The notes under the pieces are model-generated. The model was not told the origin of the DNA. It did not search any database and saw only the letters and a list, made by a program, of their open reading frames with translations. From assembly GCF_964355755.1 (NCBI RefSeq), contig NC_092680.1, positions 12,935,001 to 12,999,000 on the forward strand: a stretch of DNA of 64,000 nucleotides, read 5' to 3'. Positions 1-64,000 of this stretch are shown piece after piece (position 1 is the first letter of the stretch; the number at the start of each line of letters is the position of its first letter). A program made the translations under genes and the position numbers. This DNA is from Antedon mediterranea. Its lineage: Eukaryota > Echinodermata > Crinoidea > Comatulida > Antedonidae.

Positions 1-326
1 ATACGTATTATAGATATTTGTTAATATTTCTCTTTCTATAATTACCCTTTTTTAAAATTATTTTCTTGAATTTACCCAAAACAACTTAAATACGATCTAC
101 AATTACAAACTGCAGACATTAGACTAAAAAAAATTAAAATAAAAAAAAAAGTATTAAAATAATTATGTAGCTTCCCTTCAAGGAACAAATTTAAATTTAA
201 ATCAGCAGGGAGGTTGTTCCTAATGCGAGAACCATGTGGAACATACAACTGAAATGATGAATCGTTCTTGCAACGAGAACATTTTAACCAAAGAAATTAA
301 TGGTATTTAAAAAAAGAATTATTTAC

Positions 327-405
327 CTGATTAATAGTTTTCTTTTGTTCTTCTACTTCCTTCACTTTTTCTTCTGTCGCTTTGTTTGCTGCACTAACTG
401 CCTCA
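327..405 (-). CDS. TPR: TPR exon 36 (codons 1421-1447)
   Basis: Encodes [20 protein letters not shown] and KKTINQ, comparable to the family's KIIDIQEKVKTITQ. Ends in phase 0 at CAG/GTAAAT. The next exon lies off the left edge; 1-326 is intron. Confidence 0.9.
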
Positions 406-3400
406 CTACATTCACAAAGAAAATATGTTAATACTTGCATTATCAACACAAATACAAAACATATTTTTACAAATACTTATCATAATTACATCACACACAA
501 AAATAAAACAACAATAACCACTGAGCATTGTGTTAAGCTCTGTCTACACTATCAAACTAGTTTGACAGAAAAAGTGTGATGTGCCCATATATGGTAGTGA
601 TATGACATCATCATGTCCATATACGGGCACATCACATTTTGTTGTCACATAAAGTTTGATAGTGTAGACAGAGCTTTAGCATTTCATATTTTAATCATAA
701 ATTCTTGTAAAGAGTTAATAATGCAGTGACTGGATTATTGGAAAAGAATTTATTAAATTTAAAGAAAACAATTATAAATTACAAAATACTTACTTTACTT
801 TTGTGAGTTCCAACTTGTGTTGCGATCTAAAAACAACACATCAAATTTGCATAATAATCATGTTGTTTAATTTCATTAAAGTTAATTTTAACAAACGAAT
901 AAACAATGCCATATGGTTGTGTCAAAATACTAGCTCCAAGCAAAAATACAGTCATAAAACCAATGCTCAAATAAAGAAAGAAAGAAAGAGAGAAAACCAC
1001 ACAGCAATAATGCTAAGAAATAAAAACAACTTAGAATGTGTACTTTTATAAATGAATAGAACACACAGCAAGATCAGTTAAAAAGAAAGTATCATAAAAA
1101 ATACTTACTGAGACACATTAATGTTTAGGTTAAGTTTAGAATTATCAGATCTGAAATTTAAAATATTTAAACAAAATTAAAAGAGTTTCATGCTGTCCTA
1201 AAGCTCTGTCTACACTATCAAACTAGTTTGACAAAACAAGATGTGCCCAAATATGGTAGTGATGTGCCCAAATATTGTAGTGATGTGCCCAAATATAGTA
1301 GTGATATGGCATCATTATGTTCATACATGGGCACAACACATTTTTTTGTAACATACAGTGTAGACAGAGCTTAACAAATGCATTATTTACTGGTTTTGTT
1401 TTAGGGAGTTTTCGACAAAAGAACAAATTATAATGTCATGTTAATCAATTATTGATTGGAGGTCTAGACGAAGACACAACATAATATGTAAAAACTGAAA
1501 CCTAATCAGTGTATTTAATGTTTTATATATATAAAAGGAAAAGGTTGTTTGTACAAACTTACCGAGATGATGCCAACTGTGAATTTAAACGTGATATTTC
1601 AGCCCTAAAATTAAAAGAAAAAAACAAATATTAACTAGATTTAATTCGTCACTATGACGAATTATAGGTTATATGCATTGATTTAAATAAGGATAATTGA
1701 TTTGTAAAAGATATATTGATTGATTGATTTTCTCATAATCTTTAATTATTTATAATATATGATAGGATCTTGCTAACGCAAATACAATAGCCGGTACCAC
1801 AATCCGATCAAAGATCCCTCTGCGTATAATGTCATAAACCACATTTGTTACATAATAATAAAGACATAAGTTACTTTTTATCTAGATTTCATTATAAATC
1901 ATGTGTATAATCTATACACTAAGAAATAAATTTGAACAAACAATACGGATAATAAAAATAAAAATATTATTTCGTTTCCCAAGGTGAGATTCGATCTCGG
2001 TACCTTGAATGCCATAGACACGAGCACAGACCACCGAACCATACACAACTGACTAAAAGTTGTAGACAAATTCCTCCGTGTATTTACTATGCAGTAACCA
2101 CTTTGGTGCAAATAGATTATTACATACCGCAATGAATTATAATTTTTTACTATGATGACTGACTTTAAAAATGTAAAAAAATTATGCACTGTCAAACTAT
2201 ATACTTTTAACTTTAATATATGAACTTCTTAAGAAAGAAAGTTAATGTTAAGTTTGTTATTTCGGCCTAAGAAAATGTCATAATTTGTTTGATTGTCGAA
2301 ATAATTTTTTTTAAATTTAATATGCAATTAATGATGACTTAATCAACTTTTGTTCTCTTAATTTGATAATAAATCATAAACATATGATACATACACTTCA
2401 AGAAAATAAAATAAAAAATAGGTGTTCCCCAGCATTCTGACGATATATATTAATTTTAAAATTTAGCATATTTTCACCATTTTGTTAACTTATACGTGCG
2501 TAGCCTGTCACTTTTGACGTGCTCGTATAACGCAATTTTGAGTTGAAAAGTGAATCAAATATGATGATATTATTAAAGAAAGATTGTAAAATAGAAATCG
2601 GGCAAAAAGAGTGTGCATTAACGTTTAACGCGCAGTGCGCGTGCAAAAATCTGCACACTCATGGCAATTTTTTAAACGCTTAAAATTGCCTGAAACGTAC
2701 TCTAATTTCATCAAAAATAAATTTTGACAATTTTGAACATTTTAAGCGCGCGTACGCAAGCGTTATTTATTTTTGTATTGCCATATGATGAAATATGACC
2801 TGACATTTATGAGTACCAAATTTTGTTTAATTGTGATTCATGCTTGTGAAGATATGATTACAAACGTGATTTCGTTAAATCGCTCGTAGACCACGTAATT
2901 TTTGATTGCGCACCATGAAAACATAACCACATCAATTCCTGGCCATAAGGAATATACTCTGAAAAATTGACTTAGCTAGATGAAACTGATATCAAGATAA
3001 TTGACGGACAAAATAGTGCTAAGGAAAGCATAAATAAATAAAGAAATAAATAAAGATCCTGACAGAATCAAGAGGTTATATGCATGTAACCTAATTATAA
3101 AACAAATAAACCCAAGTTTTTGCAAACAAAAATCATTTCAAATTAGTTTTAAATGAGTTCGAATTTAAAGAAACCATTTTATCTTTTGTAACTATGGACG
3201 TCCGTTTCCGAAATAAAAGTACAATGAAATGATATACATACAATCTACTTACTTATTGCGATGACTTTCTTCTGTTAAGTTTTTAATTGTCTTTCGATTG
3301 TTATCTCTTTCTTCTCTGAAATTTAATTGGATACATTGAATAGTGTCATGTAAAATAAACTATGTTCCCAATACAAATTATTTCGATTTTGTTTAACAAA

Positions 3401-6400
3401 ATTTGTTAAGCTCTGTCTACACTATAAAACTTTTTGATAAAAAAAAATGTAATGGACATGATGATGTCATATCATTACCACATTTAGGCATATCGCTACC
3501 ATATTTGGGCATATCATTACCATATTTGGGCATATCGCTACCACATTTGGGCATATCACTACCATAACTTTTTATATCAAACTAGTTTGATAGTGTAGAC
3601 AGAGCTTCAGGTTCCTCATTCGTAGTTAAAAAACGACTCAATACACATCTATTGTTGTCAGTTTAGTAACCGTTTTTTTCTTGTTTCTATAGCTTTACGG
3701 GGATAGGGGTCACATGAGATCTGAGAAAGGTCGAGACTCAACTGGAGCTACAAATTACTGGCAGTCTTCTAGTTTCATCCTTTGCACCAAGGAGATAGTA
3801 GTTTTTATTAAAGGGTACAATAGGTTCACATTATTTACATAAGTTTTTTCTGTTCCTCAGGATCAGTCATGTTAGTCTTTTCAATAAGGTGATTAGTTCG
3901 TTGTTTCCATCGATTCACTTCAGTGGTGAGGGCGGTCTTCTCCGCCAACAGAGATTCCTTTTGGACACTCAGGTCTCGGTTTGCTTCTTGTATCGGAGCT
4001 ATATCAGATTCTAACTTTTCAACCTACAAACAAATTGAAATATTTTATTTATACTGGGTGACCTCTTTAGTCAAAGACTGGTCTCCCACAGATCCCAGTT
4101 ATGATCAGTGGCTGTGATGTACTAGTACACCAGGGTTACTCCTATTCGTCTCGAAAGATGTACAAGGTTCTTTAAAGTGCGCATGACCTGTGTACACTGG
4201 GCCAATGGTTTATAGTCCTTATCCGAGAAGACTTGTTCTACTTCAAGAATCATGGAGCGAGTGAGTCTCAAATCCTTGCCGATGTATCAAGAAAAATAGA
4301 CACATTCTCTAGTGCACCAACAACCTAATAAATTCTACACACAACTGTTGACTGTATTTACTACAAATAATAACACACTTACCTTTGCTTGCATCTGTTG
4401 AAGTTGTTGTTCCAATTGGTCTTTCTCCGTTCTCATTAATTTGTTACTGTCTGATAAAACATTTAATGTTTCTACTTTGCTTACAAGGTCTTCATGCTGT
4501 GCTCGGGTGTGAGCTGTCACCTAAATAAACACAAAGAATTGATAATATGTGCAGCAATGAAGATATTGAAAGGGTGAGCCACTGGGAAAGCAGAATAATA
4601 AGTAGCCACATTGTTAAAAAAAAAAATAGCAATCAATGATTTTATGAAGATTAAACATTCTAAAGCTTTGTCTACACTAACAAACTAGTTTCACCAAAAA
4701 AAGTGTGATGTGCCCAAATATGGTAGTGATATGACATCATCATGTCCATATATGGAGACATCACATTTTGTTGTCACATTAAGTTTGATAGTGTAGACAG
4801 AGCTAAACAGATGACAATCCATAACTACTAACTACTGTCCAATTGTGCAGCTGCATGTCTTCCCTGAGAGTGTTCACAAGTGCCACACTGTTATTCTGTT
4901 TTAATAGCCTAAGTAGAAAAAATATCAATAATCATTTTGGAAAATGTTAACGTATAAATGTGTATACCTGCGATCGTTCTCTCTCCTCCGTCAACGCTTT
5001 CTGAGTCTCCTCCAACCTGTGTTCTAGCAAGTTGCAGCGTTGTTTGAAACGAACCGTCTCCGCTTGTACCAGCTCGTATCGCGTCTCAGCTATTTCCTTT
5101 TCTCTTCGCAAGAATCGTACGACCTCCAACAGCTGTTCTACAGATTTATCTTCGCTAAAGGACATGTTCACCGAATCTGTTAAATCCTTAGACTGCTCAC
5201 TAACAAATTTATTTGACAACTAAAAAAATTAAAAGATAAAATATTTTAAGGCTTTGTAATAAATTAAGAATATTTTTACTGTCTTTTGAGTATTATTTTA
5301 TTACTTGTCTTGTAATTTCATGTTATGGAATTGAATCAAATATACAACACATGTGTATGCATCATACATAAGATAATAATATAAAATATACATAGAATTA
5401 CATTAAAAAGACAGTATCTCACAATTACAACATTACAAAATTTATATAAAACTGAAAAAAACTAAATTACAATGCAAAAAATAGGATAATAAATTACACT
5501 CAGCACTTATTTTAGGCCCTTGAAATCCCAAATCCAAAATGCTGGATACGGCACTGAACAGTGTCATTGTGTCATAGTGACCTCAGTTCATTCTCCAGGT
5601 TGTGGAACAAGTCTTCTAAAGCTCTGTCAACACTATCAAACAAAATTAACAAAAAAAGTGTGATGTACCCAAATATGGTAGTGATATGACTATCATCATG
5701 TCCATATATGGGCACATCACATTTTTTTTTGTCACATAAAGTTTGATAGTGTAGACAGAGCTTAACTGACAATTCTATCATACTACTTACAGCTTCAACT
5801 TGTTCATGTAACAAAACATTCTGTTTTTCTACATCCTGACACCTAGTTTGAAGACCGATCACTTCATCCTTCTGTATACGTAGCTGTTCTTCCCATGATG
5901 CCTGAGGAGAAACAACAATTTATAATAATAGTAATAATAATAATTCAACAATTATTACTACACTGTCTTTTTAGTGGCTTAAAACTATTGATTATTATTT
6001 TGGTTTTAAGTTTAGGTTTTACTATACAATTGCTTGGGTGAAAAAAAGAAGAAAAATGCTAACATATAATCCTTGGAAAATGGTCGACAGGCAAGGTTAG
6101 AATTCCCCCTACAAGGTGTCAAGGCATAGAAAAAACACCGCTAACTGATGATACAAAGATGGAACAGTTTACGGGAGCAGTACATGTCCAACAGTGGACT
6201 GATACACCATAAAGCAATCATGCATCAGAAAATACTATTTTACAGTATTTAGGAAACTTTGACAAAAACTTAAATTTTTTACCAAAATGAGCTTATTGTA
6301 ATATTAATAAATACTTTATTTAAACACTGAGAACCTGATCACCTAAAGGTCAAGGCCGTGCAAGGCCATAAATTATTCTTATATAGTGTGATATAACAAA

Positions 6401-9400
6401 CATAGAGAAAATTTCTCTATGATATAACATAAATTATAGTTGGTAGATAAGTAAAACAGTACCAACAAGTGAGATATTTTTAGAGTGAGTGGTCAAAAAG
6501 AGTGAGTGGTTGGTCATACAGAGTGAGTGGTCAGCCATTCATTACCTTGGACACATTTAATGTCTCCTCAGCCTGTTTACGCATCTCCAGGGCTTCTGCT
6601 AGTTTTGTGTTAAAACCTTCCAACTGAAACAAATTACCGTTCGTTAAAAATACAAAATGAATAGAATATAGCATAAAATCTCAGCGGATTCTGGATGGTT
6701 CAATAACAAAATCATTTTATATTGTCATCCTAATAAAGATTAGAACGAGTGATAGTAATTTGTTAGTCTTAAGCTCTTTCTACCCTATCAAATATAATGT
6801 GACAAAAAAAATATGATGTACCCATATATGGACATGATGATCACTACCATATTTGGGCATATCACTACAATATTTGGGCACATCACATTTTTTTTCGTCA
6901 AACTAGTAGACAGAGCTTTAGATATGATAATAGGTATGAGCAATGATGGTTGGAATGGTGCTTTAAAAATGATTGATTGAATGAAAGTCTGACAGTGGCT
7001 TACCTGTTCCTTAACAGTATCTAGTTGCTGTACAACACTGGCATGCAGTAGAAATTCTCGCTTATATTTATCTTGACTTTCTTTAGCCAGTTGAGCTTGT
7101 GTCTGGCAATCCTGTCTAGCGGCTTTCTCCATAGATTGCGCAACCATACTTTTCTCTACAGCCTCTTGCAGCTCACTCTGAGCTGTCGACAACTTCTTTC
7201 GCAGCTCAGCAGTCTGTTGGCTCATTAGTTCTTGTAGCTGGTTACTTTGTTCGCTCATTTCGCACTTCTCTTTCTCGTACTGAAGAATTTTTTCTTCTAG
7301 TTTTTGTTGAACTGTTAGGAAAATATAAATATATATATATATAAATATATTGAATGTTAAGATCTGTCTACACTATCAAATTTTAAGTGACAAAAAAATG
7401 TAATGTGCCCAAACATGGACACGATGATGTTATATCACTACCATATTTAAGCATATCAATACCATATTTTGACATCACACTTTTTTTTGTCAACCTAGTT
7501 TCATAGTGTAGGCAGAGCTTTAGTGTATAATAAATACATATGGAGATACAAAAAAAAAATTAAACCCAAACGATAAATTAAAACAGCCAGAAAATATGAA
7601 ATATTGTTATATACCATCTTATTTACACCTGTATATTTTACACTATTTATTTCAAATCACATACAAACTTTTCCCCTTAACAGACGAAATATGTCGACAT
7701 GCAGTATTATAATGGGGCCCGGGAGCATATGGGGGCCCATGAGCAGTGCCATGGGAAAAAACTGGCAATAAAATATGCCAAAAAAGGCTAAAAACCCCCT
7801 AGCTTTTAGCATTGGAACTTGGAGGGCCACTTGGGTTTTCTAAACCAGGGGCCTCAGGCCTCTGTGTTACTCCACTGGTTGTGTTGTTAATGGAGTTTAA
7901 TAGTTTAATACTACATACTGAGTAGATAGATCACAACACAATAACAAGAATATTGTTTGAATACCTTCAACCGACTCCTGTACTCTTTTTTCCATTGTTT
8001 CTTTGAATGTGTTGGATGCATCGTTCTGTTCCTTCAGACTCATGTCAAAGGCTGCACTCATGCCCTGGAACTTCTCTGCTACTGTTTTTGTTTTCTGCAG
8101 TTGCTCCTTGAGGCCTAAACAAATATAATAATATTAATATGAGTTACATATAACATATAGTACATAAAAACAAAGTATGATAACTGAAATTGCTTTGGTG
8201 TAAAAACATAAATCTGGAAAGTGTATTGAGTGACTAAATAATTACCCTGGACCTTACTTGCCTAGCATTACTATTAGAAGTTGGTTGTAGTACAACCAAA
8301 ACGTTTCAGGAATTACATAGTTTAATAGTCTATTCGCCATACAAATCTTAATCCTAACAATAATTGTGGACATACACAAATGCCATTTATAATGTACCAT
8401 AATTCCCAGAACATGGAAGATATCATTTGATTCAAACCAATTTTGTATAATATGATGGAAAAAAGCAACAACAAATATTCAACGTACCTTTTAGTTGCAT
8501 TTTCAATTCTTTAACTTCATTTGTTTGGTCTTGTACATCTAAAAATAGTAAGAAAAAAGCAAATTGGTAGCAGGAAATGATAATAATGAAATATATTTTT
8601 AAAGTTTTTTATCTCGGATCCATCGAATGGCAGTATAGATTCCAATCGGATGCTACCTTCATTCACAAAAGATCTAGGGGCTTCTAAACGTCCAGTGGCC
8701 GTATTCACAAATCACACTTAAGTGAGATATTTCCCTTAAATATTATGTATTTCACTTAAACCAATAAATATTTAAGTATTTCCATTAAATTGTATTCACT
8801 TAGATAGGAGATTTTTTTATTTTAAGTGAGTGTTTCTCTTAGCCTAAGTATGAATGTTGAATACCGCCACAGTCTAATGGTTTTAAAAAGTTTAATGACT
8901 CCTTCATAAAATAAACAAAATAAAAATGTTTTACCGGTGGTAGAACCAGTTGTAAGAGCTTGGTCTAATTTGATCTGGGCTGCTGCAAGTTGAGCCTCTG
9001 CTGTTGAACACTACAATGAAACAAAATAAACACGTATATCATTACGAGAATACGCTTAAGTGTAAACTAAATAAGCAATACGAAAAAAAAGTGATTGTTT
9101 GACTTGTCAACTTACTTGTTCCTTAACACCATTCAGGTCTGCTGTAGCATTCACTAGTTTCTGTCTTGTTTGTTGGTGATTTTCCATTTCATTTCTCCAC
9201 TGTTGATGAGCCTCTTCAACTTTTTGCTGAAAATAAGAAAATACAATACAAGAAAATAAATACAATACAAGAACAGAAATACAATACAAGAACAGAAATA
9301 CAATACAAGAACAGAAATACAATACAAGAACAGAAATACAATAAAGCACTGTACTGTACCGGTGTACTATATACTGTACCGGCGTACTATATACTGCACC

Positions 9401-12400
9401 GGCGTACTATATACTGCACCGGCGTACTATATACTGCACCGGCGTACTATATACTGCACCGGCGTACTATATACTGCACCGGCGTACTATATACTGCACC
9501 GGCGTACTATATACTGCACCGGCGTACTATATACTGCACCGGCGTACTATATACTGCACCGGCGTACTATATACTGCACCGGCGTACTATATACTGCACC
9601 GGCGTACTATATACTGCACCGGCGTACTATATACTGCACCGGCGTACTATATACTGCACCGACGTACTATATACTGCACCGGCGTACTATATACTGCACC
9701 GGCGTACTATATACTGCACCGGCGTACTATATACTGCACCGGCGTACTATATACTGCACCGGCGTACTATATACTGCACCGGCGTACTATGTACTGCACC
9801 GGCGTACTATGTACTGCACCGGCGTACTATGTACTGCACCGGCGTACTATGTACTGCACCGGCGTACTATATACTGCACCGGCGTACTATATACTGCACC
9901 GGCGTACTATATACTGCACCGGCGTACTATATACTGCACCGGCGTACTATATACTGCACCGGCGTACTATATACTGCACCGGCGTACTATATACTGCACC
10001 GGCGTACTATATACTGCACCGGCGTACTATATACTGCACCGGCGTACTATATACTGCACCGGCGTACTATATACTGCACCGGCGTACTATATACTGCACC
10101 GGCGTACTATAAACTGCACCGGCGTACTATAAACTGTACCGGCGTACTATATACTGTACCGGCGTACTATATACTGTACCGGCGTACTATATACTGTACC
10201 GGCGTACTATATACTGTACCGGCGTACTATATACTGTTGTATGTTACTTACAGTAGCAAACAAAGCAGTTTCTTTAGAACATCTATAAAAACATAAATAA
10301 ATATTTAAGTTAATTACTACACTTTCTTATATTAGTTATTCTCATTTTACCTCCCATGACTTGTTAGATTCCTTTTGATTCTTAGCCTCCGCTTCCAGCT
10401 TTCTCTTAAGAGTGCTAATCTCCCTATCCAGACTCTCAATTCTGTTTGTCATTCTTGCTTTGTCTTCAAATTCTGACTTCTCTAAATTGTTCTGTATTGT
10501 AAAGTGTATATTAAATAAAAACTATACAAAAGTACAGTAGTTCAGTCTGGTAATATACTGTAATATTTGTTTGGGTACTAATAAAATTATTAGACTGAAA
10601 ATAAAAACAATTTTAACAAACTTTAAATTTTATTTTTTTATTTATATTTTTTTTTTAAATTTTAAATATGCTTTAATAAACTTTTTGAAATAAGTTACTT
10701 ATTTCACTCCTAATTTCAACATATTGGCACATAGTTAACAAGTGACAAAAGCCAATAAAAAAAATCACAGAAAAACAAAATGCATGTTACCTTAATAGTT
10801 TCAAGGTTGACAAGCAGTAGATTTTGTCCTCTGTGCTCCCTCATTAAAGCATCTTTCTCTTGACTTAGTCTTGCCTCCACACCTTTTAACATATCCCTCT
10901 CTGCACGAAGCTTCTCGCAGGATACCTCTGCTCTTGACAACCTCTCTTGAACAGCTAGTTGATCCTGAATAAACAAACAAACATCCAATTATTCAAAACC
11001 TTCTATTACAGATGTACTGCCCCCAAAAAACATGAAAAATGAAGATTAATAAAGTCAGACTTTTAAATTGGCCATTTCGCAGTTTTAAAAAAGTTATTCA
11101 CTTCTGTAAAAAAAAAATTTTTCACTCACAAAAAGAAAAAAGAAATGGTTAATTTTAACCAAAAACCATTGTCTGACATGCAAGTATTTTTTGCTTTAAA
11201 TTACATTTTTTTCAACTAAAACTTTTTTTTCCCATCCAGTTTTTAGTCAAAGTGAACAACTATTATGTGACATTAAAATGGCATATTAAAAACAAAAATT
11301 GAAAAAAAAAATTGTTTAGGGGGACAATAGATCTTAAATTTTTATTTTGTGGGGAGTTTCTTAATTTCAACAAAGTCAGTTTTGTGCAAGTTTACTGTTT
11401 AAAAAAATATAAATTACTTGAGTTTGGTGATTAATTAGTTGTTGTAACTTGATAGCTTCCCCACTTTGTTTCTGACTCTTATCTCGTAAACCTGCAATCT
11501 CTTTCTTGTAGCCGTCAATGTTACTTTGCACAATCTTGTACCTTTCACTAGCGAAGTCAAGCTGTAAAACATATTCCAACAAACTTCTTTAATTGAACTG
11601 CCATTTATAAATAAGTTTTTTTCTCAATAAGTAAAAAAAAACACTTATGCAGTACCTTTTTGCAGTTTAAACATGAATGTTATATTTATTTTAAATCGTA
11701 ATATATTTTAATCTGTACATAATCAGTTTTATCGTTTGAAATGAAAAAGTAATTTTAATATTCATAAAATGGAAATAAAATTTAGATTAAAAAAAAAAAA
11801 AATACCTGTGAGGCAAGTTTAGCATTTTGGACCCTAAAATCTGACACTTGATTGCGCAATGTATCTAGTTGCTCGGTCAATAACCTGCAAGAAAATAAAG
11901 GAATTAGAATTATCTGAAAATAACAATACAACTTCTTTTATTATAGTTTAGATACTTAGTGTAAAATAACATTTAATTTTAAATGATTGTTTTATTTTCC
12001 ATAACTTAACAATTAAATGAAGATTAATTAAATCAGACGTTGAATATGTTATTTTGTAGTTTCATCACAAAAAAAACCCAAATAATTTTTCATTATAAAA
12101 TAAACAAATAAATGGTTAAATCAACCAAAAACCCATTAGCTGGCAGCCAATATTTTTTTCAGGTAAATAAATTGTTTTTCGATCCAATTTTTGGTCAAAG
12201 TGTTATGTGAGACTAAAATGGCATATTCTACAGAAATTTTTTAAGCATTTTTTTTTCAGGGATACAATACATCTTTAAGGAAAGCAAAAAAACACACTTA
12301 CCTAATTTAACCATTAAGACATGGCAATATTACACTTACTTTTCGTTCTCTTTCCTCTCAATTCTATATGTATCAAATTCCTTCTTTAGTTGCTGGAGAG

Positions 12401-15400
12401 CAGCTCCTGTATCTTCAGAGGCTTCATTTCTAAGTGTCGCACCTGGACTTTTAAGATTGCTGGCTGGTGCTGCTGGCGATGAACTAGGTGGCATATGTGC
12501 AGACGCAGAACTCAAATTTAACTGTCATTTACACACAAAAAAAAACATCTTGAAAGAATTTCATTTAGCTTCGATTTTGTATAGATGACAAATTTCGTTT
12601 TTGTAAAAGCTACAAGTTAAAGCTGCATTAACATAACACTCCGCAGTCAGTTGAGAATGATCTCTGATAGAGATCGAAACGTTCGAGTAAGTACTCCGTT
12701 AACTTGTAGCTTTTTAAAAAAAACGAAATTTGTCATCTATATAAAAAAACATGTAGATTATTATGTTACAACTGTCCTGCATTTTTGTTTATGTATCATA
12801 CTATCCCAAAATAAATGTAGAACAGAGAGAATTAAGAAATCCACACTCCCATTCCTGATTAACAGTGACCTTATAGTGCAATAATATATATATATGAAAT
12901 TCGTAATTTTGATAGATAGGCCTAGATACAAGATACAAGATAACTTTATTGTCAAAATTGTTAACAATTTCGAGATATGTTTTGTACCTGAGTAGAATAA
13001 ATAATACGATGTGATAACTATATAAATAAATACAAATGATACAAGTGACTATCTTGAAAAGTTTTTGTTAAATAAATTGCATGCTGTGTACATTGGAGAA
13101 AATCTGAAACGGTTGTGTCAGTCTAACCCTTCCTGATCTACTTATAATGATGTCTGAATATAATGGGTGTGATGGGTCTTGCATAATTGTGTCAAATTTC
13201 TGAAGTATGAATGTATTAAACATTTCATCTAAAGGTTTCATTTCTACACCGATAACTCTGCTGGCCTTGTTTACTAATCTCTGAATTTGACTTTTACTGT
13301 TTACATTGATATGAGAAAACCAAACAATAATATAATAAGAAATGATTGATTGAACAACAGAGGAATAAAACATATGAATAAGATGAGAACTAACATTAAA
13401 CCGTTTCATTTTGTATATAAAGTACATTCTCTTATTAGCCTTGGTACGGAGTTCTTTAGTGTTGCTCTCCAAATTTAGTTTATTATCAATTATTAATCCC
13501 AAGTACTTATGACTTTCTACTATTTCAACAATTTCATTATCAATTTCAATATTTACATGATTTGTTTTATTTTTCCTTCTAAAATCGACAATAACCTCTT
13601 TAGTTTTTTTGGCATTTAGTTCAAGAAAATTTTGTTTACACCAGACTACAAATTGTTCAACATATTCATTAAACAGGGATGCATTATTTTTTGAAATTAA
13701 ACCAACTAGGCAAGTATCATCTGCAAACTTAACATTAAATGATTTACTTGGATCAATATCACTTTAAAAATCAGAATATAATGAAAAAAGTAAGGGTGAG
13801 AGAACGCATCCCTGTGGTGCACCTGTATTACAAGTTAACTGCTTAGATACGCTACCCCTAAACTTAACAATCTGTGTTCTTTCATTTAAGAAATCAGAAA
13901 TCCAGAGATTTAATCGTGGATTTATTCCTAACTTTAATAATTTATCTGTAAGTAAATGAGGCTGAATTGTATTGAACGCTGCAGAAAAATCTAAAAATAA
14001 TATTCTAGCATAGTTATTTGGATATTCAAGATGACCATACACCTTTTGCGTGAGCGTCATAACTGCGTCAACTACGCCCCTTTTTTCCCTATAAGCAAAT
14101 TGGTTGCTATCAATCATACCCTTTGTCTCATTATTTCATATATTTTTTTTAATTTTCTCAAAACATTTCATGTGGATGGCTGTTAATGCCACTGGCCTAT
14201 AGTCATTGCAAACAGTACATTTATCATCTATTGGAATCGGTGTGATAATAGCAGACTTCCAAAGTTTTGGTACAGTACGACATACATCAACCGACCACTG
14301 AAATAGGTAATGAAAAATATACTTTAATTGAAAATAACAGGTCTTCAGAACTTTCCCCGAGATTTGATCTGGCCCTGTGGCTTTCTTTGACTTGACTTTT
14401 TTTTAGGGTTTGTTCCACATCAGTTATATTAATTTGGATATTGTTATTTCCTTCTTCTCTGTTTGAGCCCATAATAATTTCATTTTGTTTTCCCCGTAAA
14501 TCCGAAATGTCACTTTTTTCAAACCTGACATAAAAAGTATTTAAGTTATCCGCTGTGATGTCAGTATCCTTACTCTTATTTAATGCAACTTTGTAATTAC
14601 CCGTAACTTTATTCATACTTTTCCAAACGTTCTTGATATCACCTAACTAAATGTGTCCTCAATGTGTTTGGCATAGTTCTGCTTATCTCTTTTAATTACT
14701 CGTCTCACTTCCCTTTGTCTAATTTTACAGGCTTCGAAATCTCCTTGTTTAAACGTTTCATATTTTTCTTTCATTAGTAATCTTAATTCCTTTGAAACCC
14801 ATGGTTTATTATTTGCATAGATTTTTACGAATTTGATTGGTACAATGGAGTCCTCACAAAACTTAATATATGCTGAGCATCTTTCTACCGTGTCGTCAAG
14901 TGAATCGTTCTTAAACGTATCCCAATCTGTTCTATCAAAACAATCCTTTAGATCATTTATAGCAACTTCTGACCATATCTTGACCGGCTTTTTAATGATG
15001 TTAAATTTTCTTAATTTCTGCTTATACTTTGGCAATAATTGAATAAGATTGTGATCCGATTTCCCAATTCCATTTTTTGCTTTTGCCAGGTACGCATTCG
15101 GTATATTTCCATAACATTCATCCAATATGCTGTCTTTCCTTGTCGGTACCTTCACGTATTGATGCCAATGAGGTAGTGCTCTTTTAAGCATACAATGATT
15201 GAAGTCACCTAACACCAGCTTTAACGCATCTGGTGACTCGCTCTCTAATAATCTCATTTCCTGTGCGATTTTTTTCCATGCTTCTATACGACTTCCTTCT
15301 TGTTGAACATATGCAACTGACACAAAGATCTGTGGTATTTCTCTCGGCAAGTAAAAAGGGCGTAGTGCAATCACAATGAATTCAACATCTTGACAGCAAT

Positions 15401-18400
15401 GTTTTTTTGGTTATCCGCACTTGGCGGATAACCCCTTGTTATTGTCAGGATCTTTTTTTTTTTTCTTTAATCTTCTTTCTTTCCACGAATTTTGTTCGCA
15501 GCGTATCTCTAATTCTGGCCAACATAAGATTGTATAACTTTTTCATAAGATTGACCTATAGCTGTAGATATGCAGCCAAGCTTTTCGACGGTATCGGAGT
15601 TGCGCAGCGTAAGTTACGCGCGATTTTATGAATTTCAATGATTGATCATAGATTGAAAACCAAAAGTCATTTTGTATTGAAACTTGGTGAAAATTTAAGT
15701 CATATCATGCGCAAACTTTCTATGGAGTAAAAATGCCATGTTTTACAGAAAGTTTAAAATTTCAAGATGTGAAAAATCAATTTCTAATCAACTTTCTATG
15801 CGTTTCATGTTATTTTGAGCATTTAAAAAATTCCCACGCGTACGCAATTTTTTTACGCGCGCGTGCGCACGTAGCGCAAAAACATCGTTTTTTTGCTTGA
15901 TTTTTGTTTTTCCTGTCTTTTTTAGTAAATTTACCAACTTTCAAACAATTTCGACTTAAAATCACGTCATACGAGCACGTACAATTAAACAATTTAATTT
16001 ACGCGCATTTTTGATGAAAAAGTTCAAAAATTGGTCAAAATTATGCCTTTTTTTAAACAGTCATAGATTCTAAACTACGTGGTGAACTTTTTTATAATTA
16101 CATATTCTGGTAGTAGATGAGTTGCAGATATCAAATCATGCATCAATATGGCTAACCGGACATTGTGACGTCATCGTATGGCCACTCGAATATAAAATAT
16201 AGGATTTTTGTCTCTTTCCTCGTAGCTCGTCACATTTAATATAGCGCATCTCCACTTATTTGTATTCCATTTCCCCCATTTTTGTATGTTGTCTAGGTCA
16301 ATCAATTATCTTTCGCACGATTCACCATTTTAAAAATTGTGATGACGTCATCATGTTCAAAAGCGTCAATAACTTTGGTCACTTATTTTTACCTATTCTG
16401 CACTGTATGTAGTACCTATACAGTATATAGTGTATACCGTATATACTTAGACGTGACGAAAAATAGAGAGCACACTGAAATTGTTTCAATGCCTTAATCG
16501 TTTTTCTGCGCGCAATATTCTAACGTATGACGTGCACGTGGCCTTTGCGCTGCGGATAACCTAACTCGTCCGTAGTGACGAGTTCAAATCTAGTTACTAC
16601 CTTGATGTTGTTACACCAACGTGTGTTAATGTATGCGCAGACACCACCGCCTCCTTTCCTGTAACATACAGATCTCTATCTCCCCGCACGCATGAGAACC
16701 CATCAATACTGACATCTGCAGTGGTATGTTGGTCTTTAAACCACGTTTCGGTGAAACACAGTAAGCTAGATTCTCGGAAGTCTTGTATTGCCATACAAGC
16801 TTCCAGTTGATCGAGCTTATTACACAGGGATTGAGCATTTCCAAAAATAACAGTTGGTAGAGGAAGACGATTTAATCGTCTGAGCCTTCCCTTAATTCCT
16901 CCTCTGCGTACCCTTTTACGCGGCTTTGGATTGTAATTGAGATTTAGGTTGCTAGGCCCATCTGTGTTTGGATTTGGCCTTAATTGCAACAACTCCTCGC
17001 GGCTGTATGTGATTTTCACGGGCTGGTGATTTCCCATCACAGCTACCGGAACGGGCATTTGGGCTGCCGTAACTGCAGCATAATTCACTCGAAAAAAAGA
17101 TCAAACTGGTACAGAGCCATAGACTAATCATTTTTCTCCGATATATATATATATATATATATTCATGATTTACGTTGAAAATAAACACTGTGCAACACTT
17201 ATAACAACAAAAACGACATTTAGTGCAGATCCTACTTCAGATACGATTTTGTTTGTTTTATCTTTATACTGGGTGACCTCTTCAGTCAAAGACTGATCTC
17301 CCAGAGGGCCCAGTTGGTGATCAGTGGCTGTGATGTACTAATACACCGGGGTAACCCCCTACTCGTCTCGAAAGATGTACTAGGTTCTTTAAAGTGCACA
17401 CGAGCAAGTTGCGTACACTGGACCTACGGTTTATAGTCCTTATCCGAGAAGACTCGTTCTACCACCAGAACCATGGAGTGAGTGAGCCTCGAACCCCTGC
17501 CGATGTTATGGCTACGTGATTACGGTTCCACTGTCTTAACCGCTCGGCCACTCACCCACTGATGTCGCATGTCTAGCACAGCGCCCTCCATCCACGGATA
17601 ATTAATAATTTTACTCGCAGTTTTTAAATTTGTAATTGTATATTCTTTATATTTTTTAATGCATTTATGTATACAGTCAACTCTCCCAATACCGGACTCT
17701 CTGAAAACCAGAAACTCTCCCAATACCAGACTTTTTTTGAGGACCAAATGGTCCCAAATTTATATTTACCATTAAAAACACATTCCGAATACCAGACTTT
17801 CCAGAAAACCAGACTTATTTGGCCGGCCCAAAGGTGTCCGGTATTGGGAGAGTTGACTGTATATATATATATATATATTTTTATATTGGATGGTTGTGTA
17901 AATTTTGCTCGTTTTTGATATATATCTTTGTAAATTTGTAATTGTATATTCTTTATTTTTTTTAATGCATTTTTGTATATATATATATATATATATATTT
18001 TTATATTGGATGTTTGTGTAAATTTTGCTCGTTTTTGATATATTTTTTATGTTAATGTTACTGGACGCAATTTAGTTTTGTACTGCCATGTCTTTGTTTT
18101 AATAAACCAGAATAATAAAAAAAAAAATTTCATTTAAGTAAATTTTCAAATAAAAAACATAAATCCTATATTTCCCATTATCAATTCAAAATATGTAATA
18201 TTTATTAAAGATTAAAGATGTATTGTCCCCCCAAAACATGAAAAATTAAGATTAATTAAATAAGACTTTGAATAGGTTATTTGTAGTTTTACTAAAGTTA
18301 ATCACTTCTGTAGAAAAAAACGGGGAAAAAAAAGTTTTCATTTGGTTAAATTAAATATCAATAATTATTTTTTCTGGGGGACAATACATCTTTAAGATAT

Positions 18401-21400
18401 AAAAGTAAATAAAAAAGTAAAAACTTACCACGGGCTGGGCACCGGTCTGCGCAAGCAATACACGGTACATATCACGTTGACTTACGATTGATTCTACCAT
18501 TCGCGTTTGATGGGTACGCGTTTCTCTCATCTCCGACAAATCTTGCAATGCTGCTTCAAGTTGTTTCTTTAACTCAAGTGTCCTAAAACAATATGAAAAG
18601 AGTAATAAAAAACCAAATAAATTACAAAAACATACAACTTTAACATAAACATAATTCACAACAAATTTGAACAAATGATAGTAACAAACCTAAAGCTCTG
18701 TCTACACTATCAAACTAGTTTGATGATAAAAAAGTGTGATGTGCCCAAATATGGTAGTGATATATCATCATGTCCATATATGGACACATCACATTTTTTT
18801 GTCATGTACAAAAGCTCTGTTCGCACAAGAACAAACAACTTTTGGCAGAATCAACAAGAAGTTGGAACTCACTTTGATTCAACTGTTTCCTGTTCTTCTT
18901 TCTCCTTTTTCTCAGAAATCTCACGGATAACAACTAGAAGCCTCTCATTCTGTTGCTGTAACTCTGTGATTCCTCTGAAACACAATCATCATTTATAATA
19001 TAAGATGGGTTCAAGGATGTAGCCAATCAGACGCGCTGAAATGAGTCACATGTGCATTATTTGTGTAATATATCACCACTAATCAATTCTAACTTTAAAT
19101 TAATTTTTTTTTAAATCAGAGAGTGAAATGATGTTATAGTGTTATAATAATAATAAATACATACTTAAATGAGACCAGATGCTCTGAGATGACTTGAGAT
19201 GAATTTGACACATCACTAGAGGAAACAGGATTCTCCACATCAATGACACGAGTTCCTCTGGCTTCTGCTAACTCCTTTAGCAAAACACGGACCTAAGTAA
19301 ATAATATAAGTAAAAAATAACACAACAATAATTAGATTAGAAGCCAGAGATTTATTTATAAGTGGCAGTTCCACTGTAATGTTTGGTTCCCACTACAGAC
19401 GCATCACAACGATGTAACGCAACGTAAGGGATTTGATCAATCACAAGCGATGGATTATTCGAACTGCTGCTTGTCATTGGTCAACTCACTTGCGTTGCGA
19501 CCTAGTGGGAACCAAGCTTTAATAGTAAAATAGTAGGAATAATTGCTAACCTGAATAGATAAATCACCAGCCTGTTGCTGAAGACGATGGTTTTCACGAG
19601 TCATCTGTGATGCTTTTCTTTCAGAATCATCCATAGCAATTCTCAATTGCTCGCATTCCTAAAATATAAGCAATTCAATATATTTGGGCCACAGATTAGT
19701 TTTTTCAGTTAGCACAGCCTGTGCTTGAAACTAGGCATAATTTCATAATAGAAAAATTGGAAGGCAACAAAATTTACAAAATGTGTATATAAAGCTAGTA
19801 TTACTTATAATCCTAAGAGGGATTTTAGCAATGTAAAACACTGCTTCTAAGATTGTACTTACCAAAAGAGCCTTGTCTAACTTAACAGATAGCAATTCAG
19901 TAGTCTGTAGTGATTTCTCATAGTCTTCACGTTGTTTCTGTAACACTGGTGCTTTCTCTTCAATTTCCTGAAAATAGATTTGTTATTTGTATATTTATTG
20001 TTTGTTTTACGTTTATTGTTTGTTTTACATTTATTTGTATATTGTATTTTTAATTATTTATTAACACTGGAACAAATTAATTTTCCATATGTATGTATTT
20101 TGTATATTGGACAGAATAAAGCATTGTATTGTCATTTGTATGTTTATTCAATGAAGTAGCACAAACATATTCCACAAACAGAAAACAAGTCACACTTTGT
20201 CATGTAATAGAAAACCTAATGTATGATAGCACCTAAGTTTTGAGTTAAAATCAAAATCGTAAGGCATTTAATGAACAGGCAAACTGTTGTTAAGGCAGTT
20301 TTCTTGCTCATTAAATGCCTTACGATTTTGATTTTAAATAGAAAACATAAATCTAAATATAGCAACTCTGATGTAGCATTCTGATTGGATACAACCACCT
20401 TGTTATTTTTTTATATTTGATATCAATAAAAATAATAAATTAGTAAGTAATGAGCACACTCATGGGTTGTATGGTTACATATCAGCTTTGACCAAGGTAG
20501 TGAGTGGTTCATTTGGTTTCATTGCAGTAACACATACCTCAAGAATTTGATCAAGATAGTGATTCAGTCTTCGGTTCTCCTCCGTCACTCTTTGGAGATT
20601 TTCGGTAGTTTTCACACATTCACTGTAAATCTAGTCATAAAAAACAGCATAGGAAGTTAATATAAAAAGAATATTTTTAAGAATTAAGACCTTATAAGGA
20701 GCAGTTGGGACTTTATCATGCATTTTGATTTGTTGGATGATGAAGTTTAAAACATTTTACTTGTTTTTCGATATAAAAAAAAATAAGACTACTTCTAAAT
20801 TGACATGAAATCTCACCTCAGTTAAAGTCATACCAGGTTTAAGGAACTTGCTAGCAGCTGCAGCAGTGGGTGACAAATTGCTAAGCTCCTCTTCATTTAA
20901 AGGAGGTAGGCCTGGAAAAATGAAAAGGTTAGCTTACATGAGGGAAAATATTAAATATATAACATCCTCAAAGAACGAAAAAAAATAGCATAAATTACAC
21001 AAATAACAACTGTAGCATAGTAAAGCATAGTAACATTATTCTCAATAGTTTTTTATTACTTGTATTTACTGGAAACAAACCTAACAATAATAATAATATC
21101 CTGGATTTATATTGCGCCTAATGTTGTGAAACCTCTAAGCTCTTCACATTATTACCCCAGTCATTTTTGGATCAAACACGATGGAAACATACTCCCATAA
21201 TGCAGCTAGTAATCAGCGCAAAGTTGTGCTTGATCTAACCGGGTTCTCATTTATACACCAGGGTGGAGAAAGGCAAACGCAACTAAAGTATCTTGCCTAA
21301 GGGTACAAGCAATGCGGCGAGAGTTGGATTCGAACCTTGATCTCACAATCAGTAGTCAAACGTCCACAACACTGCGCCACACGCCCATTACTATTACTAA

Positions 21401-24400
21401 CTCTATACTATAACTATTTGCAAATTTGTCTCTGGAGAGTGTACCTTAATTATAGCTATTAGTGGTATTATCAATAAAGACAAATGTTACCTTTCTTCTT
21501 AGCAGCAGTTAATAGATCATTTGCATCTTCTAACTCTCTAGTCAATGTGTTCAGCTTGGTTGCTATAGTAGACAAACAGATTTAAAAAAACAATTTAAAA
21601 AAAAATCACTTATCATACATTTGTAGAATTTATGAAAGCATAACATAACAAGACAGATACAGATACATTTATTCATCAAATCACAATAAAATAGAAAGAA
21701 AATGATGACATGATGAAATGGGGTCTCAAGAAACCAGGAGGTTTGTGTGATAGAGACTCCAGATTACTTTAACAAAATAATTTAAAAATTTGTTTGCAAA
21801 ATAATAGTTTAAGTTTAACAGTAAAAAAGATAATGAGGGGAGAAGAACAAAAAAATACAAGGTGATATACAAAGTTTAGAATGAGCCAAATTGTAGAGGG
21901 CGCTATTTAAATAACATCTTAGGCGTCAGTCATTACTTACTAAGTTCATACTCTTGTTCTTCTTTAGCTTTTTCAACTTCAGATAATTTACTCTCAAAGT
22001 TTGTATGTGCATCACTAGCCTGTTTCAACAGCTTCTGTAGCTCTTCCACTGCCCTGATCAATTCTTTCACTTTGGCTTCAGATTCTTCTGATGAGGCCTA
22101 GAAACATGGTAGGTTAAATAAAATATCACTTGAATTTTACATTGAACACTCTGGGGTAGCACTAACATTTCATTTTGTTTAGCCATTTGGCGAAAGTCAA
22201 GATATTTTTTTTAGTCAAATCAGTTTATCTATAGCTAAAATGGCTAAAGTCCAATTTTTTGAATTTAGCCAAATGAATCGGTCATTAGCCAAAATAAAAA
22301 ATTGTTGAAATATATTTTAGTTAATTTATCTATGTCAATAGGTCTATACACTGTTCCCTGAAAGTTTTTGTAAGGCATTTGAGGAGAGAGAGCCATGCCT
22401 AAATCACTGTATATATGATTTTAAAAAATAATTGGTGTCGTATTTTATATGATCAAAACAATTGTTCAAATTGCTTTTAATCATACAGCATTCATACAGT
22501 TATCAATTTAATAAGAAACATTTTACAGTTTTCTGAAATCCCCTGAACGCTATGTTATTTTTGTTTTTTACGCTTGGCTGGTGGCTTCCGTACCACGCGA
22601 AAATCGTGTCCTAAGACTTTCACGGTCACCCACCGTCACCGCCGCGGGTGAATGGTTTTAAATTGGGTATGCTCAAGAGGTGCGAAAGTGCAGTAGCGCA
22701 GGCCTAGACCTACAAAATTATGTACGACGGTACATCGTATATATGCTAAAGATATTTCTAGCAAACGTATCGTATCGTTTTGAACGTGCAGATAAAATAT
22801 AGGCCAAAGCACAGGGAAAAGGCGTTTCTGTCGGGGGAGAAATTTATACCATCCCGGCCCGATTATTTATTACCCAACAACACAGAAGTCGGCGGCCGGC
22901 CTTGCTGTTTATATAGTCCGCAATAAATGCACGCGTGTGTTTAGCTACATCCCCGTTAGACTCTACCATTTCCCGAATGTTGTTTTGTTTACTCTACTGA
23001 CGTACTGCACGCACGAGGAAACTTTATTAAGGGTGAAATATGAAACTACATTGGAACCTAAAATGCATAAATATTGATTTCGATAAGATCATTCATTGAA
23101 GATACTATGTTTCTTTTGAATCTGAAAAATAAACCCTTATCGAAAAATAGACAGTCCCGGTAAATAGCCGACCGTCGGCTGTCATCGATCGTGATAGTTT
23201 GGGTAGACTCCATCATCCATGTGCCGTGTAATGTCTGTCTCTCTGTGCAGTATACCTCCATCATATTGAAATAACAAAGAGACGCCTGGTACAACGAAAC
23301 AAGTTGACGAAAATGGAGTTTGAACAACATCATAACGAACCAAAAAAATGCTTGGAGATCGACAAATGGACCTTTTAGTTGGACTTTATGCTTTCGCCAA
23401 AATGATTATTTGATTATCTATTTTATCATATGTCATAGCCGTTTTATTTTTTGCCAATCTGGAAACGTTTTCGCACATGGGGACATGGTGATCGGCCAGT
23501 GCGAGCCCAGACACTCAATCAGCATTGATTTTTAATTAATATTAGATCAGTTTGGCAATCCTATGTAAAGACTAGAGTGAGTGCTCAGTTAAGTTAGGCT
23601 GGAACAAACTCCAAAGTGTGAATGCCCAGTTAAGTTGTTAGGTGTAACTGTTTAGTGGTGGCTGGAACAACCTTTAAAGTGTGAATGCCCCGTTAAATTA
23701 TTAGGTGTGACTGTCCAGATGGGAAAAAAAAAAGAAAACTAGGGGATGCATTAAGTATATAGTTCGTCTATAAGCTCAGTGAGTACCTACCTTATAAAGG
23801 TTTGCCAATTTACTTTGTGATTGAATCTCATTATGAAACAACACTTCAGACTGAGCCTCGGCATCAGAGTTCTAAACAAATAAAGATAAACAAATATTTT
23901 ATTGCAGACTGTAACAGCAGACCACACCCACCCCTTTCCCACCCTTTTTGTGACATCCCTCCCCGCCCTTTTTGTGACATCCCTCCCCGCCCTTTTTGTG
24001 ACAACCCCTTCCCCGCCCTTTTTGTGACACCCCTTCCTCGCCCTTTTTGTGACACCCCTTCCCCGCCCTTTTTGTGACACCCCTTCCTCGCCATTTTTGT
24101 GACATCTCTCCCCCACTGATATACAATCTTACTGTTACATTTTGAATAAAAGCATTGTTAAATGTAAGGGCGTGTGGCGCAGTGTGTTGGACATTGGACT
24201 ACTGATCGTGAGATTTTGGTTCGAATCCCAATCTCGCCGCATTGCTTGTATCCTTAGGCAAGATACTTTACTTACATTTGCCTCTCTCCACCCAGGTGTA
24301 TAAATGGGTACCCGGTTAGATCAAGACACAACTTTGCGCTGATTACTAGCTGCATTATGGGAGTATGTTTCCATCGTGTTTGATCCAAAAATGACTGGGG

Positions 24401-27400
24401 TAATAATGTGAAGAGCTTAGAAGCATTCTGCAATAAACGCTATAAAAAATGAATGTTATTAAATGTTACCTCTTTTATTTTCTGTATCAAAGTCTCAATT
24501 TTCTTTGTCTGTTCTGATTTTGTTTTTTTCAATGATTCATTGAGATCATTTAAATGCTGCACTTGGTCAGTTGTACTGCTCAATTGACCTTTCAGATCTA
24601 ACACTATTTCTGACTACAATAGGAGAAGAAACGAAAGTCAATACAATTAAACATTACCTTACAATACGCTGTATTATTATTCAGTTCTATTAATTTATCT
24701 TAAACTAAATCTTAATAAATTTTTTTTTAAATATAACTACTACAAATTGTGAGTGCTGCGAGAAGATCTACGGCCTATATAATGCCTAGCATAATGTAGT
24801 TTTGATGGATGCACACAGTGTACAATTGTTGCCTGCAATAATCTATTTCTACCACAGAGAGCAAAAACTTAGCCTACTAGTTCGTCTTAGGCCAATGTTT
24901 TGTAGTCAAACAAAGACCTTTTGGATCTGACAACAAATGAAGCGTTACGGGAGGTCAAAATATACTTTATATATCATATCACTGTACCTCTGTGTGACTC
25001 TCTGTTTTGCACATTCAGTATCATAGGCAACTTCTGTAATACAGTGTCATTGTGACAACTGCATTAAGGTTAATGGATAGGTTCAGTCATACAGATGTCA
25101 CATGTGAAACATATGTGATGCTGTATCACAGAATTTGCCTATGATACTGTGCAAATTATAGAACCAAGAATCTTACCTTCTCTTTCCTGATAGACAGTAA
25201 ATCATCAGTTTTTGTTTTCAGTTCCGTGTTGAGCCATTCAGTCTGAGACATCAACAGCTGCTTCTCCTGTTCAAGGCGCTTCTCGCGATACTAAATTTAT
25301 CAACATTAAAAATTACTTATACTTTTATTACTACTGTACTCAAGTGTGACTATAAATTAATAATGGATAGACACACAATTTGAAAAGACGCTTTAAATAT
25401 GATTATTAATATAAAATATGATGATCTGGTGGCTACGGACCTGCAGTTGAGTTAATTATTTATTCTTTCTTTATTCTGCAGGCACTTTCATTACTAGTGC
25501 ACTCAGGGCTCGATTTAGTGCTAGCCCGGCGTACAATGGCTAGTAAAAACAGCTCCGGGCTACCTAAAGTATCTTCCTTTAAGCCCGGATGGCTAGTAGG
25601 TTGTGGGAACTCGAAATTGGGACGAAATGACCTCATAAAAATAACTCCAGCATAAAAGACATATGTCTTGCCAACATCAGCAAAAAAAACCACTCGCGCG
25701 CTGCTGTGGCCATTACAAGTAATGATGTAGGCGGAGCCTCTCATAATCAAGCAAATTTTACGAATTATGATTGGCCATTTATGTTTTTGTCACCCAGGTT
25801 ATTGTGAAGTAGGCGGAGCTTCATTATCAGGTCAAACGTGTCACAAAAATACGACCATAAATAACGAACTGTGATTGGCCAAATGTAGTAGAATTTTGTC
25901 AATGTTAAAAATAACTTGTCTAGTCTTGTCAGGCCTGGTTGTCACAGATCAAAGCTAGGGATATTTTGTAGGGCCGGGTGGCTGGCTCTATCCCTGTAGG
26001 TAGGCGGCCATGGAGGCCATATTTTATAATATGCGTAGGCCTAGATAGAATCAAAAGCCATCGTTTGGCATCGTGATGGCTGCTCAGCAGCTAGGTCTAG
26101 CTAGATACTACCATTTTGGTAACAGTTGAGTAGAGTAGGCCAGGTGCTCCAATGCGATCTAGGCTAGGTAGGCCTACGTCTATCCTACTAGCTACCCTAC
26201 TATAAATAATAGGCTCTAGGCTAAGGTAGACAGAATCTAATTAGTTTTCTTGGCGGATTGAAGCCCAACAACAAAAAGACCTCAATAAATCGATTCTGTG
26301 AATATGGTGAGCATGAAATAGACTATGCGTCGCGACGCAAAGTTAATTTTTATAATGTGAACAATAAAGAAATACAATTTTGTGTAATTTTTCATGCAAT
26401 AATAGTTTAATACAGTATTTATGTAAATGTTTAGCAATTCTCGAGCGTTTAGATTAGTGCGCCCTCTATTGTACAAAATGCCTGAATTCATTTATTTGGC
26501 GGCCCTGCTATCACGGTGCGATAATAAGAGTGGGCTAGTAAAATAATGTATGGGCTAGTGAAATCTACAGTGAACTAGCCCAGTGGGCTAGCAACATGAA
26601 AAAGATAAATCGAGCCCTGGCACTGATTTTCAAAGTGTTACTAATGGTAGCAATTGGAAATATCATAACAAACATAATAAAGTAAAGACAAAGAATAATC
26701 AAAATAATAATAGAGAAAATATAAATTAAAAATAGAAATCAATTTTAGAAAAGAGAATTTTTAAATATTGCATATCAATTGTATTTTGGAATGAAGTTTT
26801 TCACATACTTTTAAAGTTAATTGTTAATTTATTTGGAAGTTTTTTCCAGCTTTTAGATGAACGATAAGTAAACGTTTTTTAGCCTTGACAAATATTCCAG
26901 GTGGGGACAACTAAATAATTATAGCTTTGGCTTTGTGCGCCTTTAGAATGGGTGGAATAGCTAACGCTGTCAAATGCTGTCAAACCAATATCATTAGCAA
27001 GATTAAATGTAATAAATAAAATACTTCATTCAAGTCATTTAAAATGAAACTGTACATTAATATATTAAATTGATTTTACCTTTCCTGAAATATCCTGACT
27101 TTGAATTTCATCAAGTTTAATTTGCGCTTGAACCTTCTGTTGGTTGGCATTTGCCAATTTCTCTGTAAGGCTTTTCCAATCATCTAAAACAAATTAGTAT
27201 TTTGAAAATTATGAAAATATGCATGTTAGTTAGGCCAAGTAAAACTCAATTTATTGGTTTTTCGAGAGGATGTTTTGTTAAAAAACATTTTGTGTCACTT
27301 GTAACAACCTTTTTCTATATGTGAAACAGGAGTATGAACACAGGAAAAATGTAACATGAAACTGGGCATAATTAGGAGATAAGCCCAATAAAACAAATTT

Positions 27401-28802
27401 ATGTAAAACTCTCTCTTTTACAATATTTCTTTTAGTGTAAAGTTTTAGAATCAATTTCTGCAGTCATTTTGAAAAAGTATCAGATGTAAGAATTTGGCCT
27501 CGTATCAATTCGTACAATACACTACTACTAGCAAACTAGTTTGACAAAAAAAGTGTGATATGCCCAAATATGGTAGTGAGATGACATCATTATGTCCATA
27601 TATGGGCACATCACATTTTTTTGTCTCATAAAGTTTGATGTAGTGTAGACAGAGCTTAAGTATAATTAGAAACTTGTAGTGTTGCTTACCATTCAACTGT
27701 TCAAGTTCTGAATTCTTTCTTTCAAGCGTGTCTAGCAAATCATTTTTCTCTGTTTCTAGATGTTGATTGGTGCGTGAAACCTGCTGATGTTTCAATTCAA
27801 TCTCATCTCGAGACGTTGTAGCATCTTTTAGTTTCTCTGTCAAATCTTTTATTTGGGTTTCTAAAATAAACATATGATCATCATAGGGCTTTTGGTTTTA
27901 ATAACACAACTGGTTGTAACAACCCTAACCGATTAAACTCAAAATCATTATTAGTATGGCTGACATTTGTCTTACATTCATCTGATGAAACTAAGGACTG
28001 GTCCTTTCTTTGACCAAGGGCTTTTCTCGTCCATTTTGTAAATGTTATTTGTTGTAATGAGTTTATATACTGCGCTGCCAAATATATATCTTTTTTCTTT
28101 TTTTTTTTACAAATATAAAGTTCAGTTTCATTTATACTTTGGTTTTGCGGACAATTTTTATTCAATGATTAAATACAGAAATATTAAAAGGTTATACAAA
28201 CCAAACTCAGAGTTTTCTTTTCTTAAATGAGCAGCTTGAGAGGCCTCGGACTGGAAACGTCCCTTCGCTGCAATCAACCTTTTTTCTAGTTCAAAGTAGC
28301 GTTGTTCTAAAATTTAAATAAATTAGTTATAGGCCTAATATTAAAGTTGTATTAATTACAATACAAAACTAACATTACATAACCAAACCTTTTATTATAA
28401 AATACATTTGATAAAATTTGTCATTCCAACAACTATAAAATAATGTAGGCCTATTCCTCTACTCTAGCCTGCTAGCTAGACCTCTATTATCTAGCCTTTA
28501 TGTTCTAGCTAGGCCTACTAGTCTTGGCCTCCTCTCTCTCTCACGGCATGCAAGGCGGGGAGCCGTACGCGACGGCACTCCACCTGACTGTGCTGTGCTG
28601 CTGAGACGGAGTGACACATTGCTGCTTGCTTACCTGAATTAATACGTAGTTTTTGATTTTCAGTTTTCAATCCATCTGCAATAGCTTCTTTTGAAAGAAG
28701 TGTAGATTCTAATTTATTTTTTGCATCTTCACTTAAGTTATCCATTTCATTAGCCTCTAAAATTGAGGCTAACGTGCACATAGCAGCATCGGAAACCGCC
28801 AT
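327..28802 (-). CDS. TPR: TPR (nuclear basket nucleoprotein), N-terminal 1,447 codons in 36 exons, 3' part off window
   Basis: TPR is the long coiled-coil protein of the nuclear-pore basket, involved in mRNA export quality control and in anchoring spindle-checkpoint proteins. I traced 36 exons from an ATG at 28802 to an exon ending at 327. Every junction has GT/AG signals, phases agree throughout, and the total is 4,341 bp (1,447 codons) without a stop. The product is Glu/Lys/Gln-rich heptad coiled coil. Regions that closely match vertebrate TPR as I know it include [16 protein letters not shown] with [28 protein letters not shown] and LQQMQAKV, all in the family order. Vertebrate TPR is about 2,360 residues, so about 60% is here; the rest of the coiled coil and the acidic C-terminal tail lie to the left. 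Introns are mostly 0.3-1 kb; intron 16 (5.9 kb) holds a LINE. Exons are listed separately. Confidence 0.96.
536..675. mobile_element. Tourist-like MITE copy 1 (PIF/Harbinger), TPR intron
   Basis: 140 bp with TIR AGCTCTGTCTACACTATCAA and its reverse complement, flanked by the 3-bp TSD TTA (533-535 and 676-678). The interior is itself partly palindromic around GTGCCCATATATGG. Confidence 0.85.
794..826 (-). CDS. TPR: TPR exon 35 (codons 1410-1420), 33 bp
   Basis: Microexon encoding [10 protein letters not shown]. Acceptor TTTTAG, donor GTAAA/GTAAGT, phase 2 on both sides. Confidence 0.8.
1109..1150 (-). CDS. TPR: TPR exon 34 (codons 1396-1409), 42 bp
   Basis: Small exon, encodes [13 protein letters not shown]. 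Acceptor TTTCAG, donor CTCA/GTAAGT, phase 2 kept. Conservation is low, so the call rests on splice sites and phase. Confidence 0.8.
1202..1371. mobile_element. Tourist-like MITE copy 2, expanded interior
   Basis: TSD TAA on both sides. The internal ATGTGCCCAAATATGGTAGTG-type unit is present three times in tandem. Confidence 0.82.
1563..1604 (-). CDS. TPR: TPR exon 33 (codons 1382-1395), 42 bp
   Basis: Small exon encoding [13 protein letters not shown], matching the AEIARSNASLTNN segment. Acceptor TTTTAG, donor CTCG/GTAAGT. Confidence 0.88.
1635..3100 (-). mobile_element. Helentron-like (HINE) element, copy A, degraded
   Basis: Shares both termini with the insert at 15404-16593, in opposite orientation. 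One end has CTAGATTT, a short hairpin (AATTCGTC/GACGAATT) and AGGTTAT; the other has the palindromic GGTTATATGCATGTAACC near 3075. The interior has the same GTGCTCGTAT and CGCGCGTACGC-rich character. No ORF. The right boundary is approximate. Confidence 0.5.
1975..2050 (-). repeat. Possible tRNA-like SINE head
   Basis: On the minus strand a GGTTCGGTGGTCTG box is followed about 40 bp later by GATCGAATCTC, resembling Pol III A and B boxes. No clean cloverleaf; the homology is weak. Confidence 0.25.
3253..3315 (-). CDS. TPR: TPR exon 32 (codons 1361-1381)
   Basis: 63 bp, encodes [20 protein letters not shown]. Acceptor TTTCAG, donor ATAA/GTAAGT, phase 2 at both ends. Confidence 0.87.
3409..3606. 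mobile_element. Tourist-like MITE copy 3, most expanded interior
   Basis: Flanks TTA and TCA (one mismatch). The internal 19-20-bp ACCATATTTGGGCATATC unit is repeated about five times, giving 198 bp. Confidence 0.82.
3839..4023 (-). CDS. TPR: TPR exon 31 (codons 1300-1360)
   Basis: Contains [20 protein letters not shown] and [12 protein letters not shown], matching [20 protein letters not shown] and VKRWKARNQHLV. Donor CTTAT/GTAAAT, phase 2. A SINE fragment begins about 25 bp upstream of the acceptor. Confidence 0.94.
4048..4281 (-). repeat. SINE family 2, 5'-truncated copy
   Basis: About 230 bp similar to 17262-17560 over the GGGTGACCTCTT to GCCGATG stretch; the tRNA-like head is missing. 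It lies in the TPR intron directly upstream of exon 31. Confidence 0.75.
4383..4520 (-). CDS. TPR: TPR exon 30 (codons 1254-1299)
   Basis: 46 codons: [20 protein letters not shown], then [11 protein letters not shown]; both match the family. A GTG begins the exon but is an internal Val, not a start. Confidence 0.96.
4664..4804. mobile_element. Tourist-like MITE copy 4
   Basis: 141 bp with both TIRs; flanks TAA and AAA. Confidence 0.8.
4968..5219 (-). CDS. TPR: TPR exon 29 (codons 1170-1253)
   Basis: 84 codons. Contains [20 protein letters not shown], close to [20 protein letters not shown], the best-conserved TPR block in the window. Confidence 0.97.
5620..5762. mobile_element. Tourist-like MITE copy 5
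   Basis: 143 bp, TSD TAA on both sides. It lies 28 bp from the donor of TPR exon 28. Confidence 0.84.
5791..5901 (-). CDS. TPR: TPR exon 28 (codons 1133-1169)
   Basis: Contains [14 protein letters not shown] and [16 protein letters not shown], matching ASWEERERMLKDEV and CEDLEKQNRLLHDQIE. Confidence 0.96.
6546..6623 (-). CDS. TPR: TPR exon 27 (codons 1107-1132)
   Basis: 26 codons in phase 0, [20 protein letters not shown]. Acceptor TTTCAG, donor CAAG/GTAATG. Confidence 0.9.
6772..6917. mobile_element. Tourist-like MITE copy 6
   Basis: TSD TTA on both sides. Left TIR slightly mutated (CTCTTTCTACC), right TIR shortened. Confidence 0.82.
7004..7311 (-). CDS. TPR: TPR exon 26 (codons 1004-1106)
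   Basis: Longest exon (308 bp). Contains [20 protein letters not shown] and [19 protein letters not shown], matching ARRDCQEQAKIAVEAQNKY and RELMLHAADVEALQAAKEQ. Confidence 0.96.
7360..7519. mobile_element. Tourist-like MITE copy 7
   Basis: 160 bp, TSD TTA on both sides, TIRs with a few substitutions. Confidence 0.82.
7706..7877. repeat. hAT-like MITE, degraded copy
   Basis: Matches 59344-59514 over GCCCATGAGCAGTGCC, AACTTGGAGGGCCACTT and CTTCAGGCCTCTG-type blocks. Right end CCACTG retained, left end decayed. Confidence 0.65.
7965..8114 (-). CDS. TPR: TPR exon 25 (codons 954-1003)
   Basis: Coiled-coil exon containing [19 protein letters not shown], comparable to VEQYQAMVTSLEESLNKEK. Donor GAAG/GTATTC. 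Confidence 0.92.
8488..8538 (-). CDS. TPR: TPR exon 24 (codons 937-953)
   Basis: 51-bp exon, phase 1 on both sides. Encodes [17 protein letters not shown], aligning with the family's RQTEEQVNDLKERLK. Confidence 0.88.
8935..9010 (-). CDS. TPR: TPR exon 23 (codons 912-936)
   Basis: Encodes [20 protein letters not shown]. Weakly conserved region, supported by clean acceptor TTGTAG, donor CCG/GTAAAA and phase. Confidence 0.85.
9116..9226 (-). CDS. TPR: TPR exon 22 (codons 875-911)
   Basis: 37 codons, [15 protein letters not shown] and later [16 protein letters not shown]. Acceptor TTTTCAG is only about 12 bp from the 19-bp repeat array. Donor ACAA/GTAAGT. Confidence 0.9.
9240..9344. repeat. 19-bp tandem repeat beside TPR exon 22
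   Basis: Unit GAACAGAAATACAATACAA repeated at about 9271, 9290, 9309 and 9328 with degenerate units before it. It abuts the larger 20-bp array. Confidence 0.85.
9350..10237. repeat. 20-bp minisatellite, about 44 units, in TPR intron 21
   Basis: Unit GGCGTACTATATACTGCACC, almost perfectly periodic. Outer units carry T (CTGTACC), inner units C (CTGCACC). A block of four units at 9790-9860 has TATGTAC instead of TATATAC, and single variants occur at 9661 and 10111-10135. The unit length is not a multiple of 3, so the frames rotate and no frame has a stop; the long plus-strand ORFs are an artefact. Confidence 0.98.
10351..10491 (-). CDS. TPR: TPR exon 21 (codons 828-874)
   Basis: 47 codons in phase 0, including [19 protein letters not shown], which aligns with QIEKLEHEISHLKKKLENE. 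The following intron carries the 20-bp minisatellite. Confidence 0.94.
10791..10964 (-). CDS. TPR: TPR exon 20 (codons 770-827)
   Basis: 58 codons. Contains RLSQEKDAL and then [16 protein letters not shown], matching [27 protein letters not shown]. Confidence 0.96.
11008..11338. mobile_element. MITE family B (GATGTATTGTCCCCC ends), copy 1
   Basis: TIRs AGATGTACTGCCCCC and GGGGGACAATAGATCT bound about 330 bp in a TPR intron. Interior shared with 12015-12278 and 18212-18395 (AATGAAGATTAAT, AGTCAGACTT). Confidence 0.7.
11418..11561 (-). CDS. TPR: TPR exon 19 (codons 722-769)
   Basis: 48 codons: [20 protein letters not shown] aligns with [20 protein letters not shown]. Donor TCAA/GTAATT. Confidence 0.95.
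11806..11884 (-). CDS. TPR: TPR exon 18 (codons 695-721)
   Basis: Contains [20 protein letters not shown], aligning with LEKLQEQVTDLRSQNTK. Acceptor TTGCAG. Confidence 0.92.
12015..12278. mobile_element. MITE family B, copy 2, left end truncated
   Basis: Keeps the interior AATGAAGATTAATTAAATCAG and the right TIR (GGGATACAATACATCTTTAA). The left TIR is not present. Confidence 0.65.
12340..12521 (-). CDS. TPR: TPR exon 17 (codons 635-694)
   Basis: Begins with a Ser/Pro/Ala-rich linker ([13 protein letters not shown]), where vertebrate TPR also has a low-complexity linker, and returns to coiled coil with [20 protein letters not shown]. Phase 2 donor GAAAA/GTAAGT. Confidence 0.92.
12581..12740. 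repeat. Foldback element with internal stem-loop
   Basis: Arms of about 40 bp (ATAGATGACAAATTTCG and complement, continuing to CTACAAGTTAA) surround a central hairpin GATCTCT/AGAGATC followed by GAAACGTTCGAG. The central motif resembles sequences I associate with invertebrate retroelement repeats. No coding capacity. Confidence 0.75.
12960..17088 (-). pseudogene. Dead CR1/Rex-like non-LTR retrotransposon (endonuclease plus reverse transcriptase)
   Basis: Read on the minus strand: a basic N-terminal leader; endonuclease/phosphatase segments ([42 protein letters not shown]); then RT motifs ([56 protein letters not shown]) and a C-terminal segment. It is broken by an in-frame stop between the PQG and FADD motifs (about 13763), another near 14130, a frameshift near 16655, and the 1.2-kb insert at 15404-16593. 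It lies in TPR intron 16 in the sense of TPR transcription. Confidence 0.88.
15404..16593 (+). mobile_element. Helentron-like non-autonomous element (HINE), copy B, nested in the LINE
   Basis: Subterminal inverted repeats GGTTATCCGC (15409-15418) and GCGGATAACC (16552-16561), then a 3' hairpin AACTCGTC/GACGAGTT (16563-16584) and the terminal CTAG (16590-16593). The target reads TT on the far side, and joining the flanks restores the LINE reading frame. Subterminal repeats, 3' hairpin and TT target are as described for Helentrons. No Rep/Helicase ORF. Confidence 0.6.
17140..17162. repeat. AT microsatellite
   Basis: A run of TA dinucleotides. Similar runs occur at 17860-17878 and 17978-18000. 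Confidence 0.8.
17262..17560 (-). repeat. SINE family 2, full-length tRNA-derived copy
   Basis: On the minus strand it starts GAGTGGCCGAGCGGTTAAGAC (A-box, Leu/Ser-tRNA-like) with B-box GGTTCGAGGCT about 70 bp later, followed by a body of about 200 bp ending near GGTCACCCAGTAT. Truncated relative at 4048-4281. Confidence 0.82.
17631..18040. repeat. Local direct duplication in TPR intron 16
   Basis: TTTGTAATTGTATATTCTTT and the downstream ATATTGGATG..TTTGCTCGTTTTTG block occur twice (17631/17875 and 17934/18000). Only the first copy contains the Tigger-type MITE. Confidence 0.8.
17674..17859. mobile_element. Tigger/pogo-type MITE
   Basis: Perfect 24-bp-class TIRs beginning CAGTCAACTCTCCCAATACC, with TA on each side (17672-17673 and 17860-17861). 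186 bp. The CAGT start and TA target are typical of Tc1/mariner-Tigger. Confidence 0.85.
18212..18395. mobile_element. MITE family B, copy 3, intact TIRs
   Basis: TTAAAGATGTATTGTCCCCC and the complementary right end GGGGGACAATACATCTTTAA. 184 bp, ending 33 bp from the donor of TPR exon 16. Confidence 0.78.
18429..18582 (-). CDS. TPR: TPR exon 16 (codons 583-634)
   Basis: Contains [20 protein letters not shown], near-identical to [21 protein letters not shown] of the family. Followed by the 5.9-kb intron 16 that holds the LINE. Confidence 0.96.
18694..18808. mobile_element. Tourist-like MITE copy 8, right end truncated
   Basis: Intact left TIR after TAA. The right TIR is missing and the sequence runs into another AAAGCTCTGTTC start. 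Confidence 0.75.
18873..18974 (-). CDS. TPR: TPR exon 15 (codons 549-582)
   Basis: Contains [18 protein letters not shown], matching IEELQQQNQRLLVALREL. Acceptor TTTCAG, donor CAAA/GTGAGT. Confidence 0.95.
19165..19292 (-). CDS. TPR: TPR exon 14 (codons 507-548)
   Basis: Contains [17 protein letters not shown] and later [11 protein letters not shown], matching IRVLLMELEEARGNHVI and SEVISQHLVSY. Ends in phase 2. Confidence 0.96.
19381..19521. mobile_element. MITE with TTGGTTCCCACTA ends
   Basis: TIRs TTGGTTCCCACTA and TAGTGGGAACCAA enclose about 140 bp, including CAATCACAAGCG and CATTGGTCAA. It ends 30 bp from the TPR exon 13 donor. Confidence 0.75.
19551..19658 (-). CDS. TPR: TPR exon 13 (codons 471-506)
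   Basis: 36 codons, ending [16 protein letters not shown]. Aligns with the RDNRRMEIQVKDLSQQ region. Acceptor TTTTAG, donor TCAG/GTTAGC. Confidence 0.93.
19863..19967 (-). CDS. TPR: TPR exon 12 (codons 436-470)
   Basis: 35 codons. Contains [19 protein letters not shown], matching EVEAKAPILKRQREEYERA. Donor TTTG/GTAAGT. Confidence 0.96.
20245..20337. repeat. Near-perfect 93-bp hairpin in TPR intron 11
   Basis: Arms of about 30 bp starting TTAAAATCAAAATCGTAAGG, with further pairing (CAGGCAAACTG with CAGTTTTCTTG) towards a short loop. The arms look identical, so the palindrome is recent or maintained. Confidence 0.88.
20538..20630 (-). CDS. TPR: TPR exon 11 (codons 405-435)
   Basis: 31 codons in phase 0, [13 protein letters not shown] and then [14 protein letters not shown], matching the family's ENKRINKYLDEIVKE. 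Confidence 0.95.
20817..20911 (-). CDS. TPR: TPR exon 10 (codons 373-404)
   Basis: Contains [20 protein letters not shown] and then PGMTLTE, the conserved SPTAAA and KPGMKLTE block of TPR. Acceptor TTCCAG, donor TGAG/GTGAGA. Confidence 0.96.
21089..21388 (-). repeat. SINE family 1, tRNA-derived, copy 1
   Basis: Reverse-complement copy of 24168-24450, ending in an ATT microsatellite tail. B-box GGTTCGAATCC-like and a GTGTGGCGCAGTG A-box are present on the minus strand. Confidence 0.85.
21491..21562 (-). CDS. TPR: TPR exon 9 (codons 349-372)
   Basis: 24 codons. Contains [15 protein letters not shown], aligning with LENANDLLSATKRKG. Phase 1 at both ends. Confidence 0.94.
21941..22097 (-). CDS. 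TPR: TPR exon 8 (codons 297-348)
   Basis: Encodes [20 protein letters not shown], matching [20 protein letters not shown] of the family. Donor CTTA/GTAAGT, phase 1. Confidence 0.95.
22140..23586. other. TPR intron 7, mostly unassigned
   Basis: AT-rich intron with a GC-richer stretch at 22590-22960 containing CCGCGGG and CGGCGGCCGGCC. I see no coding exon or recognised transposon. Confidence 0.4.
23587..23712. repeat. Two-unit tandem repeat of about 65 bp
   Basis: Two units sharing GGCTGGAACAA, AAAGTGTGAATGCCC and TTAGGTGT(A/G)ACTG in TPR intron 7. Confidence 0.8.
23791..23871 (-). CDS. TPR: TPR exon 7 (codons 270-296)
   Basis: 27 codons. Contains [16 protein letters not shown], which aligns with FHNELNAHIKLSNLYK of vertebrate TPR. 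Donor ATAAG/GTAGGT. Confidence 0.95.
23930..24112. repeat. About 25-bp minisatellite, seven units
   Basis: Unit CCCCGCCCTTTTTGTGACA plus ACCCCTT or TCCCT, in TPR intron 6. Strongly C/T-rich on the plus strand. ORFs in several frames are artefacts of the repeat. Confidence 0.93.
24168..24450 (+). repeat. SINE family 1, tRNA-derived, copy 2
   Basis: Begins GGGCGTGTGGCGCAGTG with B-box GGTTCGAATCC at 24218-24228, then a shared body of about 200 bp (GGCAAGATACTTT, GCGCTGATTACTAGCTGC, TGATCCAAAAATGACTGG). Ends about 20 bp before the donor of TPR exon 6. Confidence 0.87.
24470..24613 (-). CDS. TPR: TPR exon 6 (codons 222-269)
   Basis: 48 codons in phase 0, Ser/Lys/Glu-rich coiled coil starting [11 protein letters not shown]. 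Donor AGAG/GTAACA. Confidence 0.9.
25008..25156. repeat. Foldback MITE beside TPR exon 5
   Basis: About 30-bp inverted arms CAGTATCATAGGCAA..TTCTGT and complement. It ends 20 bp from the exon 5 donor. Confidence 0.8.
25177..25290 (-). CDS. TPR: TPR exon 5 (codons 184-221)
   Basis: 38 codons in phase 0. Contains [10 protein letters not shown] and then [14 protein letters not shown], one of the most conserved stretches of TPR. Confidence 0.97.
25504..26619. mobile_element. hAT-like non-autonomous element, 1.1 kb
   Basis: TIRs CAGGGCTCGATTTA and TAAATCGAGCCCTG bound the block; subterminal GCTAGCCC/GGGCTAG motifs repeat at both ends. No transposase ORF. Flanking 8-mers are not identical, so no TSD is claimed. 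Confidence 0.75.
27080..27183 (-). CDS. TPR: TPR exon 4 (codons 149-183)
   Basis: Acceptor TTTTAG, donor AAAG/GTAAAA, ends in phase 0. Encodes a segment with [12 protein letters not shown] and [10 protein letters not shown], aligning with the family's LQLKLDELQASD. Confidence 0.9.
27519..27656. mobile_element. Tourist-like MITE copy 9, left TIR degraded
   Basis: Right TIR GTGTAGACAGAGCT followed by TAA. The left TIR survives mainly as CAAACTAGTTTGAC. Confidence 0.75.
27690..27860 (-). CDS. TPR: TPR exon 3 (codons 92-148)
   Basis: 57 codons of coiled coil containing [19 protein letters not shown]. Donor AATG/GTAAGC. A MITE copy lies 31 bp downstream in the intron. Confidence 0.92.
28202..28306 (-). 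CDS. TPR: TPR exon 2 (codons 57-91)
   Basis: Acceptor TTTAG, donor G/GTTTGT. Encodes [11 protein letters not shown], matching the YFEIEKRL segment of vertebrate TPR. Phase 1 at both ends. Confidence 0.92.
28634..28802 (-). CDS. TPR: TPR exon 1 (codons 1-56)
   Basis: Starts at ATG 28802, the first Met in the frame, and ends TCAG/GTAAGC, leaving one base. It encodes MAVSDAAMC and then [11 protein letters not shown], which aligns with the family's LPKSVQNKLEK region. A good acceptor (pyrimidine-rich, TTTCAG) lies 4 bases before the ATG, so an upstream 5'UTR exon is possible. Confidence 0.9.
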
Positions 28803-28830
28803 GTTTCTGAAATGGATGGGAGGTATATTC
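28803..28830 (-). promoter_or_regulatory. TPR 5' flank with possible splice acceptor at the start codon
   Basis: The 25 bases upstream of the TPR ATG contain a pyrimidine-rich run ending TTTCAG four bases before ATG. This fits either a 5'UTR acceptor or simple 5'UTR sequence. The long inverted-repeat arm of the neighbouring element begins about 20 bp upstream of the ATG, so any more distal TPR promoter lies inside or beyond that repeat. No clear TATA box is seen. Confidence 0.35.
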
Positions 28831-29604
28831 AGAGCGTCATTCTGACGACTGGAGCATTCTCTACCTCTCTACGGAGCGCCATTTATGCCTTTATTTACTT
28901 CAATAATAGAAATAGTACTACGGTAACTGCTCAAGTGGACCCAATTTAGCAGCAGGGTAGCAGCACGTCCCAGTGATATAAAATACAAATAAGTCACTAC
29001 TTTTGATATCGTTTCGTATGTTAATACACTGTGCTCCAGTTCCAATTTGGTGCCAGTGATGGAGCACATACAAAAACCTCAAGAATAAATACTTCGGGAA
29101 TTCAAAAAATGTCTATTTATGTTCAATATCGGTTACTCCATCCGTAATGGAAAAGAAAAATTAGTTTCAAGCCATATCAGTGATTTGAATAACTTGCGTT
29201 TGTCTAAGATAAATACTTATTTAGTGTCCCCGGAAATGTATTAATATACATAATCACCTATGATAATTATGATAATGTTAAAATTTCAACTATTCAAAAT
29301 TTTAGGTGGGGTTTTCTACTTTAAAAACTCGACTTCGTATATGCCTAAGTCCTAGCCCGGCGGCGGAATTAGTCTAAGCTTCGAAATTTGTCTAGAAATC
29401 GGCATCTTTGCAAATGTTCTAAATTTGATCTTATTTCACTCTCTATTAATCCTATACAAAAACCATCGGAGACAAACTATCTGCTTAAAACATGTTTATT
29501 CTGGGACGGTGCGGCCATACACACCAACTACCATAAACGTTTATTCATAACATTTTATAACAAAACAATATTTTGCATGAATCGGACATTTCGCTACCAA
29601 TGTA

Positions 29605-29695
29605 GCAACATTGATTAACAAAATCAAATTTTAATATTGTGGCGTGTTGACCGCGAATGACTAACAATACCGTCTTTCCCCCACTACCTGCACAA
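29605..29695. repeat. Internal direct repeat of foldback element (partner at 30835-30905)
   Basis: AACATTGATTAACAAAATCAA and GTGTTGACCGCGA(A/T)TGAC occur in both. The nearby CATAACAACGCACGGCATA also occurs twice (29715 and 30420). Confidence 0.8.
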
Positions 29696-29921
29696 CTACC
29701 TGCACAACTATTGCATAACAACGCACGGCATACCAAACCGTTATACCCGCGAGGAAAATATAAATTCACTTTCTTTTAAAATTGAGGGCGACAAACATAA
29801 CATTTACGAGATCGAATACAGGTTGAAAACAAAATTAAATTAAAAAAAAGATGTTAAAGGGGGACGTATAATTCTGTGAACCCCAAACACAGTGGTCGCA
29901 TACCCTTAACTCTATTCCACC

Positions 29922-29993
29922 GACCAGCATGGGGATCGAACCCACGGCATACGTGTTGTCAACACGACGCTCAGGCGACTGAGCTAACTGGTC
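29922..29993 (-). tRNA. tRNA-Val(GAC)-like sequence, probably a SINE head
   Basis: 72 nt on the minus strand fold into a full cloverleaf: 7-bp acceptor stem (GACCAGT with GCTGGTC, one G-T), D stem GCTC/GAGC, anticodon loop TTGACAA (anticodon GAC at 29958-29960) with a 4-bp stem, T arm GTGGG TTCGATC CCCAT. A and B boxes are intact. A Val GAC anticodon is unusual in eukaryotes, and the next Pol III-type T-run is about 75 bp downstream (29842-29849), so a tRNA-derived SINE is more likely than a working tRNA gene. Confidence 0.45.
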
Positions 29994-31229
29994 ATTTTGG
30001 TTAACAAGGTTAATATGATATTTATGACGTAATGATGAATTACGTACGTAATACACGTATAATAGACTATTATCAGCTAATCAGTCATGTAGTGCTTTGT
30101 AGCGTAACGCGGGTAATGCTCAGGTTTGAGTGCTCTCAGTTCTAGATTGGCCGGGTTCGAACCTCTACGGAGGGTTGTAAATGTCAGGCCTCTAACAAGT
30201 GGACCTTTTTGTAAAATCAGATACAAAGTTGCATGACATTATTTTCCATTAAATAGACGACCATAAAACCTCGAAATGAAGCCAATGTGCTCCTTTATTT
30301 TTTTTAATACTCTTGGATGGGCTTCTTTTCCACATGGAGTTCTTTTCGAGATTACTTTTGTAAACTAAATGAGGGAATCTGCTAGATTCCCCCATAATTC
30401 ACCTGCACAAACTCATTTGCATAACAACGCACGGCATATACTAACTGTTTAAAATAGAGCTGCAAAGTCCCCGGAAATGACATATATTATTTTTTCAAAC
30501 AACATTTATATGAATCTTCAGTGCCCCACCATGCTTGGGGCTGAGCAAAGATAATTTTGAAAAATAGAGCTGCATAGGTTCCCGCCCGAAAAAAAATGAC
30601 ATGATTTGAAATTATATGAAAACAAACTATATAAAACTCACCAGGACAAAAGGAGCTTGTCTCCGGAAAGTGCACGTATTCATTGAAATATGAAATTAAA
30701 TGTTAAGTCTCCGGTACTAGCCCACTATGGTTGGGGCATAGCTGATAATAAAAATAGAGCACAGAATTGCACTTTTATGCCTACGTATTACTATAAGTAT
30801 ACATAATCACCTATGAAAATTACGATAATGTTAACAACATTGATTAACAAAATCAAAATTTAACAGCGTGACGTGTTGACCGCGATTGACAAACAATACC
30901 ATCTTACCCACTTTAGGAAAGTGTATTAACATAAGAAAAGATATATATTTTTAAACCAGAAACAACATCAGAAACAAATACGCCACTTACAGCGTGGTTT
31001 AACAGTCAAGTAACAGAAAATTACAAAAACTCAAAAACACTTAAATTACGACGAAACAGATAAAGATTGGAATTAAAATGTCGATATGGAGATGGGCCTG
31101 GACTAAACTATTAAAAGATAAACTTAATCTACTGATGGAAAAATGTTTAAGAACATTGACTCTGCTAAAGAGAACATAAAGGATATTGTTGTTTCTAAAA
31201 TGTATTAAAATTTAGTTACTTTTTTTATT

Positions 31230-32020
31230 TTTTTTTATATCACTGTGCTCCACTGGCGCCAAATTGGGTTCACTTAACTTACGAAAAACAATATTAAAAT
31301 GCAGTGACTTATTTTTATTTTATATCACTGTGCTCCACTAGCACCAAATTGGGTCCACTTGAGCACTGTTTATTAACATACGAAAAGATATGAAAATGTA
31401 GTGACTTATTTCTATTTTATATCACTGTGCTCCACTGGTGCCAAATTTGGTCGAATTGAGCACAGTGTATTAACATAAAAAAATATTAAAATGCAGTGAC
31501 TCATTTCCATGTTATCTGTGCTCGATCCACTGGCGTAAAATTGGGTCCACTTGAGCACAGTGTATAGAACATATAAAAAGATATTAGTTCAGTGACTAAT
31601 TATTTCTATTTTATATCACTGTGTTCCACTGGCGCCAAATTGTGTCAACTCAAGCACAGTTTATTAACATACGAAAAGATATTAACATTTAGTGATTTTG
31701 TTTCTATTTTATATCCCTGTGCTCCACTCGTGCCTTCGAGAGAAGGACAGAGATTGAGTTCACTTGTGGTTATCCTTGGCAATTTGCCTAAAATTGATTT
31801 TAAACAAAATTGGGTCCATTGAGCTCATGTATTATACGAATGAGATACTATATTAAAAGTTAGTGACTTTATTTCTATTTTATATCACTGTGCTCCCCTT
31901 GTGCCAAATTGGGTCCACTTGAGCACAGTGTATTAACATACGAAAATATATTTAAATTAGTGACTTATTTCTATTCTATATCACTGTGCTCCACAGGTGC
32001 CAAATTTGATCCACTGGACC
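31230..32020. repeat. Tandem array of about 95-bp units in the right foldback arm
   Basis: Eight diverged units, each with TATCACTGTGCTCC and AAATTGGGTCCACTTGAGCA-type cores. One (near 31740) carries an insertion of about 70 bp. Confidence 0.88.
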
Positions 32021-32353
32021 AGTTACCATAGTACTTTTTCTATTTCTGAAGTAAATAGAGGCATAAATGGCGCTCCGTAGAAAAGTAGAGAATGCTCCGT
32101 CGTCAGAAATGACGCTCTGAATATAGAAATTGTCATACTCTCTCATCATGAGTTTTATTACTACTATTTTCAATTTGTATACATTTACTATTGTTATATA
32201 AATTAAAAGAAGTTAATTCATTTATTGTTTTGATCCTTTATTATTTAAATTTGTATTAATAAAATATAGTCTTTTTTAAGCCCATTATTAATTTATTTAT
32301 ATATATATATTAATTATGTTTAACCTTTGCCCTAAGGAGCCAAGAATAACAAT

Positions 32354-32440
32354 ATGGCTGACATCAAACAAGAGATACGAGCAATCGCGAAATATTTCAA
32401 TTTCGGGAATGTCAAAGTGAATATAAATAGTGAAACAAAG
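32354..32440 (+). CDS. EEF1E1: EEF1E1 exon 1 (codons 1-29)
   Basis: ATG in context AATATGG, the first in-frame Met. Encodes MADIKQEIRAIAKYFNFGN and ends AAAG/GTAACA in phase 0. Confidence 0.88.
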
Positions 32441-34834
32441 GTAACACCCATTATATTTATTAGATATATTAATTAAATGCTTATCCATACACTATGATTG
32501 ACCTAGGCCTAGCTAGGCTAGTTTATCAGGTGTAGTAGCGTCGTCGGGCGGGCTAGCTAGGGCCAGGCAGTGAGTGGCTGGTCTACTGTACTACCACTAG
32601 GCCTAGCCTAGGCCCACTCGGCTGCGCAAAACAAAATAATGATGTTTTATTTTGTATGTACCTAGGCACCTATTCTACATGAAGATGGCAAAATTCTGAC
32701 AGGAATGAGCACTATATTACAATATCTTGCTCAACGTGACATATCAGGACAAACTGCAGAGAATACAGCTGGAATAAGGCAGTGGCTGGAATACAGAGCA
32801 ACTGATATTGATAGGTGTGATAATGAAAAAGATAGTTATCTTGTTTTAAAGGTCTGATCATCTTTGCATTTTTGGCCAATTAATACAGAAATTATGTATT
32901 TTATTTATTTTTATTTGAACCATATTTAATGATGAGGGTGATCCATCCAGCAATTGCTGATCATTTGGGACCCTCAGTCAGTACAATACACAAAATACAA
33001 CAATAACAATATTAAGTATGTATGTTTTAAACCATTTTTTTGCTTTTCTCCGTGGTAAATATTGTAAGTGAAAGATAACATTCATTGGTCTAAAATTCTA
33101 AATTTCTATTTTGTAGGAATTGAATCTGTACTTATCTACTAAAACTTATTTTGTTGGGAACTGTCTTACAATTGCCGATCTCTGTATTTACCATGGACTA
33201 CATTCAGTATTGGTAAGATCCACAATCTCTACTTTAATTATTTCTTCTTCCAAGTTAGATTTCTCTGTTACTTAATCTTTCATTCATCTTCTATTGTTTC
33301 TTTTTTTCCTTAGAGTCATCTTACATATCAAGAAAAAGAGAAATATAATCATGTATCTAGGTGGTTTCAGTTTGTGAGTAGAATCATGATTTATATCATA
33401 ACTAATAATAAATGAAAGTATTCATTCATATATACAGGGTTCTCACCACGCCGGTCGGCACCGGTCGGCCCCGTCCGGCACTCAGAATTTCCGACCGGCA
33501 CAAACAGGCTCCCGACCGGCACAAATTATTAGATCTAAGACCTAGCCTAGCTAGGCCTAGACAAAATACCTTGTCCTTAACCTTAAAAAAGCCAAATATG
33601 TGCTATTATCTAACATAACAAAACAATAGCCTTTCAGTTCACCCCTTTGTCTCGCAAACAAATAAAACGTCGATCAATACAATACAAAGCCCAACGAATC
33701 TTGTTAGGGTGGTGTTTATGGCCGATCGGGCACACCACGTACAAGTGGCTTGACGCAAATACAGTACTGGCAAATAGCTAAAAATCTACACAGTACACGT
33801 GCGTGAAGTGTTTGTGTCGACCGATCTCTTGATGAATGCGAAATTAAATAATTAGAAAATAAATAATGAAATTATGCTATATTTATCTCATTACATGCAC
33901 ATTATTAGTATATTATTTATTAAAGTTGTTTCCAGTTAGTTACTGCCGGCACTCTAAATTGTCAGAGGACGGCTCCTTTTAAGCCTCCTAGCAACAACAT
34001 GGTACATTAAGGGATCGTATCATTGAGACTTTAACAGGCATATTCACCATCATGTGGTGTTTAGTTAACAAACTGTTTTATAAGTTGTTTTATGACTGTG
34101 TAATTTGGTAGTAGTCACTCTCATACTGTAGGCCTACATTTAAAAGTAACACATCCAAATGCCAACTTCAAGTCAATGGCTACCAGATGTATCTGTGAGA
34201 CGGTTATTTGAACCAGTACCAGTAAACCATGGAATTAAGATGATCCCTGAATTCACTCAACCATTGCATCATGCACTTGTGTGAGCTGCTTGCTTCTATC
34301 AAGCTGGCCGGCTGGGCGCGCACAGTGCGATACCTGTGTAGGGGGGAAATACCCTGTTATGTCAAGCAAACAACTATGCTCTGTGTACGGGTTCAGCAGT
34401 TATCAAATAGAATTGATCTTGTAAATGTTAGTGTTAGGTTTTTATATTTTAGTTAATTTTGCTTTGCTTTTTGCATAACATATAGGCCTAGGCTAGCTAG
34501 GGAGGCTAGGCCTAGGTTAGCAAGCTAGCTAGACACTAGAAAATGCAACATTACATAAATACATACTAGTCTATTGAAAAATAAAAACAAAACAAAAATT
34601 TTGAATCAACTTTATATTTGGGGGGGGGGGGAGACTGAAGTCGTAACCCCCCCCCCCCCCCCCCCCGGATTTAATCGCCGACCGGCACTTCTGACATGCT
34701 GGTGAGAACCCTGTATATATGCATTAATTTATTAAATTAATTTTTTTTATTAACAGATCCAATGTCAGCCGCAATACACTTCAAACTTGCCAAGTATTCC
34801 ATTCCAGTCACAAGCTCTATATTCAGTTGCATGA
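32354..34834 (+). CDS. EEF1E1: EEF1E1 (AIMP3/p18), complete, five exons, 168 aa
   Basis: EEF1E1 (p18/AIMP3) is a small GST-C-like scaffold of the multi-tRNA-synthetase complex, which binds the Met-tRNA synthetase arm and has a DNA-damage role in mammals. Five exons join in frame: 32354-32440, 32666-32851, 33117-33212, 33314-33373 and 34757-34834 (507 bp with TGA). All junctions are GT/AG and all introns are phase 0. The product contains LTGMSTILQYLA, RQWLEYRATDID, TYFVGNCLTIADLCIYHGLH and YQEKEKYNHVSRWF, matching the human LTGLTTIAAHL, QQWLEYRVTQVD, VYLTGYNFTLADILLYYGLH and VQEKEKYLNVSRWF. Human protein is 174 aa. The N terminus is divergent and the last exon is weakly conserved. It lies head-to-head with TPR across an invaded 3.5-kb spacer. 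Intron 4 (1.38 kb) contains an hAT-like insert. Confidence 0.95.
32666..32851 (+). CDS. EEF1E1: EEF1E1 exon 2 (codons 30-91)
   Basis: Acceptor CCTAG, donor AAAG/GTCTGA (non-consensus +3 to +6). Begins APILHEDGKILTG and carries the diagnostic QWLEYR motif. Confidence 0.94.
33117..33212 (+). CDS. EEF1E1: EEF1E1 exon 3 (codons 92-123)
   Basis: Acceptor TTGTAG, donor TTG/GTAAGA. Encodes the GST-C core LTIADLCIYHGLH. Confidence 0.95.
33314..33373 (+). CDS. EEF1E1: EEF1E1 exon 4 (codons 124-143)
   Basis: Acceptor CCTTAG, donor TTT/GTGAGT. Encodes QEKEKYNHVSRWFQF, very close to human. Confidence 0.95.
33435..34713. mobile_element. hAT-like non-autonomous element in EEF1E1 intron 4
   Basis: TIRs CAGGGTTCTCACCA and TGGTGAGAACCCTG bound 1,279 bp rich in CCGACCGGCAC near both ends. 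Flanks are TA-rich (CATATATA and TATATATG), so the TSD is imperfect or obscured. It contains a G12 run (34620-34631) and a C20 run (34647-34666). No transposase. Confidence 0.8.
34757..34834 (+). CDS. EEF1E1: EEF1E1 exon 5 (codons 144-168 and stop)
   Basis: Acceptor TTAACAG, then IQCQPQY, echoing human IQHYPGI, ending in TGA. Short divergent C terminus. Confidence 0.88.
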   Translation: MQCQPQYTSNLPSIPFQSQALYSVA

Positions 34835-36740
34835 AAAACATATTTAACAAATTTTTAGTTGAATTTTAATTGAAATACAAATACAGTATAAACAAAAAGA
34901 GTATCGGATCGTCTCCATGGTCTACACTGCTGGCTGCTGTGGGTCCGTAGAAGACCTGATCCGAATTTCCAGTAAAATATTATGGACGATAATAATAATA
35001 CCTTTACCTTTAAACACAAGCACAATCAAAGCATACATATTCAATATTGTATACAGTTCTGTCTAGTGTAATAAAATGTGTTGTAGTTAAGGTACATGAA
35101 TGTCAGTAGCTATGTGTTTGTTGTCAATTATTATTACAAGATAATTTAAATTGAAATAATAAGAAGTATCGTCAACGTTATTGTAGTAGTAAAAAAGAAG
35201 TGTTGTCTCGTGCTTGATTTGTGTTTGGTCTTGCTCTGTCAATAAACATTTCGATTTATTTATTCAATATTCAATAAATAAATATTCAATAAATGTTCTC
35301 CACACATATATTAAAAATACATAAAATAATAATTATATAAAGACTTGTTATTATAACCAATAAAAAAATGAAACCGATATAAGTTAAAAAAACTTTACGC
35401 CTAGAGGCTCCCAGAAAAAAAATAATAAAAAAGTTGGGAAGAAGATAAACATTCAAATGAATTGCTTGTGTCATTCTCCAATAAATCCTTTACTTATAAT
35501 GTTCTACTTTTTTAACGTAAACAGAGATTAAAGCAAGACTTCCTTGCGAGTCTCCACCATGTGTGAATATATAACTAAAATAGTGTGATTTTAAACAATC
35601 GCGCGTAGGTGACGTAACTTACTATTTTTTGCGTACTTCTTTTAATGGAGTCTTTCGTGTACTAAGGTTTAGCCTACCTATGGTGAACGTCTGTTCAGTA
35701 CCGTATAGTTACGTTACGTAATTGCTAACAGACACACTAACAAAAAAGACAGATTGCATGAACTCCTTGGCAGAATAATATATTGATATAAAAATAAATA
35801 AATATTGATCGTTTTGTTGTAATAATATAGAAGAAAGAAAACAGTAAATGCAGTAATAATTCTTTATTCGTATTTCAACACAATATTATAAATTTACGGT
35901 ATGTAAAATAAAAATATTATTTATACCATTTCATTCAAAATTAGTGTTTAATTGAATGTTTCCATTCGAATGATTTGTATTTTTATCATTTTACCTGTAA
36001 TTCGACTTTTAGGATTACATTTTAGCCTGTCACCAATTTTGATTATCAAATCAATTCCCTATAAATCTATGTGATAAATTCGAATACTTTAAGAAAACAT
36101 TACATATTTGTATAATTATTTTATTTTGTCATTCTGAATAATAAATTCAATATCACGTGAGGTGGACAGCATACAATGCATTTACTTCATTGCATAGTTA
36201 AACATAGCCTTCCTTATGTTGATGAACAAAACCATTAGGTATTTTAGCAAAATATAAAAGTACAGTCACATTTCATGAGTACAAAATATAATAGCAATAC
36301 ATTCGGTGGATAAATGAGATACAAAAACGCAATGCGAGTATCTGTTAGAAACCAATGGAATGTTTTTATGTTGGAATTTTGGATATGGCTACCCGGTGGA
36401 ATGTTTTCTATTCTGTCTGAATATTGGAATTTTCTAAACTAGAAAAGCAAATTTGAAATGTAAAAGAAGTAATTTAAACCGTATACGACAAACAAACGCC
36501 GCAAAAGTGACGAAATAATATATGGTACAGCATTCTAATGTGCGCTCTTTCTCTCTATAGCTGAAAACGTGACAACAACTAATTTTTAAAACCAAATCGA
36601 ACACACCTAAATGCTAATAGACTAAACCTTTTTTAATCGTTATTATTGTTTTTTTTACCATATTGTGGGAGCAACCGAATGACCATATGAGCACCGTTTG
36701 GTTTTTGATCGTTACATGTTGATTATTACCAAATTGAATT
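34835..36740. other. Intergenic, EEF1E1 3' side
   Basis: Starts with the EEF1E1 3'UTR, then AT-rich sequence. No exon or transposon recognised. Confidence 0.4.
35241..35246 (+). terminator. Candidate EEF1E1 poly(A) signal
   Basis: An AATAAA hexamer 406 bp after the EEF1E1 stop, in a T/TG-rich context. More AATAAA copies follow at about 35270-35295, so the exact site is uncertain. Confidence 0.4.
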
Positions 36741-36931
36741 GATGACGCGTCAAGTGTGTTAAATTTATGACGTGTCATGTGTTTTCAATTTATGACGCGT
36801 CATGTGTGTTCAAATTATGACGCGTCAAGTGTGTTAATTTATGACGCGTCATATGTGTTCAATTTATGACGTGTCACGTGTGTTCAATTTATGACGCGTC
36901 ATGTGTGTTCAACTTATGACGCGTCGACTTT
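36741..36931. repeat. About 25-bp minisatellite with TGACGCGTCA palindromes, eight units
   Basis: Unit ATGACGCGTCATGTGTGTTCAATTT. Each of eight units holds the palindrome TGACGCGTCA or a one-base variant, combining CRE-like half-sites (TGACG/CGTCA) with the ACGCGT core. Confidence 0.92.
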
Positions 36932-37519
36932 GTTCTTTTTTCGCGTATGAATAACGCATTTTTTTTTAACCTGCTTCTTATATAAAAATATAATAACTAA
37001 TCGATATAGTTATATTATTTACATATAATATATTTATCAAAAAGTGTATTTACAATATTAAAATCTGGTTAACATCAAAAGCATTGTGTGCTTAGAGACC
37101 AGTGGTCTATAGAACTTAAACGTTTAACCAGCCCCATCAAATTACTTTACGATTGATTTGATCTTATTTGGCATACAGTGTATAACAGTAGGCCTAATAA
37201 TACTTAAAATAGGCCTACACGATTTATAAAACTTCAATCAAAAGTTTTTACTAGTAGGCCCTATTATAGAAAATCTGAAGTTAGTTCACAAAAAAAACAG
37301 AGAAACACATCTGGATACTGAGGAAGATTATTTTCTTATTGAAGATTAGAAAGTAAAAACATGCACTGTCACTCCTTGGATTTGTAAAATACTGATAATT
37401 TTAATTTTTTTATAAAGAGTTTTCAAATAACGATATTCTAAGGATAACTTTTTAAGTTAATTTCTTTACATTAATCGAATTTTCAAGCTAGGAAGACAGT
37501 GGTGCATCTTTAAAAACAC
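36932..37519. other. Intergenic, nothing recognised
   Basis: AT-rich sequence between the minisatellite and the LINE remnant. No feature seen. Confidence 0.4.
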
Positions 37520-37745
37520 TTTGTTCAGGCGAGACACATCATTTATTTTCGTTCCACGATCTAATCGGAAAGCTGGTGACAATGCTTTTTCTGTCGCCGC
37601 TTCGCGGATCTGGAACCTGTCGATTTGAGAGGAGCGAATTCGGCACCTCTATTTAAACGTCAACTTAAAACTTCTCTTTTTAATTAATTACTAAGTATTG
37701 TTAGGCGCTCTGTTCTGTGTAGGGCGCCATATAAAAACCTGTACA
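37520..37745 (+). pseudogene. LINE 3' remnant
   Basis: One frame reads RRDTSFIFVPRSNRKAGDNA followed by FSVAASRIWNLS, the characteristic end of L2/CR1-like ORF2 proteins (R.K.GD.AFSVAA..LWN). Stops follow. The 3'UTR has a hairpin GGCGCTC..GGGCGCC and an AATAGAATA tail. It abuts the stop codon of the membrane gene on the other strand. Confidence 0.65.
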
Positions 37746-37762
37746 GAATAGAATAATACAAT

Positions 37763-38726
37763 TTATACGGCTTCAATTTCTTCACCATAACCCTCATCCG
37801 AACCCGTAGTATGAGATCCAAAAGGCGAAATATTATTTAAGGGTTTTGGAGAATTATTCGACGCAGGACGATTTTGTTTAAAGCTATCTAGTTGTCTTTT
37901 TAGTTTCTTCATTTCAAGATGTTTTCTGTCTACCTGCGCGTATACTGCATCGTTATCTGCAACTTCCGTGTTCTTGGCTACGTCTGCATCAGTACTGCTG
38001 AGTTTGTTGACAGGATCTTTTCTTGTTTCTGCAACTACGTCATCACCACTGCCGAGTTTGTTGTCATGATCTTTTCTTGCAGCTACGTCACCATTGAGCT
38101 CTTCCATAGATTGGTACAACCCATCCGCTGAAATGTTATCCCCGATCGCTATTTTCTTTAACTTTTCATTTACATCATCATCTTGACGCTCTTTTACGAT
38201 TTTCAGCTCGATGTCTTTTGGTTCCCCAACTCCCTTTTTCTTCTTCAGTTTGCTAGAGTTTTTCTGCTTAGACTTATCAGCAGATTTCTTCACCTTTGAG
38301 TTTTTCTTGGATCCTTTATTTTTCTTGTCTTTACTTGATTTCTGGTTAAATCCAATCTCTACGTCATTATCATTATCATGAAGCACCTCTATAGAAACCA
38401 TTCGATTGTTGCCTGCAGTCTCGTCTATGTCGTAGCCCCCAACAGCCCCTACATTCTCATCAGCATCTATAAACATCCCGTCATTACTATACCCACCGCT
38501 AACAGCGTTGATCATTTCAATTTCGTCTTTTTGTTCATGATATTTGAAATCATTAGATGTTGATGTGCCGTCTACTGCTGTGATCTCAATTACTCTGCCG
38601 CCATTTTCTCTATCCTTTCGTCTGTAACCATCCTGATCTGTACCAGGCATGCCAGAATCATGCGTGACGTAATCATTTGAATCCATATACATTGCACCCT
38701 GTGAGCTACTTCTACGCTTCTTATAT
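37763..38726 (-). CDS. Membrane gene exon 4: cytoplasmic tail
   Basis: Acceptor TCACAG at 38727-38732, stop TAA at 37763-37765. Encodes 321 codons including the stop, without a second hydrophobic segment. Confidence 0.88.
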
Positions 38727-41700
38727 CTGTGATAGAAAAACAATTGTTTTGTTTCAAAATTGAAGTAGGTTCTTTTATTCCCAGAGACTTTATTTATTTA
38801 ATATTATTGTTTGTATTAAAACAATTAATTATTATAAATTAATTGAATTGTTACTTCTCCAAATACTAATAATTGATATGTTGGAAAATATACCATGATA
38901 GTAAATAAAAATGTACTACTGTACTACAATACTATATTGCACTAATTTATCCTATCAAGAACTACTCAATTATAACATATAACACATAATATAAGATGTA
39001 CAATAGATAGACGTATAGAGTTAATCAAACTATTCCATTTTATATATTTTATTTTTCGTGCTTTTTTGTGTTTAGTAGTATGTCAAACATCAAATTTCCA
39101 TTTTTTATTTTTTTATGATATTGGAAAATACAAGTTTTTGAATTTTGAATTTTTTTAAAATTTTGAATCAACCTCCTTTGTATGGACCTGAAATTATCAG
39201 TGAATTTTGTGGTGTTAAGAAAAATAGGACACAAAGAATACGAATATTTATAGTTGAGAGGTTTTCAAATGAACACAATTTAGAAAAATTAACTTGGCAT
39301 AAAAATATGTGTTTATCTTCAAATGTTATCAATGAATACAGTATGTGATATGGCGGGAATTATGTGACAGAATATGATTTACCTTCTTATAATAATGGAG
39401 AAGAGAATAATAGAAACAATAACCAGGAAGACCATCAAAGCAACAGCGACAGAAAGAGAAACTACATCTGAAAAGAAGATATGGTTTGATAAAAAATCAT
39501 TGATAACATATATTGAACATTCTAATTGCTGATTGTTATCATCGAGGTTACATCCCCTTTCTCTTCTTCGTTCACACTAACCTACTTCACCCTGCACTAA
39601 CAACCGCCCCCTCCCCCCCCCCCCTCTACAAAACACACACACATCACTTTTTATCTTGTCGGTTGCAGTTTTTTTAGCTTCTTACCAAGTTCACATTTCG
39701 CCGCCTCCTTTCCTGGTGCAGGAGTTGGTGTACTACATTCTACTCTGTTGTAGCCCGTATTACATGTCACTTCACCCTTACTATTTCTTTCTCCGTGTTT
39801 GACTTCTTCTGGACAATCATCTGAAGTAGAAGGAAGAAAATGCAAGTTTTTGTAAACATAGTTGCATGTATCTATATATAAATTATGGTTAATTCTGACA
39901 TAGGCGAGCACAATGCAAAAACTTCGGTACAAATCTCCGCCTTGGATATACCTACCTTATCTATCTCAAAATGTACCGCGAAACGTAGATTTGATAACAT
40001 TAGTTTTCACATCGACGCTATTGTTCCATATTTCTATCTTAGGAAGATATTATAAAGGGTTTTATAAGAAATTTTCTGATTTCAATCGGTAAATTTTAAC
40101 TCTACGCGTGGTAGAAGTAATTTCCGGGTTCACGGAAGGTGTTGGTTTCAATCAGGGAGTTGTATACTAAGTTGGCCGTTGGTGCTTGGTGGCGATAGCC
40201 ATTTTGTTTTTTTGTTTATTTTCGGACCGCGCGTTTGAAAGTATAGTAGTACATAAAGATCACATTAAATACATTCATGAAACATAGGAGTAAATTGTGG
40301 GAAATAATTATATAAAATTACATTACATCAAGAGAATTGATGATAATAGCTTTTGTTTTGAAATCGAATGAAACCCCGATAGCCGAGTTGTTGAGTAAGC
40401 TGCCAGGACTTTATGTATACTTGCGCTATCTGTGTCCCGTCAGGACCCTGGGATACTTCTGCCTATGTTGCAAGCCGTCTAAACGTCTTCCTTCTTAGGC
40501 CACTGTGTCGCGGAATAATGTATTCATTATACCAATTAGGATGGTATTTATTTGAATAAACGCCCGGAACACCTCCCCAGTAAAACTTCAATTAAAATAA
40601 TTATCTCGCTACTCACCCCCCCCCCACCCCCAAATACATCTAATAAACGCCCATCCACATTTCTACACACAATATTGCATTATATTTATAACACAATTAT
40701 ACTATTTTTAGTAGATTTCTTCGGACTGTTATCTACAATTTACCAAGCATTTGATATTCTTTTTTACCACTTTTCATATCTACAATAAACACTATAGGCC
40801 TACGCCTAAAACGCTATTAATCATCTAAGACACTTAGGTTAGTGAGTACGTTTAGTTTTACGAATATCAAAAGCATTTAAATAATGGTAACCGACCGAAA
40901 TTGTCCAGGCCAGAATGTCCTTCTAAAACTTTTTACGTCCCGAGTCATTATCATTCCGGGAACCATCGTCTACACTTCCTAGAGGGGGAGCGAGCGAAGC
41001 GAGCTCACCCTCTAGTTATAATAATGACACCATCGTCATAATAATATGTATAAAGTAAACAATATCTGTAGGCCTACTGTATGGAAATAAAAGTGGGACG
41101 GACCCACCCACGTAAGACAAAAAAAGAAAACAATCTAATAAACCTATCATATATTTTGTTGATAGTTGTTTACAGAATCAAATGCATTTCTTTTGTTTTG
41201 TATTAGGCCTTATGAACAGTTTGTGTAAAATAAAAGTTGAATTGAATTGAGGCTTATACTGTATAATCAAATATAAATTCAAATGAAACGTTTTTCATAT
41301 TTTTTAATTACAGAAAAAAAGAGGCAAAAAAATGGTTAGTATATCAAAGCAGGGAAGAGTTAAATTTAACTCTTCCCTGATCAAAGTAATATGTTATTTT
41401 ATCAGGAAGTTACATTTAAACTAATCACTTTGTGACATTCTGACAGTGTAATAAAGGTGTGCCTTTAACAACAGAAATACTTCGCATGACCTAGTGACAA
41501 ATCAGCCGTAGACATACCATAACATATTCTTCTGTAGTGTTTTGTGTAAAAGGTTTTCAAATTCTATAACATCCATAAATAGCACAATGATAAAATAGGC
41601 ATATTGTTGGAACGAGTCATGATACAAACTTCAAAACACATGTCGAATAATAAAAGAGTATCAGTCGTTCGTCGAATAATAAAAGAGTATCAGTCGAGGA

Positions 41701-44700
41701 GAAAATTAATTTAAAAAAGAATACTGAAATCGTGAAACGTATAAAAGACCAATTTGTAACAAGCACGTGATACGTCATCAATATTCAAAAGTTTCAGCAC
41801 GTCGTCCTCGGTCTTAAAGTAGTATAGAACAACAAATTAAATTTTAAATAAACTTTTTTTATGTTGTTATGTTTGTATTGTAAAATCCGGAATAAATTGA
41901 ATTGAAATTTAATTATTTACAGTTACTAAAAAAAGGAATTATTCAACTAATTTGTCTGTTTGTTTGTTTGGCATGATGAACAAAAGGTAATATTTTATAA
42001 AGGATTTGACGTGCCTCTTTACGAATGTTGATAAAACAAGTATATTAACAATGTTAACAAATAAAATACATGAATGATAAAATCGCGTTAAAATAGGCAT
42101 AATGGATATAAAAATGAATATAAGAAATGGTAACTAATAGGTACCGAAGTAGGCTTACAGTGGCGTTTATTAGTTATGATCATATACAATTTTTTTTTTA
42201 AATATATGACTAAAAATAAGCCTTGAGTTGAACCGAAAACTGTGGAATTTGGTGGAGCAGGTGGAAATGAGATAAATTTCGATTTTATCAGCAGAACTCA
42301 AGCGAACATATTATAGATATTAACTGCGAAAACTTGAATTCGTCTTGTGGATAATAAATTCAGAGCAAATAAATTAATGTGTGATTCATGCATAATGTAA
42401 GTAGGTCAATATATAAAATTAATCAATCGCCATTGTAAAAACGACAAAGACTATGATTGACAAATAAGAACATAATACTGATGACAATACAACCAAAGAA
42501 AATGAATTTCTGGAGATACAATTGCAGTATCCTCAATCACCTAATTGACGATGTAGGCCTTATCCTATTCAAACCGTTTTTTTGGTTATATTTTTGTTTT
42601 TTATGTATGTTTTGACGTATTGTATTTTCTGTTGCCACTTTCAGCACAAGCTCTGCTTCTTGAAATGTGTGCCTCCTTCTTGTTGTATAGGCCTATTGTA
42701 AGAAATTGTATTTATGTTTGTTTAAGAATGAAGGAAATAAATGTTATTTTGATTTATTGATAGATTCAAAATTTTGATATTTTGTGTATGAATGATCACG
42801 TGAGGCATAACATCATATTAATTTCAATTTCTACATTAATATCCGAGGACTGAATATCAGATCATGAGACGACGACGGACGAATAGCAATAGATAGTATC
42901 AATAGACATATTATTTATAATTAGTATTATTATTTTATTCTGAAGATGTGGCCTTCAAGTTAAAACGTAGGCTTACAAAAGAGGAAACCAAACATTGATT
43001 CATGAGATTCATTAATTGTACATTATATTTAATATTAATAATAAGAATGAAGATTTCTAGAGCGCACTTCGCCACTAAAGGTGCTCAATTCTTTTGAATG
43101 CTTATAATATGCAATCACCTCAGATTAAATGCACAATAAAATTGCGAATTTAAAATGGAAAGAATTAGGCCTGTTAGGTCTTTTTTTTGTAATTTGTATA
43201 TTTTATTTTAAAATGTGTGGAGAAACTAATAAAACAAACTAACAAAGGCCTATGACCATGTCTAAGCCTGGCAAAAAAGATGAGTTTTTAATAATTTTTT
43301 AAACGAATCCAAGTTAGTATATTGGCAACAATATTTAATATTGTTTCATTATTCATATTATTACTATTAGAGATTCACTGCTTGCAATTTGATTGGTTTG
43401 TTCATAGAACTATTCAAATTTACAAATCCGTAGATTTCTAAACAGTTCGATATTGGAATAAGTTATTATTTCCTGGTCACTCAACAAAGGCTATTTTCCA
43501 ACACTTGAATTATGTTGTGGAACAAAAATAGTGAGTGTTGGTAGGCATAAAATGCAAATATGTATATATGCATATATTTTATGGCCTGTCATTTTTAATT
43601 GCTCTTTTTTATTTTATTTATTTCATGGATTACTTTTATTTTTATGTGAAGCGCATAGAGGCTTTATGCATTATGCGCTTAAAATAAAAGTCCAAATTTA
43701 ATATTTTGAAATAAAGAACACTAACCATAATATTGATAGGGGCCTTCTGTATTTCACTACTTTCAGAATTTAAATTTTTGTTGCCATTTTAGGCAATCAT
43801 AAGTTGGGCACGCAAGTAGGCCCTACAATTCTCTTTTTTTTTTTTCAATGGATGAATAATTAATATTAGGTTTGTTTTTCCCCAACATTACTGTGTATAC
43901 TGTCTATATTAATATACACAGTATGGAGTGTACAACGATCGCATGCAGAGAGTAGGCGGACAATGAAATAGGTGATTCTAAATTAATCCTCCAGATCCGA
44001 ATGGAATAATTAAAGCTTGGTTACTAGGGGACGAATAGATCAAATCATAAAGATAATATTATAGTGGGCCCTATATATATATAAACCCGAAGGCAATTTA
44101 GGCCTACTGAAAATAAAATAAAATTTATATACAGGTACTGTATATTAACTAATCACTTTTTGCGTGCACATCGTATGTCGTGGAAGAATACTTAAATCCA
44201 AATTTGTATCCGAGAAAATCCGAATCCGGGAATCTGTAAGTGGTCTAATTATTCAGGAAAAAATGTTTTAGATGTTTATTTTATAATATTATAGTTCATT
44301 GTCATCTATAAAGTATGGCCTGTCAATTGATTGATATTATTAATATTATTTTTTCCAAATCCATTCAACTATTATTATAAAGGCCCCTTTGGGGATGAAA
44401 CCATATTTTCCATCATACATCATATGAGAAATGAAACAGAACGTTCAAATTGAACGTTGAAATCTACGAGAGTGAAACAAGTTTACCGTATAAACCTGTT
44501 CATGGTTTTACCAATGCACAGCGCTTTAGTACCGGTTGGCCGTCATAGATCATGTACGATGAAATTCAATATATAAAATCTCCATTAAAAAAATACAAAT
44601 TTCAATACAATATAAATGTATTATCCTTACCGTTTGCAAATACTACCGCTACATTTAGTATGGAAATCATCAGAAACCCCCAGACTACTGGGTTTCGGGT

Positions 44701-44706
44701 GTTCAT
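37763..44706 (-). CDS. Unrecognised type I membrane protein with Cys-rich ectodomain and long tail, 419 aa
   Basis: Four exons in frame (1,260 bp): 44631-44706, 39686-39820, 39383-39467 and 37763-38726. Exon 1 is a signal peptide ending AVVFAN. Exon 2 is a 45-residue ectodomain with four Cys (DCPEE, GEVTCNTGY, RVECS, AAKCE); the V-T-C-N-x-G-Y part resembles a shortened sushi domain. Exon 3 gives one TM helix (residues about 72-97), followed by basic stop-transfer residues RRYKKRR. The tail (about 98-419) has an acidic region, a Lys/Ser-rich stretch, an imperfect repeat (VAARKD..NKL, VAETRKD..NKL), and tyrosines in YVTHDSG (Y118), YQSM (Y303, YxxM type) and VYAQV (Y361). I do not recognise the family. 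Exons 1 and 2 lie in the 7.7-kb tandem duplication and recur at 52366-52441 and 47421-47555. Function unknown; a surface receptor or adhesion role is inference. Confidence 0.8.
39383..39467 (-). CDS. Membrane gene exon 3: transmembrane segment
   Basis: 85 bp, acceptor TTTTCAG, donor GAAG/GTAAAT. Encodes VSLSVAVALMVFLVIVSIIL and FSIIIRR, an unbroken hydrophobic run of about 26 residues. Confidence 0.87.
39686..39820 (-). CDS. Membrane gene exon 2, proximal copy: Cys-rich ectodomain
   Basis: 135-bp symmetrical phase 1-1 exon, acceptor CTTCAG, donor CTTG/GTAAGA. Four cysteines and a Thr/Pro stalk (STPTPAPGKE). Confidence 0.83.
40979..41016. repeat. Short hairpin CTAGAGGG..CCCTCTAG
   Basis: Inverted repeat with a GCGAGCGAAGCGAGC centre, within intron 1 of the membrane gene; duplicated about 7.7 kb to the right. 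Confidence 0.6.
41350..41379. repeat. Perfect 30-bp palindrome
   Basis: CAGGGAAGAGTTAAA and its exact reverse complement, no spacer. A second copy is at 49087-49116 in duplication unit 2. Unknown role; it may be a MITE remnant. Confidence 0.9.
44631..44706 (-). CDS. Membrane gene exon 1, proximal copy: signal peptide
   Basis: ATG at 44706. Encodes MNTRNPVVWGFLMISILN and VAVVFAN, then donor AACG/GTAAGG in phase 1, matching the acceptor phase of the ectodomain exon. Strong signal-peptide profile. The plus-strand ORF across the same bases is its shadow. Confidence 0.75.
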
Positions 44707-46269
44707 AATTAAATACGTTGATCGTACATTCACATGAAGGAAATTGGTCTTACATGGGCTGGAGTCGTAGAGCATTAGACAACGGACGATGTTTACCGCT
44801 TTCTCATTGGATTTGCATATGAATTAATCATTCTTTTTTAGCCTGGCCGCCGTTCAAAAGGCACAAAAAGAATAGTGTTTGCTTAACTGGTGAGACGAAA
44901 CGATTGTCTAATGACGCGGTTGACTGACGCATTACGGTCTAATTCTATACCCATTGCTCAGTTCAAGCTTTGGGTAATAAGCCCAATAGGCTTATATAAA
45001 ATATAAAACTAGAGTAGGGGATCCGTGGGCGTCACCACCAAGACGGGTTGAAATTACAATTAATATCGAAATGGGACCTTTAGCATTTACAATCCCAATG
45101 TTAAGGGAAAAACAGGCTGGAGGAGCCATAGGGAATCAGTCCCTTTTAGGTTTCCTGTCAACTACTTTGTGGTATCCATCTGTTAGATGGTATTCCGAAA
45201 TTAATTGTACAGTGGCCTTCTTTTGTTTAAGTTATTGATAAATTATACTTGAACATATTGTTCTTCTTAAGATATTTATTTTAAATTGGATTTAAACGTA
45301 ATTACATATTAAAAGGATGGGGACCTAAGAAAGCGATGGGATTACAATAATAATGTTAAGTATACTGTACCTATTTTTACTATATTACTTTGGTAGTATA
45401 ACCTAACAATGTTAAGTATTTAGGCCTACTTGTTTTTAATTATTAATTTGGTAGTATAACCTGTGCTTAAAAGTTGGATAAAAGAATCATTTCAGATATG
45501 AATTAGACTACCAAAAACCACAGCGCAAAGTGACATTCATTGTATTGTAGTCTATGTAGGTCAAAATACTGTACCAGTGTTTAAATTGTTTTTGTAATTG
45601 AAATGAAAGTTTGGTCTGTTGCACTGAGGGCGATCGTCATGCTCTGCAAAAGTACGAATGCTGTAACCAAAAATTGAGGGCAGTATAATGTACTCTTTTT
45701 TGGGAAAGGGGAGGAGCTATCTTATTCTGGTTATTTAAAAATTCAAAAAGTAGGTAGAGACTAAACGTATACCATTTTCAATAAAATTGTTATTAAATTC
45801 AAAAGTGTAAAACAAATAAAATATTGTGTTTATTAAACATTTACCATTGAGGGAATAATTTTGTGGTAATAATAATTGTGGTCTTTAAGGGTATACAGAT
45901 ATCCTTATTTATAAAGGATTTCTATGGTAAAGTAGATGTTTTAAAGAACCTTTTTTGTTCAATTTAACATTTAAAAAAAAACCTCAATTATGCCTATTAG
46001 AAACTCCTTAATCATTTTGTATGCACGGGTGGGATAATAATATTAATATAATTTTCTACCAATCAGAAGTATTTTTAAAACACGAATTGTAATTTGGCGC
46101 CAATAAATGCTACTGACATTACTGGAATTATGCAATGATAAAAAAATTTAAAATAACGTCTGCTGTATTCAATGGGGTGTAACTATTTCCTTGTAGAGAT
46201 CATTTGTTAATATGTACTGTTTACTGTTAACTGATCGTTATCAAAGCAACACGTAGGCATAAAGTAAGG
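44707..46269. promoter_or_regulatory. Divergent intergenic region between membrane-gene and WSC/sushi first exons, unit 1
   Basis: 1.56 kb separates two oppositely directed signal-peptide exons, so both promoters should lie here. An octamer-like ATTTGCAT is at about 44811 and the sequence is AT-rich. No clear TATA is assigned. The same region recurs at 52442-54004. Confidence 0.45.
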
Positions 46270-46330
46270 ATGGCGATATCTTATATCAAGTCTTTGATTC
46301 TAGTTTTACTTTTTACTGCTCAAAGTATTG
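46270..46330 (+). CDS. WSC/sushi gene exon 1, proximal copy: signal peptide
   Basis: ATG in context AAGGATGG. Encodes 20 residues with a strong hydrophobic core (LILVLLFTAQ) and ends AAAGTATTG/GTAAGT in phase 1. It lies 1.56 kb from, and divergent to, the membrane-gene exon 1 at 44706. Confidence 0.75.
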
Positions 46331-49300
46331 GTAAGTGTAAAACTGATTATCTACTACAGTAATAATTGTTATACTATTATAGTCAGTAAATGTCATTTAT
46401 TTATTTGTCTCATGCAGAAATACTTCTCCATGTTTTACTTTTGAAAACAAACAAAAAGAGAATTGATCAGACAACTAAAAGTAAACAGGATTACTAAAAC
46501 TTAGAGTCAGTAGTCCTATGATTGGTTTATGATAACATAATTAATAATTAGGCACATAAACTATAAACTATTATATACCAAATGTATACAATAAAAAACA
46601 AAGCAAAAAAAAAAACGATTTATAGATTATTACCAAGAAGGGAAGAATCAATCTATATGATAAAAGAAGATTAGGGAAAGATTCAGTATGTCCGTAATTG
46701 ATGTAACTGAGATCATAGCTTTTATCAATAAGTTCCATAGCATTGTCATTGGTTAATTGAAAACCAATACAAACAGCGAAAACAGTTTGGCTTAAAAAAC
46801 TGAACTTATTTGAGCAGTAGAAAAAGTTTACGGTATCTTTTGCATTAAAGAATAGGAAAATGAGATGTAAATACTGGAGCATGGGTCTTTAAAGTTCAGG
46901 TCAAGCAAGATAGATGGTTAGGTATTTTCTGGAAGATTATACTTTTGTTAACGGAGTAACTTCTAGTTATTTTTCTTTTTCTTTTTCTTACGATCTAAGT
47001 ACTGACAGGCCTTGTCATAGTTACCGATGACGTAAACGCAATGACGTATATGTACAGCCAATCACAGGCGAATGTTTGGATAATCAATCACTTGTAATTG
47101 GTCAAATTACTTGTGTTGCGTTTGCACCACGTCATGTAACAACCAAACTTAGCATATCTACACGTAAATAAATACATGCATTTAATTAAGCATGGGATAA
47201 TAAAGATACATTCTAGAAATGAAATGTTTATTTCAATAATTTGACTTGTAAAACACAAAATCAGTAAATACCTTATCATCGAGGTTACATCCCCTTTCTC
47301 TTCTTCGTTCACACTAACCTACTTCACCCTGCACTAACAACCGCCCCCTCCCCCCCCCCTCTACAAAACACACACACATCACTTTTTATCTTGTCGGTTG
47401 CAGTTTTTTTAGCTTCTTACCAAGTTCACATTTCGCCGCCTCCTTTCCTGGTGCAGGAGTTGGTGTACTACATTCTACTCTGTTGTAGCCCGTATTACAT
47501 GTCACTTCACCCTTACTATTTCTTTCTCCGTGTTTGACTTCTTCTGGACAATCATCTGAAGTAGAAGGAAGAAAATGCAAGTTTTTGTAAACATAGTTGC
47601 ATGTATCTATATATAAATTATGGTTAATTCTGACATAGGCGAGCACAATGCAAAAACTTCGGTACAAATCTCCGCCTTGGATATACCTACCTTATCTATC
47701 TCAAAATGTACCGCGAAACGTAGATTTGATAACATTAGTTTTCACATCGACGCTATTGTTCCATATTTCTATCTTAGGAAGATATTATAAAGGGTTTTAT
47801 AAGAAATATTCTGATTTCAATCGGTAAATTTTAACTCTACGCGTGGTAGAAGTAATTTCCGGGTTCACGGAAGGTGTTGGTTTCAATCAGGGAGTTGTAT
47901 ACTAAGTTGGCCGTTGGTGCTTGGTGGCGATAGCCATTTTGTTTTTTTGTTTATTTTCGGACCGCGCGTTTGAAAGTATAGTAGTACATAAAGATCACAT
48001 TAAATACATTCATGAAACATAGGAGTAAATTGTGGGAAATAATTATATAAAATTACATTACATCAAGAGAATTGATGATAATAGCTTTTGTTTTGAAATC
48101 GAATGAAACCCCGATAGCCGAGTTGTTGAGTAAGCTGCCAGGACTTTATGTATACTTGCGCTATCTGTGTCCCGTCAGGACCCTGGGATACTTCTGCCTA
48201 TGTTGCAAGCCGTCTAAACGTCTTCCTTCTTAGGCCACTGTGTCGCGGAATAATGTATTCATTATACCAATTAGGATGGTATTTATTTGAATAAACGCCC
48301 GGAACACCTCCCCAGTAAAACTTCAATTAAAATAATTATCTCGCTACTCACCCCCCCCCCACCCCCAAATACATCTAATAAACGCCCATCCACATTTCTA
48401 CACACAATATTGCATTATATTTATAACACAATTATACTATTTTTAGTAGATTTCTTCGGACTGTTATCTACAATTTACCAAGCATTTGATATTCTTTTTT
48501 ACCACTTTTCATATCTACAATAAACACTATAGGCCTACGCCTAAAACGCTATTAATCATCTAAGACACTTAGGTTAGTGAGTACGTTTAGTTTTACGAAT
48601 ATCAAAAGCATTTAAATAATGGTAACCGACCGAAATTGTCCAGGCCAGAATGTCCTTCTAAAACTTTTTACGTCCCGAGTCATTATCATTCCGGGAACCA
48701 TCGTCTACACTTCCTAGAGGGGGAGCGAGCGAAGCGAGCTCACCCTCTAGTTATAATAATGACACCATCGTCATAATAATATGTATAAAGTAAACAATAT
48801 CTGTAGGCCTACTGTATGGAAATAAAAGTGGGACGGACCCACCCACGTAAGACAAAAAAAGAAAACAATCTAATAAACCTATCATATATTTTGTTGATAG
48901 TTGTTTACAGAATCAAATGCATTTCTTTTGTTTTGTATTAGGCCTTATGAACAGTTTGTGTAAAATAAAAGTTGAATTGAATTGAGGCTTATACTGTATA
49001 ATCAAATATAAATTCAAATGAAACGTTTTTCATATTTTTTAATTACAGAAAAAAAGAGGCAAAAAAATGGTTAGTATATCAAAGCAGGGAAGAGTTAAAT
49101 TTAACTCTTCCCTGATCAAAGTAATATGTTATTTTATCAGGAAGTTACATTTAAACTAATCACTTTGTGACATTCTGACAGTGTAATAAAGGTGTGCCTT
49201 TAACAACAGAAATACTTCGCATGACCTAGTGACAAATCAGCCGTAGACATACCATAACATATTCTTCTGTAGTGTTTTGTGTAAAAGGTTTTCAAATTCT

Positions 49301-52300
49301 ATAACATCCATAAATAGCACAATGATAAAATAGGCATATTGTTGGAACGAGTCATGATACAAACTTCAAAACACATGTCGAATAATAAAAGAGTATCAGT
49401 CGTTCGTCGAATAATAAAAGAGTATCAGTCGAGGAGAAAATTAATTTAAAAAAGAATACTGAAATCGTGAAACGTATAAAAGACCAATTTGTAACAAGCA
49501 CGTGATACGTCATCAATATTCAAAAGTTTCAGCACGTCGTCCTCGGTCTTAAAGTAGTATAGAACAACAAATTAAATTTTAAATAAACTTTTTTTATGTT
49601 GTTATGTTTGTATTGTAAAATCCGGAATAAATTGAATTGAAATTTAATTATTTACAGTTACTAAAAAAAGGAATTATTCAACTAATTTGTCTGTTTGTTT
49701 GTTTGGCATGATGAACAAAAGGTAATATTTTATAAAGGATTTGACGTGCCTCTTTACGAATGTTGATAAAACAAGTATATTAACAATGTTAACAAATAAA
49801 ATACATGAATGATAAAATCGCGTTAAAATAGGCATAATGGATATAAAAATGAATATAAGAAATGGTAACTAATAGGTACCGAAGTAGGCTTACAGTGGCG
49901 TTTATTAGTTATGATCATATACAATTTTTTTTTTAAATATATGACTAAAAATAAGCCTTGAGTTGAACCGAAAACTGTGGAATTTGGTGGAGCAGGTGGA
50001 AATGAGATAAATTTCGATTTTATCAGCAGAACTCAAGCGAACATATTATAGATATTAACTGCGAAAACTTGAATTCGTCTTGTGGATAATAAATTCAGAG
50101 CAAATAAATTAATGTGTGATTCATGCATAATGTAAGTAGGTCAATATATAAAATTAATCAATCGCCATTGTAAAAACGACAAAGACTATGATTGACAAAT
50201 AAGAACATAATACTGATGACAATACAACCAAAGAAAATGAATTTCTGGAGATACAATTGCAGTATCCTCAATCACCTAATTGACGATGTAGGCCTTATCC
50301 TATTCAAACCGTTTTTTTGGTTATATTTTTGTTTTTTATGTATGTTTTGACGTATTGTATTTTCTGTTGCCACTTTCAGCACAAGCTCTGCTTCTTGAAA
50401 TGTGTGCCTCCTTCTTGTTGTATAGGCCTATTGTAAGAAATTGTATTTATGTTTGTTTAAGAATGAAGGAAATAAATGTTATTTTGATTTATTGATAGAT
50501 TCAAAATTTTGATATTTTGTGTATGAATGATCACGTGAGGCATAACATCATATTAATTTCAATTTCTACATTAATATCCGAGGACTGAATATCAGATCAT
50601 GAGACGACGACGGACGAATAGCAATAGATAGTATCAATAGACATATTATTTATAATTAGTATTATTATTTTATTCTGAAGATGTGGCCTTCAAGTTAAAA
50701 CGTAGGCTTACAAAAGAGGAAACCAAACATTGATTCATGAGATTCATTAATTGTACATTATATTTAATATTAATAATAAGAATGAAGATTTCTAGAGCGC
50801 ACTTCGCCACTAAAGGTGCTCAATTCTTTTGAATGCTTATAATATGCAATCACCTCAGATTAAATGCACAATAAAATTGCGAATTTAAAATGGAAAGAAT
50901 TAGGCCTGTTAGGTCTTTTTTTTGTAATTTGTATATTTTATTTTAAAATGTGTGGAGAAACTAATAAAACAAACTAACAAAGGCCTATGACCATGTCTAA
51001 GCCTGGCAAAAAAGATGAGTTTTTAATAATTTTTTAAACGAATCCAAGTTAGTATATTGGCAACAATATTTAATATTGTTTCATTATTCATATTATTACT
51101 ATTAGAGATTCACTGCTTGCAATTTGATTGGTTTGTTCATAGAACTATTCAAATTTACAAATCCGTAGATTTCTAAACAGTTCGATATTGGAATAAGTTA
51201 TTATTTCCTGGTCACTCAACAAAGGCTATTTTCCAACACTTGAATTATGTTGTGGAACAAAAATAGTGAGTGTTGGTAGGCATAAAATGCAAATATGTAT
51301 ATATGCATATATTTTATGGCCTGTCATTTTTAATTGCTCTTTTTTATTTTATTTATTTCATGGATTACTTTTATTTTTATGTGAAGCGCATAGAGGCTTT
51401 ATGCATTATGCGCTTAAAATAAAAGTCCAAATTTAATATTTTGAAATAAAGAACACTAACCATAATATTGATAGGGGCCTTCTGTATTTCACTACTTTCA
51501 GAATTTAAATTTTTGTTGCCATTTTAGGCAATCATAAGTTGGGCACGCAAGTAGGCCCTACAATTCTCTTTTTTTTTTTTCAATGGATGAATAATTAATA
51601 TTAGGTTTGTTTTTCCCCAACATTACTGTGTATACTGTCTATATTAATATACACAGTATGGAGTGTACAACGATCGCATGCAGAGAGTAGGCGGACAATG
51701 AAATAGGTGATTCTAAATTAATCCTCCAGATCCGAATGGAATAATTAAAGCTTGGTTACTAGGGGACGAATAGATCAAATCATAAAGATAATATTATAGT
51801 GGGCCCTATATATATATAAACCCGAAGGCAATTTAGGCCTACTGAAAATAAAATAAAATTTATATACAGGTACTGTATATTAACTAATCACTTTTTGCGT
51901 GCACATCGTATGTCGTGGAAGAATACTTAAATCCAAATTTGTATCCGAGAAAATCCGAATCCGGGAATCTGTAAGTGGTCTAATTATTCAGGAAAAAATG
52001 TTTTAGATGTTTATTTTATAATATTATAGTTCATTGTCATCTATAAAGTATGGCCTGTCAATTGATTGATATTATTAATATTATTTTTTCCAAATCCATT
52101 CAACTATTATTATAAAGGCCCCTTTGGGGATGAAACCATATTTTCCATCATACATCATATGAGAAATGAAACAGAACGTTCAAATTGAACGTTGAAATCT
52201 ACGAGAGTGAAACAAGTTTACCGTATAAACCTGTTCATGGTTTTACCAATGCACAGCGCTTTAGTACCGGTTGGCCGTCATAGATCATGTACGATGAAAT

Positions 52301-55300
52301 TCAATATATAAAATCTCCATTAAAAAAATACAAATTTCAATACAATATAAATGTATTATCCTTACCGTTTGCAAATACTACCGCTACATTTAGTATGGAA
52401 ATCATCAGAAACCCCCAGACTACTGGGTTTCGGGTGTTCATAATTAAATACGTTGATCGTACATTCACATGAAGGAAATTGGTCTTACATGGGCTGGAGT
52501 CGTAGAGCATTAGACAACGGACGATGTTTACCGCTTTCTCATTGGATTTGCATATGAATTAATCATTCTTTTTTAGCCTGGCCGCCGTTCAAAAGGCACA
52601 AAAAGAATAGTGTTTGCTTAACTGGTGAGACGAAACGATTGTCTAATGACGCGGTTGACTGACGCATTACGGTCTAATTCTATACCCATTGCTCAGTTCA
52701 AGCTTTGGGTAATAAGCCCAATAGGCTTATATAAAATATAAAACTAGAGTAGGGGATCCGTGGGCGTCACCACCAAGACGGGTTGAAATTACAATTAATA
52801 TCGAAATGGGACCTTTAGCATTTACAATCCCAATGTTAAGGGAAAAACAGGCTGGAGGAGCCATAGGGAATCAGTCCCTTTTAGGTTTCCTGTCAACTAC
52901 TTTGTGGTATCCATCTGTTAGATGGTATTCCGAAATTAATTGTACAGTGGCCTTCTTTTGTTTAAGTTATTGATAAATTATACTTGAACATATTGTTCTT
53001 CTTAAGATATTTATTTTAAATTGGATTTAAACGTAATTACATATTAAAAGGATGGGGACCTAAGAAAGCGATGGGATTACAATAATAATGTTAAGTATAC
53101 TGTACCTATTTTTACTATATTACTTTGGTAGTATAACCTAACAATGTTAAGTATTTAGGCCTACTTGTTTTTAATTATTAATTTGGTAGTATAACCTGTG
53201 CTTAAAAGTTGGATAAAAGAATCATTTCAGATATGAATTAGACTACCAAAAACCACAGCGCAAAGTGACATTCATTGTATTGTAGTCTATGTAGGTCAAA
53301 ATACTGTACCAGTGTTTAAATTGTTTTTGTAATTGAAATGAAAGTTTGGTCTGTTGCACTGAGGGCGATCGTCATGCTCTGCAAAAGTACGAATGCTGTA
53401 ACCAAAAATTGAGGGCAGTATAATGTACTCTTTTTTGGGAAAGGGGAGGAGCTATCTTATTCTGGTTATTTAAAAATTCAAAAAGTAGGTAGAGACTAAA
53501 CGTATACCATTTTCAATAAAATTGTTATTAAATTCAAAAGTGTAAAACAAATAAAATATTGTGTTTATTAAACATTTACCATTGAGGGAATAATTTTGTG
53601 GTAATAATAATTGTGGTCTTTAAGGGTATACAGATATCCTTATTTATAAAGGATTTCTATGGTAAAGTAGATGTTTTAAAGAACCTTTTTTGTTCAATTT
53701 AACATTTAAAAAAAAACCTCAATTATGCCTATTAGAAACTCCTTAATCATTTTGTATGCACGGGTGGGATAATAATATTAATATAATTTTCTACCAATCA
53801 GAAGTATTTTTAAAACACGAATTGTAATTTGGCGCCAATAAATGCTACTGACATTACTGGAATTATGCAATGATAAAAAAATTTAAAATAACGTCTGCTG
53901 TATTCAATGGGGTGTAACTATTTCCTTGTAGAGATCATTTGTTAATATGTACTGTTTACTGTTAACTGATCGTTATCAAAGCAACACGTAGGCATAAAGT
54001 AAGGATGGCGATATCTTATATCAAGTCTTTGATTCTAGTTTTACTTTTTACTGCTCAAAGTATTGGTAAGTGTAAAACTGATTATCTACTACAGTAATAA
54101 TTGTTATACTATTATAGTCAGTAAATGTCATTTATTTATTTGTCTCATGCAGAAATACTTCTCCATGTTTTACTTTTGAAAACAAACAAAAAGAGAATTG
54201 ATCAGACAACTAAAAGTAAACAGGATTACTAAAACTTAGAGTCAGTAGTCCTATGATTGGTTTATGATAACATAATTAATAATTAGGCACATAAACTATA
54301 AACTATTATATACCAAATGTATACAATAAAAAACAAAGCAAAAAAAAAAACGATTTATAGATTATTACCAAGAAGGGAAGAATCAATCTATATGATAAAA
54401 GAAGATTAGGGAAAGATTCAGTATGTCCGTAATTGATGTAACTGAGATCATAGCTTTTATCAATAAGTTCCATAGCATTGTCATTGGTTAATTGAAAACC
54501 AATACAAACAGCGAAAACAGTTTGGCTTAAAAAACTGAACTTATTTGAGCAGTAGAAAAAGTTTACGGTATCTTTTGCATTAAAGAATAGGAAAATGAGA
54601 TGTAAATACTGGAGCATGGGTCTTTAAAGTTCAGGTCAAGCAAGATAGATGGTTAGGTATTTTCTGGAAGATTATACTTTTGTTAACGGAGTAACTTCTA
54701 GTTATTTTTCTTTTTCTTTTTCTTACGATCTAAGTACTGACAGGCCTTGTCATAGTTACCGATGACGTAAACGCAATGACGTATATGTACAGCCAATCAC
54801 AGGCGAATGTTTGGATAATCAATCACTTGTAATTGGTCAAATTACTTGTGTTGCGTTTGCACCACGTCATGTAACAACCAAACTTAGCATATCTACACGT
54901 AAATAAATACATGCATTTAATTAAGCATGGGATAATAAAGATACATTCTAGAAATGAAATGTTTATTTCAATAATTTGACTTGTAAAACACAAAATCAGT
55001 AAATACCTTAACCAAACTTGGTTGATCTTAAACTGACGTTATAAAAGAAGTTCGAGATAAATCTATTGAAAAATCATCTTCACTCCATAATACATTAAAA
55101 ATGTAAAATAGATAGCTTTAACATTTTTTTTTCAAACCCCATAACTATTTTGCTGGTAGAATAATCGAACGCTATTCAAATTCGTATTTTAGAATATTTT
55201 GTCGGGAGTTTAGATTTAGTTTATTGTTTCATAAATATATAAAGAGAACATATTTAAATACCGTGAGATAAAGTTACCCACATAAAATTCTACTGAGTTG

Positions 55301-58300
55301 GGAGAAAACACTAAGGTAACTTGACTGAAAGTGTTACTACACCGGTATAGGCTTATATAAACATAAAGTAGAAACATTATTGATTTTTTCTTCAAAAAAA
55401 TTGTACCACAAAAGTTCAAAAATAAAATTGTGTTTTCACACAATTCTTGCTTATCTTTAATATCCTTACGGGCAAAAACGGTTAGGAATATTACATTTTT
55501 TTAATTAAATTACAGAGGGAAAAAAAATCTGCAGTCAAATATGTGTACAGCCACATCAAAACCAGGCACTTGGTGAAATATATATTTTTTTAGTTGATAC
55601 TATAATGGTATTCCTCACAATATATCCTTCAAAATGGTGTTTGGATCATTTAAATCAAGCAAATATTCCCAGAGTTATGGCAATAAATGTATATAGCATT
55701 TATACAACAATTTATTTGTAATTACTGAGTAATTAACAGTCAAAGTTTAATGACAAATCAGACAGGAAGTTGCCCCATGCTGTTACAGATTGAACAATTA
55801 ACACCTTAGCAACACTACCTTCTAGATAAACAATCATTCTGAAATTTGGCACACTTATTCAATATAGTGTTTTCTGATATTCATGAAAATTTCATCAAAA
55901 TCCGAGGTGGTTATCATAGTTAATTATGACGATTACAAAGTACCACTAATTTACGTAAAATCTGTCAAATTCATTTATAATACTGTAGTGTAAGAATAAT
56001 ACAGTAGGCCTACTAGTAGGTATTCAGGAAGATTGCCTGAGCTTATTATTAGTTCTAAACAAATTTTTAAAAAACAGCAAACATTTTATTAATGAACTTT
56101 ATTAAATTTTATTTCTCTTTTTACTTTATTTTATCTGCTTTTTGTTCAAAATGGCGCAGGGCACATAATGTCCTTCGTTTCTGGTCGGCAAAATTCAATT
56201 ACCAGTATTTTATTTGTGAGTGATTTGTATTGTACTGGTTTTTAGTGTTAATGTTATGTATGTAAGAGAAACTCAACAGTTCTTTTCAGACTTAATATAC
56301 GTGGTGTACCGCAAACTTTATATCAACATTTGATTTCGCCATGCAAACCTTCAAACAATGTTATGTATTCTATTGTTGAACCAGCACCATAACAGATAGC
56401 CACACCCGTTAGCTTGAACAATGTTTTTAAGCATGATGAATAACGTGAAATTTAGCCAAGGTACCAGTATTTTATTTGTGAGGGATTTGTATTGTACTGG
56501 ATTTTACTGTTGTTAATGTTATGTAATACGTCTATTGTTGAACCAGCACCTGGCCTGATCATGACAGATAGACACACCTGTTAGCTTGAACAATGTTTTT
56601 AAGCATGATGAATAACGTGAAATTTAGCCAAGGTACCAGTATTTTATTTGTGAGGGATTTGTATTGTACTGGTTTTTACGGTTTATGTTTTGCACACACT
56701 CCCCACACACCCAACCCATCATTGGCAATTTTTAAGCATAGGCCTAATGAAATTTAACCAAATTGAAATAAATAAAATAGCCCAGCAGTAGGCCTAGTAA
56801 GTAGGCCTACTAAAGTAAAGCCTTCCAGGAAGCTTATTATACTATAGAGAGGAAAACTCTATCTTATTTTAATTGGGCTAGGCCTTGTTGTTGTTATTAC
56901 TATTATTATTACTAGCTAGCTAGGCCTACTATGCCATGCAGCCTATCTAGGCTAGTAGCCCAGCGTAGTAGTAGGCCTAGGCGGATCTCCGCCTAGTCTA
57001 GGCTTATAGTACTAGGCCTAGTAGAGCCAGGTCTAGCCTACTGTACCTCCTAGCTAGCTAGGCCTAGTGCCAGTGGATTGAGAGTTACATTGCTAATATC
57101 AACTCTTACGATAAATAACTTAGCTAGGCCCTTTACTTTAGTATGTTATAACTTATTGTTATCAAGTCTGAGTCAGTACACGTCACTTTAGTATTACTGT
57201 GTACAGTACTTAGATGAACTATAAAAAATATATTTTTCTCGACAAGCGTGTACTAGCGATAAGATTTTGTTGACCTGGAATTTTCCATGCTGGATGGGTC
57301 ATGTGACAAAATTAAACCAATCACATCGCTTCTTTCAGCGTGTTCGTAGCAACAAGGCCGTTTTTGTTTACACTAAAGGGTTCTATAAAATCGGTTTTTA
57401 TTGGTCTATATCGTACAATCTGTGACATCACTCATTTATTTTTAGATTCATGAACAAAATACCTATCGAATGATACCAAGCTTTCAGGGGTTATCTACAA
57501 AATTACGGCGTAGGAATGACGAAAATAACTGCTTTTTTATAACGAATTACCACGTTCTTTCAATCGAAACACGAGGATAGAGGCTCAGATTTATGTAATT
57601 TTTACCACCTTTCCATTTGAATTAGTTAATAAGATATATATTTTTGAAATCTACGGTAAATTTCCTATCAGATAATGGTAAAAAAACAAAATGGTCAAAA
57701 TATGAGTTTCACACATTCAAATGCATTTTACACAAATCCCTATCTAGCGACAAGCGCCTGGTTTTGATGTGGCTGTACACATATTATGAAATCTGTTTAA
57801 GGGCTACATATGAATGTATATAGCAGCTTGCTTTGATTGGCAGCAGGCATTTGAACACGGCGACTGACTTGAGGAAGAACTTCAAATTCACTATTCAACC
57901 TTTTCTAAAACTTGTCTGATAAGCAATGGGGCTTCGGGTCAAACCTTTTCTTAAAACAATGTTGTGAGGACGTTATAATAGTGTACGATTTTTTCTGACT
58001 AAAAAAGCGCAAACTGTAATTTGCGAAGTTTATAATTATTATCACATGTTTACTCGAGTGCAATACAACTGGGTATGTTCTTGAAGGTAATCCGACAAGA
58101 CATTGTCACTCGGACAAGACTTGGTCCGGACAAGTTCCATTATGCGTTGGTAAGTATAGGGTTGTTAAAATTAGGAGAAACATAAGAGATCTGAACTACA
58201 CTAATTTAAATATACAGTGGTATCACATTTGTTAGGTCACAGGTCACCGAGAGATACAAAGTTTATTATTATCATGTGTTGAAGGCTGAGAGAATTGTAA

Positions 58301-61300
58301 AAAAAAGCATAGTCATGAGATACTTTGTGATCTTGTAAAGATAATCTGAATCTTAAAAAAACAATAAATATTCGATTTAAGTGCAGCTTTACGTAAATAG
58401 TATTATTATTAGTATTGTAATTTCCGTATTAATAAGGCACGGCAAAAGTACTTTTGTTTTGTTATCGCAATGCTTCGTAAATTTCACCCAATTTTGAACG
58501 ATAATTATTTGGTTTAACAATTATGTTTATAAAGTATAAACGAAATATGCATATGGTGTAGGCGTTTATTGTTTGAAAAGTGAATTCAAATGCAAAAGTA
58601 CTTTTAAGTATTTTTAAATCTATTAATTCACTTTTAATAAATATCAAGAAGAAGCATACCGACAAGGAAATAACCAAGTGAAGGGCATCAACTTGTCTAT
58701 AGACTAAGACAAACAATAGATCTAATGCACTAAACTCATATGAACTTTAATGTATGATTAAATTCCTTAAACTATTATTTTAAATAGCAGCCACCCATGA
58801 CTTCTTTTAAATAAAAAATGATAATTATTTTGGCAATGCCAAATAGTAGCATGTAAGGTCTGCGGCAGAAAATTTTTACTACAGTACAATCATTTTCTGA
58901 AATTCTCAACTTTTTACTTGACCTACTGGACTTCCATTCGGTATATTGCATGTTGTACCACAAACATTATTTAAAGTCAAATTAATTACAATATGTATAT
59001 TCTTTTATTATTATATTAACGCCTATATTAATTAATAATCATTTTCAACTTTTTACTTTACCTACTGGACTTCCATTAGGTATTAGTAGTAGTTCAAGTC
59101 ATGGATTAAAGAATAGAAGGATATGCATCGACGTGAGATCAAGGGTTCCTTGACTCTCGCCGACAGACCGCGGACCGCCCACAATGTTACAGTTTAATTA
59201 ACCGCATGGTAACAACGAAACGGTCGCGTGCCTAATATATTGTTTACTGCACATGTGCAACGACATTTAACCTTGTTGACTACGCTTCTTTCGCGCGTTC
59301 TTTGTTGCACTGTATGTATTCATACATATTTGAACAGTATAATCAGTGGCGTAACGGCTATGTGCGCTCACTGGCTAAACCGAAGCTTGGTGCCCATGAG
59401 CAGTGCCCAGAGGAACAGGCATAAAATATGTCGAAAATGCCTCGATCTTTGAAACTTGGAGGGCCACTTAGGTTTCCTAAACAAGTGGCTTCAGGCCTCT
59501 GCCTCACGCCACTGAGTATAATGTTTATTGAAAACAGTTATTAAATTACATTGTATATTATTGTGAAGACCCTATAGTGTATGCATACTTCATCAATATA
59601 CCAGATAAAAACAATACTATATTGTTATTAGCTTAGAATTATAGATGCTATAATTGTAATTAGTATAGGTTTCTGCCGCGATTGATCTACGCTAATGTTT
59701 TTAGGCCTATGGCATTAAAGTAGCATTTTATGACCTGTAGTAGCCCTACATCTGAGATAATAACTATTTATTTGTTGTCTCAGCCTACATGTAAAATTAC
59801 AAAATCAGCAAGGATACTAGGCCTAGGCTTACTAGTAAATCATATGATTTGCCGACATTGATACTGCCTAGGTAGGCCTAGGCTAATCTTAAGTGTAGTA
59901 GATACAACGTGTAATCATGAGGCCTAAAAAAAATTGTTTGTTTGCTGTCAAGTTTTTTTTTTGGTAGCAGGCCTAATTAAATATTTTAGAAGTTAGTGTA
60001 CCGTATATTTCGGTGTATAAGTCGCACCTGTGTATAAGACGCACCCTCTAACTGAGAGTAAAATATCGGTATTTTGTATATCGTCGATGTATAAGACGGC
60101 CGCGCCCAGCCTCAACAAGAAGGGAAGTCCCCCATTCCGTCAGTTCTTTATAACTTGTTATTCATGAGTTTCGCACCCGCAACATCGCATGCATGACCGC
60201 ACGTGCGTGTGGGCTAGCCTCGTTCGATCCTTTTATCGAGAGGAGCACGTTTTCACGGACAATCGTATTCTATTAGTATCTATGTATCCTAGAAGTGTGT
60301 ACGCTAGGTCTAAAGTATGCTATAATCAACTGGAGAATATACTAGTCGAATACTGTGTACACAATGGTGGTTGCCAAGAAGGGCTCGCTCGCGCTGGGGG
60401 TACGACGGTCGTGCGTATAACTATAATACTACAGTATTTTAATCGTAAACGTACGTTTACAAATGAAATTTTATCGGAGCGCCTAAAACAGCTCCATAAT
60501 GAACAAATCTTTTCATCATATTTAGTACAAAATCACGCTAAAATGCCTTGAAAACTAGCAGGTTGCTGTTACGCTAGTACACTGTAGCTAGGCTAGGCCT
60601 ACTCTTTAGACTTTAGTAATACTAATAGGCCTAGGCCTTACCTTAAAAAGCCCAGGCCTAGCCAACGAGGTGGCGATATCTGTGTGTTGAGGCATTTATG
60701 TTTGGTGTATAAGACGCACCCTTAATTTAAAGGTTACATTTGCGTGTCAAAAGTGCGATTATACACCGAAATATACGCTACGTTATTATTTTTATTGTTT
60801 CCTCCTCGCACACTCGATTTTTACACCTTTTCGGCCAAAAAAAATCATAAAAAAACTTTTTTTTAAAAAGCGCCCTCAACGTAAAAAAAACCTTTTTCTT
60901 ATCTCCGCCCCAAATTTTTGGCGAAATTAGGGGCGGCGGATGACAGCAAACAAACTATTTTTTTTTTTGGCCTCAGATCTATATACTCACCGTTGTCTTA
61001 CTTCTTGTGTGAATAATAATAGGTACTTCGTTTGTTCGTGATTAAGTTTGCATGCCCTGCGTGTACTTTTCAAAACGACCGCTAGGTAACGAATCGCAAT
61101 TATGCATAGCCAGCCAATCCCGGATCAGGGATCGCTGTTTTCATTCAATTAGACCCGGTGATTGGATGTGATGTGGATGACATAACCACTAGCCAATCAC
61201 CAGGCACTACAATTTAAATATAATCACAACGATAATTAAGGAGATTTATGAAGAAACCACTGCTTAGCCATATTAAAAACAAGATTGTTGTATGGGTGAA

Positions 61301-64000
61301 CACCGGCCACGCTAACAACATACATGGTCAAATGCATAATTTAATATTCTATAGATTAACGCAATTTTTAATGACAGAAGATGGCAGCCAAATAATGATA
61401 ATTCAAATTTAAAAATTTAATTGCATATTTTATTAATATTACCAACTACTTAAAATTACCAGTCGTAAGAAAGTGAACTTTTCGTAGTCCGATTGTGATG
61501 AAACTAAAACAGAATTATTCTGCAATATATTTTTGTTGTCAATTAATCATCGACGCAGACATGTCAATAGAACATTCAGACTGCGCATACGATTTCTACA
61601 TGGTTATTAACATGGTACATTATATTAACGCTTACAAAAATTAATATTCAGGGTCAATTTTATTGATATTTCTGTATATCATAATTTGAATATTATTGAT
61701 TAATCGTTCTTCGGCTGACAAATCAAATATGTAAGCAGTATTGCCAATATTAATTAAATAGACCTACTAGAGTAATCGGACATTCAGCATATTAAATTTT
61801 CCGACATGAACGCGAACGTCATTTTGACAAATTGATCTGTGTGCATGCGTAAACGACAAAAACACAATCGAAAACCTTATTTACATAAAATAGATCACAC
61901 CAAAAAGTTAACCGAAGGGTATCGAAACATGAAGAATTCAATACATTTTGAGAAGAATAATAACCAGATAATCATCTCAGGTCTTAACAGCAGTGTAATC
62001 TTCATTTTATTATATGACATGCTATTTCAGGACTTGAATTTGTTCCTGAAATAATGGTATTCGATGGTTGTGAATGCTCATATTTAGGCTAATTTAATTA
62101 TTTATCTGAATAATTGTCACAAATGTGAAATATATCACAAATTCTCCTTCCTGCAGTACTGCATAAAATAGGGAACATTGGGTGTGAGACTACTCAGGAA
62201 CTATAAACTATGTTATGTTCAAATTTATCAAGCACATATAGGGAAATTTGGATGCGTTTCTGCACTTGATCCCTCGACACATTTTTGGACTTTCTGGTGA
62301 CAAACAACGTAACCCTATGCGTAGGCCTATGAACTAACTCAACAACCGAACTTTTTTTTCAGAATTTGAAAATCTTGGATGCTTTTATGATTACGCAGAA
62401 TCGCGTACACTGCCAGGACTCACCTCATGCGATGTACCAGAACCGGAGGAGCTATGTAATAACTGTACGAGGACACATAATTATTGTGAAAACCGTCAAC
62501 TAATGACGGTGGACTTATGTCTTGATCTGTGTCTCAGACGAGGTTTTCTCTACTCTGGGTTGGAAGCAAGACAACAGTGCTTCTGTGGACATTATTTCAA
62601 CTCAACACATCCACCAAACGGCAAACCGAAATCTCAGGATGAATGTAACGGACCTTGTAGAGGTAACCCTAGTCAATTCTGTGGAGCAGAACTCAGAATG
62701 ATGATTTACAGGAGTAAGTTTTATGTCACTACAGACATAAATAGTTTCAATCTATCAATATATCTATTCAATTCAAAATTAAACGAGCCTTACCTGTAAG
62801 GTGAAGTTTGATGACAATTCTATCAGCATTGGCACTTTTGGGTTAACATGCCCTCCTTTATAGAACTGTACCTGCCTTTAATTTAAACTGCGGATCGTGC
62901 ACACACAGATTTGAAATCTGATTTGAGCGGACACTGGTCGTGCCAAGCTTTACTTGTACATTTTTAGTCGCGTGCAAACGCGACTCTACTGCTCACTATG
63001 TCGGTCGGTTGGTCGGTCGGTAAACATTAACTCAAATTTGCGCACGCGACTGGGCCAGCCAGGTGTATGGCCTTGTTTTTATATAAGGCATTTCACTTTT
63101 GTGAAGTGTCAACGTACGTAATTGGTTAAAGTAAAACAGTATGAATTAGTAATTGGTCACTTGAGTAAATGTGTTATTACTTTCAATACGTTATTATGCA
63201 TGTCTTATTATTTCAGACGGTCAATTTACGAATTGTTCTGGTGGAATCTACCTAATGAATGGTGTTGTGAGACCAAGTCAACTAATGTATGCACCAGCAA
63301 CAACCATTACATTTTCTTGTAATCCAGGATTCTACCAAGCTGGGCCTACGGACTCATACTGTTGGTATTCTGGCGTGTTTAGCCACGTCAGAAAACAAAC
63401 GCAACCAAGTTGTACAAGACAATGTGAAGATATACAAACAAACATACATAACATTACGTTACTTAGTCCAAGTAGATATCCTGATGCTTATGTTTTCGGA
63501 GACTCGTTACTATACACATGTACAGAAGGCTATGAACCAACACAAGATGATGATTCAATTTGGCAGATAGAATGTACAGCAGACGGTACTTGGTCTACGG
63601 AATTTCAGTCATGCTCTGGTAATTAATTAAATCAAACTTGTTTGTATATATTAAGAGTTACGCAAAAAAATATAGTTAACAAAGAACATTTTTATCGGTG
63701 CGCAATAGTTACTATAGGCTACAATGTATGACTGAATTGAAATTGAAATATTTTATTCATACCAACATGTATTCATCTTACAACAAAAACATTAATTTCA
63801 TTTCTGATGATGACATAATTAGCTTCGAAATGATGTAATCCTGACAAACTGGTGCGTTTTTCATGTACTCTTTTATACTGGAGTTAATTATACTGGATCT
63901 TCTGGTTGCTATACAGTATATGAAAACTTTATTTTAATTACACAGGTGTATCATGCGGTTACCCTACAGTACCAGCTAATGGAATTCTCCTGGGAACTAA
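46270..64000 (+). CDS. WSC plus sushi (CCP) domain protein, 5' part, continues past right edge
   Basis: Exons 46270-46330 (and its duplicate 54005-54065), 62363-62713, 63217-63618 and 63946 onward join in phase 1 throughout, giving 289 codons before the edge. Order: signal peptide (MAISYIKSLILVLLFTAQS); a WSC carbohydrate-binding-type domain (NLGCFYDY, then VDLCLDLCLRRGFLYSGLEA and QQCFCG, the classical CxxxC...GFxYxGLExxxxCFCG pattern); sushi 1 (NCSGG to QPSC, with TFSCNPGFY); sushi 2 (QCEDI to FQSC, with YTCTEGYEP and DGTW); and the start of sushi 3 (VSCGYPTVPANG). Secreted or surface-exposed. WSC with CCP arrays occurs in invertebrate lectin-like and adhesion proteins; the exact orthologue is not recognised. 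Intron 1 is 8.3 kb from the distal first exon or 16 kb from the proximal one. Confidence 0.85.
46985..47140. repeat. Diverged relative of the TTGGTTCCC MITE interior
   Basis: Shares the order CAATCAC..ATTGGTCAA..ACTTG(T/C)GTTGCG with 19381-19521. A duplicate lies at 54720-54875. Ends are decayed. Confidence 0.4.
47421..47555 (-). CDS. Membrane gene exon 2, distal duplicate: Cys-rich ectodomain
   Basis: Same sequence and splice sites as 39686-39820, shifted 7,735 bp. Because it is phase 1-1, a transcript from the distal promoter could include it in front of the proximal ectodomain exon without a frameshift. Confidence 0.7.
52366..52441 (-). CDS. Membrane gene exon 1, distal duplicate: signal peptide
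   Basis: Identical copy of 44631-44706 in the second duplication unit, with the same ATG and donor. It would be the first exon of the longest possible transcript. Confidence 0.65.
52442..54004. promoter_or_regulatory. Divergent intergenic region, unit 2 copy
   Basis: Duplicate of 44707-46269 with no difference noticed; supplies a second potential promoter pair. Confidence 0.4.
54005..54065 (+). CDS. WSC/sushi gene exon 1, distal copy: signal peptide
   Basis: Identical to 46270-46330. As the copy nearer exon 2 it is the more likely first exon, though both can splice to 62363 in phase. Confidence 0.75.
55011..55534. other. Unique sequence after the duplication, WSC/sushi intron
   Basis: AT-rich, no exon recognised. 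Confidence 0.4.
55535..57792. mobile_element. 2.26-kb DNA element with about 30-bp TIRs
   Basis: TIRs AATATGTGTACAGCCACATC continuing to AAAACCAGGC, and complement at the right end. Contains the tandem repeats at 56196-56690. No transposase ORF found; superfamily undetermined. Confidence 0.7.
56196..56690. repeat. Diverged tandem repeats of about 175 bp
   Basis: ACCAGTATTTTATTTGTGAG and ATTTGTATTGTACTGG occur three times. The GTTGAACCAGCAC to AATTTAGCCAAGGT block occurs twice. Confidence 0.87.
57793..59335. other. WSC/sushi intron, nothing recognised
   Basis: AT-rich intronic sequence. Short ORFs on both strands show no domain. A local duplicate of CAACTTTTTACTT..CTACTGGACTTCCATT occurs at 58908 and 59047. 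Confidence 0.4.
59344..59514. mobile_element. hAT-like MITE with perfect 8-bp TSD
   Basis: 171 bp starting CAGTGGCGTAA and ending CACGCCACTG, flanked by AGTATAAT at 59336-59343 and 59515-59522. 8-bp TSD and CAGTGGCG ends are hAT hallmarks. Relative at 7706-7877. Confidence 0.9.
59918..60976. mobile_element. Outer DNA element split by a nested insertion
   Basis: TGAGGCC(T)AAAAAAAA and GTTTGTTTGCTGTCA at the left are repeated inverted at 60940-60976. Removing the inner element leaves about 275 bp. Confidence 0.65.
60000..60782. mobile_element. Nested DNA element with CCGTATATTTCGGTGTATAA ends
   Basis: TIRs (C/G)CGTATATTTCGGTGTATAA with TA on each outer side; GTGTATAAGACGCACC is repeated subterminally on both sides. 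It holds a 120-codon ORF (60189-60551, plus) with no recognised domain. Superfamily not settled; the TA target would suit a Tc1/mariner or pogo relative. Confidence 0.7.
60977..62362. other. WSC/sushi intron 1, 3' end
   Basis: No coding exon recognised. Around 61105-61200 three CCAAT/ATTGG boxes cluster (AGCCAATCCC, GTGATTGGAT, AGCCAATCACC), two of them forming an inverted repeat. Confidence 0.4.
62363..62713 (+). CDS. WSC/sushi gene exon 2: WSC domain
   Basis: Acceptor T8CAG, donor GGA/GTAAGT. 351 bp, symmetrical phase 1. Cys-rich, includes CRGNPSQFCGAELRM, typical of the WSC C-terminal end. Confidence 0.92.
62966..63055. repeat. GC-rich inverted-repeat element in WSC/sushi intron 2
   Basis: Perfect palindromic arms AGTCGCGT/ACGCGACT (62966-62985), a TCGG/TTGG tandem run, and a further GCGCACGCGACT at 63041-63052. 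Confidence 0.6.
63217..63618 (+). CDS. WSC/sushi gene exon 3: two sushi domains
   Basis: Acceptor ATTTCAG, donor TCTG/GTAATT. 402 bp, phase 1-1. Two CCP modules in one exon, each with the Cys-x-x-Gly-(Tyr/Phe) core; Trp in the second (DGTWS). Confidence 0.9.
63946..64000 (+). CDS. WSC/sushi gene exon 4 (partial): start of third sushi domain
   Basis: Acceptor CACAG then VSCGYPTVPANGILLGT, a typical CCP start (C-x-x-P-x-x-x-x-N-G). Cut by the window edge. Confidence 0.85.
   Translation, partial: MYHAVTLQYQLMEFSWEL

Follow-up and report, generated by a model that had tools for sequence, protein, structure and literature searches.

Introduction

Two kinds of described systems are the closest to the locus considered here. 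Natural tandem duplications were catalogued in a population sample of Drosophila yakuba, where the available part of the study (PMC5460883) reports 1,116 of them and explains the changes in expression by chimeric structures and by the shuffling of regulatory elements, not by whole-gene copies. Duplications of the second kind are false and exist in the genome assembly only. Their signs, according to the part of Ko et al. 2022 (PMC9516828) at our disposal, are reduced depth, gaps between same-scaffold copies, discordant linked reads and one-copy k-mers.

The present locus contains a 7.7-kb unit with the 5' ends of two divergent surface-protein genes, written twice, head to tail. In our opinion, it is probably a real and very young tandem duplication, joined without extended homology (at most 3 bp), with breakpoints in introns of these genes, neither of which was broken. 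That the duplication is real in the animal, and how its ends were joined, we infer from the evidence given below.

The window, i.e., the whole 64-kb stretch of DNA that was analysed, is C11:12935001-12999000, and positions are those of the window unless stated otherwise. Genome searches covered 354 Mb in 18 contigs. This genome is made up of eleven large chromosomes, which hold ~353.5 of 354.4 Mb, and seven small contigs.

The Duplicated Unit

Self-alignment of the window revealed one outstanding long direct repeat: positions 39536-47275 match 47273-55010 with 99.961% identity over 7,740 columns. The two units are contiguous, in direct orientation and without a spacer. The main features are as follows:

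39536..47272: left copy of the duplication unit, 7,737 bp, with the ancestral T at 40073
47273..55007: right copy of the duplication unit, 7,735 bp, with the derived A at 47808
47273..47275: TTA, a 3-bp microhomology common to both outer edges and the unit junction
39613..39624, plus strand: C12 tract of the left copy, 77 bases inside the left breakpoint; its equivalent in the right copy is C10 at 47350-47359
39866..41025 (left) and ~47601-48760 (right): dispersed repeat of ~1.16 kb within intron 1 of the minus-strand gene, delimited by genome matches

Only two differences between the units were found in the self-alignment, namely the substitution T40073/A47808 and the length of the C-run, 12 versus 10. 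A preceding sequence-only reading had described direct units of 7,737 and 7,735 bp that differ in one substitution and a C-run length, and this description was borne out to the base. The content that it ascribed to the unit, exons 1-2 of a minus-strand gene and exon 1 of a plus-strand gene, also agrees with our predicted exons, which are identical in both units. The 64-kb window contains 0 N bases, hence no gap is visible between the copies; gaps closed before release of the assembly would be invisible here.

When positions 43800-46600 of the unit (2,801 bp) were compared with the genome, full-length matches came from 2 places, which are the two units, and there were four short matches besides. 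For the initial 2 kb at least 63 matches were obtained, 4 of them in the two units and several others being fragments of one place. Within these 2 kb only unit positions ~331-1490 are dispersed, and the repeat starts ~330 bp inside the left edge. It is a passenger of the duplication, absent from the breakpoints. Otherwise the unit is single-locus in the parts tested, 43800-46600 and the first 2 kb. A 30-bp palindrome is located inside the unit at 41350-41379, away from the edges.

The copies of the dispersed repeat provide polarity for the substitution. Among the matches listed, 16 copies were chosen by us, and the base in question is T in 15 of them and A in one, which is 79% identical over the stretch. 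Therefore, it is the right unit that carries the derived base. If the mutation rate is assumed to lie between 2e-9 and 1e-8 per generation, the single substitution in 7,735 bp gives point estimates of the age that fall from ~32,000 to 6,500 generations, and the 95% limits extend from ~160 to 180,000. The duplication is probably still polymorphic.

The Two Genes

The product predicted for the minus-strand gene consists of 419 aa and includes a signal peptide, a short Cys-containing ectodomain, a transmembrane segment and a tail. Its three introns have GT-AG ends. The exons are the following:

44631..44706, minus strand: exon 1, left copy, signal peptide, phase-1 donor
52366..52441, minus strand: exon 1, right copy, identical to the left copy
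39686..39820, minus strand: exon 2, left copy, a 45-aa Cys-containing ectodomain module, phase 1-1
47421..47555, minus strand: exon 2, right copy, identical to the left copy
39383..39467, minus strand: exon 3, transmembrane segment, acceptor edge 68 bp left of the left breakpoint
37763..38726, minus strand: exon 4, cytoplasmic tail and stop codon

The genome search located exons 3 and 4 one time each and exons 1 and 2 two times. Counterparts of exons 1-3, with GT-AG sites and with order and phases unchanged, are present in a paralogue 1.19 Mb away (C11:14.163 Mb) and support the models of these three exons. The sequence of the paralogue past exon 2 is GTGGTAAGC, and its donor may sit 3 bp further on. 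No recognisable relation was seen between the tail of the paralogue and that of the minus-strand gene. Neither exon 2 nor exon 4, translated and scanned separately against Pfam, matched any family at E up to 1.

The plus-strand gene is predicted to encode a WSC/sushi membrane protein, composed of a signal peptide, a WSC domain, sushi repeats and a transmembrane segment, with phase-1 GT-AG joints up to the transmembrane exon:

46270..46330, plus strand: exon 1, left copy, signal peptide, donor GTAAGTG, phase 1
54005..54065, plus strand: exon 1, right copy, identical to the left copy
62363..62713, plus strand: exon 2 (WSC exon), phase 1-1, WSC match at 62473-62688
63217..63618, plus strand: sushi exon with two sushi stretches, phase 1-1
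63946-64122, plus strand: further sushi exon, running past the window end
from 64432, plus strand: transmembrane exon beyond the window end, its hydrophobic stretch read by eye

The domains and the transmembrane stretch by which such a protein is recognised are present, the Pfam scores being E 5.2e-13 for WSC and E 2.1e-13 for sushi. The five joined exons, the last one partial, are open over 363 codons. Exon 1 is in phase with the WSC exon, which supplies at 62363 a fitting phase-1 acceptor; the model of exon 1 is based on the signal peptide, the donor and this phase agreement only.

Another candidate for exon 2 of this gene was a sushi half-domain at 58.05 kb (sushi E 5.7e-6). It was rejected as a copy of part of the third sushi exon: positions 58055-58264 are 82.9% identical to 64028-64248 over 222 columns and reproduce part of that exon together with the following sequence. 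A motif scan upstream of the half-domain gave no convincing N-terminal half.

Predicted Consequences for Both Genes

Between the divergent start codons the unit contains the presumed promoter region:

44707..46269 (left) and 52442-54004 (right): stretch between the divergent start codons, 1,563 bp, presumed promoter region

Each unit thus carries the divergent promoter region, exons 1-2 of the minus-strand gene and exon 1 of the plus-strand gene. The left breakpoint is situated within intron 2 of the minus-strand gene, 68 bp before exon 3, and the right breakpoint within intron 1 of the plus-strand gene. Because the breakpoints are intronic and both genes point outward from the block, each gene keeps a complete exon series. 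The left unit with the left flank would serve the minus-strand gene and the right unit with the right flank the plus-strand gene, so that neither would be broken.

The surplus 5' ends, that is exon 1 of the plus-strand gene in the left copy and exons 1-2 of the minus-strand gene in the right copy, converge across the junction. Since they bring donors and no new 3' parts, the obvious acceptors for them are those of their own genes. Each surplus 5' end could be spliced to its own gene, which would give both genes a second, more distant promoter; transcription and splicing from these extra promoters are predicted from splice phase. The plus-strand gene would obtain an extra promoter with a first intron of 16.0 kb, compared with 8.3 kb from the right unit, and an unchanged protein. 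The outer promoter of the minus-strand gene would lead either to the same protein or to a 464-aa form with two ectodomain modules. Such a form is in frame because exon 2 has phase 1-1, and the joined frame with exon 2 taken twice is open over 464 aa.

It is tempting to see here a newborn two-promoter receptor locus, with a two-module receptor made from the outer promoter of the minus-strand gene and a one-module receptor from the inner promoter. In that case one structural mutation of the last thousands of generations would have provided both genes with a second promoter and, at the same time, created a novel protein form, with neither gene broken. We regard this suggestion as tentative and rather doubtful.

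Breakpoints and Origin of the Duplication

The trinucleotide TTA follows all three edges (39535/39536, 47272/47273 and 55007/55008), and the position of the joint is ambiguous by 3 bp. The statement of the sequence-only reading that the breakpoints share only TTA holds, therefore, at every edge. Its further suggestion of microhomology-mediated joining fared less well. The suggestion is compatible with the data, but TTA is weak evidence for it because at least 3 bp are shared at 6.9% of 20,000 random joints in the window. The features by which this kind of joining is recognised, a short shared sequence and no extended homology, are both found, yet they do not single out the mechanism. The joint may have been formed by end-joining or by template switching, in either case with 3 bp of homology at the most.

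The left edge is close to the C12 tract. Six runs of C or G of at least 8 bases were found in the ~236 kb read, in which the unit was counted a single time. A breakpoint, left or right, would fall within 78 bp of such a run with a chance of ~0.8%; this value comes from a post hoc test and may serve as a lead only. The tract could have stalled a replication fork or, equally, could have harmed the assembly. Long-read coverage can fail at sequences of this type.

Several other origins should be considered together with the preferred one. A dispersed element lies within the unit, ~330 bp from the left edge, and this brings to mind an origin by non-allelic homologous recombination, with dispersed repeats crossing over unequally. 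The element, however, reaches neither edge. Firmer evidence than TTA comes from comparison of the breakpoint regions (+/-500 bp), which found no homology beyond chance, the best match having E 0.12 and lying on the opposite strand. This result speaks against recombination between repeats at the edges and makes such crossing-over very improbable as the source of the duplication. We consider it also improbable, if to a lesser degree, that an older tandem duplication was homogenised, either through gene conversion or through recurrent unequal exchange between its two copies. Both differences are confined to 540 bp at the start of the 7.7-kb unit, which might mark the edge of a conversion tract, and other repeated gene pieces occur in the neighbourhood; by post hoc arithmetic, such a placement has a chance of ~1% counting either end. 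Two differences are, however, too few for a pattern. Conversion usually leaves divergence at the edges of copies, whereas here the identity extends to the very edges of both, and a young event accounts for the same data in fewer steps. Thus, among the options named in the sequence-only reading (a very recent event, gene conversion or an assembly error), the recent event receives good support from the single substitution in 7.7 kb, which is polarised to the right-hand copy, and there is no need to invoke gene conversion of an older duplication.

The assembly error deserves more attention. An assembler may have written twice one real copy or two near-identical alleles, which we take to be unlikely without dismissing it. 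A difference in homopolymer length accompanied by one substitution resembles a doubled sequence with consensus errors, and the C12 tract stands just 77 bases from the left edge. Moreover, false duplications persist in newer assemblies, some of them arising from sequence errors (homotype), as stated in the available part of Ko et al. 2022 (PMC9516828). The same part of this paper gives a gap between same-scaffold pairs as a primary sign of false duplication, yet the window has no N. The distinguishing T/A difference affects a base common to 15/16 repeat copies, and one of the units holds this common base, which also argues against an artefact. An allelic (heterotype) duplication requires a heterozygosity of ~0.1% or less: when the units are read as two alleles, the probability of at most one substitution in 7,735 bp is 10% at a heterozygosity of 0.05%, 0.4% at 0.1% and 3e-6 at 0.2%. 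If the duplication is false, the assembly is able to double kilobases without a gap, and exon counts in the gene cluster are inflated. Taking all these data into account, we find it likely that the duplication is real, by whatever route it arose.

Comparison with the Same Genome and Published Systems

A control of 100 kb, consisting of two 50-kb stretches from C3 and C8, contained no near-identical kilobase-scale duplication, although a sample of this small size says little about the genome-wide rate. Self-matches of at least 300 bp in the control were short-spaced arrays and repeats with identity of at most 95.9%. Apart from the two units, only three LTR-like pairs combined a length above 500 bp with at least 99% identity in the 144 kb around the window. 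Chromosome C5 carries two copies of a WSC region, spaced 45 kb apart and 97.84% identical over 8,560 columns. This pair resembles the present case as a direct duplication of a WSC-domain region in the same genome, and it is older, because its identity of 97.84% compares with 99.96% for the present pair.

If the young tandem duplication is real, the locus is a clean natural case, seen before any divergence, of two genes whose divergent promoter region and 5' exons were copied while both genes stayed unbroken. The phase-symmetric exon 2 leads to a concrete and testable prediction of a new isoform.

The locus shares with false duplications, as characterised in the available part of Ko et al. 2022 (PMC9516828), adjacent near-identical copies with partial genes duplicated. 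It differs from them in that no gap is present and the divergence is below that of two alleles, unless heterozygosity is very low. With the tandem duplications of D. yakuba, so far as the accessible part of that study (PMC5460883) describes them, it has in common that 5' parts of genes were captured and that expression or structure, rather than dosage, may change. The D. yakuba cases described there are chimeric genes and recruited non-coding sequence, whereas in the present locus two 5' fragments stand face to face. No same-strand chimera is formed, since both genes point outward from the unit. It may be concluded that the locus would be of more than modest interest if the two-module isoform were borne out by reads and RNA, and that it represents a known kind and an ordinary class of duplication, of which the outward-facing gene pair and the in-frame exon make a neat instance.

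Relatives of the Minus-Strand Gene

The minus-strand gene, which is predicted to encode a protein with a signal peptide, a Cys ectodomain, a transmembrane segment and a tail, has a paralogue 1.19 Mb away on the same chromosome (piece L009). Its exon 2 (window 39686–39820), a 45-residue ectodomain module, shows about 94% DNA identity to L009:5625–5762, and no silent codon change was seen between the two exons when the alignment was read by eye. The matches of exons 1 and 3 are at 79% and 85%, respectively, and no match between the introns of the two genes was found with blastn. From these sequence comparisons, the likeness of exon 2 may reflect either strong constraint or exon-sized gene conversion.

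A third candidate relative was noticed to the right of the window, at C11:13013150–13046386 (pieces L002–L005). Its parts and the direct repeat pairs of pieces L002–L006 are listed below.

Features to the right of the window (window numbering continued beyond its right end)
78150–78510 (78.15–78.51 kb), region like minus-gene exon 1, candidate third relative
110270–111386 (110.3–111.4 kb), matches to the tail region of the L009 paralogue, candidate third relative
78636/95596, direct pair, 533 bp, 99.06% identity
80896/89769, direct pair, 700 bp, 99.14% identity
114298/121328, direct pair, 619 bp, 99.84% identity

In this putative single gene, LTR-like pairs separate the exon 1 region from the tail-region matches. 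The 80896/89769 pair is nested inside the 78636/95596 pair; its ends are of the TG...CA type, and it may carry a target duplication of 5 bp. The 78636/95596 and 114298/121328 pairs start with TG, without clear CA ends or target duplications. Judging by sequence, all three pairs are probably young LTR insertions.

Sushi and WSC Regions

Window 58055–58264 is a decayed copy (82.9%) of 64028–64248, comprising part of the third sushi exon of the plus-strand gene and the sequence after it, and is an older small duplication within intron 1. An additional WSC-domain match lies 65 kb to the right of the WSC exon of this gene:
C11:13062890–13063138 (piece L007), minus strand, WSC-domain match

On C5 of the same genome, a WSC region was observed as a direct duplication at 45-kb spacing with 97.84% identity (L010, C5:11848001–11858000; L011, C5:11893001–11903000).

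Tandem Arrays and Palindrome

Tandem arrays were found both in the window and to the right of it, and each of the two 7.7-kb units contains one perfect palindrome.

Arrays and palindromes
Window 9352–10236, minisatellite, 44 copies of a 20-bp unit, 98% matches
Window 41350–41379 and 49085–49114, perfect 30-bp palindrome, one inside each unit
Window-extended 101032–105750 (L004 to L005), satellite array, period of about 157 bp, about 30 copies, about 95–97% alike
Window-extended 132889–134000 at least (L007), tandem array, period of about 29–30 bp, reaching the edge of the piece examined

The last of these arrays has long open frames, which encode a repeated short peptide.
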